A DNA stretch of 51,272 nucleotides from a virus: positions 1 through 51,272 of IMG/VR virus record IMGVR_UViG_3300027721_000022; one strand, written 5' to 3'. The number at the start of each line of letters is the position of its first letter. Within the stretch, counting starts at the first letter, position 1. Below, in pieces: positions 1 to 51,272 of this stretch. The notes under the pieces are model-generated. The model did not search any database and had not been told where the DNA came from. It saw only the letters and a program-made list of their open reading frames with translations. The position numbers and the translations under genes were made by a program.

Positions 1-150
1 ACAGAGCCACTTACGTGGGTGAAGTTGAAGGACATGGACGAGGACTGGCTGTATGCCATACTTGACTACGGAGGCCCAGAGTGGCACATAAAATTAATCA
101 AAAAAGAAATAGACTACAGAGATGAGTTACGTAACAGCAACAACGATTAA
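1..150 (+). CDS. C-terminal part of an unrecognised phage protein
   Basis: The reading frame is open from the first base of the window and stops at TAA 148-150, leaving 49 residues of a protein whose start lies outside. The piece is rich in Asp, Glu and Trp and ends in a charged stretch (LIKKEIDYRDELR), with no motif I recognise. The next gene starts inside it at 122, a 29-base overlap typical of this plus-strand block. GC-rich, C-ending codons match its neighbours, which supports it being coding. Function unknown. Confidence 0.6.
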   Translation, partial: TEPLTWVKLKDMDEDWLYAILDYGGPEWHIKLIKKEIDYRDELRNSNND

Positions 151-397
151 GGACATAGTGGTGAACGGCCACAAGATAATCAACCCAACCGTCGACACGG
201 TGGTGAGGGCTGTCAGACAGGATCTACTAGACAGATCAGAACTTGGAATAGACAAGTACAACAACACGCTGGACAGGACTGACATAGACCTGAAGGGCTG
301 GCTACAGCACGCGTACGAGGAGTGCCTAGACCAGGCAAACTATCTAAAGAGAAGTATAATCGAAATCGAGAAGAATGAAAGAGCACAAGATAAGTAA
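122..397 (+). CDS. Small conserved phage protein, possibly MazG-like
   Basis: A 91-residue protein. The central part (about residues 30-78) has the pattern RxDLLDRSELGIDKYNNTLDR followed by WLQHAYEECLDQANYLKR, which recurs in small proteins of many phages. The combination of a KY(G/N) motif and an EExxD helix recalls all-alpha NTP pyrophosphatases of the MazG type, but only one acidic motif is evident, so enzymatic activity is a guess. It overlaps both neighbours and is probably translationally coupled. It is predicted to be cytoplasmic and mostly helical. Confidence 0.75.
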   Translation: MSYVTATTIKDIVVNGHKIINPTVDTVVRAVRQDLLDRSELGIDKYNNTLDRTDIDLKGWLQHAYEECLDQANYLKRSIIEIEKNERAQDK

Positions 398-503
398 GAA
401 GCAGAGGATACTCATAGTGATGAAGTACCTGTACTCACGAGGAGCCAACAAGGAGTCTGTGAACGAGGTGTACAGGAAGATAATCTGCAAGGCTAATGAT
501 TAG
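375..503 (+). CDS. 42-residue basic protein, unknown
   Basis: A short gene of 42 codons starting ATG 375 inside the end of the previous gene and ending TAG 501-503, which overlaps the start of the oxygenase-like gene at 496. The product is Lys/Arg-rich at the N terminus (KEHKISKKQR) followed by a helix (ILIVMKYLYSRG). Tight overlaps on both sides and GC-rich codons like the neighbours argue that it is real. No family recognised. Confidence 0.55.
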   Translation: MKEHKISKKQRILIVMKYLYSRGANKESVNEVYRKIICKAND

Positions 504-1047
504 TGTGGTAGACAACTTCCTCCCAGAGGATGAGTTCAAGTCATTGCAGGAGTACTGCGACAACAACCTGTTTGAGATAGTATCGTTTCCAGGAAAGTCG
601 TTCTCTGTACTGACTCCACCAAGTAGCATATACAACTACCTGCACATGGACGGGTACGAGATTGTGCTGTCGTTTGTTAGGAGCGCATACAAGGGGTTCG
701 ACACGAGCCTATGGATACACGCTGACAACATAGTGCAGGGAAAGAAGATAGACATAGCCTCTGTGCTGTATATCAACGACGATGAGGATGTGACCGAGAA
801 CGGAACAGCGTTCTGGAAGCACTACGTGTACGGAAGAACCTTACCAAAGGACTGCACGAACTCAGACTTTGATAAGATACTACTTGAGGATGCCGATAAC
901 AGATCCAGTTGGTTAAAGAAGGACTACATATCGTCAAGGCCTAACAGGATGCTGACGTATGATGCAGATTACTTCCACTCAAAGTATCCAGAGGAGATCA
1001 CTGATGGAATAAGAAAAGTTTTAGTAACATTTTACACAAAGATATAA
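496..1047 (+). CDS. 2OG-Fe(II) oxygenase-like protein
   Basis: A 183-residue protein with the layout of a compact 2-oxoglutarate/Fe(II) dioxygenase. It has H75-x-D77 (WIHADN), a following beta strand (IASVLYIND), a G-T-A-F-W turn at 103-107, a distal H161 (DADYFHS) and R173, which would bind the 2OG carboxylate. The spacing fits the double-stranded beta-helix of prolyl-hydroxylase-like and DUF6445-like proteins. The substrate is unknown. Such enzymes in phages may modify nucleic acid bases or proteins. It sits between tiny genes and the metallophosphoesterase with ATG/TAA overlaps, so it is probably co-transcribed with them. The metal ligands are seen directly; the family call is by recognition. 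Confidence 0.7.
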   Translation: MISVVDNFLPEDEFKSLQEYCDNNLFEIVSFPGKSFSVLTPPSSIYNYLHMDGYEIVLSFVRSAYKGFDTSLWIHADNIVQGKKIDIASVLYINDDEDVTENGTAFWKHYVYGRTLPKDCTNSDFDKILLEDADNRSSWLKKDYISSRPNRMLTYDADYFHSKYPEEITDGIRKVLVTFYTKI

Positions 1048-2612
1048 TGGGAAAGTATTCAGAAGAGTTTAAGGCGTACATAGGGCTAGCACTAGCTATG
1101 GGTCACAACATTACACACGCCACAAAGATGGCCTGCATTGAGTTCGGTATCCCTTACGAGGATCAGGTTCGCAGAACAATGTCAAAGCATCTAGAGAGAA
1201 CTGGAGTAACCGATAATAAAGAACTGCCAGAGTCGGACATGTTTCTAGAGGCCCAGAAGAGGGAGCTCGACAAGACCAAGCAAAGGTTCATAGTATCCTG
1301 GTGCCAGTCTGACACAGAGATACACGAGCAGTTCCTTACAAACATAGAGGCGTACGCCAACGAGATAGATGCAGAGATATCCATCATAGCTGGCAGGTAC
1401 AAGAACCCGACATCACTTAACTCAAGCAAGAGGGTAAAGGAGAAGGAGGAGAGGAACTCGTGGTCGCCAAGGGTAGAGAAGTACCTAGACGCAAACAGGC
1501 ACAAGGTACACAAGCATTTGTGCATCCTATCAGACCTTAAAATTCAGCCGACAGCATCAACACCACTTTCTGGAATTAACGGCCTCACAGGGCTTGAAAG
1601 TTGCGTGGTTGGGCACCCTAGGGTACACCTTAAGTCACTACCAATACTTGATGGGTATCCTCACAAGCTGTTGGTTACTACAGGAGCCATATCGCTACAG
1701 AACTACACAGACACCAAGTCTGGTAAGAAGGGTGAGTTCCACCACACGCTAGGTTTTGTTGTCATAGAGCTTGACGAGGATGACTTCCACATCAGACAGG
1801 TTACAGCTGACGAGGACGGGTCTTTCTATGACCTGCACTACAATGTAATAGCTGGATCCATACGTGAGACAAGCAAGACCGTTATGGTGTTTGGTGACCT
1901 ACACCTTGGTGAGACAAACGACGATGTTCTAGACGTATCTTTCAGGATGGCTGAGGATCTGAACTGTGAGGATATAGTACTACACGACGTGTTCAACGGG
2001 CACTCCATATCACACCACGAGCGTAACCAACCGTTCCAGGTGATGGCCAGGGAGGAGGACGGATCTGGTGACCTTATGCTAGAGCTAAACAACATGGCCG
2101 CGTTCTTTGACAGGTACTCAGACTTTAACTTTGTGATGGTCAGGAGTAATCACGACGAGTTCCTTGACAGGTGGCTCAACGACGTGGACTGGAGAAAGAG
2201 TACCAACAAGAGCACCTACCTGGAGCTTGCGCATGTCCTTAAGAATGACACCATTGGCAAGGGTATAATCCCTGCTATACTGAACAAGTACCAAGTTACA
2301 AACGTGAACTGCCTAGGTATAAACGACAGTTTCAGGGTTGCTAACATAGAGTGCGGAGTGCACGGGCACATAGGAGCCAACGGCAGTCGTGGTGGTGTCA
2401 TTCAGTTTAAGAACCTGAACACCAAGAACATAACGGGTCACACTCATAGTCCGTGTCGTGAGGACGGCCACTCGTCGGTTGGAACATTGACCCACCTAAG
2501 GGTTGGCTACAACAAGGGTGCATCGAGCTGGATGAACACTAATGTGGTGATCTACCCTAACGGAAAGTCACAGCACGTACACATCATTAATAATAAATAC
2601 ACCACGTTATGA
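1047..2612 (+). CDS. T5 A1-like protein with metallophosphoesterase domain
   Basis: A 521-residue protein. The C-terminal half has all metal-binding motifs of calcineurin-like phosphoesterases: GDLHLG (D284, H286), HDVFNGHS, RSNHDE (H369, D370), VHGH (H439) and TGHTH (H465, H467). This arrangement resembles the phage T5 A1 protein group, which takes part in DNA transfer and early host takeover in T5. The N-terminal part (1-100) may hold a helix-turn-helix-like unit (YIGLALAMGHNITHATKMA), and residues 100-280 carry a linker and a beta-rich region. A phosphodiesterase or nuclease acting on DNA is the likely activity, but the substrate is inferred. The start shares a base with the upstream stop, and the stop overlaps the next ATG. 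Confidence 0.8.
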   Translation: MGKYSEEFKAYIGLALAMGHNITHATKMACIEFGIPYEDQVRRTMSKHLERTGVTDNKELPESDMFLEAQKRELDKTKQRFIVSWCQSDTEIHEQFLTNIEAYANEIDAEISIIAGRYKNPTSLNSSKRVKEKEERNSWSPRVEKYLDANRHKVHKHLCILSDLKIQPTASTPLSGINGLTGLESCVVGHPRVHLKSLPILDGYPHKLLVTTGAISLQNYTDTKSGKKGEFHHTLGFVVIELDEDDFHIRQVTADEDGSFYDLHYNVIAGSIRETSKTVMVFGDLHLGETNDDVLDVSFRMAEDLNCEDIVLHDVFNGHSISHHERNQPFQVMAREEDGSGDLMLELNNMAAFFDRYSDFNFVMVRSNHDEFLDRWLNDVDWRKSTNKSTYLELAHVLKNDTIGKGIIPAILNKYQVTNVNCLGINDSFRVANIECGVHGHIGANGSRGGVIQFKNLNTKNITGHTHSPCREDGHSSVGTLTHLRVGYNKGASSWMNTNVVIYPNGKSQHVHIINNKYTTL

Positions 2613-2701
2613 AGTACCTACTAGTTCTAATGGCATACGAGTTTATAAGGTCAAAAATGATTTGGCTGTGGTATTATTTAATCAAAAAAGGAACAGAATA
2701 A
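2609..2701 (+). CDS. 30-residue hydrophobic microprotein
   Basis: ATG 2609 overlaps the TGA of the phosphoesterase gene (ATGA), and its TAA at 2699-2701 overlaps the ATG of the next gene. The product is 30 residues, aromatic and hydrophobic (YLLVLMAYEF, MIWLWYYLI), and could form a short membrane helix. Perfect coupling at both ends is the main evidence for it being a gene. Its presence also helps fix the start of the following gene at 2701. No family recognised. Confidence 0.5.
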   Translation: MKYLLVLMAYEFIRSKMIWLWYYLIKKGTE

Positions 2702-2904
2702 TGGAACAATCAGCAGTAGAATGGGTATTAGAGCAATTTGAAACAATCAATACTCAAAGAAAATGGAAAGAAATAATTGAACAAGCCAAAGAAATGGAAA
2801 AGAAACAGATTATTGATGCTATGGATGTTACTCAAAGAACTGATTTTTATGTAAAATATGAAGGTTCAGAACAATATTATAACGAAACATTTAAAAAGAA
2901 ATAA
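2701..2904 (+). CDS. Conserved small phage protein (MEQSAVEW type)
   Basis: A 67-residue protein starting MEQSAVEWVLEQ and ending YYNETFKKK. This kind of short helical protein recurs in phages of Bacteroidota, with the same opening MEQ-AVEW and the same YYNETF ending. An in-frame ATG at 2662 exists upstream, but 2701 is preferred because it overlaps the stop of the previous gene and gives the conserved N terminus. The gene is clearly more AT-rich than the phosphoesterase gene before it, suggesting a separate origin. Function unknown; helical and Glu/Lys-rich. Confidence 0.75.
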   Translation: MEQSAVEWVLEQFETINTQRKWKEIIEQAKEMEKKQIIDAMDVTQRTDFYVKYEGSEQYYNETFKKK

Positions 2905-2905
2905 G

Positions 2906-3001
2906 ATGTATTTAGGAAAATGGAAAGAAAAAGATAGAGATGCAAGGATGTATTTCTATTATGATGTAGTTTTAGGTTTAACTTATTATTCAGGATTATG
3001 A
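2906..3001 (+). CDS. 31-residue microprotein, unknown
   Basis: ATG 2906 follows the previous stop by one base, and TGA 2999-3001 overlaps the next ATG at 2998. The product is Lys/Asp-rich at first (WKEKDRDARM), then aromatic (YFYYDVVLGLTYYSGL). It shares the AT-rich composition of its two neighbours, so 2701-3240 looks like one block. Support comes only from the coupling at both ends. Confidence 0.45.
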   Translation: MYLGKWKEKDRDARMYFYYDVVLGLTYYSGL

Positions 3002-3240
3002 GAGCAATACTAGAATTTAATTTACCCGATGACCAGATGGAGTTTAATAGAGCAAACCAGGCTTTAGATATGGCCTGTGCCTTGTTTGATATACTGCAAC
3101 TGCGTAAAGCTACGGAGAGAAAGTGTGAGAACATGGCTTATAAAACTGAGGATATTTTTGATGGTATTCAGTTTATGGCAGAAGGAATAAATGAGATACT
3201 TGAGGAACACAACATTAACATTGATAAACTGATAGAATGA
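2998..3240 (+). CDS. Conserved small phage protein, helical
   Basis: An 80-residue acidic protein beginning AILEFNLPDDQMEFNRANQALD. This opening recurs in small phage proteins, often near replication or early genes. The rest is helical (ALFDILQLRKATERKCENM, then IFDGIQFMAEGINEILEEH). The family has no known function as far as I recall. Its start overlaps the stop of the 31-residue gene (ATGA), and its stop overlaps the next start at 3237. Confidence 0.75.
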   Translation: MRAILEFNLPDDQMEFNRANQALDMACALFDILQLRKATERKCENMAYKTEDIFDGIQFMAEGINEILEEHNINIDKLIE

Positions 3241-3536
3241 AAAAATTATTAAGTAAGATCGGTAGGTTTCTTGTAAAACAAAATGAAGAAGCTATTGAGG
3301 AAGAGTACTACATGCCAAAACTATTTGGTGAAGGAAAGACAGTGGAGTACGAGATCGATGGAATGACAAAGTCCTTCTGTAAATTAACTCAGTGGGCAAA
3401 TGGAGAGGGCTATGATGTGAGTTTTGAAAGTGAAGTCAGTAAAGGAAGGTGGGAGAATAAAAGAATTGAACTTCATACAGACGAACTAGAAACATTCTTT
3501 GCTTGCCTTAACCACTTCAAATACTTTGGAAAATGA
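3237..3536 (+). CDS. Hypothetical protein, 99 residues
   Basis: The protein starts MKKLLSKIGRFLVKQNEEAIEEEYYMPKLFGEG, with a short amphipathic basic N terminus but no convincing signal peptide. The rest is mixed alpha/beta with aromatic residues (KLTQWANGEGYDVSFESE), ending with a helix around LETFFACLNHFKYFGK. ATGA overlaps couple it to both neighbours. No domain recognised. Confidence 0.65.
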   Translation: MKKLLSKIGRFLVKQNEEAIEEEYYMPKLFGEGKTVEYEIDGMTKSFCKLTQWANGEGYDVSFESEVSKGRWENKRIELHTDELETFFACLNHFKYFGK

Positions 3537-3943
3537 AACCAATTCATAAATTAAACAACGGTAATGGGGCAACACTTTGCAACCATTGTAGTAAGATTAT
3601 ACCCACTGGATTAACTCACGCTTTATTTTGTAGCCAAGAGTGTGCTGTCAAGGAAAACTGGAGCTATGAAGAATTTAGCGAGCAGCAATATAACTACAAG
3701 CTAGTTCGAGAAGACGGGCTGACAAAACAGTCCAAGGATGTTATGTGGCTAGAGTTTGATGAGAACGGTAGGTTCAAAGCAAAGCACAAGGACATAGCTG
3801 TAGGAAGAAGCCTACTGATGTCTCCATTCAGTCAGTTCTTTACCTGGCAGACGACAGACATAAAAGAGATTATAGAACAAAGAGAGGATTATATTAAATT
3901 CAAAACAACAAACTCAATATACGAATTATATGAATGTTTTTAG
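3533..3943 (+). CDS. Small zinc-ribbon-like protein
   Basis: A 136-residue protein. Near the N terminus lie C16-x-x-C19 and C33-x-x-x-C37 (CNHC and CSQEC), a spacing suited to one structural zinc ion in a treble-clef or zinc-ribbon fold. The rest (residues 40-136) is mixed, with no recognisable catalytic motif. It may bind nucleic acid or protein, but nothing shows which. It overlaps the HExxH gene downstream by 14 bases. Confidence 0.65.
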   Translation: MKPIHKLNNGNGATLCNHCSKIIPTGLTHALFCSQECAVKENWSYEEFSEQQYNYKLVREDGLTKQSKDVMWLEFDENGRFKAKHKDIAVGRSLLMSPFSQFFTWQTTDIKEIIEQREDYIKFKTTNSIYELYECF

Positions 3944-4304
3944 AGTAATACCAATAGACGTGTATGGACACGATATAGTAGTTTCCATAGGGCAGACAGA
4001 TGAGGCTCTGTACGAAGATATTGGAGAGAACATATCTAAAAAGAATTTTAATAAAAGAATAGCTAATCAAACAAGTATAGCTACCACGTTTAAATTAAAG
4101 ACTGGATGTATACTTATACGATTTAAAGATAACATAGACAACCCAGGTATTGTAGCTCACGAAGCATTCCACGCTATTGTATATTTATTTGAGAAGATAG
4201 GTATAGAGTATGCATACGAATCAGAAGAAGCATATGCCTATGCACTAGAGTATTTAACCAATAAAATTTTAAAAATAAATGAAAAAGCAGATATTTGTAG
4301 ATGA
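3930..4304 (+). CDS. Minimal HExxH metalloprotease-like phage protein
   Basis: A 124-residue protein containing H77-E78-x-x-H81 (VAHEAFH), preceded by a strand (GCILIRF) and followed by a helix carrying E98-E100 (ESEEAYAY) that could supply the third zinc ligand. This minimal zincin layout recurs in small phage proteins distantly like the ImmA/IrrE group. It might cleave a host or phage protein, but the substrate is unknown and it could also be an inactive scaffold. It overlaps both neighbours and belongs to the same rightward operon. Confidence 0.65.
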   Translation: MNVFRVIPIDVYGHDIVVSIGQTDEALYEDIGENISKKNFNKRIANQTSIATTFKLKTGCILIRFKDNIDNPGIVAHEAFHAIVYLFEKIGIEYAYESEEAYAYALEYLTNKILKINEKADICR

Positions 4305-4554
4305 TAACTACGACTACGACTACGAGGTAGTAAACGACAACGTGCACACGCTAAGCAGGAGCTACGCCTCACAGTGGTCTGACCACGTAAGGGGAGAGGT
4401 GGCACTAAAGATTGAAGACGACGGCAACGGACTGGTTGTCAGGTTCAACGAGAAGGGCAGGATTGACTACTCTGAGGCAGAGCAGCTGTTCATCCTTCTG
4501 AAGCTGATAATAGACCCAGCAAAGTACGAGATCTCAACCAAACAACCACTTTAA
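4279..4554 (+). CDS. Acidic hypothetical protein, last gene of the plus block
   Basis: A 91-residue protein, strongly acidic at the N terminus (VDDNYDYDYEVVNDN). It is then mixed (RGEVALKIEDDGNGLVVRF) with a C-terminal helix (EAEQLFILLKLII). It uses C-ending codons almost throughout, in contrast to the AT-rich gene before it. It is the final gene before the bidirectional terminator at 4562-4582. Function unknown; an acidic protein of this kind could be a DNA mimic, but that is only a thought. Confidence 0.65.
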   Translation: MKKQIFVDDNYDYDYEVVNDNVHTLSRSYASQWSDHVRGEVALKIEDDGNGLVVRFNEKGRIDYSEAEQLFILLKLIIDPAKYEISTKQPL

Positions 4555-4561
4555 AGACATT

Positions 4562-4582
4562 AAGCCCAGGGTTACTGGGCTT
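4562..4582. terminator. Bidirectional terminator between convergent operons
   Basis: A perfect 8-bp stem, AAGCCCAG (4562-4569) with CTGGGCTT (4575-4582), and a five-base loop. It lies between the plus block ending at 4554 and the minus-strand giant gene. On the plus strand T-rich sequence follows. The stop codon of the minus-strand gene (TTA at 4572-4574 on the plus strand) lies inside the loop. Confidence 0.85.
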
Positions 4583-7500
4583 TATTTCTGTTCTTATATT
4601 TTTTATTGTATATGTAGATAGACTTATTATTTATCCTCTTACCAGCTGAGTTCATAGCTTTTCCCAACTCCTTCAACTCCTCACCCTCTAAGTTAGGTCC
4701 GTACCTCTGATTTAATTTCATGGCCTGAACCTCTGGAACGTCTTCGAATATAATGTCTAAAACAGACTTGTCTATGTTCATATTGTGTATGTATGTGTTA
4801 TATTTTTTAGCATACTTCATATAGTCCATAGGCTCAAAGTTTTCTTTTACAAGATCAATAAGTTCCTTATTTGTTAGATTACCTCCTCCATCGTACTTCT
4901 TCTTTATCTCGTTGTAGACCTTCTGCTCGCTATTCCATACCTTGGTCTCTATTACACTCTCCTGGTATTCTCTCTCATCTTGATCCTTGTACCTTATGAT
5001 TTTCTTGTCAGTGTACCTTACAACCTTCTTTCCGAAGGCATCACCAACACCTGACATAGCCTCCTTAACCTCAGAACCTAGTCCGTCACTCTTATTGAAC
5101 AGTCCATCGTACGCAGAGTATATCAAAGGAATTGTAGGGTTAGTGTTCGCGCTTGTTATAACCTTCTCTACCATAACCTTAGTTCTAGCTGGTGACAATC
5201 CAAATCCAGGAGCCAGGTCCTTGTATATCTGATCAACTCTGTCATCAAACATCCCCTCTGCCTCTGGTAATATTTTTTTGTTGTCAGGCTCTCTGAAGAT
5301 CTTATCTCCAGTGAACGTGTCCTTGTTTGCCCAGTAGCTAACAAGACCAGACGCTACAGGGTTCTTACCAGCTACCTCCTGAACAGTGACTGGTAAAGGA
5401 TTTGATTTGTTTACTGCCTCTAGCATAACCTTAGAGTCCATGTCGTAATCTATACCCTTAGAATTAAAGAACTCCTTATATATTAACTGCTCTGCAACTG
5501 TACTGATAACAGATAGTACTGGAAGTTTTTTAACTCTATAGTACTCGTACTCACCATCTTTATTTTTCTCACCAGTGAACATGATGTGATAGTTGGCCTT
5601 CTCGTACTCACTCAAAGAGTTCATAGCATCCATTATCTTTTTAGCTCTGTCCTCGTCATCATCACCACCTACTGCATTTATAAGCATTGCAAACGAACCA
5701 GCTGCTAAACTTGAGGCCATAACCGTGTACTGAAGCACGCTGCTTGAGAACCCAACAGGATCCTTCTTAGCGAAGTCAATCGGTCTTCTTATACCCTGAA
5801 GTGCGGCGTTAAAGTAAGGGAACACAGCATCTATGTTCTTAGCCACATCTCCTCCCTGACTAAAGTCCATTGTCTCTCTAGACTGTCTTCCAGCGTTCCA
5901 CATGATGTCGTCAAGCTCCTGTGCGTTTGGCTCTCTGTTGTTCTCTTTCTTAAACTCTTTAATAGAGTCCTCCTTAACCTTCTGGAACACAGACAGTCTG
6001 AACGCAACCTCTGATGTCTCACCAAGTAATGACATAGCCCTTCCGTACGCAACAAGTCCCTTCTGAACTGCCTTTGTAACCCCCTTAACTGGGTTCATTG
6101 ACTCTAGAGATCTAAGACCATCACTGGCCATATAGTCTAACGCACCACCGTGGTTTATGTACTCGTTAAATACCTTGTTGTACTCGTTAGAGACAAACAG
6201 TTTCTTTACAAAGTTCTTGGTATAGTCTCTGGCCAACTGAGCTGTAGCCATAGGCTTGAACTTAGAGTACACGTCAGAGAAGAACGCTATGTTCTGGAAA
6301 TCGACAGCCGTGTTACCAATAATAAACAACGGGTTTCCACCAGTAGCAAAGAACCTAAGTATCTTAGTTCCAGTTAGTTTACCTAGTGTCTCTAGTGCCT
6401 TGTTCTTATTCTTTACATCTAGAAGTTGCTTTGCGTACTGATCCTTAAGTACAATCTCCACCTTGTTACTGTCATTGAAGTATGACACCTTAGTGTATCC
6501 AACTGGCAACCTAGTGTCGTCGTACTTGTACTTCAAACCACCATCCTTCTTGGTTCCTACAACTGGGTTGTCAAGTATTATATCCTCAAATGCCTTCTTC
6601 TCTTCTGGAGTTGCTTCCTTTATAGCCTTGTCAAACTCTCTCAGCATGTTGTTCTCAAATGCTCTACCCTCTACGCTATTTATACTCATAGCAAGAAGCC
6701 ACTTAGAGTCCAATATTATTTCGTTCTCGTTGTTGTCAGACAGCTTCATTATATCGTTTCTAGATATACCCAAGGACTTTGCCTGGGTGTCTATCTCGTC
6801 AACGCTTAGGTTGTCACCTATGATGTACTTGATGGTCTTTATTGGTGAGTACTCGGTATCCTTTAGAGACTCATAGGTCTCCTCACTAATTCTACCAGAC
6901 TCGTACAGCTTCTTAAGGTTTAACTTAAACACATCAAAGTATTCAGTAGCTCTGTTACTCAGATCATTGAATTTCTTGTCGCCTAGTGAGTTCTTAAAGT
7001 CTGCAAGATCTCTATTAGCATCATCTATCGAGTACCCGTCCATACCCTTGTATGGTTCAAGACCTAGCTTGGCTCTGCTCTCGTTAACTGCAACCATCCT
7101 CTTGGCATATATAATCTTGTCAAGTGTGCTCACATCCTCAGAGCTTAGTCCTCCGTATATCTTCTTCTCTGCACGCTTAAATCTTTCAGATGCAAGTGCA
7201 GATGCTCCAGCCTTTGTTACTAATAGGTCGTAAGCCTTCTTAGCAGACTTGTTGTCGATCCTGTTTATTACTCTCTTTATGTAAGCCTGTCTGTCAAGAA
7301 GTGACTTCCTGAGGAACGGAGCAAGGTCCTTTATAGATACTCTTTTTTTCTTGTCATCTATAGCCTTCTTACTGTCCTCGTATATCTTATTTACAGATGG
7401 TCTATCAGTAGAAAGAGCACTAGTTATCTCTGCATCAGAGAACCCCTTATCCTTAAGGAACGCGGATATAGCAGCGTCAGAGTACTTGGCCTCCTTGGCT

Positions 7501-10500
7501 ATCCTAACGATCTCGTTAATGTCATTAGTCTGCTGTAGTTTCTTAGTTACTTCCTGTGAGCGTTTTATTTCGGTTCCTTTACCAGGTACTGTAATTCCTC
7601 TTCCATCTCTGGATACTCCGATATTATCTCCTGATACGTCTCCCAATTTAGAGGAGTCTTTAGCTCCCTCCAACTCAACAATTCTTCCACTGACATTTTT
7701 TCTTGCTTTTTCATCTTTTAAAACATTTATGTATTCAGACCATTCAGTTATATTAGGGTCATTTGCTTCTTTGTATATATCTTCTTGTATTCCTTTTATA
7801 GTTTGTTCTCCTTTTGATAGCTTATCCCACAATCCAGATATCTTAGCTTTATATCCTGGCTTAGCTTTCTTTTCAGCTGGAAAAATAGCTCTAGCAGCTT
7901 CCCAAGTAATTGACTGTAATGCTCTAGCTTCAATTCCAAGTTCTACAGCTAACTCCCTATAAGCATCTGCATAAAAAGCAAATGTAGCTGGATCAAAATT
8001 AACTTCGTAATCATTAGATGCTAATGGCTTAAATAAAGCAATAGCCATAGCATGAGTATCAATTGTAACAGCTCTCTTGTCAGATGGATCTGCAATATTC
8101 ATGTAAAAGTTTCTAACCTTATTTGCTTCTCCTAATTGATTAGATATATTTTCAATACTTCCATTTCTAAATATAGACACTCCTTTTGCAATAACATCAT
8201 ATCCACTGAAAGAAGAATCTCCTGTTTGATCTATATCTATTGAAGTTCCAGTAGGTATTCTTATAGGTGCTTTTCTACTTAATTTAGTATCATAATAAGA
8301 CCTTATAAATATAGCGGCATCTTTATCAGATAATTCAGATAATTTTTTACCTACTGATTCTTTAAGTGTAGGAATATATGAAACCTGTGCTGCATATTTT
8401 TTTGATTTAGATACATAATAATTAAATAACTCCTTAGTAAATATATCATCTTTTTTAGAACTCATTAAATCCATTATAACATCTGCCAAATGTAAATTAT
8501 CAAACCAAGGCATTTGTGGAGATTGAGTAGCTATAATAGCAGCAGATTGTTCATTAGTTACGCCATATTTTTTAGACATATCTTGTGCAATTAAATTTGC
8601 ACCATCATACCACAATTTACTTATTTTTCTAATTGTAGGAGAAACTGAATTATATACAGATAAAAGATTTGCTTTTACAATATCCTTAGATTTATTATAA
8701 ATAGCTTCTGATTTAGCAATAAGTTCTTTATCAGTTAATTTTTTTGCATTTTTACCTAAACCATAAAACAAATCTTTGTATAACGAATCTTTAATTGTTT
8801 TAGATTTAATATCTAATACCATATTTAATTGATCGTTCAAGTCTTTTGTTTTAACAATATCTTTAATGTATTTTATAGAGTCTTGTAAAGATTGTATTGT
8901 AGCAAGTTTTTCTTCTTTAGAAAAGTCTTCAGATACTTTTTTCTTCTTTACCTTATCTACTTCTTTTGATAAAGATTTTATTTTAGATTCTAATTTCTTT
9001 TTATTATTTTCTAATATTTTATTTATATCTGCTTTTTCGGCTCCTATTAAATTATCTTTTAATTCTTGTTTTACATCAATATTAAAAGTGTTATAATTAC
9101 TTAGTTTAGAAGCAACTGTATTGTAACTTGCTGGAGCGTTTATCTTTACGTTTTCTTGGTTTATTTCTCCAGAAAATGAAACAAATTTTTCTTTAGCTTT
9201 TGTTTTTTTCTGTATCCATGTAGGTATAGATTTTCCTTTTACAGTTTTAGAAACTACTTCTTTAGCTATATTAGTAGACTCGTCTTCAGAGAGTTGTCTT
9301 CTAATTTTATTAATAATTCCTTTTTCTTTAGCTTTAAATATAGCCACATCCTCCGCACTAATAACCTCACCAGTGGATATCTTTCCAGCTAGTGTGTTGA
9401 GCAAGTCTATTACCTCGTTATCTGTGAACGGCTTAAGTCCAAATGTCTTAGCCAGTGCGTCTAACCATCTCTTAACTATACTCTTGTTAGCTGGAGACAT
9501 CTTTGGATACCCGTCAGCTATTATACCGATTAACTCTGCAAGTCTCTCCTCATCCCTGATAGTCTTGTCTGTGTACCTTGCAGCGAACGCGTCCAGCTCA
9601 GCCCTTAGCTCTGGACTTGCAGTCTTGTATACAGCGTCAACCATACGGGCGGTTATCTCCTGAACGGCCTTATCTCCCTTTATCTTGTCTAGGATCACAG
9701 CATGGAACACCTCGTGAGCAACAGTCCTGCCGTTTGCCTTCTGTTTATTTATGTGGATTACCTTGTCTCCTCCTGCACTGTATATGTACATACCACCAGA
9801 ACCTGACTCTCCTGTAGCGTTCTTATAAGCCTCGTTAGTCTCGTGAACAATAAACTCAACACCAGGAAGGATTCCCTTTAGTGCCTCCTTGGCGTTGTCA
9901 ACCTGTGACATTCTAAAGCCCTTGTCACTCTCATCAAATAGTTTTGCTAGGCCCTCAAGCTCCGTGTCGATGGATGGCTCTAAAAACGAGTCTCTATAAG
10001 CCATAGCCTCGTCGTAGTCATCAAAAGTCTTCTCCTCTATGTCTAGCTTACCCTCTGGGTCGTAGACCATTGCAACCACATCTGGAGTGCCGTGCTTCTC
10101 CTTGTTCCATCCTTCTGGAGCATACTCCTCATTAAAAGGAACCCTAGATACAACTCGAAATCCGTTCTTCTCGTACAGCTTTGTTAGGTATCCATCAAAG
10201 TTATCCAACTTCTTACCACCGATCTTTACTCTTTCTCCTTGAACTGCTTGAGCTGTACCTTTAGCTGACTTATCATACTTGAACATTCCAACCATGTTAC
10301 CATCTTCGGTAACTATACCCATCCCACCTTGTTTGTCTACTAATCTTCCGTTCTTAGCAGCGTCTAAAATAACTTCGTCTGAAGGAATATCTACAGACCA
10401 ATACTGTTCTGGATCACTTTCTTTTATATTTGTAATCCTTTCTTTGTATATTCTAGCTAGCTCTTCTGGTCCTTCAGCTTTTTTAGTACCTGGCTCAGTA

Positions 10501-13271
10501 ACTTCAACTGCTGCTGCTTGGGTAGCTTCTTCAGCCTCTCTAAGTTGTCGATTGAGTTCTTCATCGTTTTCTAATATTTCGTTTATAGCTTGTCTCTGTT
10601 CTGGTGTCTCTGTCTGCTTTAGTAGGACCTGATACGCAGCATCTTCCGCAACCTGTCCCTCGTACATGACGGTCTTTCCAGCGTCATCCTTTAAGGACAC
10701 AGCCTTAACATTCCCGTCGTTGTCGTACTCGATACCATAGTTAGGTAACTCTGACTGCATATTCCACTCGTTCTCTCCTACCTTAACCTTACCCTCTGGA
10801 GTTACGCTTACCATCTCCTCCTGTGGCTTAATTCCTAGTTCCTCTACGGTCTTGTCAGATATCTCATCTATATTTCCAAGGTCGTATATCTTCTTGTTCT
10901 TATCCTCGAATATAACCCTCTGACCCTCCTGGTACACGTCACCATCGATAGGGGTCTCTAGCTTAACGCCAGCCTGTGACTCAAGCGTAGCGGGTCTGTT
11001 TATAACGTCTGTTACCTTCTGCCCTGATGGTTTTATTTCAGTAGGTTTTACCTCTTCTACTGCAGGTTCTTCTACTGCAACTTCTTCTACTGCAGGTGCT
11101 TCAACAACTGGCATCTTAGCCAACTCTCTAATCTTAGTGTCTATAGCGGTAATCTCCTCGTTTATATCTGGATGAAATGCAGTATCTATGGTCTTCTTTT
11201 TTTCTTCTAAGTTCTTCTTTTGAACTAGCAAGTCTATCTGATCAGCGGTTACATTCTCTGGAGCGTTAGATACTGCAACTGAAACGTCATTAGCAAACTT
11301 GTATGCAGTTATAAGGGCCTCCTTAGCCTTCTGATCATTTAAAGGAGAGTCTATCTCATCAAGAAAAGCGTCCTGTAGATCGTATATATTACTATGGATG
11401 CTATTGTATAAGTCCTTCTTGTTTTGTTTAAACTTTTGATTTACAGAAACAGTACCCAAGGCTCCAGATAATAGTGCAGTTGTAGCTACTAACTCCTTCT
11501 GTCTACTCATATTAAAGAACTCAGAGTTCTTGTGGTTTAGTAGTAGTGAGTACTTAAGGGCATCCTCAGTTGCTAGTATAACCTCTTCTTCTCCTAACTC
11601 TAAGGCCATACCCTTAAAGAAGTCCTTTGTTACATTCTTTGTGGCCTGCTTTGTGACTGCCTGCTTTAGATTTCCTTTGAATAATGACTTTAATGAAGCC
11701 CCTGTTAAAGAGTCAAGATACTTGTAATCAGGCATTATGTTTTCAGACACCCCCTCAGCTAATGCCATAACATTTGCATAAAGAAAGGCTTTTGAGTCGT
11801 CCATACCTATTTCTTTAGCTTCTCTATAGCTATCTGCAATAGTTACCTTGTACGCAGTCTCAACAACCCTTAACTTATCTGCAAAGTCCTTACTGTACTT
11901 TGGATTTATTAACTGAGATATCATTGACTGAGGAGTACCCTCTATCCTTCCCTTCTTTACATCACTCATTATCTTTAATGTAAACGGAAGTGTCTTAGCA
12001 ATAGTCTTTCCTGCACTATAGTAACTTGGATTAAATTCTCCGTCAACTACAATGTTACCCCTCTCTGTCTGAGAGCTAGGAAGAAAGTTAAGATTTGTTG
12101 TATCATTTATAAGGTCCATTGTAGCCTCTATAGGCGTGTAGTCCTCTGGTCTAGATATTCCAGTTAACTGGTTAAACTTTTCTGCTACCATTAAAACTAG
12201 ACTAGGAATACCAGTGCGTGCCTTAGCACCAACTTGAACTGTGCCTTCCGCAAATGTAGATATAAGATCCAGTGTATCTGGTATAAAACCCTCGTACTTA
12301 CTGTTAGGTATTGCCTCATCAATATCCCTGTTTATATCTGTTATCTTAAAGTTATTCTTTAGTAATTTCTCAGAGTAATCTAAAGCTAACTGAGAATTAA
12401 ATGCATCACTACTATCTTTAAAATCCTTCTGAAATTTTAATTTCTCTTCAAGTGGAATAGCTGGATTATCCTTTATGTTTTTAATGTAGTTATCTGCATC
12501 ATTTTTTAATATATTGTACTTGTCATTAATTACCTCAGTCTTTGCTGAATTTATTATTGCCTCCTTGGCCTCAACAGGAAGAGCTCCCTTGTACCACTTT
12601 ACCTTAGTCTCTTCTGGAGCGTCATCAAATCTATCTATAATTTTATCCTCTACGTCTTTATTTAGATTTATTATATCAGTCGTGAAGTACGAATACTTTC
12701 CGTCTGTAGCTCCGTAAACAAGTCTCTCAAGTGATGGATCCAATAACCCCCCAGCCTGCCTTTGTATCTGCTTAATAGCTGTCTGAGCTGGCTCAAACTC
12801 TTGGTCAAGTTGAGCCTTCTGTTTTTGTAGTGCCTGGTACGTACCCTCTGTAGTTAGGTCCTCAGGTCTTCTTCCTAGTCTAGTATTTCTTTCTTCAAGG
12901 TCAGATAGCTGTTGTTCAACCGCCTTCTTCTCGTCAGAAACCATTCTATAGTACTTATTAGGTTTTGTCTCAAGTGGAGTTGACTCAACTAGTACAGGCT
13001 GTTTAGTTTCATACATAACAGAAGATGCAGGACGTCCCATTGGAGTCTCTGGAAATAGTACAGAAGGCTTCTTCTTTACAGGTGGACTAGGCGGCCCACC
13101 TAAACCATCCGATTCCTGTTGAGGTTCCTGTGCGCCTGTAGCCAAAGAAGTATACAGATCTTGAGGTTGTGAGTCTGATCCCCACAGTTCCTCTTGAGAA
13201 CGAGGCTTTGAATCTACTTTTTTTTTTAAACCTAATGGATCATTTTTTTTAATTCCTAGCGGGTCTATCAT
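4572..13271 (-). CDS. Giant polyvalent virion protein (probably ejected)
   Basis: A 2899-residue multidomain protein of the large polyvalent type that some phages carry in the virion and inject with DNA. In order: a Pro-rich N terminus; an acidic VEE-type repeat linker near 718-745; a GNAT-like unit about 975-1075 (GGMGIVTEDG to GTPDVVAMV); a zincin domain with HEVFH near 1185-1189 and a later E in ERLAELIG; a region about 1307-1860 with IATQSPQMPW and VTIDTHAMA, like DUF7178; and an LPD38-like C-terminal region about 2150-2700 with GNPLFIIGNT, FPYFNAALQGI and a hydrophobic segment near 2506-2534. The hydrophobic part may help membrane passage. It is the last gene of the virion operon, after two other candidate ejection proteins. 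The domain names are by recognition. The AT-rich middle differs sharply from its flanks. Confidence 0.85.
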   Translation of the reverse strand: MIDPLGIKKNDPLGLKKKVDSKPRSQEELWGSDSQPQDLYTSLATGAQEPQQESDGLGGPPSPPVKKKPSVLFPETPMGRPASSVMYETKQPVLVESTPLETKPNKYYRMVSDEKKAVEQQLSDLEERNTRLGRRPEDLTTEGTYQALQKQKAQLDQEFEPAQTAIKQIQRQAGGLLDPSLERLVYGATDGKYSYFTTDIINLNKDVEDKIIDRFDDAPEETKVKWYKGALPVEAKEAIINSAKTEVINDKYNILKNDADNYIKNIKDNPAIPLEEKLKFQKDFKDSSDAFNSQLALDYSEKLLKNNFKITDINRDIDEAIPNSKYEGFIPDTLDLISTFAEGTVQVGAKARTGIPSLVLMVAEKFNQLTGISRPEDYTPIEATMDLINDTTNLNFLPSSQTERGNIVVDGEFNPSYYSAGKTIAKTLPFTLKIMSDVKKGRIEGTPQSMISQLINPKYSKDFADKLRVVETAYKVTIADSYREAKEIGMDDSKAFLYANVMALAEGVSENIMPDYKYLDSLTGASLKSLFKGNLKQAVTKQATKNVTKDFFKGMALELGEEEVILATEDALKYSLLLNHKNSEFFNMSRQKELVATTALLSGALGTVSVNQKFKQNKKDLYNSIHSNIYDLQDAFLDEIDSPLNDQKAKEALITAYKFANDVSVAVSNAPENVTADQIDLLVQKKNLEEKKKTIDTAFHPDINEEITAIDTKIRELAKMPVVEAPAVEEVAVEEPAVEEVKPTEIKPSGQKVTDVINRPATLESQAGVKLETPIDGDVYQEGQRVIFEDKNKKIYDLGNIDEISDKTVEELGIKPQEEMVSVTPEGKVKVGENEWNMQSELPNYGIEYDNDGNVKAVSLKDDAGKTVMYEGQVAEDAAYQVLLKQTETPEQRQAINEILENDEELNRQLREAEEATQAAAVEVTEPGTKKAEGPEELARIYKERITNIKESDPEQYWSVDIPSDEVILDAAKNGRLVDKQGGMGIVTEDGNMVGMFKYDKSAKGTAQAVQGERVKIGGKKLDNFDGYLTKLYEKNGFRVVSRVPFNEEYAPEGWNKEKHGTPDVVAMVYDPEGKLDIEEKTFDDYDEAMAYRDSFLEPSIDTELEGLAKLFDESDKGFRMSQVDNAKEALKGILPGVEFIVHETNEAYKNATGESGSGGMYIYSAGGDKVIHINKQKANGRTVAHEVFHAVILDKIKGDKAVQEITARMVDAVYKTASPELRAELDAFAARYTDKTIRDEERLAELIGIIADGYPKMSPANKSIVKRWLDALAKTFGLKPFTDNEVIDLLNTLAGKISTGEVISAEDVAIFKAKEKGIINKIRRQLSEDESTNIAKEVVSKTVKGKSIPTWIQKKTKAKEKFVSFSGEINQENVKINAPASYNTVASKLSNYNTFNIDVKQELKDNLIGAEKADINKILENNKKKLESKIKSLSKEVDKVKKKKVSEDFSKEEKLATIQSLQDSIKYIKDIVKTKDLNDQLNMVLDIKSKTIKDSLYKDLFYGLGKNAKKLTDKELIAKSEAIYNKSKDIVKANLLSVYNSVSPTIRKISKLWYDGANLIAQDMSKKYGVTNEQSAAIIATQSPQMPWFDNLHLADVIMDLMSSKKDDIFTKELFNYYVSKSKKYAAQVSYIPTLKESVGKKLSELSDKDAAIFIRSYYDTKLSRKAPIRIPTGTSIDIDQTGDSSFSGYDVIAKGVSIFRNGSIENISNQLGEANKVRNFYMNIADPSDKRAVTIDTHAMAIALFKPLASNDYEVNFDPATFAFYADAYRELAVELGIEARALQSITWEAARAIFPAEKKAKPGYKAKISGLWDKLSKGEQTIKGIQEDIYKEANDPNITEWSEYINVLKDEKARKNVSGRIVELEGAKDSSKLGDVSGDNIGVSRDGRGITVPGKGTEIKRSQEVTKKLQQTNDINEIVRIAKEAKYSDAAISAFLKDKGFSDAEITSALSTDRPSVNKIYEDSKKAIDDKKKRVSIKDLAPFLRKSLLDRQAYIKRVINRIDNKSAKKAYDLLVTKAGASALASERFKRAEKKIYGGLSSEDVSTLDKIIYAKRMVAVNESRAKLGLEPYKGMDGYSIDDANRDLADFKNSLGDKKFNDLSNRATEYFDVFKLNLKKLYESGRISEETYESLKDTEYSPIKTIKYIIGDNLSVDEIDTQAKSLGISRNDIMKLSDNNENEIILDSKWLLAMSINSVEGRAFENNMLREFDKAIKEATPEEKKAFEDIILDNPVVGTKKDGGLKYKYDDTRLPVGYTKVSYFNDSNKVEIVLKDQYAKQLLDVKNKNKALETLGKLTGTKILRFFATGGNPLFIIGNTAVDFQNIAFFSDVYSKFKPMATAQLARDYTKNFVKKLFVSNEYNKVFNEYINHGGALDYMASDGLRSLESMNPVKGVTKAVQKGLVAYGRAMSLLGETSEVAFRLSVFQKVKEDSIKEFKKENNREPNAQELDDIMWNAGRQSRETMDFSQGGDVAKNIDAVFPYFNAALQGIRRPIDFAKKDPVGFSSSVLQYTVMASSLAAGSFAMLINAVGGDDDEDRAKKIMDAMNSLSEYEKANYHIMFTGEKNKDGEYEYYRVKKLPVLSVISTVAEQLIYKEFFNSKGIDYDMDSKVMLEAVNKSNPLPVTVQEVAGKNPVASGLVSYWANKDTFTGDKIFREPDNKKILPEAEGMFDDRVDQIYKDLAPGFGLSPARTKVMVEKVITSANTNPTIPLIYSAYDGLFNKSDGLGSEVKEAMSGVGDAFGKKVVRYTDKKIIRYKDQDEREYQESVIETKVWNSEQKVYNEIKKKYDGGGNLTNKELIDLVKENFEPMDYMKYAKKYNTYIHNMNIDKSVLDIIFEDVPEVQAMKLNQRYGPNLEGEELKELGKAMNSAGKRINNKSIYIYNKKYKNRNKAQ
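7680..9350 (-). other. AT-rich domain-sized segment inside the giant gene
   Basis: Within the 2899-residue gene, roughly residues 1307-1864, the DNA becomes strikingly AT-rich with A/T-ending codons. By hand count 8641-8700 has 12 G+C of 60, against 32 of 60 at 9541-9600 just outside. The segment matches the DUF7178-like region plus a Lys-rich coiled-coil linker. The frame is uninterrupted. It looks like a domain exchanged by recombination. Confidence 0.7.
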
Positions 13272-13273
13272 AA

Positions 13274-14767
13274 TTATATTTTATAACTTTTAACATCTTC
13301 TTCAGTATATCCCATATCTTTCAATTGCTTCAATGTATATGTCTTTCCTTTTATTTTATAAGAAGAACTTTTTGTTTTAGTAGCACCACCACTTGTTTTT
13401 AAACTTTGAAGCTGACCTTTATCAACTCCTAACTGTTTTAATATAGAAGTAAACGCCGCGTCTCCTTCTTTTACGGTAACAGTATTCATTTTTTTACCTG
13501 ATGCGAAGTCAAACTCGTCCTTTACTCCAGTATAATTATCATATAATAAGTACAAACTCTTGAGTCTTGGAGAGTATCCTATTTGTGTAATATTCTGAAC
13601 GTCACCGCTCTTTCCTATTGAAATTGCAGCGTTTCTAACATCTACAACAGTCTTTCCTTTCATTCCTTTATCTGGAGTTGGATCTCCAAATATAGGTTGC
13701 TTAGCTTGGTACTCTAACAACTGTCCAGCAGTAAGTCCCTTATCTCCGCCTCCACCACCGCCACTGCTTACAGTCTTAATAGGCTCTGCCTCGTATCCAA
13801 GCTGTGATCTTAGGTTATCCTCAACAGCCTTCTCTGCCTCAGCCATCTGTGCTTTTGTAAATCCAGAGGGGTTGTAGTTCCCAGTTCCGTCTAACTTATA
13901 TGTGATCAGTTTCCCTGCCTTAGAGAGCTCTTTTTCTTGATCGGTATACTTACTAGGGTCTGTCTGGAATGTAGCCTTATATCCACCCACAGTGTCCATC
14001 AGGACGCTTCCAATTGCCCTATCTGTTGATAGAACACTGTTTGCAATCTGCTTGGACATGTTTGAGTAGCCTGGCCTTGCTGTTGGGTCCGATACCATGC
14101 TTCCAGCGGTCATCTTCTTGAACTCTGCAATCTTATTATTCTTAGCAACCTCAGCAGTCACGTTCACCTTTAACGGGGTGTCTCCCATCAACTTTAATAA
14201 GGTAGTAGCGCTAGTAGGTTGAAACTTTGTTGTGTCTATCTTACCAGTCTTGTCGTACTCTGCAGCGTACAGGTTGCCACTGGCTGGATCTATGTAGGCC
14301 TTCTTATTCTGTAGGTCCTGCATGCTTCCAAGTTTCTCCATCATGTCGGCAGCCTGCTGTCCAACAAGTCCCTTATTTTGAAGATCTACGAACTTGTCAT
14401 AGTTAGCGTTCCAGTTCTTAGAAACACCAGTAAATGCTGCCCATGAGTCCTTCTGGTTCTGAAGGTTCATCTTGTACTGGTTGGGGTCTATCTTGCCCTG
14501 CTTCAGAAGTTTCTGTTGCATTAGAGTGTACTGCTTGGTAGAGTTGGCCGCATCCTGTATGAATGTTCCCATAGATTGGCTGTGTCCAACATCCACCTTG
14601 TTAATCTCGTCAACATAACTCTGGGTTACATCGTCGATCTCCTTACGCTTTGCCTCCCTGCCCTCTTCAATCTTTGTTAGATTCTGTGTAAGGTCGCTTG
14701 CAATCTTACCCCAGTCAACTATAGGGTTACCTGCCTCACCTCTGTCCTTATATCCGTAGTATTCCAT
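13274..14767 (-). CDS. Internal virion or ejection protein, 497 residues
   Basis: A helical protein without signal peptide or clear membrane spans. Residues 1-130 are coiled-coil-like (IEEGREAKRKEIDDVTQSYVDEI). Later there is a Gly-rich linker (SGGGGGGDKG) near residue 340, and a basic C terminus (TKTKSSSYKIKGKTYTLKQLKDMGYTEED) that looks like a small SAP- or HeH-type nucleic-acid-binding helix-turn. Position between the giant protein and the Ala-rich protein suggests an internal core protein ejected with DNA. The last part of the gene (13274-13700) is more AT-rich than the rest, again pointing to modular exchange. Two bases separate it from the giant gene. Role inferred from context. Confidence 0.65.
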   Translation of the reverse strand: MEYYGYKDRGEAGNPIVDWGKIASDLTQNLTKIEEGREAKRKEIDDVTQSYVDEINKVDVGHSQSMGTFIQDAANSTKQYTLMQQKLLKQGKIDPNQYKMNLQNQKDSWAAFTGVSKNWNANYDKFVDLQNKGLVGQQAADMMEKLGSMQDLQNKKAYIDPASGNLYAAEYDKTGKIDTTKFQPTSATTLLKLMGDTPLKVNVTAEVAKNNKIAEFKKMTAGSMVSDPTARPGYSNMSKQIANSVLSTDRAIGSVLMDTVGGYKATFQTDPSKYTDQEKELSKAGKLITYKLDGTGNYNPSGFTKAQMAEAEKAVEDNLRSQLGYEAEPIKTVSSGGGGGGDKGLTAGQLLEYQAKQPIFGDPTPDKGMKGKTVVDVRNAAISIGKSGDVQNITQIGYSPRLKSLYLLYDNYTGVKDEFDFASGKKMNTVTVKEGDAAFTSILKQLGVDKGQLQSLKTSGGATKTKSSSYKIKGKTYTLKQLKDMGYTEEDVKSYKI

Positions 14768-14771
14768 TTAT

Positions 14772-15584
14772 TTATTGATCAAAAGAATTTGCATATTTAT
14801 CGTACCAACTTCCAGCCTCTTTTTGAAGCTGAGATAATGTCTTTCTTGGAGCAGTTACTCCAGAAACCATATTAGGATTATTCATAGGTCCAAATGCAGA
14901 AGGAGCACTAATTGAGCTAGTAGGAATTGTTCCAGGTGATCCAAAACTAGATGATGAATAATTAACTCCTCCAAACCCAGATGCATTACCAGGTTGTCCA
15001 GCTATAGAAGTATCGGTAACTGGAGCTCCAGTATTCCCATACAAAGGAGCTGCCTGTAATGCCATTTGCCCTAATCCAGCTACACTAGATGCTATTCCTC
15101 CGTAAGCTCTCATCTTAGCAGCCTCTGCATTTGCTGCAGCTGCCTGCGCACCAATAGCGCGTTCCTGGTTCATCTTAGCTATCTGGTCCCTGTTTGCCAT
15201 CTTCTCCTTCATCTGAGCAGCCTCTAACGAGAACAGGTCCTCCCTCATCTGGTTTGTTGTTATAGCCTGAGCCTCTGTGGCTGCAGCCTGAACCTTTCCA
15301 ACACCAGCGGCAAGTGACCTAGTGTCTGCCTCCTGTAGCGCCTGAAGCGCCTGCATCTGCTGTGCGGTTCCCTCTCTTCCAGCCTGCTGGTAGGCCTCCA
15401 TAGGTAGCTGTACGCCACCTGCAAACTCCTTCTGGTACTCTGCCTCTGCCTTTGCTGCAGCCTCGCTAGCTGCCTGCTCTGCTGCAGACTGAGCCTTTGA
15501 CTGCTTGGCCGCTGCCGCTAGGTTCATCCCTATTGACGCTGCTGTTCCTACTGCTGCTATAGCTACTCCTGTTACTAATGCCAT
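14772..15584 (-). CDS. Ala-rich internal virion protein
   Basis: A 270-residue protein. It has a hydrophobic N terminus (ALVTGVAIAAVGTAASIGMNLAAAA, about residues 2-27), then a long Ala/Gln/Glu-rich helix with heptad character to about 180, then a Gly/Ser/Pro-rich tail. The form is typical of internal virion proteins that build an ejection channel in podoviruses. It directly precedes the 497-residue and giant proteins in the operon, consistent with a three-protein ejection set. The coding for the C-terminal third (14772-15115) is AT-rich while the helical part is GC-rich, so the tail may have been replaced. No enzymatic motif. Confidence 0.65.
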   Translation of the reverse strand: MALVTGVAIAAVGTAASIGMNLAAAAKQSKAQSAAEQAASEAAAKAEAEYQKEFAGGVQLPMEAYQQAGREGTAQQMQALQALQEADTRSLAAGVGKVQAAATEAQAITTNQMREDLFSLEAAQMKEKMANRDQIAKMNQERAIGAQAAAANAEAAKMRAYGGIASSVAGLGQMALQAAPLYGNTGAPVTDTSIAGQPGNASGFGGVNYSSSSFGSPGTIPTSSISAPSAFGPMNNPNMVSGVTAPRKTLSQLQKEAGSWYDKYANSFDQ

Positions 15585-15585
15585 T

Positions 15586-15990
15586 CTATAATATTTTTAT
15601 CATTTCTAAACATCCCTTGGATCCCTTTACGTATCCAAGTTCCTCGTATATATTTATTAGACTCTCGTTCTTTAGAGACACGTACGTGTACTTTGCCCCT
15701 ACGTTCTTTAGTATATTTCCTAGTGAGTTAATAAGAGTTGACAGATATAACTTCCTGTTCTCTTTATTTCTGTACTCTATATTTGATACCACAAACTCAA
15801 CCCATCCAACCTTAGAGTTTGTCATGTAGACAAATCCAGCACATACTGGAACCTCCTTGTCGTATATAATTAGACCACCTGTTGCGTCCTCTGGAAGGAA
15901 GTCCCTAGGAGGTGCCGACCATCTCCAGTCCTTCCACCACTTTGTAAGTATCTCGTCGTAGTCGCTATGCTCTAACTTTCGTATATACAT
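15586..15990 (-). CDS. GNAT-like acetyltransferase phage protein
   Basis: A 134-residue protein matching short GNAT proteins found beside phage structural genes: the opening IRKLEHSDYDEILTKWWKDW, PPRDFLPEDATGGLIIYD, CAGFVYMTNSKVGWVEFVVSN, and a C-terminal helix-strand (SLINIYEELGYVKG). The usual R/Q-x-x-G-x-G/A acetyl-CoA loop is not clear, so it may be degenerate or non-catalytic. It has its own promoter at 15995, so it starts a transcript that runs into the ejection protein genes. Such proteins are often encoded in tail modules, and a structural role is also possible. Confidence 0.75.
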   Translation of the reverse strand: MYIRKLEHSDYDEILTKWWKDWRWSAPPRDFLPEDATGGLIIYDKEVPVCAGFVYMTNSKVGWVEFVVSNIEYRNKENRKLYLSTLINSLGNILKNVGAKYTYVSLKNESLINIYEELGYVKGSKGCLEMIKIL

Positions 15991-15994
15991 ACTG

Positions 15995-16002
15995 CAAAGG
16001 TA
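15995..16002 (-). promoter_or_regulatory. Bacteroidota-type promoter -7 element
   Basis: The minus strand reads TACCTTTG five bases before the ATG at 15990, matching TAnnTTTG. The leader would be extremely short or absent. It would drive the GNAT gene and the internal virion genes downstream. A TTG-type -33 element is not evident. Confidence 0.5.
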
Positions 16003-16010
16003 GTGAATTT

Positions 16011-16778
16011 TTAAGGATTACTTTTGAAAATACTTGACTGCACATTGTACAACTGTACCCTAGTAGTTGCGGTATTCTCTAACTCAAACTGCATGAAGTA
16101 CCCCCTCAGTCCATAAGACTCAGCCTGTAGGTTCTTAGAGCATATCACCATGTCAGTTACAAGCGGAAGACTTCCTCCTAAAACAGATGCGTTTACCGTT
16201 ATAGACTTAGCAGTCCTTGACATAACAGGTCCTATGAACCGTGTTGACGGCACTGCATTAGACACTATCGCTCCAGCGTATACGTCACTGCCTGTGCTTA
16301 TAATACTTCCTATATCTCCTGCAAATGTTACAACAACAGCAGCTGGATTAGACGTATCAACAGATGTTGGCACACCTATACCGTGGTTAGACCTAAGCTT
16401 AGGGTCGTTATTATTTGATGCCCCACGTATATACGCAAAGTATCCTCCCTCCTTCTCAATAAATTGAGATTTAGAGGCTGTACCCTTAGAAAGATCCGTG
16501 TAGAACGTACAGTCCCAAGGAGTGTCGTTGTTTGTAACAAATGTGTTGAAGTTCTTCACAACATTTGGTTGTACGTTGAATACCCCAGCCACTTTTGATA
16601 TATATGGTGGTGGTGCGTCATAGAACTGGTTCCTTGTCTCGTTTACGTTGTGTCTCCACAGGTTGCCACCCTTAAATGTGTAGAAGTAGCTGTTCATCCC
16701 GATCATCTTCTCTGGTTCGTAAGAAAAGAATGATGGCCACCCCTTTGAAGCCTCGCTGTATACTAGTGTGTTTGCCAT
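16011..16778 (-). CDS. Tail or virion structural protein, 255 residues
   Basis: A beta-rich protein opening ANTLVYSEASKGWPSFFSYEPEKMIGMNSYFYTFKGGNLWRHN. This type of protein recurs in the tail modules of Bacteroidota podoviruses, where it seems to be part of the tail or a head-tail stabiliser. The middle has strand-turn-strand repeats (SDVYAGAIVSNAVPSTRFIGPVMSRTAKSITV), and the end carries FMQFELENTATTRVQLYNV. No signal peptide or catalytic motif. It is encoded directly after the FN3-containing protein and the 1471-residue tail protein, so it is probably made with them. Structural role by resemblance and context. Confidence 0.65.
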   Translation of the reverse strand: MANTLVYSEASKGWPSFFSYEPEKMIGMNSYFYTFKGGNLWRHNVNETRNQFYDAPPPYISKVAGVFNVQPNVVKNFNTFVTNNDTPWDCTFYTDLSKGTASKSQFIEKEGGYFAYIRGASNNNDPKLRSNHGIGVPTSVDTSNPAAVVVTFAGDIGSIISTGSDVYAGAIVSNAVPSTRFIGPVMSRTAKSITVNASVLGGSLPLVTDMVICSKNLQAESYGLRGYFMQFELENTATTRVQLYNVQSSIFKSNP

Positions 16779-16790
16779 ATTGTTATTTTA

Positions 16791-17747
16791 TTAAGGACAT
16801 ATTCTAACTGAATACCATGCTGTATTCTCTGACCCTCCTGTAGATCTGATAGTAACTAAAGAGTTTACTAAGTAATCTGCTGTAGTGTACTTCCACCACA
16901 CAACCTGATCATATGTACGACCTCCTATAGTCATAGACGGTACAGTATATCCAGTATCACTTGTATACTCTGTCTGACGTGTAGGTACTGCTCCTTTATT
17001 TGTTCCTATAAACTGATCCACTGGTAGGTCTGGATCGTTTGGTAATGAATTAGAAGGAAGCGTTCCCCAAACGTTATCAAATGGGCCATAGTTTCCACCA
17101 TAAGTGCCTGTAGCTGATTGAGAAGTTGTAGCCTTCTTGTTTACTCCTCCATTTTGTGGTAACCCATGATAAATCTCTAGTTTATCAACCTGTCCAATAG
17201 GATCAAAAAGAAATACAATTACACCACCTGTTGAATTTAAGTTAACGTATTGATCACTTAATTCAAGTCCTCCAGCATCACCAGTTCCATCACAAGGAAC
17301 TATAACTATAGTTGTAAAGTTTAACTGATCCCCATATATAGTCTCTCCAAACACTATAGCGTAAGCCCTGACGTAGTAAGTGACTCCAGATGTCAGTCCA
17401 GTTGCATTTAATGAGTACACTCCCTGACCCCTTACAGTGTCTGTTATAACACTGTTTGCTGTAGTAGGGTTAGTACTTGTTCCGTAGACGAATCCTCTTA
17501 TGGCGTTTACATCACCTCCGTTGTTTATAAAGTCACCATTAAATGTTGCTGTGGTCTCTCCAACAGCAGTTATAGACACAGTGTCTACATTAGGACACGG
17601 CAAAAGATCTATAAGCATACCGTTTATTTGTTGTCTATAGTATGAGTCATATGAGTAAAATCCGTCTGGAGCTATATCTGTCAGTAACTCATCTAGGAAT
17701 ACTGATGTTGCGTTTGAAAAACTTGCTGAGTTTATATATACAATCAT
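16791..17747 (-). CDS. Tail protein with FN3/Ig-like domain
   Basis: A 318-residue protein. The first 50 residues may dock to the tail. Residues about 55-150 form a Bacteroidota-style FN3-like domain (TATFNGDFINNGGDVNAIRGFVYG to TGLTSGVTYYVRAYA), clearly related to the repeats in the 706-residue fibre at 37621. The last 165 residues are beta-rich with a Trp-containing end (YDQVVWWKYTTADYLVN) that may bind a ligand or another tail protein. Probable appendage or baseplate-like component. It lies between the 147- and 255-residue tail genes. Confidence 0.65.
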   Translation of the reverse strand: MIVYINSASFSNATSVFLDELLTDIAPDGFYSYDSYYRQQINGMLIDLLPCPNVDTVSITAVGETTATFNGDFINNGGDVNAIRGFVYGTSTNPTTANSVITDTVRGQGVYSLNATGLTSGVTYYVRAYAIVFGETIYGDQLNFTTIVIVPCDGTGDAGGLELSDQYVNLNSTGGVIVFLFDPIGQVDKLEIYHGLPQNGGVNKKATTSQSATGTYGGNYGPFDNVWGTLPSNSLPNDPDLPVDQFIGTNKGAVPTRQTEYTSDTGYTVPSMTIGGRTYDQVVWWKYTTADYLVNSLVTIRSTGGSENTAWYSVRICP

Positions 17748-17749
17748 AA

Positions 17750-18193
17750 TTAATAATCTAAAGAAACTACTTCTAAATGAAATCTTAAATTTTGTCCTAC
17801 ACTAGCTGTTTCTCTAATCCATATTTCAGCAGTTGTCGCTGAAATTACTCTAAAAACTGGACAAAGTATAAGATCATCATTAGCAGCATCAGCTCCCAAA
17901 CTTTGAATACTGATTCTTATAAAATAATTAGTATTTATCATTGAAGTAGCAAATGTAACTGTAACATAACTTCCACTACTTAAATAAGCTACTGCTGATA
18001 ATACATCTCCACCTACAGTTAACGGTCCTGTTGTTCCTCCTACCTCTAATCCTGTAAACCAACCTCTATTGGAAGGAATTGCAGCATTCATTATTGAAGA
18101 TTCAACATCTCTATGTTCTATTGCTGTAATACTTGTTCCAGACTCTAAGTTTGTATTTATTTTTGTTTGCAATAATTCTTTTCTTGTTGGCAT
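17750..18193 (-). CDS. Small tail or fibre-tip protein, 147 residues
   Basis: The N terminus is a short helix (PTRKELLQTKINTNLESG, then ITAIEHRDVESSIMNA) and the rest is beta-rich (GSYVTVTFATSMINTNYFIRISI, TAEIWIRETASVGQNLRFHLEV), like the receptor-binding or C1q-like end of small phage fibres. The gene is much more AT-rich than the genes around it, so it may have been exchanged recently, as host-range genes often are. Two bases separate it from the next gene. Function inferred. Confidence 0.6.
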   Translation of the reverse strand: MPTRKELLQTKINTNLESGTSITAIEHRDVESSIMNAAIPSNRGWFTGLEVGGTTGPLTVGGDVLSAVAYLSSGSYVTVTFATSMINTNYFIRISIQSLGADAANDDLILCPVFRVISATTAEIWIRETASVGQNLRFHLEVVSLDY

Positions 18194-18204
18194 TTTTTAT
18201 ATTT

Positions 18205-21200
18205 TTAAATTGTTACTGAATAATCTGTTGCTGAATAATCTAACATGGTATAGTCTGGTAAAATGCAATTACACGCATTAAATGAAGACAACTCGTCGTA
18301 ACATAGTTCTAATCCTGTGCTTATTGAATAGTCCCAAACTAGATATAGATACTGATATCCATATGGGTTATCGTATAAAAAGCTAGCCTCGTAGTTCCCA
18401 GTTGACGGGTTGAATATTGGAAGTGCTACATCTAATTCATTCTTCAATAAGTTAATCTCACTCTCTGAGTATGGATCTGGAGATACCAGATACTTAAAGT
18501 TATTATTATTAAAGACAAACGTATCTCCAGTAAGTTTATTAGAGCTCATCTTAACCGTACTTCCAAACGCAGGTATAACTCCAAACGAAGCCATCTCTGT
18601 GTCTGCATCGTATAGAGATACGGTATCGCTCTCCATTATTACGAAATCAGTATTAGTTGTGCTGGTATGAGGTCCAAGTGTCCAGTTATAGTTATTATGT
18701 ATGGTCTTTCCTATGTCATCAACAGAGTTTAAAACAACCCTAACTACTGTGATCTCTTCAGATGCTGCGCAATTAAATAGTATGCTATACGTAGCATTAA
18801 CAGGATCCATCTCTACCTCTATTATAGTTGGGTCTACTAGTGTCTTGCTAAATGTATACGATCCATTTCCAGTCATTGTCTCATTTATAACCACAGCCCC
18901 ATTATACCTAACAATTATATCAGAGCTTCCACTAGAGAAGTTATAGTCTATAATAACATCGCCAATTATACTTCCAACCTCAACATAAAAAAATAATGGA
19001 GTAGATGTATTTTGCTGAGATATTGTTGTTCCACAGTTGTACACTATTGGCTCTGACGGTAACTTATTATCACTAAGAGATAGTACGTACTCCTTCATAT
19101 ACGGGTCGTAACCTCCAATATTCTGGTAGCCAACCCTGTCCTTAAACTTGTTCCTAAACCAGCTGCTCATTCCAGTGTTAGATATAGGAATCAAATCCTC
19201 ACCCTTTAGATTAAGGACCACGTTCCTCTTAGTGTCTGTGAAGTATGAGTCGTACCCGTACACAACAAAGCTCTCTGGGTTGCTACTTATTCCGTACTCC
19301 TCTATCCTAGCTATCTGAGTTCCAAGAACCTCTGGCGTAGCTGTTATTGCTCCACCACCAGCTGCATCAGAAAGTAAGTTCTTACCAACTAACACATTTG
19401 AAACCTTATCCTCTTGAAGAACAAGTACATCTGTCTGCCTTGCGTGTAACACGTTAATTGGTCCGAACGACTTCTCACAGTCCTTCCAGTTTACAAGTGC
19501 AAGATTAAACTCATTAAGTTTGTTTATATTTGTCTCTGCGTTATATATACCACTGTATGTGATACCAGCGTACCTGTGAGCCTCCTTGAAGTCTTCCTGT
19601 GAAACAGCTGTAACCCTGCTACCTAAGTAGAACGGAACCCCTGTTAGTGCATCGTTTATCTTATAACTCTCTACACCGTTGTTAAACATGAAGCAGTTAA
19701 AGAAATCTAGGTCTATTATAGCAGGTTGTGAATCTGTCTGGTTCTGGTCATTATCTCTATTTCCACTCATGTGGTACCCATCAACTATATCAAAGCTCTG
19801 ACTATTCTCATAGTATATCTCCCCATTAGATGGTTCTGGTTGTGTCTCAAATATTAAAGAACCAGACCCTGTCTGTACGATTATATCTAATGTAACCCTA
19901 GAACGTGTAGAACCACAGTTAGGATAACCAGATGTTCCCATAAATCTAAGCCTTCCCTGTTCATAATCTTCACCATATTTGTTTATAGAAGAAGCACCAG
20001 AAGCTGCATTCTCAGCTTGAAAGAAAAAATTATTTACAAACTCTCCATAAAGAGGTCCCATATTTACATTGTAATCTTTAAACGTAGTTGATACAGTGGC
20101 AGGAGGGCTAATAGGTCCTTCATTTCCACCTTGTATTCCATCGTTTAAGTCAGGACCTTCTGCGTTAAACCAATCAAACATATTATCATAATTATTCGCT
20201 GATACAAATGTTTTGCTGTAGTCATAAGAATAAGAATTACATTTATTCCCCCTTCTTCTTCTATATATTCCAACCTTAAATGTTATCTGAGAACCTACTG
20301 GAACCTTGAATGGTCTGTACTGTCTATTATTTTGATTAATTGTATCTCCTTCAATATACTCTGGATTTAACTCATCAAAGTAGTATGGAACATAAGAAGA
20401 TTCTGTTACAGAACCATTCCATCTGAATGAATCAGGATCATACTCTGCAGAAAAATCTGAAGGTCTAAGTTTCATATATAAACCAGCTGGTTCTAATATT
20501 TCTTCATCTCTTTCATTTTTATTTCCTTTTATAAAATTTGCACCCTGTGTAACTAGTTCAAGAACAGTTGCCTCTACTAAATTAGAAACAATTCCATTTG
20601 TATCTTTTTTTACTATTAGTGTCTGATTTTCAGATACCTTCTGTCTATTTTGCCCCTCTAATTTAAACCATGTATTATTAGCATTATCATTAAAGAACAG
20701 GTTTGTATATACTGTCTCATAAGAAGACACAGACTGCTTTAGAACAAACTTATATTTTTTAGCCCAAACTGGAGGTAAACTATTTAGAGTTACCCTAATA
20801 TTATTTGAACTTCCTGAATACTCAGGATCTATAAATACAGTATTATTCACATCTACAAGTGCCGTAGAACTCCTTAGATACTCATCCATATAAACTATAG
20901 CAACCTCATAATCTCTATTACTATGTAAACTCTTCTTGGCACCTAACTCGCTAAAATATACATCTGTAATTGAGTTCTTAAAGTACTGATACGCATATAA
21001 AAAAGTCCCAGGAGTACCTGGATTTTCTGTTCTAAACTTAACAGCAGGACACTGTAGTCCAATTATATTGCTACCTGGAAAAGAAGTTATTAAGAAAGAT
21101 CCATCTATACTAAATACTCCACTATCTATATCGTTCCATATACCATATGTTCCGTCAGCCTGTTTTGAAACCTTGTCTGCGTTATATATGTCTGTTAAAG

Positions 21201-22620
21201 AACTTCCAGTTGTTGCTTGTGCATACGGCTTGTGTGTTGATACAGCATCTACGAACTCTTGACTTGTAGCCATCTGAAATACTGTGTCGTAGTCCTTCTC
21301 TAATAAAAAATAAAATGGATACGAAAAATTATTTGAAGCTCCAGGACCTGGAGAGTCTGGCGTATTGTCAAACGCAGAGTTTCCAGAGTATGAGTCGTGT
21401 ACAATATTAAAGTCTATACTTAATACCCATCCCTTCTTTAATTTAAGTCCAGTTAAGTCTATGTTTATATTTGAATCAACTACAGTTTTAATTATATCTA
21501 TTGTATATGCTTTTCCACTAGTATAATCAACAGAAAGTGCACTGTCTTCTACATCAGAACTTATAACCTCTAAAGAGTAATCAATCTCTCCTACATCATA
21601 CCCATCCACATAGTTCCCGTACATTATTCTATTTCCAATAGATGTCTGAGCCTTTGCAATTCTAGGCACGTTGTCGTACAATCTAAGCAGCTCACTCTCT
21701 GTAAGAGTTGTGTATATCTTTCTATTTGTAAATACTAATGACATTGGTATATTATTAAACCACTGCTCTTTATTCTTATCAAACTTTTCTATTATATTTA
21801 CAATGTTTGAGTCAGATAACTTAAAACATATGTCAACTCCTACTACTTGTTTAGGTCCAGTATTAAATTCTACCTTTACTGAATTAAAAGAGTTTCTCAT
21901 TCCTATGTTTTCAAAACTAGTATAGTCTAGCTTAAACTCTCCTGGTTCAAATGCTATATCTGCAAACTGAGATAGCGCACTATACTCTCCATCAAGGTAT
22001 CTGTATCTATAAGAAAATGAAATAAATTTATCTAGAATATAGTTCTCCTCTCCTGGAGAATTGTATAAAGAAATTTTTGGAGAGTTCATAGGAGGAGCAA
22101 CTATTACAGATATGTCACTCTCATCAAATGTAGTATAACTGCTATTTACATTAATTCTCCTTGGAGGGTTTAGGTTGTCCGTCCAAAATAATAAGTCGTC
22201 AATCTTATTTATACCGTTTATAAGGTAATCCTTATCGAATTTTAAAATAGGATTTAATGACAAAGATACTAGGTGATTTGTTGTAACACCAAAAAATACA
22301 TTATACGAGAGTACAAGGTCGGCATCAGTAGATGTTACAAACCAGTATATAGTCTCATTAGCACTATCCTCATACGCTCCTATACACTTTGCGTCACTAC
22401 TTACGTACTGTATGTCTGTTAACGAAGTGTTTCCCTTTGAGTTCTCTATAGCACCAATACTGCCAAGATCTGAGTTACTTGACGCACCTAGTTCTGTAGA
22501 TCCGATCCTTATGTTTAGTGCATCTATGTACTCACCATCCTTTATGAATCTCTCGTCAAGGTCCTTGTTCATTCTTCCAGCGTAGAACAATGCCTCAGCT
22601 GTATTTAGTCCATCTGCCAT
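18205..22620 (-). CDS. Large tail structural protein, 1471 residues
   Basis: The largest tail protein. The N terminus (GLNTAEALFYAGRMNKDLDERFIKDGEYIDALNIRIG) is a hallmark of a very large protein in tails of Bacteroidota podoviruses, including crAss-like phages, where it forms much of the tail barrel. The body is beta-rich with many Tyr/Asn-rich strands and no transmembrane segment. There is a run of Cys near the C terminus (CYDELSSFNACNCILPD). Composition shifts to AT-rich in the middle (about 20000-20900). It follows the two connector genes and precedes the FN3-like protein. The role is from family resemblance. Confidence 0.75.
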   Translation of the reverse strand: MADGLNTAEALFYAGRMNKDLDERFIKDGEYIDALNIRIGSTELGASSNSDLGSIGAIENSKGNTSLTDIQYVSSDAKCIGAYEDSANETIYWFVTSTDADLVLSYNVFFGVTTNHLVSLSLNPILKFDKDYLINGINKIDDLLFWTDNLNPPRRINVNSSYTTFDESDISVIVAPPMNSPKISLYNSPGEENYILDKFISFSYRYRYLDGEYSALSQFADIAFEPGEFKLDYTSFENIGMRNSFNSVKVEFNTGPKQVVGVDICFKLSDSNIVNIIEKFDKNKEQWFNNIPMSLVFTNRKIYTTLTESELLRLYDNVPRIAKAQTSIGNRIMYGNYVDGYDVGEIDYSLEVISSDVEDSALSVDYTSGKAYTIDIIKTVVDSNINIDLTGLKLKKGWVLSIDFNIVHDSYSGNSAFDNTPDSPGPGASNNFSYPFYFLLEKDYDTVFQMATSQEFVDAVSTHKPYAQATTGSSLTDIYNADKVSKQADGTYGIWNDIDSGVFSIDGSFLITSFPGSNIIGLQCPAVKFRTENPGTPGTFLYAYQYFKNSITDVYFSELGAKKSLHSNRDYEVAIVYMDEYLRSSTALVDVNNTVFIDPEYSGSSNNIRVTLNSLPPVWAKKYKFVLKQSVSSYETVYTNLFFNDNANNTWFKLEGQNRQKVSENQTLIVKKDTNGIVSNLVEATVLELVTQGANFIKGNKNERDEEILEPAGLYMKLRPSDFSAEYDPDSFRWNGSVTESSYVPYYFDELNPEYIEGDTINQNNRQYRPFKVPVGSQITFKVGIYRRRRGNKCNSYSYDYSKTFVSANNYDNMFDWFNAEGPDLNDGIQGGNEGPISPPATVSTTFKDYNVNMGPLYGEFVNNFFFQAENAASGASSINKYGEDYEQGRLRFMGTSGYPNCGSTRSRVTLDIIVQTGSGSLIFETQPEPSNGEIYYENSQSFDIVDGYHMSGNRDNDQNQTDSQPAIIDLDFFNCFMFNNGVESYKINDALTGVPFYLGSRVTAVSQEDFKEAHRYAGITYSGIYNAETNINKLNEFNLALVNWKDCEKSFGPINVLHARQTDVLVLQEDKVSNVLVGKNLLSDAAGGGAITATPEVLGTQIARIEEYGISSNPESFVVYGYDSYFTDTKRNVVLNLKGEDLIPISNTGMSSWFRNKFKDRVGYQNIGGYDPYMKEYVLSLSDNKLPSEPIVYNCGTTISQQNTSTPLFFYVEVGSIIGDVIIDYNFSSGSSDIIVRYNGAVVINETMTGNGSYTFSKTLVDPTIIEVEMDPVNATYSILFNCAASEEITVVRVVLNSVDDIGKTIHNNYNWTLGPHTSTTNTDFVIMESDTVSLYDADTEMASFGVIPAFGSTVKMSSNKLTGDTFVFNNNNFKYLVSPDPYSESEINLLKNELDVALPIFNPSTGNYEASFLYDNPYGYQYLYLVWDYSISTGLELCYDELSSFNACNCILPDYTMLDYSATDYSVTI

Positions 22621-22622
22621 AC

Positions 22623-23540
22623 CTATTTAATCCATTTATCTTTACCTCTCATGTTCATAAGAAGTCTCCCTGGGTGAATGTTTCCGAGTCTTATTCTGGT
22701 ATTCCTTAGTATTGCTGTTCTTTCTTTTTTGGCTCTCTGTACAACGTACTCCTGAACACCTAGCTTAGATGACAGTATCTGGTACTTTATGTGAGCGTAC
22801 AGAAACTCCTCGGCCATCTTGTTTATGCTTATTTTTGAGTCGTCTCCCTCTTCCATTCCATCTGACACGTACTCAAGTATACAAAGCTCTCCAGCCATTC
22901 CAGATCCAAAGTTTATAACTCCAGACTTCTTGTCTATTCTATATGTAGGATTTATATTAGCAGTCTCAGTGTTAAGACCAAACCTAGACCCTATTGGGTA
23001 GTCGAAGTACCACATCCCGTTGTAGTTGAACCCCTCTCTTCCACTGAATGGACCAGATCCTGGGTACATTGTTCTCTGTTGGTTTGTAATCCTATCATTA
23101 TCCATTATAGAGGTTCCCTCTAAGACATCTCCATCCTCATCAAATAATATCCTGCAGTTGTTATCCTGAAGGTAACTGTTGCTATAGTTTGTCTGAATGT
23201 TCTCTGTGAGTGGACGAAGAACACCGTCCTTGTATAATGATATCCTTACGTAGTTTACATAGTTGTCTGGCAGAACGAACTTAAGGTCATCACATATGCT
23301 TATCTCAAGAACCTTTATCTCTTTAAGTGCGTCGTAGTTTACCTCCTGTATTCCTCTTTTTGCATGAAACAATACATTGTACCTAGATATGTTATTAATT
23401 AACTTATCATTTCCGACGTACATCAGCATAAAGTTATTCACAATATCATCCAATGATGTGTACTGATACGAACCCCAGTTCTCACCTTCTGGATTTCCTC
23501 CAGAGTTCTCATAGTATTGATACCCAGTTAAGTATGCCAT
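22623..23540 (-). CDS. Head-tail connector or ring protein, 305 residues
   Basis: The start AYLTGYQYYENSGGNPEGENWGSYQYTSLDDIVNNFMLMYVGNDKLI and the central strand ICDDLKFVLPDNYVNYVRISLY recur in connector-region proteins of Bacteroidota phages. The C-terminal part is basic and helical (MAEEFLYAHIKYQILSSKLGV, RAKKERTAILRNTRIRL). Its place between the 227-residue adaptor-like gene and the long tail protein supports a head-tail ring protein. Two bases lie between it and each neighbour. No enzymatic motif. Confidence 0.65.
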   Translation of the reverse strand: MAYLTGYQYYENSGGNPEGENWGSYQYTSLDDIVNNFMLMYVGNDKLINNISRYNVLFHAKRGIQEVNYDALKEIKVLEISICDDLKFVLPDNYVNYVRISLYKDGVLRPLTENIQTNYSNSYLQDNNCRILFDEDGDVLEGTSIMDNDRITNQQRTMYPGSGPFSGREGFNYNGMWYFDYPIGSRFGLNTETANINPTYRIDKKSGVINFGSGMAGELCILEYVSDGMEEGDDSKISINKMAEEFLYAHIKYQILSSKLGVQEYVVQRAKKERTAILRNTRIRLGNIHPGRLLMNMRGKDKWIK

Positions 23541-23542
23541 TA

Positions 23543-24226
23543 TTACCCCTGTATTTGTTTATTACTATTCTGCTCATTAGTACCAAACTGGTACACATCT
23601 CCCTCTCTTATAGACAGACCAGCGTACTTAAGTATCTTAGCTACTATTAATGGCTCATCTGTAGACGGAAGCTCGAAGTCCTGGTAGTCATTATTTTGAT
23701 TAAATACAGGAGATCCGTTAACCATTATATATGTCCACTTTGGATCCTTTGGAATCCTTATGTACTGAGACTTAACATTGTCTATAATTGTGTCTGGATA
23801 GACAGTTATATTGTTACCCTCCTGAGTATACACTGGGTATAACTTAGATGGAGACGTAAGGTTTGAAGATAAAAGGTTTAGAACCTTGTCGTGTGATATC
23901 CTATCTATCTCCTTAGAACCGTATCTAATTGTGTTTACGTAGTAGTAGTCACTAGGTAGCTCGAATAAATCTGAATCATAGGCAAGAGTAGCTGTTGAAG
24001 AGAGGCTGTCTATAACCTCCTCAGCAAGTTTAACCATGTCTGCATATCCAGTCCCAGACTGTCTATTGTTCATCTTATTTATCCAGGTGTTGTACTGGTA
24101 AAAATAATCTTCAAATATATCTATCTGTGCCTGCTTAGCAAATAAATTAAAGTCATCTGGCGTTATATAACCAAAGTTATTCTTGTTTACAGCAGACAGC
24201 ACAGTACTTCTAACTGAGTCTATCAT
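23543..24226 (-). CDS. Head-tail adaptor-like protein, 227 residues
   Basis: A helical N-terminal half (IDSVRSTVLSAVNKNNFGYITPDDFNLFAKQAQIDIFEDYFYQYNTWI) followed by a beta-rich part (SKLYPVYTQEGNNITVYPDTI, YIRIPKDPKWTYI). The pattern is that of adaptor or ring proteins that bind the portal in these phages. It is the first gene after a terminator and promoter pair (24243-24283), so it begins the tail transcript that continues to the 1471-residue protein. Confidence 0.65.
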   Translation of the reverse strand: MIDSVRSTVLSAVNKNNFGYITPDDFNLFAKQAQIDIFEDYFYQYNTWINKMNNRQSGTGYADMVKLAEEVIDSLSSTATLAYDSDLFELPSDYYYVNTIRYGSKEIDRISHDKVLNLLSSNLTSPSKLYPVYTQEGNNITVYPDTIIDNVKSQYIRIPKDPKWTYIMVNGSPVFNQNNDYQDFELPSTDEPLIVAKILKYAGLSIREGDVYQFGTNEQNSNKQIQG

Positions 24227-24242
24227 TATTAAAAACTTTTTA

Positions 24243-24250
24243 CAAAGATA
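24243..24250 (-). promoter_or_regulatory. Promoter for the tail operon
   Basis: The minus strand reads TATCTTTG here, an exact match to TAnnTTTG, 17 bases before the ATG at 24226. The U-tract of the preceding terminator ends TTG just upstream and overlaps where a -33 element would lie. It would drive the adaptor, connector and tail genes. Confidence 0.8.
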
Positions 24251-24252
24251 AC

Positions 24253-24283
24253 AAAAAAAAACACCCCTTATTTTGGAGTGTTT
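24253..24283 (-). terminator. Rho-independent terminator after the 246-residue gene
   Basis: On the minus strand, a 9-bp stem AAACACTCC with GGGGTGTTT (one G-U pair, seven-base loop) is followed by an eight-base U-tract. It ends the capsid transcript a few bases before the tail promoter. Confidence 0.85.
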
Positions 24284-24291
24284 AATTTGAA

Positions 24292-25032
24292 TTACTTGAT
24301 GTTATTCTCTAGTAACTTTAAGACCTCAATCCCTTCGTCTGTCTGAAGGTATGATGCCAGTATGTAGTTCTTATCCTCTCCATAAGGAACGGTAAGTATC
24401 TTCTTCTTGTTTTGTGGTAAGTTAAAGTAGATGTCTCTGTCCTTATTCTTCATAACAATTATATTGTACTCAAAGAACTTAGCGCAGGTATTCTGTAACT
24501 TTAACATAGGGTCATTAAGCATATTTAAGAAGTCTGTTGGGTACGATTTAGCGTAAACAAATACGTCCCTCTTAAGCTCTGCTGTAGACATCTTCTCAAT
24601 GTTTGCTCCTAATAACACTCTAGATACTGCCTCTAGCATCTCTATGTTTAATTCTCTAGCTGCTAATAAAGCGTCTAGTTCTGCATTAAAGTATTCGATA
24701 TCGCTTGCGGCATTCTTCTCATTGTTTACCTCTTCGAATACATCTCCATATCCTGGATGTAGAGATAAGAAGTGCTGTAGAACTGGATTTGTTTTAGGAA
24801 CAACTAGTGCCCCATCAACAAAAACAATCGGCTCTAGTATAGAGTTTCCGTCCTGTTCTTCCTCGAATGGTGATTTTTGATTTACGGCATAACGTAATGC
24901 CCTGTTTGATGTTCCATCGAAGTGAAGTAGAGGTGCTCTACGTGTATTCCTTGATGACAACATGTAAGTAAGTGGAGTTGAGTCTCCCTTTAGAATGTAG
25001 ATCTTATCTACTGATACTGCTTGATTTTTCAT
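24292..25032 (-). CDS. Capsid-associated protein of unknown role, 246 residues
   Basis: The protein begins KNQAVSVDKIYILKGDSTPLTYMLSSRNTRRAPLLHFD, with a beta-rich N-terminal region, then a helical region (DIEYFNAELDALLAARELNIEMLEAV, STAELKRDVFVYAKS), and ends IEVLKLLENNIK. It lies directly downstream of the major capsid gene but behind a terminator at 25060, so it is probably made at a lower level. It might be a minor head protein or decoration. No catalytic motif seen and no family named. Confidence 0.6.
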   Translation of the reverse strand: MKNQAVSVDKIYILKGDSTPLTYMLSSRNTRRAPLLHFDGTSNRALRYAVNQKSPFEEEQDGNSILEPIVFVDGALVVPKTNPVLQHFLSLHPGYGDVFEEVNNEKNAASDIEYFNAELDALLAARELNIEMLEAVSRVLLGANIEKMSTAELKRDVFVYAKSYPTDFLNMLNDPMLKLQNTCAKFFEYNIIVMKNKDRDIYFNLPQNKKKILTVPYGEDKNYILASYLQTDEGIEVLKLLENNIK

Positions 25033-25059
25033 TTGATGTGATTTAATTTATTAAAAAGA

Positions 25060-25080
25060 ACACGGCGATAATCGCCGTGT
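25060..25080 (-). terminator. Terminator after the major capsid gene
   Basis: A 9-bp perfect stem, ACACGGCGA with TCGCCGTGT, and a three-base loop. On the minus strand it is followed by TTCTTTTTAATA. It lies right after the capsid gene and before the 246-residue gene. It may be leaky, since no promoter was seen for the gene behind it. Confidence 0.8.
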
Positions 25081-25096
25081 CCAATATTAAGGTATT

Positions 25097-26518
25097 CTAG
25101 TTTGTGAACAAGAAGAAGTTATTAGCTCCTAATGTACATAAAGCTCTCTCAGATAAGAAGTGAACCTCCATTGCATCTAAGCTAGAGTTTTGTGCTCCAC
25201 CTGCAGAACCTGTGATCCAAGTCTTGTAACGTCTGTCTTCTGTCTCAGAAGCTCTGTAACGTACGTGTAAGAATGGACGTTTAGCGTTTTTACCAAGAAC
25301 CTGATCGTATACTGTAGTAGATCCAGCTGGAACTAATACACCATTGATAGCACCACCAACGATACCACCTCTAAGGGCTGCATCATTTAAGTACTTCCAG
25401 TCAGTCTTGTAGAAGTCATAACCTCTACGGAAACCTGTGAACCCTAAGTTCAATGCCATCTCCTTGTCGTTATCAAACAAACCATAAGATGTACCACCTG
25501 CTCCGTAAGAGTTTTGAGCTGCTAACATATCGTCAATATCGAAAGAGAACTGACGGTTGATGAACAATACGTTCTCTTCGATAGCACCTTGCTTGTCAAG
25601 TCTCTTGATGATCTCATCAAAGTCAGACAATGCAGTTGGGTTACCACCACTGAATACGTTACCTCTGTTTCCAATAACGTAGAACATACCCTCAGACCCT
25701 TTGTTTCCTACAGCAGTAGTAGCAATAGCTCCAGAAGCTGCCTCAGCAGGAACTGCCTCGATCATAGACATCTCTAAGTAATCCTCGAAACGTAAACGAG
25801 TTTCGTGCTCTGATTTAATGTACCACAAGAATCCTGTAGCTCCATTCTCAGTTGTAACCTCAATCCATCCAATCTGAGCCATGTCAGATCCAGTAACAGC
25901 GTACTTCTCTTTGATGATGATTGGGTTGTTAGAGAAGATAGAGTCAGAAGCCTCAACAGACTCAACCATACCTTGTGTTCCTTTTCTGAACTCAGAACCG
26001 TATACAAAACAACTTACAGTATCTGTAGCTGCAAATGTTTGTCCTGCAGCAGCGTAGTATGCAACATCAAATGTGTTAGCACCAGAAGCAACAGCTGTGA
26101 TGATACCCTTGTTTGATTTTGAAGACGCGTTGTCAGAGATCAATACTGTTTGTCCAACTTTAAACGCAATTCTAGCAGTACCAGAAAGGTTAGAAGATGG
26201 GATCAATGTGTCAGAAACTGTGATTGTTGCAGTATCAGCTCCAGCTGCTGCTCCAGATGCACAGTTTACGTACTTAGTGTGTAGACGCCCTTGTTCAGCC
26301 CACTTGATAAGGTCTGATGTAGATGGCATCTCAGCTCCAACAGCTCTTAAGAAAGATGCTACTGAGCGATTTCCATATCGTTCGAACTCTTTCTCGTAAG
26401 TATCAGGAAGATACTGGTTCAAGAAGTTGAAGTCCGTGATGTAATTTGTTGCAAGAGTTTGTCTCGTTGCGCTTGGTTGTAATGCGAACCCTGGGGTACT
26501 TGCTACTTGTGCTGGCAT
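25097..26518 (-). CDS. Major capsid protein
   Basis: A 473-residue protein with the N-terminal signature TDFNFLNQYLPDTYEKEFERYGNRSVASFLRAVGAEMPSTSDLIKW and EQGRLH, as in HK97-fold major capsid proteins of Bacteroidota podoviruses. A Gly/Ala-rich insertion with an Ig-like or beta character follows (about 85-170), then the helix-strand core with SEHETRLRFEDYLEMSMIEAVPAE. The end has HVRYRASETEDRRYKTWITGSAGG. It follows the candidate scaffold gene and precedes a strong terminator, an arrangement suited to high expression. Its codons are plain and host-like compared with neighbouring genes, which also suggests strong translation. Confidence 0.85.
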   Translation of the reverse strand: MPAQVASTPGFALQPSATRQTLATNYITDFNFLNQYLPDTYEKEFERYGNRSVASFLRAVGAEMPSTSDLIKWAEQGRLHTKYVNCASGAAAGADTATITVSDTLIPSSNLSGTARIAFKVGQTVLISDNASSKSNKGIITAVASGANTFDVAYYAAAGQTFAATDTVSCFVYGSEFRKGTQGMVESVEASDSIFSNNPIIIKEKYAVTGSDMAQIGWIEVTTENGATGFLWYIKSEHETRLRFEDYLEMSMIEAVPAEAASGAIATTAVGNKGSEGMFYVIGNRGNVFSGGNPTALSDFDEIIKRLDKQGAIEENVLFINRQFSFDIDDMLAAQNSYGAGGTSYGLFDNDKEMALNLGFTGFRRGYDFYKTDWKYLNDAALRGGIVGGAINGVLVPAGSTTVYDQVLGKNAKRPFLHVRYRASETEDRRYKTWITGSAGGAQNSSLDAMEVHFLSERALCTLGANNFFLFTN

Positions 26519-26529
26519 GTTTTTGTGTT

Positions 26530-27615
26530 TTAAATGTTTCTATTACTTTTTATTTTTAGTCCTCTTCCGCTATCACTTTCAGTAGCTACAACTTTAAAAC
26601 CAGATTGGCTGATTGACTGCGGAGTACTCCTGGTATCCATGTCAATGTTCTTAATTTTTCTTGCATTATCTAATAACGCCTCAGCCTTGCCCTGTTCGTA
26701 AAAGAACGTGGCCATCTTCTCTGGGTTCATAGCAGCTGCTAACGAACGGTGGTAACCAACAGGATCAGATATCATTCCATTTGCATCTATATACTTAGAT
26801 ATAAAGTTTGAAACATCTGACTGAATTTTCTTAGTCTCCTTAACATCTCCAGGTGAAAACTTAACTGTCTTATCTCCTATAACGAAATCAAAACCTTTGA
26901 AATCATCAGAGAAAAGCTCCTCCGTCTTCTTTTGAAAATACTCAGATTTTCTGTAATTTTCTTCTTGTTGACTCTGCGAATCTTGAACATATTTCTTGTA
27001 GGCGTTGTAAGTCTCCTTCTCATCTTCAGAGACAAGACCTCCAGCTGACTCAACTGGTATCTTATATGCCTCCTTTGAATCCTCAAAGTACTTCTTGGCC
27101 TTAACAAGCTCTTTCTTCTTGGCGAGTTCCTTCTTCTTGATATCCTTTGGATCGTCTAGGTCCTCGTCGTACGAGAACTTGTCCTCAATCATATAAGCGA
27201 TATCCTCCTCGTCCAGATCTTCATCTGTCTGTGAGTAGTACTCTGCCAACAATGAGTCTGAATCCATTGAGCTGTAGTCCCTGTTTAACTTAACAAAGTC
27301 TTCGATCCCACGTCCAGTCTCTTTCTTATATTTGAAGTATGCAGATACGTCGCCTGGCAACTCCTCTGTTTCCTCCCTCTTTTGAAATAACTCATCAATT
27401 GATGTTACCTCCTTATTGTATCTGTTCTTAATGTACGACAGTACATCCTCATCCTTTAGTCCTACCTCTTCAACTTGTTCAGTTGTAATAATCGGATCCT
27501 CCTGTTGAACATTCTGACTAAACTTTTCCTCGTGTTGATCTAACAACTGTTGCTCTACCTCTTGAATAGACTTTTGCTCAGAGACACCTAAGTCTCTAAC
27601 TGTGAAATTTTCCAT
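26530..27615 (-). CDS. Candidate scaffolding protein
   Basis: A 361-residue, very acidic and highly helical protein (EVEQQLLDQHEEKFSQNVQQED, DEDLDEEDIAYMIEDKFSYDEDLDD) with a basic patch (KKKELAKKKELVKAKKY) and a basic C terminus (RGLKIKSNRNI). It lies immediately upstream of the major capsid gene. This position, charge pattern and helical content fit an assembly scaffold whose basic end binds the coat protein. No protease domain is evident. The ATG is preceded by the AATCAAATG-type leader. Role inferred. Confidence 0.6.
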   Translation of the reverse strand: MENFTVRDLGVSEQKSIQEVEQQLLDQHEEKFSQNVQQEDPIITTEQVEEVGLKDEDVLSYIKNRYNKEVTSIDELFQKREETEELPGDVSAYFKYKKETGRGIEDFVKLNRDYSSMDSDSLLAEYYSQTDEDLDEEDIAYMIEDKFSYDEDLDDPKDIKKKELAKKKELVKAKKYFEDSKEAYKIPVESAGGLVSEDEKETYNAYKKYVQDSQSQQEENYRKSEYFQKKTEELFSDDFKGFDFVIGDKTVKFSPGDVKETKKIQSDVSNFISKYIDANGMISDPVGYHRSLAAAMNPEKMATFFYEQGKAEALLDNARKIKNIDMDTRSTPQSISQSGFKVVATESDSGRGLKIKSNRNI

Positions 27616-27635
27616 TTGATTTGATTTATTTAATT

Positions 27636-28415
27636 TTATGTTAATCTAATTTTTACCACACCTGCTGTATGATATAAACTTCCAACTGCAATTCCTGCTG
27701 CTGCTGCAGCAGTATCATTAGCATAATTTCCAGCTACAGTTGGCAATAAAGCAACAGTTCCTGAAGCGTCAGGAAATGTAATAGTTCTATTGTCAACAAT
27801 ATTAGTAGGTGATAATAAATCAATTCTTTTAGTTGATCCAGAACCATTATCTCTATTAAATCTTAACGAATCCTTAAACAACACGTTTCCTAATAATGTA
27901 TTTGTATCTAAAACAGATACAGAAGTTCCATTTAAAGTAGTTTTAGTTGTGCCTGTTGTTACAGTATTACCATTATCTACAGTCTGCTGTAACGTTCCAG
28001 CTCCACCAGAAGCTCCCTGCGCACCAGTTGGTCCCTGTACACCTTGAATACCTTGAGCTCCCTGAGAAGCCAATAACGCCCAGTTTGTTGTAGCTAGGTT
28101 TGGAGTTGTAGTTCCAGACGTTGCTAGTATACAAAAGTAAGACGCTCCTCCATATCCAACCGCATCATCTGCAACATAAGATGTTCCTGATACCCATGCC
28201 CCTTGCCAGTTTAATCCAGCTGGTCCAACTGGTCCAAGAGGTCCTGCTGGCCCTTGAACTCCTTGTGGTCCCTGTGCTCCAACACCAACTGTGTCTGCTA
28301 TGTCTTGAATAGTATAAGGCTGTGTTTCTGCATTTAACACTGCTGACTTTCTTTCTGTAAGGTTAACACTTTCTGCTATACCTATAAATCTTGTTCCTGA
28401 TGGTACTGTACTCAT
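27636..28415 (-). CDS. Collagen-like and chitin-binding-like head fibre candidate
   Basis: A 259-residue protein. The N terminus (about 1-45) may be an anchor (NAETQPYTIQDIADTV). Then come Gly-x-Gln/Pro collagen-like repeats (QGPQGVQGPAGPLGPVGPAG), a small Trp-rich domain (NWQGAWVSGTSYVADDAVGYG to TTNWALL) resembling chitin-binding CBM5/12 units, a second collagen-like stretch, and a beta-rich C-terminal part (TLNGTSVSVLDTNT, ITFPDASGTVALLP). Lying between portal and scaffold genes, it is a good candidate for a head-attached fibre that binds glycans. Its core is a near copy of part of the gene at 35967. Confidence 0.75.
   Translation of the reverse strand: MSTVPSGTRFIGIAESVNLTERKSAVLNAETQPYTIQDIADTVGVGAQGPQGVQGPAGPLGPVGPAGLNWQGAWVSGTSYVADDAVGYGGASYFCILATSGTTTPNLATTNWALLASQGAQGIQGVQGPTGAQGASGGAGTLQQTVDNGNTVTTGTTKTTLNGTSVSVLDTNTLLGNVLFKDSLRFNRDNGSGSTKRIDLLSPTNIVDNRTITFPDASGTVALLPTVAGNYANDTAAAAAGIAVGSLYHTAGVVKIRLT
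28021..28275 (-). repeat. Duplicated collagen/CBM core, copy 1
   Basis: This stretch aligns without gaps to 36292-36546 (offset 8271). By hand count there are two mismatches in the 60 bases from 28081. It encodes the collagen-like plus Trp-rich core of two otherwise different proteins. Confidence 0.9.
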
Positions 28416-28429
28416 TTTATTTTTTTTTG

Positions 28430-28437
28430 CAAAGTTA
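28430..28437 (-). promoter_or_regulatory. Promoter for the collagen-like head gene
   Basis: The minus strand reads TAACTTTG (TAnnTTTG) 15 bases before the ATG at 28415, overlapping the gap after the portal gene. It can also feed the scaffold and capsid genes. Confidence 0.7.
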
Positions 28438-28442
28438 GTTAT

Positions 28443-30878
28443 TTATCTTGGTTCAAATTCAGCCATATCGAATCCATCCAAGCTATCCTCGTTTGACTCA
28501 AAGTTTACTGGTGGAAGATTATTCTTACGCTGATCAATTAGCTTTGACTGCTGTGTATTCTGTATGCTTATTCTCTTGTCCTTAGCCTTCTCCTTAAGTG
28601 TGTCCTTCTGATTAAGCTGCTCTGTCTCAACACCCTTTAGTTGCATCTGTAGATTAAACTCCATCTGCATTAATTCCATCTTAAGCTGGGCCTCTTGTTT
28701 AAGTTTCTCAATATCAAAACCAACCTCTGCCTGCTTGATCTGCATCTTAGACTGTGTCTCTGCCTGTATGGCCTGCAACGCACTCTGAGCTGCTGCCTGC
28801 TGAGACTGCTGCTGAATCTTGCCCTGCATCTCCTGCTGAGCCTGTTGATTCTTCTGAATGATCTCCTCCTTCTTCTTTCTCTGAAGTTTAAGGTACTGGT
28901 TAGCCAGCTTAAGGTTTCTGATCTCTCTGATGTCTATCGCATCCTCTAGATAAATAGCGTCCCTAGACAGAGCCATCTGAATGTTAGCCTCTAGCTGAGC
29001 CTTCTCCTCCTCGTCTGGTGCAACCTCTATAAATATACCAAAGTCGTGTATATGTAAGTCCTTTATATCCTCTAGTATACTCACGTTGTACTTACCTATC
29101 TGAAGAATGAACTCCTCCTTAAAGTCTGAGTACTCTAGTATGTCAGCAACCCTACAAGATATAGCCTCTGACAGAGTCTTTGTTATATATAAACTAGACT
29201 CTAGTATGTGTCTTGTAGCTGTGTTCGAATTAAGTGCCGCTAGCTTCTGTACTCCAACCAAAGAGTTTGGATCTGGCATAGAGCCGTCACGTGCCTCGTT
29301 AAGTCCTGTTACATCCCTAATCATTCCTAGGTAGTGGTTGTAGCTTCCTACAAGGCTAGATATCTTGGCCTGTCCACTGTTAGAGTTAAGCTCCTGGATA
29401 GGAACCCTTGCGTTGTTAAACTCACCATCTCCTGTGTAGCTCCTACCAATAACACTACCAGTCTGGAAGTACAGTCTAAGAGCATCCTCTGGAGAGTATG
29501 CAGAACCGTTTCCTAGGTCTACCTCGTTAATACCATCAGCGTCAATGAATACACCGTCAGGTACAACCTTAGATATAACCTGCTGTAGCTTTAGGTGTAC
29601 AACCTGTATAAGGTCAGCAAATGGTATCATCCTCTTTACTAGTGACTCTATAGCTCCCTTGTACATCCTTGGAGCAACAGCCACATAGTTTGGAATTGCA
29701 TGCTGAGATGCAGACTTAGGCCTTACCATATTTCTTGATAACTCCCACTTAAGCATTATGTTAGTTCCCATAACCATAACACCATCATACCAAACGTCTA
29801 TAGTCTTCTCTATTTTTTCGAAGTTACCCTCGTCCATCATCTCCTGTGGAGGGTTGAACGTGTCTTCCTTGTCTATTATCTTGAAGTTTCCATTGTCTAG
29901 ATTCTTCTTCTTGTACACTATCTTCTTGGTAGTCTTATAGTTAAAATATAACAGTGTAGCAGAGTCCTTACTAAAGAGGCTGTTGTTATAAAACTGGGAT
30001 GAATTATTATAGTTGTACCAAGACTGACTATACTTAGAAATCTCTTCAAGTTGTTCATTAGTTAAGGTAGTGTCTATCTTTACAAGCTCTGTTATTGGAA
30101 CTGTCTTTATCTCTCCCCAGTAGAAGCAGTCCTTAAAGTTTGGATCTTCTGTGTAGCTGTATACTATGTTTGCTGGATCTACGTACTCAATCTTTACACC
30201 AGCTCCTGGAAGGAACATATGCTTTGCAACACCAATTCCTAGCGTGGCAATGTCGTAGTCTATTCTTTTTCTTGTCTCGTTGTACTTATTCTGATCTAGA
30301 ATCGTGTTGATTGCCTCCTCCTCTGCAATCTCTATAGCTGGCTTGTACTTAAGCTCCATGTACAGAGCAAGCTCCTCGTCGTTCTCTGGAAGCTCCTCTG
30401 GATTTGTGTCAAACGCATCAACTCCTAGGTTGTTCTTGATATCTGTAAGAATATCCTTTGACAACATGTCAGCCTGTATCATGTCCTGATACTTGGTCTT
30501 CTTCTGTAGTGATATAGAGTCCTGTGCGTATGCCTTAACCTTGAACAGTCTGTCATTCATTCCGTTAACAACAACGTCAACAAACTTTGGTATGATAGGT
30601 ACTGGAGTCCAGTCTAGGTTCAGGTGACTAAGGTCACCGTCAACAGCCATCTCGTTCTTGTACTTGGCCACCGACTGCTCACCCCTTGCGTATAGTCTTA
30701 ATCTATGGAAGTCTCCCCACTGATTATAAAATCTTGAGTTAGTGTTATCCTTTCTAAACCACTCGTAAGTGATAGAAGCGCCAATTTGCAATCCATATTC
30801 ATAAGATTCTTTTTCTTTATCTGACGCAAACTGGTCAGGAAATGATGTAGCAGGTATATTTATTTTTACTTCTTTCAT
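28443..30878 (-). CDS. Portal protein
   Basis: An 811-residue protein with features of podovirus portals of Bacteroidota phages: an N-terminal wing (WFRKDNTNSRFYNQWGDFHRLRLYARGEQSVAKYKNEMAVDGD), the stem region (IPKFVDVVVNGMNDRLFKVKAYAQD, AIEIAEEEAINTILDQNKYNETRKRIDYDIATLGIGVAK), and a C-terminal Gln-rich coiled coil (about 650-760, with QQAQQEMQGKIQQQSQQAA) that would form the barrel. It forms the 12-fold DNA entry pore. It is next to the large terminase, as expected. A promoter-like element lies 117 bases upstream, inside the terminase gene. Confidence 0.85.
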   Translation of the reverse strand: MKEVKINIPATSFPDQFASDKEKESYEYGLQIGASITYEWFRKDNTNSRFYNQWGDFHRLRLYARGEQSVAKYKNEMAVDGDLSHLNLDWTPVPIIPKFVDVVVNGMNDRLFKVKAYAQDSISLQKKTKYQDMIQADMLSKDILTDIKNNLGVDAFDTNPEELPENDEELALYMELKYKPAIEIAEEEAINTILDQNKYNETRKRIDYDIATLGIGVAKHMFLPGAGVKIEYVDPANIVYSYTEDPNFKDCFYWGEIKTVPITELVKIDTTLTNEQLEEISKYSQSWYNYNNSSQFYNNSLFSKDSATLLYFNYKTTKKIVYKKKNLDNGNFKIIDKEDTFNPPQEMMDEGNFEKIEKTIDVWYDGVMVMGTNIMLKWELSRNMVRPKSASQHAIPNYVAVAPRMYKGAIESLVKRMIPFADLIQVVHLKLQQVISKVVPDGVFIDADGINEVDLGNGSAYSPEDALRLYFQTGSVIGRSYTGDGEFNNARVPIQELNSNSGQAKISSLVGSYNHYLGMIRDVTGLNEARDGSMPDPNSLVGVQKLAALNSNTATRHILESSLYITKTLSEAISCRVADILEYSDFKEEFILQIGKYNVSILEDIKDLHIHDFGIFIEVAPDEEEKAQLEANIQMALSRDAIYLEDAIDIREIRNLKLANQYLKLQRKKKEEIIQKNQQAQQEMQGKIQQQSQQAAAQSALQAIQAETQSKMQIKQAEVGFDIEKLKQEAQLKMELMQMEFNLQMQLKGVETEQLNQKDTLKEKAKDKRISIQNTQQSKLIDQRKNNLPPVNFESNEDSLDGFDMAEFEPR

Positions 30879-30950
30879 TTATATATGTTTCCAAGTATTT
30901 CTGTTTAATATACTGGTATTGGTATTTTTTATACCATACAGAGATATAAG

Positions 30951-33197
30951 TTATTTTATAATTTCACTATATCTTCCGTTATTATTATATTTCGCAAAGG
31001 TAATGCTTAATTTCGATTCTTTTTTTGCCGTAAGGTACACATTCTTTTGGTTAGCCATTATAGCTAGTCCAGAGCTGATTGCAGCATCAAACTTTGTACG
31101 ATTATTTATATCAAACTTAGCCCACTCCTCGATTGTTCTTGTGAAATACATGTCACCCATCTCGTCAGAGTCCCTGTACGTTCCCTCCATGTCAAGTCCA
31201 ACGTACTTCTCTATGTACGACTCAATTGCAGCCGCGTGAGACTGCTTAACGTCCTCAGACGAGTTGGGTATACCCCCTAGCTCCTTCTCTGTCTTAGATA
31301 GGTTCGTTACGTGCTTATCTGGCCTGTTCATGGAGAAGCCCCTGTAACCTCTGTTCTTTAGGTGGTACAGCAGCCTAGGCTTATTATTCTCTACAAGTAT
31401 AGGCATTCCGTAGAACACACAAGCCATAAGGACCTCCTCAAAGAATATCTCTGCTGTCTGTGGCCTTGCTATGTACTCAAGGAAGAAGTGGTTGCTAGGT
31501 GCGTCGTCCATATTGAACTTGGTCAGACCGTGAAGTGATCCGTTAGATCCACCACCACCAACTGTCCCAGATATGTCGTACGGGTCACAACCAAACGCAC
31601 CTATGTGGTCGTTACCTGGGTACTTCATTCCGTTCTTGTTTATGACGTTGTTCTGCATCTGGTTGCTAGGTATCCATGACACCAGGAACCTTCCCCTTGA
31701 GTCTGGAGTCCACACAACCCTCGTGTCCTTATTTCCTTCGTACCAGCTGAACGATCCACGTGTAAGAACCCTGTCCTTTATAAGAGAGTCGTTGTAGTCT
31801 ATCTGCTGGTATATCTTTGTAAGGTTGAATATGGATGACTTGCTCTCGTCTCTGAACGCATGAGACTCAGTCCTAGAGAACTGCCTATAGAACTCGTTAA
31901 GAGCATCAGCGTCACCCTTGAGTGACTCGACCTCGTTCTCCCAGTAGTCAACAGCACCAGTCCTTATCATAGACTTGTCTATACTCTGAACTGGCTTTTC
32001 TGGTTCTCTGAACACTGGCATACCGTAGATGTCTATGTACCCCTCAAAGTTCCACTCCATCGGTATATACAGTGAGTACATACCAGACTTAGTCTGTCCG
32101 TTATTGTTCCTTGTCTTTATGTTTGAGTCCTCGTACAGCTTCTTGAAGTTAGACCCTCCCTTTGCTAGCGCGTTAGGTGTTGATCCCATGAGGCACTTTC
32201 CAATGATCCTGCTACCTAATCGTAGACAGGTCTTGGTAACCCTCCAGTTGTTTAGGATGTTATCTGGTGCAAGCCATTTACCGCTCTCGTCGTGTATTAG
32301 TAGCTGTAGCTTCTGACCATCGTATGAGTTATCTCCTGTATTCTTCCAGTCGATTGTGGTGTCAAGACCCTCGATCTCAACCTCACCATCCTCGTACATG
32401 TTCTTCTTTGTTATCTTGGATGCAGGAACCCTGAACGCTAGCTCTGTCTTAGGCTTGTCCATACCATCCTGTATCGGCTTGAAGAAGAACGGGTAGTTGT
32501 TCACGATAGGCACAACCTTGTCCGTAAACATTGTCTTGGCATCGTTACCAGTCTTGGACAGTATCCCAAGTCTTGAGTCCTTCGCAAGGGTTCCTATGTT
32601 GGCCAGCTCGCTTGATCCCATGAAAGAGAAACCAGAACGTCTGATCTTTAGGTAGGTCATCCCGAAGCACCTGTCGTCAGCCTTGCAGGCCTCCCAGAAT
32701 ATAAAGAACACCCTGTTAGCCTCCCTGAAGTCTGGAAGTCCAACATCAATCTTTGTCCACTGCAGGTACATGTACTGAGATCCAGTTATGTACGTGTCAA
32801 TTCCGTTGTTCTTGAAGAAGAACCCGTTCTCTCTACGGTCAAACTCACCCTCTATGTAGTCAACCCACTTAGCCTTGAACTCCTTTGACATCGTGTGCCA
32901 CTGGAATATAGACTTTATATTTGATAGTTCCCTTGGATAGTCAGCTGGTTCCCAGTACTGATTCTCCTTCTTCTCGTCCCTTTTATATACAATTTTTGGG
33001 ACGGATGGCAGCGCTATATTGAGACCATTTATCTCGTATATGTCACCAATTGTTCCGTCCTTAGATATAACTACCAGATCGTGCTTCTCGTCATAACCAT
33101 AGCCCCAAGACTTGGCCTTGTTCTTCATGTGTATGGTGTTAGCAGGAAGGAAGTCGCTAAGCCTTGTGTATAGATTATTTTGATCTTTTTTCTGCAA
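30951..33197 (-). CDS. terL: Terminase large subunit
   Basis: A 748-residue packaging ATPase-nuclease. The ATPase has a deviant Walker A-type loop K184-IRRSGFSFMGSS, a Walker B strand LQLLIHDE with D303 and E304 as the catalytic pair, and a coupling motif CLMGSTPNALAKGG. The nuclease half starts at the strand GAFGCDPYD with its first metal-binding Asp, and later acidic residues near LDMEGTYRDSDEMGD and TKFDAAISSG would complete the site. The deviant loop and long N-terminal region (1-150) match terminases of Bacteroidota podoviruses. It overlaps the 90-residue gene upstream by 23 bases. Confidence 0.9.
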   Translation of the reverse strand: MQKKDQNNLYTRLSDFLPANTIHMKNKAKSWGYGYDEKHDLVVISKDGTIGDIYEINGLNIALPSVPKIVYKRDEKKENQYWEPADYPRELSNIKSIFQWHTMSKEFKAKWVDYIEGEFDRRENGFFFKNNGIDTYITGSQYMYLQWTKIDVGLPDFREANRVFFIFWEACKADDRCFGMTYLKIRRSGFSFMGSSELANIGTLAKDSRLGILSKTGNDAKTMFTDKVVPIVNNYPFFFKPIQDGMDKPKTELAFRVPASKITKKNMYEDGEVEIEGLDTTIDWKNTGDNSYDGQKLQLLIHDESGKWLAPDNILNNWRVTKTCLRLGSRIIGKCLMGSTPNALAKGGSNFKKLYEDSNIKTRNNNGQTKSGMYSLYIPMEWNFEGYIDIYGMPVFREPEKPVQSIDKSMIRTGAVDYWENEVESLKGDADALNEFYRQFSRTESHAFRDESKSSIFNLTKIYQQIDYNDSLIKDRVLTRGSFSWYEGNKDTRVVWTPDSRGRFLVSWIPSNQMQNNVINKNGMKYPGNDHIGAFGCDPYDISGTVGGGGSNGSLHGLTKFNMDDAPSNHFFLEYIARPQTAEIFFEEVLMACVFYGMPILVENNKPRLLYHLKNRGYRGFSMNRPDKHVTNLSKTEKELGGIPNSSEDVKQSHAAAIESYIEKYVGLDMEGTYRDSDEMGDMYFTRTIEEWAKFDINNRTKFDAAISSGLAIMANQKNVYLTAKKESKLSITFAKYNNNGRYSEIIK
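30995..31002 (-). promoter_or_regulatory. Possible portal promoter within the terminase 3' end
   Basis: The minus strand reads TACCTTTG here, inside the last codons of the terminase gene, and would give a leader of about 110 bases before the portal ATG at 30878. The 72-base gap before the portal is one of the longest in the operon, which fits a promoter with a leader. Confidence 0.45.
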
Positions 33198-33447
33198 ATC
33201 CCTGTATTTTAGGTTCCGATACCTTAACCTCCTCGGTTAGTTTGTCGTTCTCTTGCTCTATCCTGTTCAGTATCTGGAAGGCATCTTCGATTGCAAGCCT
33301 TTTGGTAGCTGCCGCGTTCTTTAGCTTGTCAGCAGATAGGTCTGTATCCATACCAGTTATAATCTCGTCCTCTGCAACCTTTATTAACTCATTAACTGCC
33401 TTGTATCCAGCAGCAATGATCTTCTGTTTTATTATGTTGTGGTCCAT
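33175..33447 (-). CDS. Small helical protein upstream of terL
   Basis: A 90-residue helical protein (AAGYKAVNELIKVAEDEI, then LKNAAATKRLAIEDAFQILNRIEQENDKLTEEV), overlapping the terminase start. This type with the ADKLKNAAATKRLAIEDAF pattern is found next to large terminase genes in related phages. Position suggests a small terminase subunit or a packaging accessory, but no helix-turn-helix is clear. Confidence in the gene is high and in the role low. Confidence 0.65.
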   Translation of the reverse strand: MDHNIIKQKIIAAGYKAVNELIKVAEDEIITGMDTDLSADKLKNAAATKRLAIEDAFQILNRIEQENDKLTEEVKVSEPKIQGFAEKRSK

Positions 33448-34004
33448 CTGATTGTAATGTTTTTGGTGGTCATCCTGTACAGCTTCTCGTCGTTTATATA
33501 GAATGGGTACTCACTGTCTGGCTCAAACGAGATCTCATCTCCAATGCTCAGACCAAGGTCTAGCAACTCTTGATTTATATAGACAATGGTACCCATCAGT
33601 GGCTCCTCCTTGCTGTTCTTATTTATAATAGACTCTATTTGTTTTAATGGCTTGATAAAGCAGTACTTGGAGTGTGTGTTCCACTCACCGTTCTGGTTGT
33701 ACATGAAGTACTGCTCGTCGTCTATAAAGAATAGGTCGTCCTTAAAGAAGCTGGCTCCACTCTTTTCTCTACCCTTCATGTCGTAGTATACCTTGAACAC
33801 GTTGTGGTGAACTAGAAGTATATCGCTAACTTTAACTGGCCCAATATATCCTATTGGGGTACTTACAACCTCTGCAAGCCTGTTAGACACAGTATGGTCC
33901 TCCTTAGACGTGCTGGTTATAAAGTCAACCCCACCAATATCTTTTATATTATCGTATCGCCTACCATCTAATGGTCGGACGACAAACATATCTGGGGATC
34001 TCAT
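33432..34004 (-). CDS. Beta-rich protein, possibly GroES-like fold
   Basis: A 190-residue protein with many short strands and Gly turns: GPVKVSDILLVHHNVFKVYYDMKGREKSG, MGTIVYINQELLDLGLSIGDEISFEPDSEYPFYINDEKLYRM. The second half in particular reads like a small beta barrel with the V-x-x-GD-x-V pattern of co-chaperonins and related folds. Proteins of this kind occur next to terminase genes in phages of Bacteroidota. It may be a structural or assembly protein. The true GroES-like gene is at 46076, so this would be a distant relative at most. Confidence 0.6.
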   Translation of the reverse strand: MRSPDMFVVRPLDGRRYDNIKDIGGVDFITSTSKEDHTVSNRLAEVVSTPIGYIGPVKVSDILLVHHNVFKVYYDMKGREKSGASFFKDDLFFIDDEQYFMYNQNGEWNTHSKYCFIKPLKQIESIINKNSKEEPLMGTIVYINQELLDLGLSIGDEISFEPDSEYPFYINDEKLYRMTTKNITIRWTTT

Positions 34005-34231
34005 CAGAAGTTTATGTTGTACTCTAGCGAGACTGGCATATTAATGTTGAACTCCTTCCAGCAGAATACCTCTGAGTTCTTCTCTATCCAAACCTTTATA
34101 CCACCAGACTTGTCGTCTAGAAGTATAGAGTGCACTGTGTAACTCTTATCCAGGACCTCCTGACCGACTATGAAGTGCATCGCGTCGCTCTTGTAGTTAG
34201 GCCCTATAGATATCTTTCTAATGTCGTTCAT
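34004..34231 (-). CDS. Small beta-rich hypothetical protein, 75 residues
   Basis: The sequence NDIRKISIGPNYKSDAMHFIVGQEVLDKSYTVHSILLDDKSGGIKVWIEK looks like a short beta sandwich or barrel. Related small proteins occur beside terminase genes in phages of Bacteroidota. The start is preceded by the AATCAAATG leader used across this genome, and its stop overlaps the next start. Function unknown. Confidence 0.65.
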   Translation of the reverse strand: MNDIRKISIGPNYKSDAMHFIVGQEVLDKSYTVHSILLDDKSGGIKVWIEKNSEVFCWKEFNINMPVSLEYNINF

Positions 34232-34236
34232 TTGAT

Positions 34237-35970
34237 TTATATTCCTCCGTCTGTTATAGTCCAGTTATTTGGCGCTCCTATTAGTATATTTTTACCTGGT
34301 GTTCCTGCAGCTGTATACTTAGCTGTTCCAAAACTTATTGATATGTTTGGTTTAACGCTTGGTAATGAACTCCACCCATTATATATCGCATCTAGATTAG
34401 TTGATGAGAAATTTATATTTGTTTTTCCAAGCATAAAATTACTAAAGTTAGTCACGTTACTCACATTCCAAGATCCAATGTTTTGGTTAAATGCAGTGGC
34501 TCCACTAAACATATTACCCATACCAGTAACTGAGATTGTATTCCAATTTCCTATAGGTTGGTTAAATGCAGTATTTAGTCTAAACATATTAGACATGTCA
34601 GTAACACTACTCATTGTTGAACCCACTCTCTCCCAGTTTGACAATGGTTGATTAAATATAGAAGTAAAAAACATACTTGAAATGTTATTTACCTTAGTCA
34701 TATTCCACCCACTAATATCTCTATTAAATGCTGTTGTATATTGAAACATCTCAGTCATAGTAATAGATGTAACTGATGCATCTCCACCAATATTCCAATC
34801 ATTCATCTTAGATAAAGTAGCCTCATCTCCATTATTAAAATTAGCTGCATTGCACATCCTTTGAAATGTTGTTACCTTACTTACATTCCAAGGCGTAGTC
34901 CCTGTTCCTAGGTTTGAGTTGAATGCTGTTGCATTTGAAAACATAGCACCCATATTGGTACATGCAGAAGTGTCCCATGTGAGTTGGTTTTCTACAGCTG
35001 ATAAATATCCATTGTTAAATATTGACGCACCAGCAAACATATTATTCATAGTGTTGACTTTGCTAGTATTCCATCCGCTTATATATCTATTGAATTTCAC
35101 TGCACCAGCAAACATTAAAAACATACTAACATTAGACACAGTGTTTATAGCCCAATTATTAATAGGAGCTGAGTTATCCCCATTATTAAAGTTAGATGCT
35201 ATAGCAAACATATTTGTGAATACTGTAACCTTACTCATATCCCATGGTGTTGTTCCTGTTCCTAGGTTTGAGTTGAATGCGTAGGCTTGATAAAACATAC
35301 CAGACATAGTCACTGATGCTGATATAGTATTTATGGTCCAAGTTAATTGATTAGATACTCCAGATGCGTATCCATTATTAAAATTTACTGCACTATTAAA
35401 TGCATCAGAATAATTTGTTACTTTAGAAACATTCCAATTTGATAAATTTTGATTGAAACTACTAGCAGATCTAAATATTGAATCAATAATTGTTACATTA
35501 CTAACATTCCATTCATTAATTCTTCCTATTGTAGTTATTGACGAACAATTTTGAAATGTACCTACTAAACTAGTCACTCCAGTTAAATCAGGAATATCAG
35601 TTATTCCAGACATGGTCACATTAGAACAACCATTAAAAGAACCTGATCCTAATTTTAATTTACCCCAACTAGCTATTGTAAGTATCTTTAACTTATCACC
35701 ACCATTATTAAACTGCCATATACCTACTGTTCCAGTTGCTCTAAGAGTATATGTTCCAGCTACTGAATAAGTATGTGTTCTCTGAGAGTAAGACGTGACA
35801 TTTGTTGTACTGCCATCTCCCCAGTCTATCCAGAAGTTATACGTACCACCAGATACTAGTGGCAGCTCTATCTGCGTAGATGAAGAAATTCCAGCATTAT
35901 CTGTCTTCCAAGTAGATTGGAATATCCCAGATTTAATTGACCCATATATTTGAAACGCTAGATTATTCAT
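34237..35970 (-). CDS. DUF285/BspA-like repeat adhesin (receptor-binding candidate)
   Basis: A 577-residue surface protein. Residues about 18-100 resemble a PKD-like beta domain (NFWIDWGDGSTTNVTSYSQRTHTYSVAGTYTLRATG). From about 140 to 550 there are DUF285 (BspA-type) repeats of about 25 residues with the consensus MFxxAxxFNxxIxxWNxSxVTxM, a solenoid common in adhesins of Bacteroidota. Repeats with FNSNLGTGTTPW occur twice. Some repeat units are identical in DNA over 25 bases. Encoded beside the collagen-like fibre gene, it is a candidate receptor-binding protein. AT-rich compared with the terminase side, suggesting transfer. Confidence 0.8.
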   Translation of the reverse strand: MNNLAFQIYGSIKSGIFQSTWKTDNAGISSSTQIELPLVSGGTYNFWIDWGDGSTTNVTSYSQRTHTYSVAGTYTLRATGTVGIWQFNNGGDKLKILTIASWGKLKLGSGSFNGCSNVTMSGITDIPDLTGVTSLVGTFQNCSSITTIGRINEWNVSNVTIIDSIFRSASSFNQNLSNWNVSKVTNYSDAFNSAVNFNNGYASGVSNQLTWTINTISASVTMSGMFYQAYAFNSNLGTGTTPWDMSKVTVFTNMFAIASNFNNGDNSAPINNWAINTVSNVSMFLMFAGAVKFNRYISGWNTSKVNTMNNMFAGASIFNNGYLSAVENQLTWDTSACTNMGAMFSNATAFNSNLGTGTTPWNVSKVTTFQRMCNAANFNNGDEATLSKMNDWNIGGDASVTSITMTEMFQYTTAFNRDISGWNMTKVNNISSMFFTSIFNQPLSNWERVGSTMSSVTDMSNMFRLNTAFNQPIGNWNTISVTGMGNMFSGATAFNQNIGSWNVSNVTNFSNFMLGKTNINFSSTNLDAIYNGWSSLPSVKPNISISFGTAKYTAAGTPGKNILIGAPNNWTITDGGI

Positions 35971-36695
35971 AGACTTCCTGCTACTATATAAGTGTTCGTT
36001 GCCAGCATTCTCTTAAGTGTGAAACTTAGCTGTGGAAGCATAGTTGTGCTTGTTGCATTATTTAATACGTTTGATCCAGCAGATACTGTTAGTGTTACAC
36101 CAGCAAGTGTTACAAATGTACACTCGAATCCATTAGCAAGTCCTGTTGGTATTGTTAGTGTCTGAGCAGCTGTTGTTTTAAATATAATTATTTTTCCACT
36201 ATCTGCAGATGTTAGTATATATCCATCTGTCCTTTCAATTACAATTTCATTAGGATTATATGGTTCACCTTGAGCTCCAGCAGGTCCTTGAGCCCCAGTA
36301 GGTCCCTGTACTCCTTGAACACCTTGCGCTCCTTGAGAGGCTAACAGTGCCCAGTTTGTTGTAGCTAGGTTTGGAGTTGTAGTTCCAGAAGTTGCTAGTA
36401 TACAGAAGTAAGAAGCTCCTCCATATCCTACAGCATCATCTGCAACATAAGATGTTCCTGAAACCCATGCACCTTGCCAGTTTAACCCAGCTGGTCCAAC
36501 TGGTCCTAACGGTCCTGCTGGTCCTTGAACTCCTTGTGGCCCCTGAGGTCCTATACCTCCAACATCACTAACTAAGTCAATAATACTCTGAATAGTAAAG
36601 TTCTTAGTTGCATTACTGTTCTCAACATCTGTTCCGATTAATAAGTCGTCAACGTCTGGTGTTACTATTTCTTGGTACTGGCTAATTTTTGTCAT
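35967..36695 (-). CDS. Collagen-like and chitin-binding-like tail fibre
   Basis: A 242-residue protein. The N terminus (MTKISQYQEIVTPDVDDLLIGT, with NATKNFT) matches that of the 942-residue fibre at 39741, so both probably attach to the virion the same way. Then come collagen-like Gly-x-y repeats, the Trp-rich unit (WQGAWVSGTSYVADDAVGYG) shared with the gene at 27636, more collagen-like repeats, and a beta-rich C-terminal tip (GKIIIFKTTAAQTLTIPTGLANGFECTFV) found in many fibre tips. Overlaps both neighbours. Likely a trimeric fibre that binds surface glycans. Confidence 0.75.
   Translation of the reverse strand: MTKISQYQEIVTPDVDDLLIGTDVENSNATKNFTIQSIIDLVSDVGGIGPQGPQGVQGPAGPLGPVGPAGLNWQGAWVSGTSYVADDAVGYGGASYFCILATSGTTTPNLATTNWALLASQGAQGVQGVQGPTGAQGPAGAQGEPYNPNEIVIERTDGYILTSADSGKIIIFKTTAAQTLTIPTGLANGFECTFVTLAGVTLTVSAGSNVLNNATSTTMLPQLSFTLKRMLATNTYIVAGSL
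36292..36546 (-). repeat. Duplicated collagen/CBM core, copy 2
   Basis: The ungapped counterpart of 28021-28275. Sequence flanking it on both sides is unrelated to that flanking copy 1, so only the core was duplicated or exchanged. Confidence 0.9.
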
Positions 36696-36930
36696 CTGTG
36701 ATCTCTCCTGTTTGTAGGTTTATGTTTACGTTTCCGTAGACTTCTAATAGTTTCTTTTCTTGCTCTTTAAAATCTAAAGACACTGTCTCTAATTTAGAGA
36801 ACACGTCCTCCTTGAATACGTTAAGTTTTTTAATTTCAATTTCCGCGTCTGCGATTTTTCCTTTTAAAGTGTTAAACTCTGAGTTTACTCTTCTTAAGTC
36901 CTCTAATTCTTGTTCTGTAATTGTTTTCAT
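36682..36930 (-). CDS. Coiled-coil protein, 82 residues
   Basis: Almost entirely a charged coiled coil (ITEQELEDLRRVNSEFNTLKGKIADAEIEIKKLNVFKEDVFSKL) ending with a short tail (NVNINLQTGEITDDKN). Similar short coiled coils occur next to fibre genes in phages and may be chaperones or connectors. It has a strong TATCTTTG promoter just upstream at 36935 and overlaps the following fibre gene by 14 bases. Confidence 0.7.
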   Translation of the reverse strand: MKTITEQELEDLRRVNSEFNTLKGKIADAEIEIKKLNVFKEDVFSKLETVSLDFKEQEKKLLEVYGNVNINLQTGEITDDKN

Positions 36931-36934
36931 TTTA

Positions 36935-36942
36935 CAAAGATA
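36935..36942 (-). promoter_or_regulatory. Promoter before the coiled-coil and fibre genes
   Basis: The minus strand reads TATCTTTG four bases before the ATG at 36930, so the transcript would be nearly leaderless. It can drive the collagen-like fibre, DUF285 protein, terminase and possibly portal genes. Confidence 0.7.
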
Positions 36943-36943
36943 G

Positions 36944-37261
36944 TTATTTATTTATTGATTTAAATGCATGGTCTTTATCTATTTTATCCAGTATCCATAC
37001 TAATGCAGTTCCTACTTTAGAGAGGGTGCCTTTAAGTTCATTTCTTCCTAAAACACTAGATATAGTCTCGTTAATGTTACCAAACTTACAACCGTCCTTT
37101 AGTATTAGAACCTTATTAAATAAAGTCCTGAACTCCCTATTTCCAAACTTGTCTAAGTTAACAGCGGAATCTTTAAAGTATCCAGACTTGTTCTTAACAA
37201 ATAACCAGTTTACTAAACTCAATGGTAAGTAAAGTATATATGCTATTACAAACAGTATCAT
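36944..37261 (-). CDS. Membrane-anchored hypothetical protein, 105 residues
   Basis: The N terminus is a hydrophobic segment (ILFVIAYILYLPLSLVNWLFV, residues 2-22) followed by a soluble part (KNKSGYFKDSAVNLDKFGNREFRTLFNKVL and ETISSVLGRNELKGTLSKVGTALVWILDKID). Small proteins with ETISSVLG near the C terminus occur in phages of Bacteroidota. It probably sits in the inner membrane during infection. It could be linked to lysis or superinfection control, but nothing proves that. Confidence 0.6.
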   Translation of the reverse strand: MILFVIAYILYLPLSLVNWLFVKNKSGYFKDSAVNLDKFGNREFRTLFNKVLILKDGCKFGNINETISSVLGRNELKGTLSKVGTALVWILDKIDKDHAFKSINK

Positions 37262-37617
37262 TATATATCCCAGTCTTCAATGTTAATACCAAAGTTTTGC
37301 CCAGACTCTTGGGTTAATTTAAGTATTGTAAATGTCATTAGCCTTTCAAAGTTAGCTTCTTTATAGTTAACGTCAGTCATTGGCGGAATGCCATTAAACT
37401 CTGCCTCTTCTATCTGCCCCCAGGTCATATATGTTCTGTTGTCCTTTAGCTTTACCACCATTCCATCATCATTTGTATAATAATAGAACCCAGTTGCGGT
37501 TACACCATTAATGTCCTGTTCAATTTTTTGAATTGATAGACTAATTATTTTACTATCTATTACCTCGTAAGTAATATTTCTAATCTCGATCTCCTTGTTT
37601 GTGCTAATTGTTACCAT
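37261..37617 (-). CDS. Conserved hypothetical protein between fibre genes
   Basis: A 118-residue beta-rich protein starting VTISTNKEIEIRNITYEVIDSKIISLSIQKIEQDINGVTATGFYYYTN, with a helical C terminus (EANFERLMTFTILKLTQESGQNFGINIEDWDI). Similar proteins are placed next to fibres in related phages and might help assemble or cap them. The stop overlaps the next start by one base. Confidence 0.6.
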   Translation of the reverse strand: MVTISTNKEIEIRNITYEVIDSKIISLSIQKIEQDINGVTATGFYYYTNDDGMVVKLKDNRTYMTWGQIEEAEFNGIPPMTDVNYKEANFERLMTFTILKLTQESGQNFGINIEDWDI

Positions 37618-37620
37618 ATT

Positions 37621-39741
37621 TTAAAATATTGTCCAGTATGCGTTAATATTACTCTCTTTTCCAACTCTGTTTGTATTTGACTCCCAACCTATAATCTCCT
37701 GTATATACCCATCAAAATAGTTAGTACCACCTGTTCCTATTTGTATATTTGTAGTTGCGTTTAAACGTAATGTAACACTAGTAACGGCTTTTACACCATT
37801 CCACCATCCACTTGCTACTGCACTGTTTGAAGGGTCTGGAGCTATTAGTTCGTACAACCTTCTATTGAGAGGTGTAGGTTCAAAAAATATTTGAGTCGTG
37901 GTGCTACCATATGCAGCATAAGCACTGTTACTACTGTTAAAAGGAAAATAAAATCTTCCATTTGGTGTGGTACTTCCTAATAAATAACCAATTTGCGAAC
38001 CAGTGGTTGAAACAAATTGCCCTACAAAATAACTTGACATATTGTTTACATTCGCAGTTGTGTCTGCCATACTTAAGTTTTGACTTGATGACCTTGTAAA
38101 TCTTACCGCAACTTTTCCGCCTGATAATTCTAAAAATCCAGCGTTAACTAATCTGGGTTGTTGTCCAGGAGTTGTCTGCACTGGGTTTCTTGCATTACCA
38201 CTTTGGTCAAACCATGTTGTAATAAAAATACTTTGATTTATTGTTATTAAGTCAGGGTTTGAATAACCTTGTGTTGTTGCTGCTGCAAACTGACCTAGAT
38301 TAGTAGCCAGTGTAGTTCCGCCTCCTACTATAGTAAAGATAGGGCTATTTAATGAAACAATACCAGTCGTTGTGTCAAAACCTACATCAACGGTTACGGT
38401 TGTAGCACCAACAGTTCTTCTGACTCTTAAAGAATTTCCTGTATAAAGAGTTCTTAATTTACGCAGTGAATAAGCGTGGTGTGCTAATGGATATATATCT
38501 AAAATCAAACTACCCACAGCAGCTGTCATAAATACTTGTTCATTGCCATAAGATGTAGTTACACCATTTGTAGCGTAAGCTCTAACATAGTAACTTACTG
38601 ATGATGATAATCCAGTTATAGCACTTGTGAAAGGACCATTTCCACTTCCGTCTATTGTTCTTGAGTTTGCTATTGTTGGACTACTCGATGTGTTCCAACA
38701 AACCCCTCTTTGCGTTATTGCATCTCCTCCGTTTTCTGTTATATTACCACCGCAGGTTGCCGTAGAGCCAGTTATATCTGTTACGGCATTAGTTGTAAGC
38801 GTTGCGATTCCATTTATTGTAGTGAACGTAACATTGTTAGCGTAAGCTGTCCCACTTGCTATTATCGCGTAAGCTCTAATATTATAGGTTGTATTTGGGG
38901 ATAATTCTGTAAGGTTTATTGAGTATGGCCCGAGTCCTGTAGGTATATATTCTATTTTATTATTCGCTATTATATTTGGATTAGATAGTGTACCCCAGGC
39001 AATACCTATCTCACTAGGTATTTCAGTATAGTCAGTTGGTATATTACCACCCGTCGGCACTGACCTTGCTAGAGCAGTTCCTAGCGTAGTTGTAAATCCA
39101 GGTATTGTAATGTCTTTCTTAATTAATCTAACAGAGTACCCTCTATTTGGTAACCCACTTGTATTAAAATCTAAGTTATCATCGTTGTAAGCCATAGATA
39201 AAAGACTTGTACTTGCAGCACCAAATGGCCACCAGTAACCACTAGCTTTTAAACCTACAAATGTTCCATTAACTGCTGCAAAACCTCCACCTCTAGCGTT
39301 AAATATATTAGTAGATAAAGCGCCTGTATTAGGGCTTAACCAGTAATCAAATCCAAACTGTTTTAGTTTGCCTGCTGATAAAGCGTTTCCACCGTAATAA
39401 TTTGATAAGTTAGTCCAATCGTCAAGTGTTGCAACTCGCCAACCATCAGGAGCTATGTCCTTTATTATTCCACTTCCATCTACTCCATTCACGGCATACC
39501 AATTATATAACCTGCCGTATAAAACAGCACTTGAGGAATCATTATTATAAAATCTACAAGCTCCTGTAGTTAGTGTTCCCCAACCCGAACCAGCTATTCT
39601 TGGAATAGGTGTTCCATCACTGTATACTGAAGTGTTTAGATTAAATTGATCCCATATCTGACCATTAGGAATTTGTACTTCCGTTGGAACGTATGGAACA
39701 AAAGTCTGCAAACTTGATAAGTAATAAACCGCTGGATTCAT
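37621..39741 (-). CDS. Fibre with FISUMP, FN3-like and arabinofuranosidase-like domains
   Basis: A 706-residue adhesin. Residues about 25-215 form a FISUMP domain (YGRLYNWYAVN, APDGWRVATLDDW, GYWWPFGAASTS, RGYSVRLIKK). FN3-like repeats follow from about 215 to 410 (NTTYNIRAYAIIASGTAYANNVTF, TATCGGNITENGGDAITQRGVCWNTSS). The C-terminal 290 residues resemble the arabinofuranosidase B-type beta-sandwich or LamG unit often at the tips of Bacteroidota phage proteins (AYSLRKLRTLYTGNSLRVRR, FITTWFDQSGNARNPVQ). It may bind or cut surface glycans. Domain names are by recognition. Confidence 0.8.
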   Translation of the reverse strand: MNPAVYYLSSLQTFVPYVPTEVQIPNGQIWDQFNLNTSVYSDGTPIPRIAGSGWGTLTTGACRFYNNDSSSAVLYGRLYNWYAVNGVDGSGIIKDIAPDGWRVATLDDWTNLSNYYGGNALSAGKLKQFGFDYWLSPNTGALSTNIFNARGGGFAAVNGTFVGLKASGYWWPFGAASTSLLSMAYNDDNLDFNTSGLPNRGYSVRLIKKDITIPGFTTTLGTALARSVPTGGNIPTDYTEIPSEIGIAWGTLSNPNIIANNKIEYIPTGLGPYSINLTELSPNTTYNIRAYAIIASGTAYANNVTFTTINGIATLTTNAVTDITGSTATCGGNITENGGDAITQRGVCWNTSSSPTIANSRTIDGSGNGPFTSAITGLSSSVSYYVRAYATNGVTTSYGNEQVFMTAAVGSLILDIYPLAHHAYSLRKLRTLYTGNSLRVRRTVGATTVTVDVGFDTTTGIVSLNSPIFTIVGGGTTLATNLGQFAAATTQGYSNPDLITINQSIFITTWFDQSGNARNPVQTTPGQQPRLVNAGFLELSGGKVAVRFTRSSSQNLSMADTTANVNNMSSYFVGQFVSTTGSQIGYLLGSTTPNGRFYFPFNSSNSAYAAYGSTTTQIFFEPTPLNRRLYELIAPDPSNSAVASGWWNGVKAVTSVTLRLNATTNIQIGTGGTNYFDGYIQEIIGWESNTNRVGKESNINAYWTIF

Positions 39742-42569
39742 TATTGCAAGTTATTAATTAATAAATAAACTGTACTGCCGTTCTTTGTCAATAAGGCAGT
39801 GCTTCCTGCACTTCCACTTAGAATAGCTCCGTTAGGTGTTATTAATGTTCCTGCAGTAAATATAAATGTTATAGTAACTCCAAGTTCACTTAACTTAGTA
39901 TAACTTGCAATAAAATCTGTAGATGCAGCATTTGCATTAATTGTAATTGCTGTTGCTCCATTATTAATCATTACATTCCTACCATTCTGAGAATAAGATA
40001 CATCACCAGATGTACCAGTGTCCTGGGTAGTTATTGTATTTCCAGGGAAAGAACTTATTATTATATTATTAACCGATTCAGCAGCACTTGTATCTAAAGT
40101 GAATGTTCCAGCAGCAGTCATCTTTACAAATGCTGGTGTTGAATATGTTAACCCTGATAACGATGTTAGGTTAGTGCTTAACGCTTGTTTTCCGCTAAAT
40201 TGACCTTGAATACCACTTGTAACCCCATCTAAATAACCTATCTCAGTTGAAGACACATCTCCTATTGAGGTTGTGCTTGGTAATACAATAGTCCCAGTAA
40301 ATGTTTTTGCTCCAGCAAATGTCTGTGCTCCTATTGAAACTAATCCCTTCTGAGTTGCGCTTGCGTCTGGGGTTAAGTCGACAACAAGTGAATGCTCCCA
40401 CAGTGAATCAGCGTCATTCCAATATAACACTTCGTTATTTAGTGCAGGAACCTTCTCAACATCGGCTAAGTCTCTTAAGTAAAGGTTAGGTATTATCGCA
40501 GAAGATATGGCAGCTGTACCCCTTACTGGGTCAGCACCTCCAAATAGAAACTCATAAGTAGCCCCACTGCCTCCACCTGATTGAATTCCATAGAACTTTA
40601 AGACCACTCTGTCCGTACTTAAGAAGATACCATTATTCCATAGTGCTATTGAAATATACTCAATATAAACTCCTCCGTTAGCAGGTACGGCAACTGGAGC
40701 GCTATCTGCTATTTTAGTTTCGACTCCTGATACCTCTCTCTTATAAATACTGAAGAAGAAGTCTGCCCCACTAGATGTAGAGCCACCTGTTCTTCTTATC
40801 TTACCAATTACTGAAAAGTTAAACACACCTGGATTACCTAATAGGATACTAGGATCACTAATTACTGCTCCACAAAAAGTAGGGGATGCTAAAGTACCAG
40901 TAATTGTAGGAGTTGGTACATTAACTGCAGTTGTGTTATATCTTGAATCAGCTATGTTTCTAACTAAAGCCGTGTAACCTGATATAACTGGGTCGGGTGA
41001 TGTTGTGGCGTATAAATCCAACGTAGAAGGTAGATCAGCAGAGGTTAGGTATGTGTTATTATCAACTGATCCGTCAGCTTTTAAAAATTGAAAGTCGAAT
41101 CCTCCCTCTTTTATTAATTTTTGAGCAGTTAATTCTCCAGCATTATTAATAGATGCTTTTACTACTCCTGATTTTTTAAAATTAGCAATGTTAGCAGTAG
41201 CTGAGTCAGTGTCAAAACTTGCACCTACTCCTTCTTCTGAATATCCCTGAACACCTATTCCTGTTGAAGAATATCCATTAACACCTATTCCACTATCAGA
41301 AATTCCAAAAATACCTTTACCTGATGAAGATTGTCCTGTGATAGCACTTGAACTTCCACTAACTTGAGAAATTATTGCATTTGTTGTACTTGCTCCTAAG
41401 TTAGTAACCTCTTGAAGATTTTGATTTCCCCCAATAGAGGATAACGCCACGGTGGATCCATTATCTAATAGAACATTAGTCCCTGTTCCGCCTATTTTTA
41501 TAAATGAATTCGCAGTGATATCCCCAGCTTGATTTACTGTTAATTTATTAACTCCATTTTTGTTTACTTCAATGGGATTTCCTGTTGACGAAGTTCCACT
41601 ATCTATAACAACTCCTTTATTTGTACTTCCTAAATTAACATCAACAGATATTGTTCCATTTCCATATACTTCAATTCCTTTACCTGAAGTTGAATAAGCA
41701 TATAATCCAACTCCAGTAGCTTCTGAAACAGCAGATACTCCAATTCCTATGTCAGTTGATGCAAAAACACCTGCTCCATCATAACTGTTTCCATCTACGC
41801 CATAATATGTTCCAATCCCTTTTACACCTGTTGCACCCTCTCCATAAACTCCTATTGAACCCTCTCCATAAACTCCTGTCGATACTGCAACTCCATAAAC
41901 TCCTGCGAATTCACTTGATTCTCCTTTGATACCATATCCTTGAGATGAAAATGAAGTAATACCATTTGCTCCTCCATCTCCAACAGTAATAGTTATAGGA
42001 TTTGTTGTAGTCGATCCTTCATCTGTAACCTGCTGTAAGTTCTGCAAGTCATCTCCTACATTAATATCAATAACAGATATCATGTAGTCCTCGTCCTCCT
42101 CTATAAACCCGTTTCCATCCTTAAAGTCTAAGTTTACAACAAGGAAGTTAGGCTCTGGTAGGTACTCATCTACAGAAACTATCTTGTAGCTTCCAAATAT
42201 ATTTATATTCTTAGCCTTGTAAAGCAAAACATTTGTTCCTACTAAGAAGTTAAGGAACTCTACTACATCATTTCCCTTTAGTGTAGTCTTACTTAGTAAG
42301 AATGTGCTTATAGCAGAAAAATTAACCGTCTGTCCTATCTCTGTCTCAAATGACAGTGTTCCAGTAGGCCTTGTCTCTGGTGGAGTTATTGTGAAGTACT
42401 TGTACAGTAGATCTACCCCAGTGTTTATTACCTGGTTGTTATTAAAGTAATGTGATAGCTTCCTTGGAGTAAAGTTCTTTGTTTTATTATACGTGTTTAC
42501 GTCCGTTCCTATCCACTTGTCGTCTGCCGTTACGTACTCATCTATATTATAAACACTTATTTTTGTCAT
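39741..42569 (-). CDS. Long tail fibre protein, 942 residues
   Basis: The N terminus (MTKISVYNIDEYVTADDKWIGT, with NKTKNFT) is shared with the 242-residue fibre and is probably the virion anchor. A long repeat shaft follows (about 190-500) with Gly-containing repeats such as GVYGEGSIGVYGEGATGVKG and GIGVNGYSSTGIGVQGY, typical of trimeric beta shafts. The C-terminal part has beta domains (TFAGAKTFTGTIVLPSTTSIG) and ends with a tip (NGSTVYLLINNL). The DNA for the shaft is AT-rich with local tandem repeats near 41840-41880. Probably the main adsorption fibre. Confidence 0.75.
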   Translation of the reverse strand: MTKISVYNIDEYVTADDKWIGTDVNTYNKTKNFTPRKLSHYFNNNQVINTGVDLLYKYFTITPPETRPTGTLSFETEIGQTVNFSAISTFLLSKTTLKGNDVVEFLNFLVGTNVLLYKAKNINIFGSYKIVSVDEYLPEPNFLVVNLDFKDGNGFIEEDEDYMISVIDINVGDDLQNLQQVTDEGSTTTNPITITVGDGGANGITSFSSQGYGIKGESSEFAGVYGVAVSTGVYGEGSIGVYGEGATGVKGIGTYYGVDGNSYDGAGVFASTDIGIGVSAVSEATGVGLYAYSTSGKGIEVYGNGTISVDVNLGSTNKGVVIDSGTSSTGNPIEVNKNGVNKLTVNQAGDITANSFIKIGGTGTNVLLDNGSTVALSSIGGNQNLQEVTNLGASTTNAIISQVSGSSSAITGQSSSGKGIFGISDSGIGVNGYSSTGIGVQGYSEEGVGASFDTDSATANIANFKKSGVVKASINNAGELTAQKLIKEGGFDFQFLKADGSVDNNTYLTSADLPSTLDLYATTSPDPVISGYTALVRNIADSRYNTTAVNVPTPTITGTLASPTFCGAVISDPSILLGNPGVFNFSVIGKIRRTGGSTSSGADFFFSIYKREVSGVETKIADSAPVAVPANGGVYIEYISIALWNNGIFLSTDRVVLKFYGIQSGGGSGATYEFLFGGADPVRGTAAISSAIIPNLYLRDLADVEKVPALNNEVLYWNDADSLWEHSLVVDLTPDASATQKGLVSIGAQTFAGAKTFTGTIVLPSTTSIGDVSSTEIGYLDGVTSGIQGQFSGKQALSTNLTSLSGLTYSTPAFVKMTAAGTFTLDTSAAESVNNIIISSFPGNTITTQDTGTSGDVSYSQNGRNVMINNGATAITINANAASTDFIASYTKLSELGVTITFIFTAGTLITPNGAILSGSAGSTALLTKNGSTVYLLINNLQ

Positions 42570-42700
42570 CTTCCTTGTCCTTTATAGGATTTTTTGTAGT
42601 TCTTACTAGATTTTAATTTAGACGATGAATTTTTAGAATGAATCCCTGGTCTATTTATATCCTTCTTAACAGACTTAATAGATACTGTTTGTTTAGCCAT
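42566..42700 (-). CDS. Small basic conserved phage protein, 44 residues
   Basis: An ORF of 44 codons from ATG (42698-42700) to TGA (42566-42568), overlapping the fibre start by 3 bases and the spanin stop by 46. The product is very basic (KQTVSIKSVKKDINRPGIHSK, ending KSYKGQGR). Short proteins with MAKQTVSI and the KYKGQGR-like ending occur in many phages, which supports that it is real. Function unknown; nucleic-acid binding is plausible from charge. Confidence 0.7.
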   Translation of the reverse strand: MAKQTVSIKSVKKDINRPGIHSKNSSSKLKSSKNYKKSYKGQGR

Positions 42701-43143
42701 ACTACTATTATAAATGATATTATTATTATCCAGATAAAGCTGAAAGACTTCCTTTCAACTTCTTTTTTCTTTGTCTTCTCTATAATTTTTATAGAGTGCT
42801 GTTTATCTTCGATTTTAGACTCTATCTTTTTCTCAGTATATACAGACCTGTCTTTTGTCTTTTTATAGTTAATAGTAACATTCTTGTAAACCTTACCGTC
42901 TATTACTATGTCCTTGCACGTGTCTAGTGGAGTTATAGTAAACTCATCAGTTATGATATCATTTTTATTCTCTACATTAGAGACTATATCTGTCTCAATT
43001 TTAGTCGATATATGCGACACAGAATCCTTTCTAACCTCATCTATCACTACCTTCCTGGAAGAACACGACGTTAGCACCACTACTAATGTTGATATTAAAA
43101 TACATATCCAGAAGTACATGTAGTTCCTGTTATGACTTGTCAT
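42655..43143 (-). CDS. Single-chain spanin (u-spanin) candidate
   Basis: A 162-residue protein with a lipoprotein signal at the N terminus (hydrophobic FWICILISTLVVVL and lipobox LTSC, Cys27), a long charged linker (about 28-130) and a C-terminal transmembrane segment (FSFIWIIIISFIIVVWLN, about 133-150). A lipoprotein anchor at one end and an inner-membrane span at the other is the hallmark of u-spanins such as T1 gp11, which fuse the two membranes in the last lysis step. It lies next to the DUF5675 gene and two small membrane genes. The topology is read from the sequence; the function follows from it. Confidence 0.75.
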   Translation of the reverse strand: MTSHNRNYMYFWICILISTLVVVLTSCSSRKVVIDEVRKDSVSHISTKIETDIVSNVENKNDIITDEFTITPLDTCKDIVIDGKVYKNVTINYKKTKDRSVYTEKKIESKIEDKQHSIKIIEKTKKKEVERKSFSFIWIIIISFIIVVWLNKQYLLSLLRRI

Positions 43144-43523
43144 GATATTGTTATGGTTATATTCTTTGCCTTCTGCATCTTTTTAAACAAAGAGTCGAAG
43201 GCCTTCCTTGACTTTGTTATGTAGTCAACTGATCTATTCATTCCAACAAGTATGCAACCCTCTGTGTCGTGGTTTGAGTTACCAGGGTGTATACGCACAC
43301 CCTCAAAGTTTGGAACGTTTATTAGTAATGGTAGCAGCTTCTTGAATCTGTTTGACTGGTTGATTATAACCTTGTACGTCCCCTTAGCAATAGCGGTCTC
43401 TCCCTTTATCTTAACATCTCTCTCCTTATCCTCTAGTGTATAGCACTCAAACTTTCCGTCAATTGTTAGCTCACCTATCGTCGAGTTCTCTGTCCTGTGT
43501 AGTCTCTTTACCTCTATCTTCAT
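43140..43523 (-). CDS. DUF5675-type protein, lysis module
   Basis: A 127-residue protein with the pattern IGELTIDGKFECYTLEDKERD, IAKGTYKVIINQSNRF, then VRIHPGNSNHDTEGCILVG (H79, H85, C90). This is the DUF5675 family, often near holin genes. The His and Cys residues recall the catalytic cluster of L,D-transpeptidase-like folds, so it may act on peptidoglycan. That is inference, and I see no classical lysozyme or amidase in this window. It overlaps the spanin (4 bases) and holin-like gene (53 bases). Confidence 0.75.
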   Translation of the reverse strand: MKIEVKRLHRTENSTIGELTIDGKFECYTLEDKERDVKIKGETAIAKGTYKVIINQSNRFKKLLPLLINVPNFEGVRIHPGNSNHDTEGCILVGMNRSVDYITKSRKAFDSLFKKMQKAKNITITIS

Positions 43524-43665
43524 TTCTCTTAAATATTTCGTAAATTTTAACCGCAGTGTATATAATAGATAATAACAGCAACAGTATCTTCAGTGTGTTC
43601 TCAATGTTTGTAAACGTAATAAAGAATGTTAACGAGTTTATTATGTATAGCCTAGTTGATTCCAT
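43471..43665 (-). CDS. Small membrane protein, candidate holin
   Basis: A 64-residue protein with hydrophobic stretches at about 7-18 (YIINSLTFFITF) and 24-40 (TLKILLLLLSIIYTAVK), and a highly charged C-terminal tail (RNEDRGKETTQDRELDDR). A short membrane hairpin with a charged tail, in the lysis cassette, fits a holin or antiholin. It shares a base with the upstream membrane gene and overlaps the DUF5675 gene. Confidence 0.6.
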   Translation of the reverse strand: MESTRLYIINSLTFFITFTNIENTLKILLLLLSIIYTAVKIYEIFKRNEDRGKETTQDRELDDR

Positions 43666-43862
43666 TAGCTCTTCAGTGATTTTACTATGTCCGTGAATCC
43701 TTGAATACTAATATATGCAGTTGCTATAACAACCCAGTCCTGAGACGTTAGGTCACCTGCGAATAGTGCCATACAAGCTATTGCAAAAACTAGTAGCTTT
43801 CTGCTTATAAACTTGTTCAGTATTACGTCTATCTGCTCCCTGCTCATCTTACCATAGGGCAA
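43665..43862 (-). CDS. Small membrane protein, second holin candidate
   Basis: A 65-residue protein with one or two membrane segments (KLLVFAIACMALFAGDL at about 22-38 and WVVIATAYISIQGFTDIV at about 43-60), joined by a short polar turn. This is the compact two-span layout of many holins. It is the first gene of the lysis cassette, with the 64-residue membrane gene right behind it. A holin/antiholin pair is one reading. Confidence 0.65.
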   Translation of the reverse strand: MPYGKMSREQIDVILNKFISRKLLVFAIACMALFAGDLTSQDWVVIATAYISIQGFTDIVKSLKS

Positions 43863-44115
43863 CCATACCAGTTGCGTTTGTTGTTGATGAGAATACTCTA
43901 ACTATCTGTATTGGTAGAACAACTCCTGCTGGAACTGATGCCAACGTCACGTCGTCTCCTCCTGCTGTAAGCACACGAATCGTACCGCCTGATCCTGTGT
44001 AAAGTACACAAGGTTCTACCGATAGTCCACCTTCTGCGCTTGGGGTTGTTATGTCTACTGTGTCAGACTTTACTACATCTTTAGCTCTAGTCTGCTGTAA
44101 TTTTTGATATGCCAT
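43849..44115 (-). CDS. Virion protein of the GGT-I-V-TAGGD type
   Basis: An 88-residue beta-rich protein with EPCVLYTGSGGTIRVLTAGGDDVTLASVPAGVVLPIQIVRVFSSTTNATGMVALW. This small protein with the TAGGD motif and a Trp ending recurs in structural modules of many tailed phages, where it is probably a head or spike component. It overlaps the holin candidate by 14 bases. Expected as a virion protein, not proven. Confidence 0.75.
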   Translation of the reverse strand: MAYQKLQQTRAKDVVKSDTVDITTPSAEGGLSVEPCVLYTGSGGTIRVLTAGGDDVTLASVPAGVVLPIQIVRVFSSTTNATGMVALW

Positions 44116-44273
44116 TACTTTAATATTTTGTTAATTAATAGATCTGGATTGTTTAGCGCCTCTTTTCTCTTTGAGCATCCACAGTCCTTGTTCGCTGCCT
44201 TGGCAACCTTCTCTACAACTGTTTTTATTCCAGTTGCAGTTGTTATCTGTTCTATTCTGTCTCCTAGTAGCAT
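44115..44273 (-). CDS. Small conserved phage protein with CxC motif, 52 residues
   Basis: An ORF from ATG (44271-44273) to TAA (44115-44117), sharing a base with the virion gene downstream. The product GDRIEQITTATGIKTVVEKVAKAANKDCGC, then KRKEALN, is of a small type that recurs in phages. The Cys pair (DCGC) with SKRKEALN is typical. Function unknown, possibly a virion-associated or packaging accessory protein. Confidence 0.7.
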   Translation of the reverse strand: MLLGDRIEQITTATGIKTVVEKVAKAANKDCGCSKRKEALNNPDLLINKILK

Positions 44274-44274
44274 A

Positions 44275-44604
44275 CTATTTCTTTTTTTTAGCAACCTTTC
44301 CTGTCATCTCTCTTGACTCTAAGAACTCTTTACTAATGGTTCTTCTTTGTTTTGTGTACTCCTTCTCTTTTGCGTACTTCTCTGCTAATTTTTTTGCAGC
44401 TGTAGTTCCAAGTCTCTCCTGACCTAGAACCTCTCCAGATCCAGATATCATACGAACTGTTCTAGTAGATCCAGAACCAACCGTGTCTAATTTTTTTTCA
44501 TAAGGACCAGTCTTTAACGGAGAAGTCTCCTTCTCGTATCCCTTTGGGTTTCCAACTATCTCTGTATCCTTGTTAAATGTAGGTAATCCTCTCTTGTATG
44601 CCAT
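44275..44604 (-). CDS. Basic hypothetical protein, 109 residues
   Basis: A Lys/Glu-rich protein: AYKRGLPTFNKDTEIVGNPKGYEKETSPLKTGPYEKKLDTVGSG, then a helical tail with KKLAEKYAKEKEYTKQRR and ending GKVAKKKK. The high charge resembles other small proteins in this cluster (43849-45572), which may be packaged with DNA or bind it. No domain recognised. Confidence 0.6.
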   Translation of the reverse strand: MAYKRGLPTFNKDTEIVGNPKGYEKETSPLKTGPYEKKLDTVGSGSTRTVRMISGSGEVLGQERLGTTAAKKLAEKYAKEKEYTKQRRTISKEFLESREMTGKVAKKKK

Positions 44605-44608
44605 TTTT

Positions 44609-44884
44609 TTATTTGTTTTTAGTTCCTCTTGCTCTCTTGTCTCCAGGCATCGCGCTCTTTGATCCTCGGTTCGATGACGCCTTCTTCATTACTATGCCAC
44701 CCTTAGTGTGGCTAGCGTCTAGTCCGTCCCCGTTACCATAGGTCCCACGTTTCCTGTTCACAGCGTTAAGTTCAACACGCTTTCTTACCTGATCAGGAGA
44801 CTTGTTGTACTCCTTCTGGTAGTCGTTGTGCCTCTTCTTAGCCTCTGGGTTAGCTGCGTAGTATTTGGCTGTCCTTCCTGGCAT
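44609..44884 (-). CDS. Basic conserved phage protein (ELNAVNRKRGTYGNGDG type), 91 residues
   Basis: A very basic protein with PGRTAKYYAANPEAKKRHNDYQKEYNKSP, then VELNAVNRKRGTYGNGDGLDASHTKGG and a basic end. The motif with TYGNGDGxDxSHT recurs in small phage proteins near structural genes. It probably binds DNA or RNA, but that rests on charge alone. Its start overlaps the stop of the 37-residue gene. Confidence 0.7.
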   Translation of the reverse strand: MPGRTAKYYAANPEAKKRHNDYQKEYNKSPDQVRKRVELNAVNRKRGTYGNGDGLDASHTKGGIVMKKASSNRGSKSAMPGDKRARGTKNK

Positions 44885-44997
44885 TATTTTTTCTTGTTCG
44901 CGATCATCTTCATGAAGTCAAACTTCTCTTTCTTCTGAACTGGTTTCACTTCTTTTTTAGTCATCTTAGACGAACACTTTGCTGCTACTTTTTTCAT
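44884..44997 (-). CDS. 37-residue basic microprotein
   Basis: From ATG (44995-44997) to TAA (44884-44886), coupled to genes on both sides. The product is mostly Lys (KKVAAKCSSKMTKKEVKPVQKKEKFDFMKMIANKKK). Small, very basic proteins of this sort form a run from 44275 to 45572. Function unknown. Confidence 0.5.
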   Translation of the reverse strand: MKKVAAKCSSKMTKKEVKPVQKKEKFDFMKMIANKKK

Positions 44998-45122
44998 TTT
45001 TTCTTTGTTTTACCTGCTTTAGACAGGGCGATTGCTATTGCCTGAGTTCTAGGTTTTCCACTCTTAATCTCTGTTCTTATGTTAGAAGATATTACCTTCT
45101 GACTACTTCCCTTTTTTAACAT
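44994..45122 (-). CDS. 42-residue conserved basic phage protein
   Basis: From ATG (45120-45122) to TGA (44994-44996), overlapping the next ATG (ATGA). The product KKGSSQKVISSNIRTEIKSG, then KPRTQAIAIALSKAGK is a familiar short phage protein, where the (S/K)xxNIxTEIxxGKPxxQAxAIAL pattern recurs in many phages and prophages. A helical DNA-binding or packaging-related role is possible. Confidence 0.75.
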   Translation of the reverse strand: MLKKGSSQKVISSNIRTEIKSGKPRTQAIAIALSKAGKTKKK

Positions 45123-45312
45123 TTCCTTTTAGGTATGACATCTTTCCGTTCAACGACTTCGCTGACTCGTACTGACTTGCTTTCTTCTTGATCTTCTTCT
45201 CTTGCTCTAACATCTGCTTTGTAGGCTTCTTTCCAGATCCTTCGTTTGCTCTGATGTTGTCCCAGAGTCCTCTCTTGGAGGTGCTCCCGTCTTTTCTCTT
45301 TAACAGTTCCAT
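45103..45312 (-). CDS. Small basic conserved phage protein (GLWDNIRANEGSGKKPT type)
   Basis: A 69-residue protein with LWDNIRANEGSGKKPTKQMLEQEKKIKKKA, a pattern common in small phage proteins placed in the same cluster as the DUF6321-like one. The overlap with both neighbours supports it. The role is unknown. Lys-rich and likely to bind nucleic acid or be in the virion. Confidence 0.75.
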   Translation of the reverse strand: MELLKRKDGSTSKRGLWDNIRANEGSGKKPTKQMLEQEKKIKKKASQYESAKSLNGKMSYLKGNVKKGK

Positions 45313-45572
45313 TTGTCTAAAGCTAGTTTCTTTCTTGTTGGCTCTCCGTTTGGTTTCTTCATCGGTCCTGGCATCCCTGACATTCGTGCACAGAATGACT
45401 TGCGTCTCATCGCATCCTTGCTACCAGCCTTTAACTCTGACGGCTTCTTTGTTACTGCCATCTTCAGCTTACTTCCTGGGTTCTCCTTCCTGTAGGAGGC
45501 GACTCCCTTCTCGTTAAGCCCACCCGATGCTGACTTTCCTTCTTTTCTGGTCCAAGCCGCTGTTTTTGCCAT
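45300..45572 (-). CDS. DUF6321-like conserved basic phage protein
   Basis: A 90-residue protein AWTRKEGKSASGGLNEKGV to SFCARMSGMPGPMKK and ALDKWNC, a pattern widespread in marine and freshwater phages (DUF6321-like). A longer frame begins at 45614, but the start at 45572 is chosen because it gives the usual MAKTAAWTRKEGKS beginning and lies 12 bases downstream of the promoter element; the upstream part is the promoter itself. It is the first gene of the basic protein run. Probable virion or DNA-associated protein. Confidence 0.75.
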   Translation of the reverse strand: MAKTAAWTRKEGKSASGGLNEKGVASYRKENPGSKLKMAVTKKPSELKAGSKDAMRRKSFCARMSGMPGPMKKPNGEPTRKKLALDKWNC

Positions 45573-45583
45573 CATAAATGTTT

Positions 45584-45599
45584 TATCTTTGCAAAGATA
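45584..45599. promoter_or_regulatory. Palindromic divergent promoter
   Basis: TATCTTTG (45584-45591) on the plus strand and CAAAGATA (45592-45599), the same element on the minus strand, join back to back into a perfect 16-bp palindrome. The plus element serves the MarR-like gene at 45615; the minus element serves the gene at 45572. The two -7 elements abut, so polymerase can use only one at a time. Confidence 0.8.
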
Positions 45600-45614
45600 A
45601 TAATAATAAATCAA

Positions 45615-46079
45615 ATGAAATACAAGCCATACGCAGACTACCTCAAGTACTGGAGGGCAATAAAGACGCTAATTCGTCACAAGTACAACCTAAGCAGTTC
45701 CGACATAGACATCCTACTGTTCGTCTACAGCGAGCAGTACTTCCGTCACAGGCAGTTCTGGGAGTTCGAGTCTGGACTCACCTGGGAGAAGGACCGATTC
45801 AAGCGCATGATTGCCGACGGGTGGATCACGCTATGGAGGCCGAACAAGAACGGTGAGGCTGCCCTGTACGAGGCCTCCTACAAGACTCGCAGGGTTATAA
45901 CAGACATATACGAGAAGATCGAGCTCAAGGTTCACGTCTCAGAGAACCCAGTCTCTAACCCAATGTTCAGGACCGACGCGTCATATACCGAGAGAGCCAC
46001 CAGGCCCATTATTCGTAAGATGAATCGTACGCGTAAGGAGCTCAAGAGGCTCAGGGATATAGAAGATCAGAAGATCTAG
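45615..46079 (+). CDS. MarR-like winged-helix protein (regulator candidate)
   Basis: A 154-residue protein, the only rightward gene between 4554 and 50403. Residues about 10-90 suit a MarR-like winged helix (LKYWRAIKTLIRHKYNLSSSDIDILLFVYSEQYF, then FESGLTWEKDRFKRMIADGWITLW for the recognition helix and wing), followed by a helical region and a basic C terminus (IIRKMNRTRKELKRLRDIEDQ). It has its own promoter, divergent from the small basic genes, and could control that promoter. It ends convergently with the GroES gene (4-base overlap). AATCAAATG leader. Confidence 0.7.
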   Translation: MKYKPYADYLKYWRAIKTLIRHKYNLSSSDIDILLFVYSEQYFRHRQFWEFESGLTWEKDRFKRMIADGWITLWRPNKNGEAALYEASYKTRRVITDIYEKIELKVHVSENPVSNPMFRTDASYTERATRPIIRKMNRTRKELKRLRDIEDQKI

Positions 46080-46333
46080 AGGACAACCACGATGTCTCTC
46101 TCCATGATCACGGTGTACTTGATGTCGTTTACCAGCATCGTGTACCCAGCGTTCTTGTCGTAGTAGATTATGTCTCCCTCCTTCACGCAGTCCACGTTGG
46201 TTCCAGGCTTCACAACCTCTCCCTTCTTGTACCTGAACTGTTCTGTCTCGTTTCCAGTGAGCAGAAGACCCGACTGGGTCCTCATCTGCTCTTCTATTGT
46301 GTTGATTACTAGGTATTTATTTATTGGTTGCAT
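46076..46333 (-). CDS. GroES-like co-chaperonin
   Basis: An 85-residue protein of cpn10 type. The pattern is PINKYLVINTIEEQMRTQSGLLLTGNETEQFRYKKGEVVKPG, DCVKEGDIIYYDKNAGYTMLVNDIKYTVIMERDIV. The SGLLLTG segment fits the mobile loop that docks to GroEL, and EGDIIYYDK is the barrel strand. It is shorter than the usual 95-97 residues. It is separated from the GroEL gene by two small genes in the same operon, so the phage carries its own chaperonin pair, probably to fold its capsid or tail proteins. Confidence 0.85.
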   Translation of the reverse strand: MQPINKYLVINTIEEQMRTQSGLLLTGNETEQFRYKKGEVVKPGTNVDCVKEGDIIYYDKNAGYTMLVNDIKYTVIMERDIVVVL

Positions 46334-46334
46334 A

Positions 46335-46613
46335 CTATATTGTTATTGATAATACCTCTCTTATAATCTTTAAGTCTGGATCTATTACGTACCCTAGCTG
46401 CTTCATTGTGGCGGCCTCTAGCGATACCCCTTTCTTTTGACAAACCCATACCTCCTGATCAAACGCAGAGTCTATTATATCGTAATTTTCATCCCTTGTT
46501 ACGAAAAATATTGCAACCTTTACTTGTTTCATTTTTTTCTCTGGTGTAGGCCAACTCGTTGTACCTGTGCCATTACCATAAAGTAATGATCCGTTGCTGA
46601 TTGTTGTTTCCAT
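46335..46613 (-). CDS. Hypothetical protein between GroES and GroEL genes
   Basis: A 92-residue protein. The first part (TISNGSLLYGNGTGTTSWPTPEKK) is low complexity. From residue 28 (MKQVKVAIFFVTRDENYDIIDSAFDQEVWVCQKKGVSLEAATMKQLGY) it is a compact alpha/beta unit. An internal start at that Met would also make a sensible protein. The start overlaps the stop of the next gene. Function unknown. Confidence 0.6.
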   Translation of the reverse strand: METTISNGSLLYGNGTGTTSWPTPEKKMKQVKVAIFFVTRDENYDIIDSAFDQEVWVCQKKGVSLEAATMKQLGYVIDPDLKIIREVLSITI

Positions 46614-46954
46614 TATTGTTTTTGTATTAAATCTCCAATTCTATGCTGAAGAATATGTAAATATGAAATCATAGCGTTCCTTTGAGCATCTAATAATACC
46701 CATTGAATATCTCCTACAAATTCATACGCAGGATTGTTTTCAATAAAGTCGTCTATCTTACGTAATTTTTCAGATAATTCGTCGTCTTCTTGTTGTAACC
46801 TTTCAATAAGTGTTTTCCCTGTTATTGATTTAATAACTTCTCTTACTTTAGAAGCTCTCTCGTAATCTTTCATGACTACATATTTTGTTTTTAGATTTTC
46901 CAAAGACTCTAATGCCTCTTCTTCTTCTTTATAACCTCCTGTTGTTGCTTCCAT
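46613..46954 (-). CDS. Coiled-coil protein with UVR-like motif
   Basis: A 113-residue helical protein. Residues about 20-45 (KTKYVVMKDYERASKVREVIKSITG) resemble the UVR interaction motif. The following part (LIERLQQEDDELSEKLRKIDDFIENN to MISYLHILQHRIGDLI) is related to the 64-residue protein at 48562. The two lie on either side of the GroEL gene. This second module recurs as short proteins in phages of Bacteroidota. AT-rich compared with GroEL. Function unknown. Confidence 0.65.
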   Translation of the reverse strand: MEATTGGYKEEEEALESLENLKTKYVVMKDYERASKVREVIKSITGKTLIERLQQEDDELSEKLRKIDDFIENNPAYEFVGDIQWVLLDAQRNAMISYLHILQHRIGDLIQKQ

Positions 46955-48561
46955 TATGCTCGTGTCATTGTTATAATTGCGTTAGTACTAAGTATTGTTG
47001 TGGCCACACTGACAGCGTTCTTCAGCGCGTTCTTCGTAACCTTCAGCGGGTCTATGATCCCCATGTCGTACATGTTACCGTACTGGTCATTCTTGACGTC
47101 GTACCCCGTGTTGGTGTTTGATGCACATCCAGTCATGATCTCGTACCCGTCGTTGCCTGCGTTCTCGTGTATCTGCAGCAGAGGTGCCTGTATCGCCCTG
47201 GCCATGATCTGCATAGCTACGTACTGCTCTGCACTGATGTCCTCTATCATGTCATCAGCGTCTACAATGATCCTGTAAGACTCGTTGAACAAGGCTAAAC
47301 CTCCTCCTGGAAGGATTCCCTCCTCCAAAGCAGACCTGACAGCGCATACCGCGTCGTCTACCCTGTCCTTTCTCTCCTTCTGCTCCAGGTCCGAGTTCCC
47401 TCCAACGTATATAACAGCGATGCTACCCGTCAAGCTGGCAATCCTGTTCTTGATGAACTCCTTGTCCTGCTTCTTCTGCGCAGCCTCGTGAGCTACCCAA
47501 AGCTGGCTTACCCTGTCGTCTACGTCCTGCTGCTTGCTCTCTGGCTTGATGATGGATGATGAGTCCCTTCCTATAATGATCCTTTCTGCTCTACCTAAAT
47601 CCTCGATTGATATCAGGCTAAGGTCGTCCCCTGTGCTCTCCGAGAAGTACTTCGCACCCAAAGACAGCGCGATGTCGCTCATCAGCTCGTTCATCTTGTA
47701 ACCGAACTCTGGTGGTGCAATGTTACAGAACTTCAGCTTGTTCTTCACCACGTTGACTGCCAGTGTGTTGATCACGTTCTGGTTGCACGGCCCAATGATC
47801 AGTAGCTTCTTGTTCTCCTGTATCACCGTCTTCAACACGTTCTCAATCGACAGGATGTTGGAGATCTCCTGGTCTGTAACAAGTACCAGCACGTCGTCCA
47901 TGATGCACTCGTCGTTCTTGAAGTCGTTCACGAACATATTCGAGGTGTAACCCCTTCCGATCTTGATGCCATTGGTGAACTCTGAGTAGGTCTCAGCCGT
48001 CTGTGAGTTCTCAATCGTTACGATCCCATTCTTACCAACCTTAGTGTACGCATTAGAAATGATCTTACCTATCTCGTTATCGTTGTTAGCCGAGATGGAT
48101 GCCACGTTGTGAAGAGTCTTACCGCTAACCTTCTTGGATGATCTCTCCAGGCTGTGGATGATACCGTTAGAAACACTGTTGATGTTCTTGATTACCTCCG
48201 TCACGTTGTGCTTCTCGTTCAAGAGCTCCTGTCCCTGTCTCACGATGGCCTCCGTAAGCACGATAGCTGTCGTGGTTCCATCTCCAGCACTGGTGGCTGT
48301 CCTGTCTGCGGCTTCTTTCATCATCTTGACTGCCAGGTTCTCCACTGGGTCTAGCAAGAAGATTGACTTAGCAACCGTTACCCCATCCTTTGTAACTGTG
48401 ATACCATGAGTATGGTTCGGTGACTCGATTAGAACCGTACGACCCCTTGGTCCTAGCGTGCTCTTAACCGCCTTGGCAATTGTAGTTATGCCTGTAATTA
48501 GTTTTGATCTTCCTTCCTCGTCGAACAGTAGTTCCTTGGGACTGTATCCAAATTCTTCCAT
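46954..48561 (-). CDS. GroEL-like chaperonin
   Basis: A 535-residue protein with the full cpn60 layout: N-terminal equatorial part (AKAVKSTLGPRGRTVLIE, TKDGVTVAKSI), AADRTATSAGDGTTTAIVLTEAIV for the ATP site (GDGTT), an intermediate domain, an apical part (GIKIGRGYTSNMFVNDFKNDECIMDDVLVLV), the later Asp in RVDDAVCAVRSALEEGILPGGG, and YDMGIIDPLKVTKNALKNAVSVATTIL. The key ATPase residues are in place. It lacks a long GGM-type tail. Probably folds phage virion proteins together with the GroES-like protein. Rare in phages. GC-rich, like the virion genes. Confidence 0.92.
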   Translation of the reverse strand: MEEFGYSPKELLFDEEGRSKLITGITTIAKAVKSTLGPRGRTVLIESPNHTHGITVTKDGVTVAKSIFLLDPVENLAVKMMKEAADRTATSAGDGTTTAIVLTEAIVRQGQELLNEKHNVTEVIKNINSVSNGIIHSLERSSKKVSGKTLHNVASISANNDNEIGKIISNAYTKVGKNGIVTIENSQTAETYSEFTNGIKIGRGYTSNMFVNDFKNDECIMDDVLVLVTDQEISNILSIENVLKTVIQENKKLLIIGPCNQNVINTLAVNVVKNKLKFCNIAPPEFGYKMNELMSDIALSLGAKYFSESTGDDLSLISIEDLGRAERIIIGRDSSSIIKPESKQQDVDDRVSQLWVAHEAAQKKQDKEFIKNRIASLTGSIAVIYVGGNSDLEQKERKDRVDDAVCAVRSALEEGILPGGGLALFNESYRIIVDADDMIEDISAEQYVAMQIMARAIQAPLLQIHENAGNDGYEIMTGCASNTNTGYDVKNDQYGNMYDMGIIDPLKVTKNALKNAVSVATTILSTNAIITMTRA

Positions 48562-48756
48562 TTAATTTAATTTAATTCTTTCTCCTAATATGTAACTGTA
48601 CTGCATCATGTTATTAAGTTGAATCACCATAAGTGTTTTTTCATAATCGCTTAACTTGCTAAACAAACTATTGTTTGCAATAAAACTATTCAACTTATCT
48701 AACTTGTCTTCTAATTCGTCTTTTTCTGTTATAAGACGATCTAAAAATGTTCTCAT
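48562..48756 (-). CDS. Small helical protein, paralogue of the 46613 gene
   Basis: A 64-residue helical protein: RTFLDRLITEKDELEDKLDKLNSFIANNSLFSKLSDYEKTLMVIQLNNMMQYSYILGERIKLN. It aligns with the C-terminal half of the 113-residue protein at 46613. Similar short proteins are widespread in Bacteroidota phages. It is the first gene of the GroEL operon, with a promoter at 48783. AT-rich. Function unknown. Confidence 0.7.
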   Translation of the reverse strand: MRTFLDRLITEKDELEDKLDKLNSFIANNSLFSKLSDYEKTLMVIQLNNMMQYSYILGERIKLN

Positions 48757-48782
48757 GTTTATTTAATTTGATTAATATGCGA

Positions 48783-48790
48783 CAAATATA
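48783..48790 (-). promoter_or_regulatory. Promoter for the GroEL operon
   Basis: The minus strand reads TATATTTG, matching TAnnTTTG, 27 bases before the ATG at 48756. The preceding terminator's U-tract ends immediately upstream. Confidence 0.65.
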
Positions 48791-48791
48791 C

Positions 48792-48824
48792 AAAAAAAAC
48801 GCATAACATTTAAGCTATGCGTTT
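48792..48824 (-). terminator. Terminator after the small gene at 48848
   Basis: A 9-bp perfect stem, AAACGCATA with TATGCGTTT, a ten-base loop and an eight-base U-tract on the minus strand. It ends the small transcript from 49295 just before the GroEL promoter. Confidence 0.85.
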
Positions 48825-48847
48825 CTCGATTTCCTTCGTCGATGAAC

Positions 48848-48976
48848 TTATTTCTTCTTCTTAGCAAGATTTGCTTTATCTGCCTTAGCCTTTAGCACTC
48901 CTGGATTAGTTTTAGCTGGACCCGTGTATATATTTCCAAGGGATCCACCTGTCTGAGGTTTTTTCTTTTCTATCAT
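48848..48976 (-). CDS. Small basic protein, 42 residues
   Basis: An ORF from ATG (48974-48976) to TAA (48848-48850), overlapping the previous gene's stop. The product IEKKKPQTGGSLGNIYTGPA then KTNPGVLKAKADKANLAKKKK is Lys-rich and flexible. It lies right before a terminator and is co-transcribed with the genes at 48973 and 49146. Function unknown. Confidence 0.6.
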   Translation of the reverse strand: MIEKKKPQTGGSLGNIYTGPAKTNPGVLKAKADKANLAKKKK

Positions 48977-49155
48977 TTCTTCTTCTTCATTATGATGTTG
49001 TGCATAGGAGCCTTCATCTCCTTTGACATTGCCATGGCGCTAGCCATCATCATAGACTCCTCTACAATCTCTTTTCTCTCGTGCATGGCCTTTTTCTCTT
49101 TTGCCATCCTGTACAGACCAATCTCTTGAACTGGCATCTTCTTGTTTATACCCAT
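48973..49155 (-). CDS. Small Met/Lys/Glu-rich protein, 60 residues
   Basis: A helical, Met-rich, charged protein (GINKKMPVQEIGLYRMAKEKKAMHERKEIVEESMMMASAMAMS, ending KKKK). The start overlaps the stop of the next gene by 10 bases and its stop overlaps the gene at 48848. Low complexity but with coupled overlaps on both sides. Function unknown. Confidence 0.55.
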   Translation of the reverse strand: MGINKKMPVQEIGLYRMAKEKKAMHERKEIVEESMMMASAMAMSKEMKAPMHNIIMKKKK

Positions 49156-49283
49156 CTGAAATGTATACTTATAAATGTTAAATAAATGATCAACTCGTTG
49201 TCGTCATAATCTTCGTCTATCGGATAGAATCCCCACCCTATAGATGGACCGATGTTAAATCTGTTCTGGACTTCTATTTCCAT
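49146..49283 (-). CDS. Small conserved phage protein ending IHFRW, 45 residues
   Basis: An ORF from ATG (49281-49283) to TAA (49146-49148). The sequence FNIGPSIGWGFYPIDEDYDDNELIIYLTFISIHFRWV has the type of ending (LxxFIxIHFRW) found in small proteins of many phages. It has a strong promoter 11 bases upstream at 49295 and begins the leftward gene block. Function unknown. Confidence 0.7.
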   Translation of the reverse strand: MEIEVQNRFNIGPSIGWGFYPIDEDYDDNELIIYLTFISIHFRWV

Positions 49284-49294
49284 AATTTTTTTTA

Positions 49295-49302
49295 CAAAGA
49301 TA
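49295..49302 (-). promoter_or_regulatory. Promoter for the leftward block
   Basis: The minus strand reads TATCTTTG, an exact TAnnTTTG match, 11 bases before the ATG at 49283. It marks the left edge of the long noncoding region. Confidence 0.75.
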
Positions 49303-50184
49303 CAACAATTTTGTTTTAATAATAACGGGGTTAAAAAAATATGTCATAAAAATTTAAGCTCAGGGTTATATATTCAGATCACGTGAGCCGTCCAAAATGG
49401 AAACCGATTCTTTTTCGAGGGGTGGGGTACCAAAAAGCAGGATTTCCCTCCAGATTTCTAGGCTTTTCCTGGGGTGCCAGGTGGGTACCTCTTCAGACCA
49501 CACGTGAACCTGGTGGGTATCCCGCCACGTTGGTAGATGCTCCATGTCTCCCGTTATTTCGGTGTGTAAGCCATGACAATGTATGTAATGACTAAATAAA
49601 TGTAAGGAAATGTAAACCAAATGTAATGTATTTGGAACCGTTACATCGTGTGAGCCCACAGTATCACTACGATTACGTAGTATAATGTAGAAATGCGGGT
49701 TTATACCCTATATACAGCCTATATAAATATATATATATTATACTTTTTTTTTCGCTGTGAAGAAGGGAGTAAAGTTTACATTCTTACATTTTTTAGGCTT
49801 AGACCAATGATACCAAGGGCTAGCGCGATGTAAAGAAAAAAAAAACTTTACATTATTTTGGGCAACTTTACATTCTAGGGGCTTCCCGAGGTTTTCGTTA
49901 CATTTTGGTATGAATTAATGCATTCCTGGAGGGCATGTTAAACCCAGGGAACACCTACTGTGTTATGCATAGTACTATTTTGTGCTCAGATACCCTCACA
50001 CGAGCAATAAACCAAGTCCCCTCACGCGCGTGTACTTATATATAAAAAATCGCAATATCTCGTAACTCACACGTTATCAACAACTTAGTATATTTGTTAA
50101 AATTGTATAGCTTCTGAGCCCAATAAAAACGAGCCAAATGTTAAACTTTTGTTAATTAATTAGGATTGTAATTGATAGTTGTCG
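49303..50184. other. Noncoding divergent control region (origin candidate)
   Basis: About 880 bases between the leftward promoter at 49295 and the rightward one at 50185 contain no convincing gene. It holds a cluster of TTACAT/ATGTAA repeats (49583-49903), an AT-rich run around 49715-49750 (TATATAAATATATATATATT), a perfect 10-bp palindrome CACGCGCGTG at 50023-50032, and the CACGTGA sequence near 49380 and 49502. The layout suits a replication origin or a control region for the switch between the two transcription directions. Confidence 0.6.
49583..49903. repeat. TTACAT/ATGTAA iteron-like cluster, 11 copies
   Basis: ATGTAA occurs at 49583, 49600, 49610, 49621 and 49828, and its complement TTACAT at 49641, 49776, 49784, 49848, 49868 and 49898. 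Extended forms read ACTTTACATT (49845 and 49865) and AGTTTACATT (49773). One pair forms ATGTAAAG, ten A, CTTTACAT (49828-49853), an inverted repeat with a one-turn A-tract. The cluster could bind a replication initiator or a regulator. Confidence 0.75.
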
Positions 50185-50192
50185 TATGTTTG
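50185..50192 (+). promoter_or_regulatory. Early rightward promoter
   Basis: TATGTTTG matches TAnnTTTG on the plus strand, with TTG at 50166-50168 as a possible -33 element. No other such element was seen before the ribozyme at 50336, so this probably starts the early transcript. Confidence 0.65.
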
Positions 50193-50335
50193 CAGTGTTG
50201 AAAGGGTAGAAAATTTGTAAAGACTCTGGATGCAAGTCGACATGACTATAACTGCGGGTAAGTCTACTCTGGAATAAGCGATATAGATTTCGTGAAGTCC
50301 GAAGACCATGAGCTCCTCGAATAGAGACAGACATG
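50193..50335 (+). ncRNA. Leader RNA upstream of the first ribozyme
   Basis: About 140 bases of untranslated leader between the promoter and the type III hammerhead. It has no convincing open frame. A short direct repeat ACTCTGGA occurs at 50223 and 50266. If the ribozyme cleaves, this leader would be released as a free RNA of roughly 145 bases. Whether it folds or acts is unknown. Confidence 0.4.
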
Positions 50336-50389
50336 AAACGTATAAGGATGTGTATCCTTACTGATGAGCCACAGAATGGCGAAACGTTT
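50336..50389 (+). ncRNA. Hammerhead ribozyme, type III
   Basis: All elements fit. Stem III pairs AAACGU (50336-50341) with ACGUUU (50384-50389). The cleavage site is GUA with cutting after 50342. Stem I is UAAGGAU with AUCCUUA (50343-50349 and 50354-50360, loop GUGU). The core CUGAUGA is at 50361-50367. Stem II is GCCA with UGGC (50368-50371 and 50377-50380). GAAA is at 50381-50384. The open ends are in stem III, hence type III. It cleaves the early leader about 60 bases before the ATG at 50403. Activity is predicted from sequence, not shown. Confidence 0.92.
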
Positions 50390-50402
50390 AAATATATTTA
50401 AC

Positions 50403-50483
50403 ATGAAAGACATCTTATTTTGGACGATAGTACTAGTGCTATCAGTAACAATTCATTTACTAACTCCTAACTGCTACAGATAA
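50403..50483 (+). CDS. 26-residue single-span membrane microprotein
   Basis: An ORF starting ATG 50403, 14 bases after the ribozyme and directly after the leader TTAAATATATTTA plus two bases. The product KDILFWTIVLVLSVTIHLL with TPNCYR is one hydrophobic helix with charged and polar ends. It is the first of three tiny membrane proteins between two ribozymes. The shared leader at another gene (50729) supports translation here. Confidence 0.6.
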   Translation: MKDILFWTIVLVLSVTIHLLTPNCYR

Positions 50484-50484
50484 C

Positions 50485-50562
50485 ATGGGACAGAACCTAA
50501 AAGACATCGGACTTGCCCTAGTACTATGGGCAGTATTTATAACTTTAATATCTATTATATAA
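50485..50562 (+). CDS. 25-residue single-span membrane microprotein
   Basis: ATG 50485, one base after the previous stop, ends TAA 50560-50562. The product GQNLKDIGLALVLWAVFITLISII is a polar start and one hydrophobic helix. Its TAA overlaps the next ATG (TAATG). Translation probably depends on coupling to the first gene. No family recognised. Confidence 0.55.
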   Translation: MGQNLKDIGLALVLWAVFITLISII

Positions 50563-50660
50563 TGAAAGATTCAGACTTTATTTTATTAGTACTTGTAATA
50601 TACGGTGCTATATTTTTTGGTGGCTTACTAATAGCCTATATAAACGAGAAGTGGTACTAG
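50562..50660 (+). CDS. 32-residue single-span membrane microprotein
   Basis: ATG 50562 overlaps the preceding stop. The product KDSDFILLVLVIYGAIFF with GGLLIAYINEKWY is a membrane helix with a Gly-Gly in it and a polar C terminus. Its TAG (50658-50660) shares its last base with the first paired base of the type I ribozyme, so cleavage separates it from the genes downstream. Role unknown; membrane or signalling function possible. Confidence 0.6.
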   Translation: MKDSDFILLVLVIYGAIFFGGLLIAYINEKWY

Positions 50661-50712
50661 GTTAACTGACGAGTCCTGATTGGACGAAACACCCCTAGTG
50701 GGTGTATTAACC
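50660..50712 (+). ncRNA. Hammerhead ribozyme, type I
   Basis: All elements fit. Stem I pairs GGUUAA (50660-50665) with UUAACC (50707-50712). The core is CUGACGA (50666-50672). Stem II is GUCC with GGAC (50673-50676 and 50682-50685, loop UGAUU). GAAA is at 50686-50689. Stem III is CACCC with GGGUG (50690-50694 and 50700-50704, loop CUAGU). The cleavage site is GUA, cutting after 50706. The open ends are in stem I, hence type I. It lies between the third microprotein and the gene at 50729. Activity is predicted, not shown. Confidence 0.92.
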
Positions 50713-50728
50713 ATTAAATATATTTACT

Positions 50729-50902
50729 ATGAAAAAATCAATCTATCAGCACATCGCTGACACGTACAAGGACGAGGTTCCAACATTGGAACAAGTGACC
50801 TCCATTATTAAGGAGCATGCTCCAAACATATCGTCGCCGAGTTTAACCTTCGACGAATTAGTAACTAACATTTACGAAAACTATACACAATGGATAAAAT
50901 AG
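50729..50902 (+). CDS. Small hypothetical protein downstream of the type I ribozyme
   Basis: An ORF of 57 codons with ATG 50729. It is preceded by TTAAATATATTTA and two bases, identical to the leader of the gene at 50403. The product KKSIYQHIADTYKDEVPTLEQV, then SIIKEHAPNISSPSLTFDELVTNIYENYTQWIK is helical. It overlaps the next gene by 13 bases. Function unknown. Confidence 0.65.
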   Translation: MKKSIYQHIADTYKDEVPTLEQVTSIIKEHAPNISSPSLTFDELVTNIYENYTQWIK

Positions 50903-51087
50903 AACAAGCGAAGGCTATACTTAGAGAAGCGGGTTTCTTTGTAGACAACCTATGGCACATCGACGATGTAAAAAATAATCACGAGTGCACAGACGACGAG
51001 GCTTATGACATACTAGAACAAGCCCTGACTAGTGATTGGATTACGGAACAAATATTTAGCGAGATAGATGATACTACAAAAATATAG
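50890..51087 (+). CDS. Conserved phage protein (DNLWHIDDV type), 65 residues
   Basis: A 65-residue acidic helical protein: DKIEQAKAILREAGFFVDNLWHIDDV, then CTDDEAYDILEQAL. This type, with NLWHxDDV and CTDDEAYDIL, is a recurring small protein in phages of Bacteroidota and others. No function known to me. It overlaps genes on both sides, typical of the early block. Confidence 0.8.
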   Translation: MDKIEQAKAILREAGFFVDNLWHIDDVKNNHECTDDEAYDILEQALTSDWITEQIFSEIDDTTKI

Positions 51088-51272
51088 AAGGCAGTTAGGT
51101 CATGACTCAATCACGTTGGCACACGGAAGTAAACCCTTCTTTGTGCCATCGTCATTTGAGCACAAGGATGTGAGTCCTGAACTAGTGGCGATTGAGTTCC
51201 CACAGTGGTTCCTAGACAAGCACAAGCAGACCATAGAAGAGATAGAGTTCAGTACTAACTTATTAATAGAGA
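51068..51272 (+). CDS. N-terminal part of a hypothetical phage protein
   Basis: ATG 51068 overlaps the end of the previous gene, and the frame remains open to the window edge (68 codons). The visible part ILQKYRRQLGHDSITLAHGSKPFFVPSSFEHKDVSPEL, then EFPQWFLDKHKQTIEEIEF is of a type seen in small phage proteins. Without the end the length is unknown. Codons resemble those of the early genes at 1-1047. Confidence 0.65.
   Translation, partial: MILQKYRRQLGHDSITLAHGSKPFFVPSSFEHKDVSPELVAIEFPQWFLDKHKQTIEEIEFSTNLLIE

Follow-up and report, generated by a model that had tools for sequence, protein, structure and literature searches.

A divergent GroEL–GroES pair in a phage lineage, with a probable tandem double-GroES protein encoded beside the terminase

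Does a phage that encodes both a chaperonin and a co-chaperonin possess a folding machine of its own, and if so, where did it come from and what might it fold? The question is raised by the window, a single, linear virus record in IMG/VR (51,272 bases), whose minus strand carries genes for a group I chaperonin of 535 aa (groEL, 46954-48561) and a co-chaperonin of 85 aa (groES, 46076-46333). Both lie upstream of a block of packaging and head genes on the same strand, which includes terminase, portal and structural proteins. By every sequence test the pair is real and predicted to be functional, is old in phages, and is of a kind already described. The most interesting part is the three-part set that the pair may form with a Cpn20-like protein of 190 aa encoded beside the terminase, together with the eroded ring–ring interface of the GroEL.

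The larger protein matches PF00118 (E 3.7e-62, 211 bits, cut-off 34.3) and phrog_5725, 'chaperonin groEL' (E 1.4e-135), and its AF2 model aligns with Thermus Cpn60 over 514 residues at 3.2 A (VIA-align, Z 37.3), displaying the GroEL fold along its full length. All 18 ATP-site positions tested in a residue table are those of E. coli; D52, D87, GDGTTT, D398, GGG and D495 are identical, and the motifs T30-P33, K51-G53, G86-T91, D398, G414-G416 and D495 (E. coli numbering) are intact. The full-length cpn60 with intact ATP-site motifs that a preliminary description had reported is thus borne out, and alignment reveals no loss of these key residues. Among 35 non-redundant members of the lineage, the 18 positions are 97.5% kept, as compared with 58% at all bacterially conserved sites. 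The window protein is a divergent GroEL, since its score against the strict NCBIfam GroEL equivalog TIGR02348 is 474.3 bits, below a cut-off of 582.1 that is a naming threshold and not a mechanistic feature. It passes the looser NCBIfam subfamily model NF009487 (503.5 versus 352). The protein has no GGM tail like that of E. coli GroEL.

The protein encoded at 46076-46333 is, from its sequence, the predicted co-chaperonin partner of this GroEL and corresponds to the short cpn10-like protein noted earlier. It matches PF00166 over residues 2-84 (E 3.9e-11, 43.3 bits, cut-off 21.1) and phrog_3188 (E 9e-16). Alignment places a mobile loop, SGLLLTG, with the expected hydrophobic triplet within SGLLL (residues 21-25), where G22 and L25 are invariant in 53 sequences.

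Assignment of the pair to one operon, also proposed in the preliminary description, stands in part. The two genes do belong to one tight run of four minus-strand genes, in which each stop codon overlaps or abuts the next start (TAATG, TAATG, TAGTATG), so that a single operon from groEL to groES is plausible. They are not adjacent, however, because two small genes intervene. The first (46613-46954, 113 aa), whose start overlaps the groEL stop, belongs to the crAss001_48 family (PF21825, E 7e-17) and is found in some relatives only; the second (46335-46613, 92 aa) has no family match in Pfam or phrog searches. Another minus-strand gene of the crAss001_48 family (48562-48756, 64 aa; PF21825, E 2e-18) lies directly upstream of groEL, which is therefore flanked by this family on both sides. 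In most loci the distance between groEL and groES varies from 2 to ~1,000 bases across relatives, as would result from repeated gain and loss of small genes. A hairpin scan detected a terminator-like element on the minus strand where the run begins upstream of groEL (48794-48827, 14 pairs followed by a T run). It is conceivable that this hairpin marks a transcription-unit boundary, but the indication is weak because such sites are no more numerous in the region than in shuffled sequence. At the other end, a convergent plus-strand gene (45615-46079) abuts the 3' end of groES.

Searching the phage collection at the DNA level gave no match to the locus, and protein searches were therefore used. 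GroEL relatives were found in this way in 237 of 50,697 phage records (about 0.5%). The best match, Podoviridae sp. ctfjg026 (MW202828.1, 60,850 bases, circular), is a member of the same lineage with the same gene order; its GroEL, GroES and 190-aa protein are 58%, 46% and 55% identical to those of the window. Its groEL and groES are directly adjacent, whereas the window has two genes between them. A ctfjg026 gene annotated 'repressor protein' has the same place and orientation as 45615-46079 of the window. IMG/VR yielded 129 confirmed relatives, and each of the 80 that were fetched carries groES on the same strand downstream of groEL. Among all fetched loci that hold both genes, 95 of 98 have groEL before groES, the reverse of the order in E. 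coli. Elemovirus contributes 68 records with both genes.

Viral GroEL and GroES were reportedly found to be prevalent by Marine et al. in 2017 (ISME J), with a gene order that tracks GroEL phylogeny. Some phages are known to carry both chaperonin partners (PMC7185714), and GroEL has been described in 36 of 78 genomes of phi38:1-like marine Bacteroidetes viruses (PMC5332604). The preliminary view that phages with both partners are rare is thus correct in that GroEL relatives occupy a small fraction of phage records, but not for this lineage, where the pair is constant, nor for Elemovirus, and such phages had already been published. With GroEL of phi38:1-like Bacteroidetes phages on record, the pair is a further lineage among known viral chaperonins. 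The phi38:1-like phages (Callevirus and Elemovirus; 'group 2' of PMC5332604) resemble the window lineage in their podophage-like genomes of 60-73 kb and in the possession of groEL, a small cpn10 and a large terminase-side cpn10. They differ in that their GroEL is only 36-38% identical to that of the window. Callevirus places groES first, whereas the window lineage places groEL first, and phi38:1 has many tRNA genes, whereas none were found in the window.

Median dN/dS is 0.049 for GroEL and 0.053 for GroES, close to the terminase value of 0.031; the 190-aa protein has a median of 0.106. The GroEL and GroES genes are under strong purifying selection; these low ratios, together with retention of the ATP site, indicate that the genes are maintained. 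A PADLOC check for a role in defence systems gave no match for GroEL, GroES or the 190-aa protein.

In the reading that we consider likely, the window comes from a lytic-type phage of ~60 kb, kin to Bacteroidota podophages, which uses its own group I chaperonin and GroES to fold a late phage protein; we infer both the client and the host, aquatic bacteria. GroEL subunits would assemble into a seven-membered ring that binds the non-native late protein, and ATP binding would then allow the phage GroES to cap the ring by way of its mobile loop and enclose the client for folding. The likeliest client would be capsid-sized, such as the probable major capsid (structural) protein of 473 aa (25097-26518, phrog_13704), by analogy with gp31 and gp23 of T4. 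The idea in the preliminary description that the pair is tuned for very large virion proteins finds no support, since the largest proteins of the window, with 2,899 aa and 1,471 aa, cannot be enclosed whole in a GroEL–GroES cage with a capacity of ~60 kDa (PMC5780408). That limit is not absolute, because the chaperonin of phage EL is reported to handle beta-galactosidase (PMC5934643). In phi38:1, mass spectrometry shows that the phage GroEL is made during infection (PMC13288928).

A second co-chaperonin-like gene, which the preliminary description missed, lies on the minus strand at 33432-34004, with the gene for the terminase large subunit (30951-33197, minus strand; phrog_6681, E 3e-168) as its syntenic neighbour. 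Databases name its 190-aa product "cpn10", and it matches phrog_13932, 'co-chaperonin GroES' (E 2e-19). The closest PDB structure to its AF2 model (pLDDT 77, pTM 0.72) in a Foldseek search is Chlamydomonas Cpn20, a tandem double GroES (7ekq_R, E 1.6e-4; VIA-align Z 9.1 over 160 residues). Next come Cpn10s, which align either to residues 1-104 or to ~107-188, and T4 gp31 (Z 5.8). Profile comparison identifies the C-terminal half as a Cpn10 domain (97.4%, E 1.5e-11). This half passes PF00166 in Callevirus (28.0) and phi18:3 (32.6) at a cut-off of 21.1; the window copy alone, at 16.6, falls under it. The N-terminal half matches GroES profiles weakly (26-50% probability) but in register, and residues 1-104 of the model match the Cpn10 fold with Z 7.3. 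The family gives a weak match to the phage GroES profile alone (21.5% probability), and a sequence search of solved structures with the 190-aa protein found no GroES; the relation emerged only with a broader GroES profile and from the predicted fold. No internal duplication is visible in the sequence, since the two halves have no profile match to each other (2%). The protein is thus probably, though not provably, a tandem double GroES as judged from its model. Like plastid Cpn20, its best structural match, it would have two GroES-like domains in tandem, but it is only 11-13% identical to the plant and algal proteins, and the mobile loop of the second domain is shortened in the window lineage. 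In the N-terminal half, GGVDFI occupies the site of GGIVL in E. coli GroES. It falls in a stretch of low model confidence, residues 11-40, which is the least certain part of that domain and coincides with the expected mobile-loop site, as would be anticipated for a flexible loop.

The 190-aa gene is conserved alongside GroEL in the window lineage, Elemovirus and Callevirus. It is present in 27 of 28 GroEL-bearing contigs (32 contigs tested), a measure of co-occurrence and not an unbiased rate, because some of the 32 were chosen for carrying the gene. In Pervagoviridae, 'chaperonin cpn10' is one of the three proteins that make up the strictest core (PMC8776804). Phage phi18:3 has a 200-aa counterpart adjoining terL and a small cpn10; a search of this phage for GroEL detected none, and the counterpart would therefore depend on the GroEL of the host or have a different role. 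One 73.8-kb relative (L022, G002) has two diverged copies of the 190-aa gene, at 6336-6899 and 69377-69916. In another (L049, G011) the gene, at 39847-40406, is broken by in-frame stops, through sequencing error or decay.

What the tandem protein does is a more speculative matter. We tentatively entertain a three-part chaperonin, in which phage GroEL and single-domain GroES are joined by a tandem lid that caps GroEL in a late-stage cage. The tandem protein would be made with the head genes and would cap the phage GroEL or that of the host, either alone or in a mixed lid of seven domains, for example three double and one single. The resulting cage, built perhaps on a single-ring GroEL, would serve capsid or packaging proteins. 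To our knowledge, no Cpn20-type lid occurs outside plastids and apicoplasts, and a phage tandem lid would, if real, be the first; a literature search for tandem GroES in phages found no description. Should such a lid work, phages would share the architecture of plastid Cpn20, probably arrived at independently, and the problem of matching an even number of lid domains to a seven-fold ring could be studied in small culturable phages (Elemovirus, Callevirus).

It is rather unlikely, if far from negligible, that the 190-aa protein instead serves in the head or in packaging, with the GroES fold put to a new use, and does not act as a co-chaperonin. Such a role would suit the position of the gene within the packaging block, where it immediately precedes a same-strand terL in 83 of the 86 loci that hold it, and the short C-terminal mobile loop in the window lineage; phages of the phi18:3 type, moreover, keep the 200-aa counterpart beside terL where no GroEL was found. 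Yet the best fold matches are all co-chaperonins, and these include gp31, the GroES analogue by which T4 folds its capsid protein, albeit a single-domain protein that works with host GroEL, T4 having no GroEL of its own. The uncertainty of residues 11-40 is also what a flexible mobile loop should produce. The MS/MS-based 'structural protein' notes for phi18:3 cover neighbours and not the counterpart, gp096, which is mildly against a virion role.

At five bacterially conserved positions of GroEL, taken to represent inter-ring contacts of the E. coli structure (A12, K105, A109, R452, E461), 8.6% of residues are kept in the 35 non-redundant members, as compared with 58% expected from random sites conserved in bacteria (p 0.008), and the same positions are variable within the lineage (p 0.0006). 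V464 has also been exchanged, in most cases for Asp or Glu, and S463 varies. In E. coli, the single-ring mutant SR1 has its changes at R452, E461, S463 and V464. EL gp146 and OBP gp246 are likewise phage-encoded chaperonins with ring–ring behavior unlike that of E. coli GroEL, and they work through single rings (PMC5934643). From the loss and variability of inter-ring residues, the changes at SR1 positions and these precedents, it is a reasonable prediction that the phage GroEL forms a single ring or has an altered ring–ring interface. The EL chaperonin is far more divergent (26% identity), and both it and that of OBP lack a co-chaperonin, whereas GroES is always present in the window lineage. 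Eroded ring–ring contacts in a GroEL that keeps a GroES would open the requirement for a double ring to direct test.

The apical groove is also remodeled. It retains Y199, F204 and L237, but 81 of 82 lineage sequences have Glu in place of L234, and all of them have Lys or Arg in place of E238. The same change of L234 to Glu in E. coli GroEL is said to abolish binding of substrate and GroES (Fenton 1994), so that neither kind of binding is assured in the phage protein, where Glu is almost invariant. Combined with the SGLLL loop of the phage GroES, the altered groove (L234 to Glu, E238 to Lys) suggests a private fit between the two phage partners.

Divergence of the apical groove and inter-ring positions might alternatively mean that GroEL has moved to another job, in the virion or in host takeover, with encapsulated folding secondary or lost. 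This is improbable, given the intact ATP site and the constant presence of a GroES whose mobile loop is canonical. GroEL often contaminates preparations of virions, which tempers a further observation in favor of another job. That observation is a methylated GroEL peptide found in free virions of phi38:1 (PMC13288928).

Folding of a late protein by a phage-adapted pair, the reading we favor, also accords with the history of the GroEL. Comparison with host chaperonins, suggested in the preliminary description, yields a single clade of lineage GroELs (SH-aLRT 100) apart from 43 bacterial GroELs, none of which falls inside. The stem of this phage-only clade measures ~1.5 changes per site, and the closest bacterial GroEL among those fetched is 41% identical, so the window GroEL is not a recent host copy. 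The tree is able to reveal recent transfers, because it places some other phages among bacterial GroELs: E. coli is joined by Acinetobacter phage MD-2021a and two Vibrio phages, and the Bacteroidota GroELs by Bacteroides phage DAC16. Long branches are involved where Elemovirus GroEL joins the lineage, and we place no weight on that grouping. That the pair is a bacterial groESL operon, recently acquired and kept as redundant host cargo, is scarcely credible despite those near-host copies in other phages, since recent acquisition is rejected by the GroEL tree, the gene order is reversed, and the pair is conserved in 80 of 80 relatives. A scan of genome collections found a few MAG contigs (L168-L177) with phage-type GroEL (50-64% match); these cluster with the phage GroELs and probably represent misbinned phage.

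Six short basic ORFs on the minus strand (44275-45312 and 48848-49155) flank the chaperonin genes and end in lysine runs (VAKKKK, ANKKK, KTKKK, VKKGK, LAKKKK, IIMKKKK). Several recur in near relatives (L005, L007, L009, L012, L022 and L025) and hardly in L001 and L002. Elsewhere in the window, a 577-aa protein of DUF285 repeats (34237-35970) and a 706-aa protein with a Fib_succ_major domain (37621-39741) are probable adhesion or tail-associated proteins.

Follow-up and report, generated by a model that had tools for sequence, protein, structure and literature searches.

Type I and type III hammerhead motifs in a putative early operon of a probably Bacteroidota-infecting phage

The analyzed DNA was a virus record of 51,272 bases, the whole of which is referred to here as the window. 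Near its right end, a putative early promoter, a conserved leader region and five small open reading frames (ORFs A to E) lie on the same strand together with two hammerhead motifs of different topology. The features are as follows; L numbers denote related loci.

50185-50199, plus strand: TATGTTTGCAGTGTT, a Bacteroidota-type -7 element (TAnnTTTG), putative early promoter
50200-50335, plus strand: leader RNA conserved in relatives, predicted to be released by type III cleavage
50336-50389, plus strand: type III hammerhead, from RF00008, scanner and alignment; predicted cleavage after 50342
50403-50483, plus strand: ORF A, 26 aa (MKDILFW...), hydrophobic, putative transmembrane
50485-50562, plus strand: ORF B, 25 aa (MGQNLKD...), conserved in L002, L026, L126 and L128
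50562-50660, plus strand: ORF C, 32 aa, closed by a TAG whose G is shared with the type I hammerhead
50660-50712, plus strand: type I hammerhead, from direct reading of the sequence, scanner, covariance model and covariation in relatives
50660-50665/50707-50712, plus strand: stem I (GGUUAA/UUAACC), 6 bp
50666-50672, plus strand: core CUGACGA
50673-50676/50682-50685, plus strand: stem II, 4 bp
50686-50688, plus strand: GAA, followed by A15.1 at 50689
50690-50694/50700-50704, plus strand: stem III, 5 bp
50705-50706, plus strand: U16.1-A17 of the GUA site; predicted cleavage after 50706
50707-50728, plus strand: predicted 5'-OH leader (22 nt) on the downstream mRNA after processing (UUAACCAUUAAAUAUAUUUACU)
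50729-50902, plus strand: ORF D, 57 aa (MKKSIYQ...), without a PHROG match, conserved in L002, L026, L126 and L128
50890-51087, plus strand: ORF E, 65 aa (MDKIEQ...), conserved in L026 and L126

Elsewhere in the window, the minus strand encodes a phage GroEL (PHROG 5725; 46954-48561) and a GroES-like ORF of 85 aa (46076-46333), and GroEL and GroES are also annotated in Elemovirus. Additionally, eight TTACATT-type repeats (CTTTACATT, at most one mismatch, both strands) were found within approximately 300 bp of a divergent intergenic region (49599-49904), out of 31 across the whole window; these are possibly regulator or replication sites.

Direct reading of 50660-50712 gave GGUUAA-CUGACGA-GUCC(UGAUU)GGAC-GAA-A-CACCC(CUAGU)GGGUG-UA-UUAACC. 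The initial annotation had described a complete type I fold with perfect stems of 6, 4 and 5 bp, GAAA, CUGACGA and GUA, and both the direct reading and the scanner confirmed this description. The type I core pattern CUGANGA...GAA(A)...(U)H, in which H17 is not G, was present as CUGACGA, GAAA and GUA, and the scanner, the fold and covariation in relatives all pointed to three helices around this core with stem I open-ended. The fold was found to begin, as the annotation had stated, on the G of the TAG of the 32-residue gene. The start codon was also close behind its end, although the gap to the ATG at 50729 was 16 nt and not the 17 bases originally given. In a native context of 240 nt, the pairing probability of stem I in this copy was only about 0.2.

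A purpose-written scanner covering all three hammerhead topologies revealed exactly two strong candidates in the window, at 50660-50712 and 50336-50389 (scores of 15 and 16, respectively), plus one weak candidate. In 100 dinucleotide shuffles of the window, the scanner returned 0.04 hits each with a best score of 11, and over 20 loci it returned 61 real hits versus 1 in five times as much shuffled sequence. A covariance model built from relatives gave the window type I copy 71.5 bits (E 1.5e-14), a value that is partly circular because this copy is among the 39 building sequences. The Rfam search that had been proposed for the type I site did not call it: at the gathering cut-off, no hammerhead was called in the window, nor in 11 related loci that hold many copies. 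The best permissive match of the type I copy was RF03152 (RAGATH-1-hammerhead) with 20.5 bits and E 2.3, and thus Rfam used alone would miss it. The type III copy came closer, with 43.2 bits against RF00008 (Hammerhead_3; E 1.3e-7) and a gathering cut-off of 48.5, while the type I copy was far below its threshold. Both window copies have the same catalytic core as RF00008 and RF03152 and score below the curated cut-offs; the RF03152 model carries an extra 5' structure, unlike the window type I copy. The missing Rfam call is the one point in favor of a chance fold or a decayed relic, a reading that we regard as scarcely credible in view of the shuffle tests together with the covariation, position and recurrence described below.

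Upstream of the type III copy, a TTTGCAGTGTT box was located 122-188 nt before the hammerhead in the window and in all eight relatives examined, and the only perfect TANNTTTGCANTGTT copy in the window was the one at 50185-50199. We infer that 50185-50199 is an early promoter, and the position of the box ahead of the type III copy fits an early transcript that begins there. The leader at 50200-50335 was near-identical in L128 (7036-7172), in L126 and, for its 3' part, in L002 (6845-6955), and the motifs ACTCTGrAATAAGCG and CGTGAAGTyCGA were common to the window and Elemovirus (L003, 3330-3500). No Rfam match was obtained in the leader even at E<=10, and its stability was not unusual compared with shuffles (z 0.41). 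A loose pattern for the leader RNA was discarded, as it returned mostly chance matches; among newly fetched loci only two were real, both elemo-like. In the alignment of the type III hammerhead (A4, 12 rows), all paired positions were complementary (100%) and 13 of 17 pairs were changed on both sides, in rows picked by a scanner that demanded at least 3 bp per stem.

A search pattern consisting of the GUUAA/UUAAC stem I plus the core was found in at least 119 viral DNA stretches. The covariance model, built from 39 pattern-found stretches including the window copy, then matched 142 type I copies in 94 sources. In these matches, 98.5% of the cells were paired, 15 of 16 pairs were changed on both sides, and none of 500 shuffles was as good; stems II and III were free to vary, while stem I was mostly fixed and the core partly imposed by the search pattern. 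Fair evidence on stem I therefore comes from copies that the pattern did not select. Ten copies in one 32-kb record carried seven different complementary stem I sequences, stem I was GGUCUA/UAGAUC in L017 and L023, and further variants were present in Pelagibacter and Methylophilales phages. The fixed core bases were kept in the sampled relatives, whereas loops, stem sequences and neighboring genes varied. Relatives that keep the genes and lose the core bases, which would have counted against the ribozyme, were not seen in this sample, and both folds recurred in related phage contigs with covariation in the type I and type III alignments, as the annotation had suggested checking. Loop II was mostly UNNNU, and an unpaired A was conserved on both sides of stem I, features that bear on a possible loop II-stem I tertiary contact of the sort that makes cleavage fast. 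In particular, 134 of 139 copies had an A directly before stem I, as did 94 of the 95 without an abutting stop codon; conservation thus extends beyond the minimal core, and this A may have a tertiary role.

Several further occurrences were observed in these searches. One 82.8-kb phage record (L250; G030:C1:74000-82750) contained seven type I hammerheads; in the six that were read, each was followed by a repeated segment like AAAAGTCAGGTGCAGACTATAACAGGC in place of the usual AU-rich leader. The same model matched cultured Pelagibacter phages and the Methylophilales phage MEP301 (L251, 2655-2726; L252, 2994-3063; L253, 699-759). The Pelagibacter phage copies lie upstream of MarR and integrase genes, with ArdA also nearby in Jormungand. 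Type II scanner hits were found in Dulem virus 39 (L254). A prophage origin was considered and dropped: the GGUUAA pattern returned only three stretches from a species-level genome collection, all from MAGs.

Placement was counted over 139 type I copies, all distinct. In 122 of them, an ORF of at least 40 codons began with an ATG no more than 60 nt downstream, compared with 26% of random positions, and the distance to the ATG had a median of 16 nt with quartiles of 14-18. An AU-rich leader resembling 50707-50728 was also present in relatives. An upstream stop was found for 107 copies at a median distance of 3 nt; since stops within 120 nt are common at random positions too (70%), the short distance is the informative part. 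Records held up to 10 copies, each before an ORF, and the arrangement that defines clustered phage hammerheads, several of them flanking genes on the gene strand, was present. The upstream stop abutted or overlapped the first stem I base in 28 of the 139 copies and lay inside the hammerhead in 56. Such overlap would suit a role in which cleavage is coupled to upstream translation and mainly lowers or times the expression of flanking genes, and does not yield separate mRNAs. By inspection, ACUAGG at 50656-50661, which runs into the first bases of stem I, is complementary to CCUAGU at 50694-50699 in the stem III arm; this pairing is a possible inactive alternative fold of the window copy, which a terminating ribosome could block. 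We consider regulated cleavage of this kind unlikely, however, as the stop position varies, the L002 and L126 copies show no evident alternative pairing, and no aptamer-like domain was recognized.

The order of genes and ribozymes differed among related loci, as follows (X, genes not common with the window).

Window: type III, A, B, C, type I, D, E
L002: type III, X, type I, A, B, type I, D
L026: type III, X, type I, X, B, X, type I, X, D, E
L126: type III, X, type I, A, B, type I, X, D
L128: type III, X, A, B, type I, X, D

In L002 and L126, a type I hammerhead precedes the homologue of ORF A, and ORF C is absent from the L002, L126 and L128 maps. No ribozyme separates the first gene of L128 from gene A, so the one before gene A can be dispensed with. 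In L126, stem II of the second type I copy opens with an additional base, and this copy may be weak. As the terminases of the window, L128 and L026 records are 97-99% identical while their maps differ, the ribozymes persist amid changing neighbor genes. Where a hammerhead record had a terminase match, that protein was between 99% and 27% identical to the window version, which indicates that the trait is spread over diverse phages. The exchange of genes between persisting elements in phages with such similar terminases would also be expected if the elements worked as DNA, as short repeats promoting recombination and cassette exchange with cleavage incidental or absent. We hold this to be decidedly improbable: stems differ between copies in one genome with pairing kept, which DNA homology would not require, and the core is intact.

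Both loci also occur in cultured phages, as DNA homologous to the type III and the type I locus was found in 68 of 68 records of cultured Elemovirus, phages of a Flavobacterium host. Stem I of Elemovirus is GGCAAA/UUUGUC. In the four records that were read, stem II differed between near-identical records: one had GACU/AGUC and two had GGUU/AACC, which amounts to a double compensatory change, while elemoF 6-3D had GACU/AACC with two mismatches and an intact core; the fixed core bases were identical in all four. In the cultured Elemovirus genome that was searched, the long early region yielded just a single type I match. The Elemovirus ribozyme is overlapped by an antisense annotation ("hypothetical protein", approximately 35 aa) that is probably spurious.

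In 13 records, one of them the cultured phage MT497017, the same strand carried both type III and type I hammerheads. Type III came first in transcription in 11 of the 13 (the window, G001, G012, G032-G038 and the elemo phage), some of which are close relatives, so that the 11 are not independent events; the exceptions were G023 (III, III, I, III, III) and G039 (I, III, I, I). The view of the initial annotation that the second hammerhead has a different topology and is no simple duplicate of the first was supported. Its view that having both forms in one transcript is unusual was not supported, given these 13 records and the clusters of types I, II and III published in 2011 (PMC3088659).

Taken together, these sequence comparisons make it probable that 50660-50712 is a self-cleaving ribozyme and that it acts with the type III copy at 50336-50389 to process an early polycistronic transcript in a probably Bacteroidota-infecting phage, and we infer cleavage in the cell after 50342 and 50706. 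Self-cleavage would occur co-transcriptionally, splitting the transcript at the borders between genes. Cutting by the type III copy would free a leader of approximately 145 nt with a cyclic-phosphate end and leave an operon RNA that starts with the stem I hairpin bearing a 5'-OH. After the type I cut, the upstream gene RNA would retain nearly all of the ribozyme as a structured 3' terminus bearing a 2',3'-cyclic phosphate, and the downstream RNA would start with UUAACC within an AU-rich 5'-OH leader of approximately 22 nt. A likely benefit would be separate mRNAs with defined ends, into which new cassettes could be inserted without disturbing their neighbors; such ends may protect the mRNA or insulate the cassettes. 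More tentatively, the mixed array might be a modular expression system for exchangeable early genes, in which a type III copy gives the operon RNA a 5'-OH hairpin as its cap, type I copies end each cassette in a structured 3' terminus and provide the next with a short, fixed leader, and topology is set by operon position. Points against processing are the low stem I pairing probability, L128 lacking a ribozyme before gene A, the stem II mismatches of elemoF 6-3D and the single type I match in Elemovirus.

Tandem ribozymes leave a 5'-OH and a 2',3'-cyclic phosphate on the same fragment, and the gene-length RNAs released by two cuts could accordingly be ligated into circles, as in retrozymes. 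The ligases RtcB (PF01139) and PF09414 were absent from 24 hammerhead-bearing phage records, some of them fragmentary, although a host enzyme might take this role. Perreault et al. sought circular or spliced products and saw none (PMC3088659), and we regard circularization as very improbable here.

Processing by clustered hammerheads is of a kind already known. Perreault et al. (2011) described clustered type I, II and III hammerheads in prophages of Agrobacterium, Azorhizobium and Clostridium scindens, proposed that they divide long phage RNAs into shorter mRNAs, and reported in vivo cleavage by the triple array of A. tumefaciens (PMC3088659). HHphage of haloviruses HF1/HF2 lies 13 nt upstream of the start codon of an early gene, with a mapped 5' end no more than three nt from the predicted cut (PMC3088659). 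The window copies likewise precede putative early genes, whereas HHphage has an atypical core insertion and an archaeal host, with no array described (PMC3088659). As in the 2011 clusters, individual genes or short blocks of genes are bordered by several hammerheads (PMC3088659). Unlike those proteobacterial and clostridial prophages, the present phages are of lytic type with a cultured relative that infects Flavobacterium, and they have up to 10 copies per record, a type III-first order in 11 of 13 and a tight start-codon spacing of approximately 16 nt, differences that are drawn by description and not by alignment. No precedent closer than Perreault et al. 2011 (PMC3088659) was found in the open-licence literature. 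On the same descriptive comparison, what is new here is a phage lineage with a cultured representative, a class uncalled by Rfam, as many as 10 copies preceding one gene after another, a mostly type III-first order, and gene exchange between persisting ribozymes.

The job of bacterial and phage hammerheads in the cell is a long-standing question. The class is abundant in viral contigs, although Rfam called it in no locus tested, and because every cultured Elemovirus record holds both loci, processing is directly testable in an existing Flavobacterium phage-host pair.
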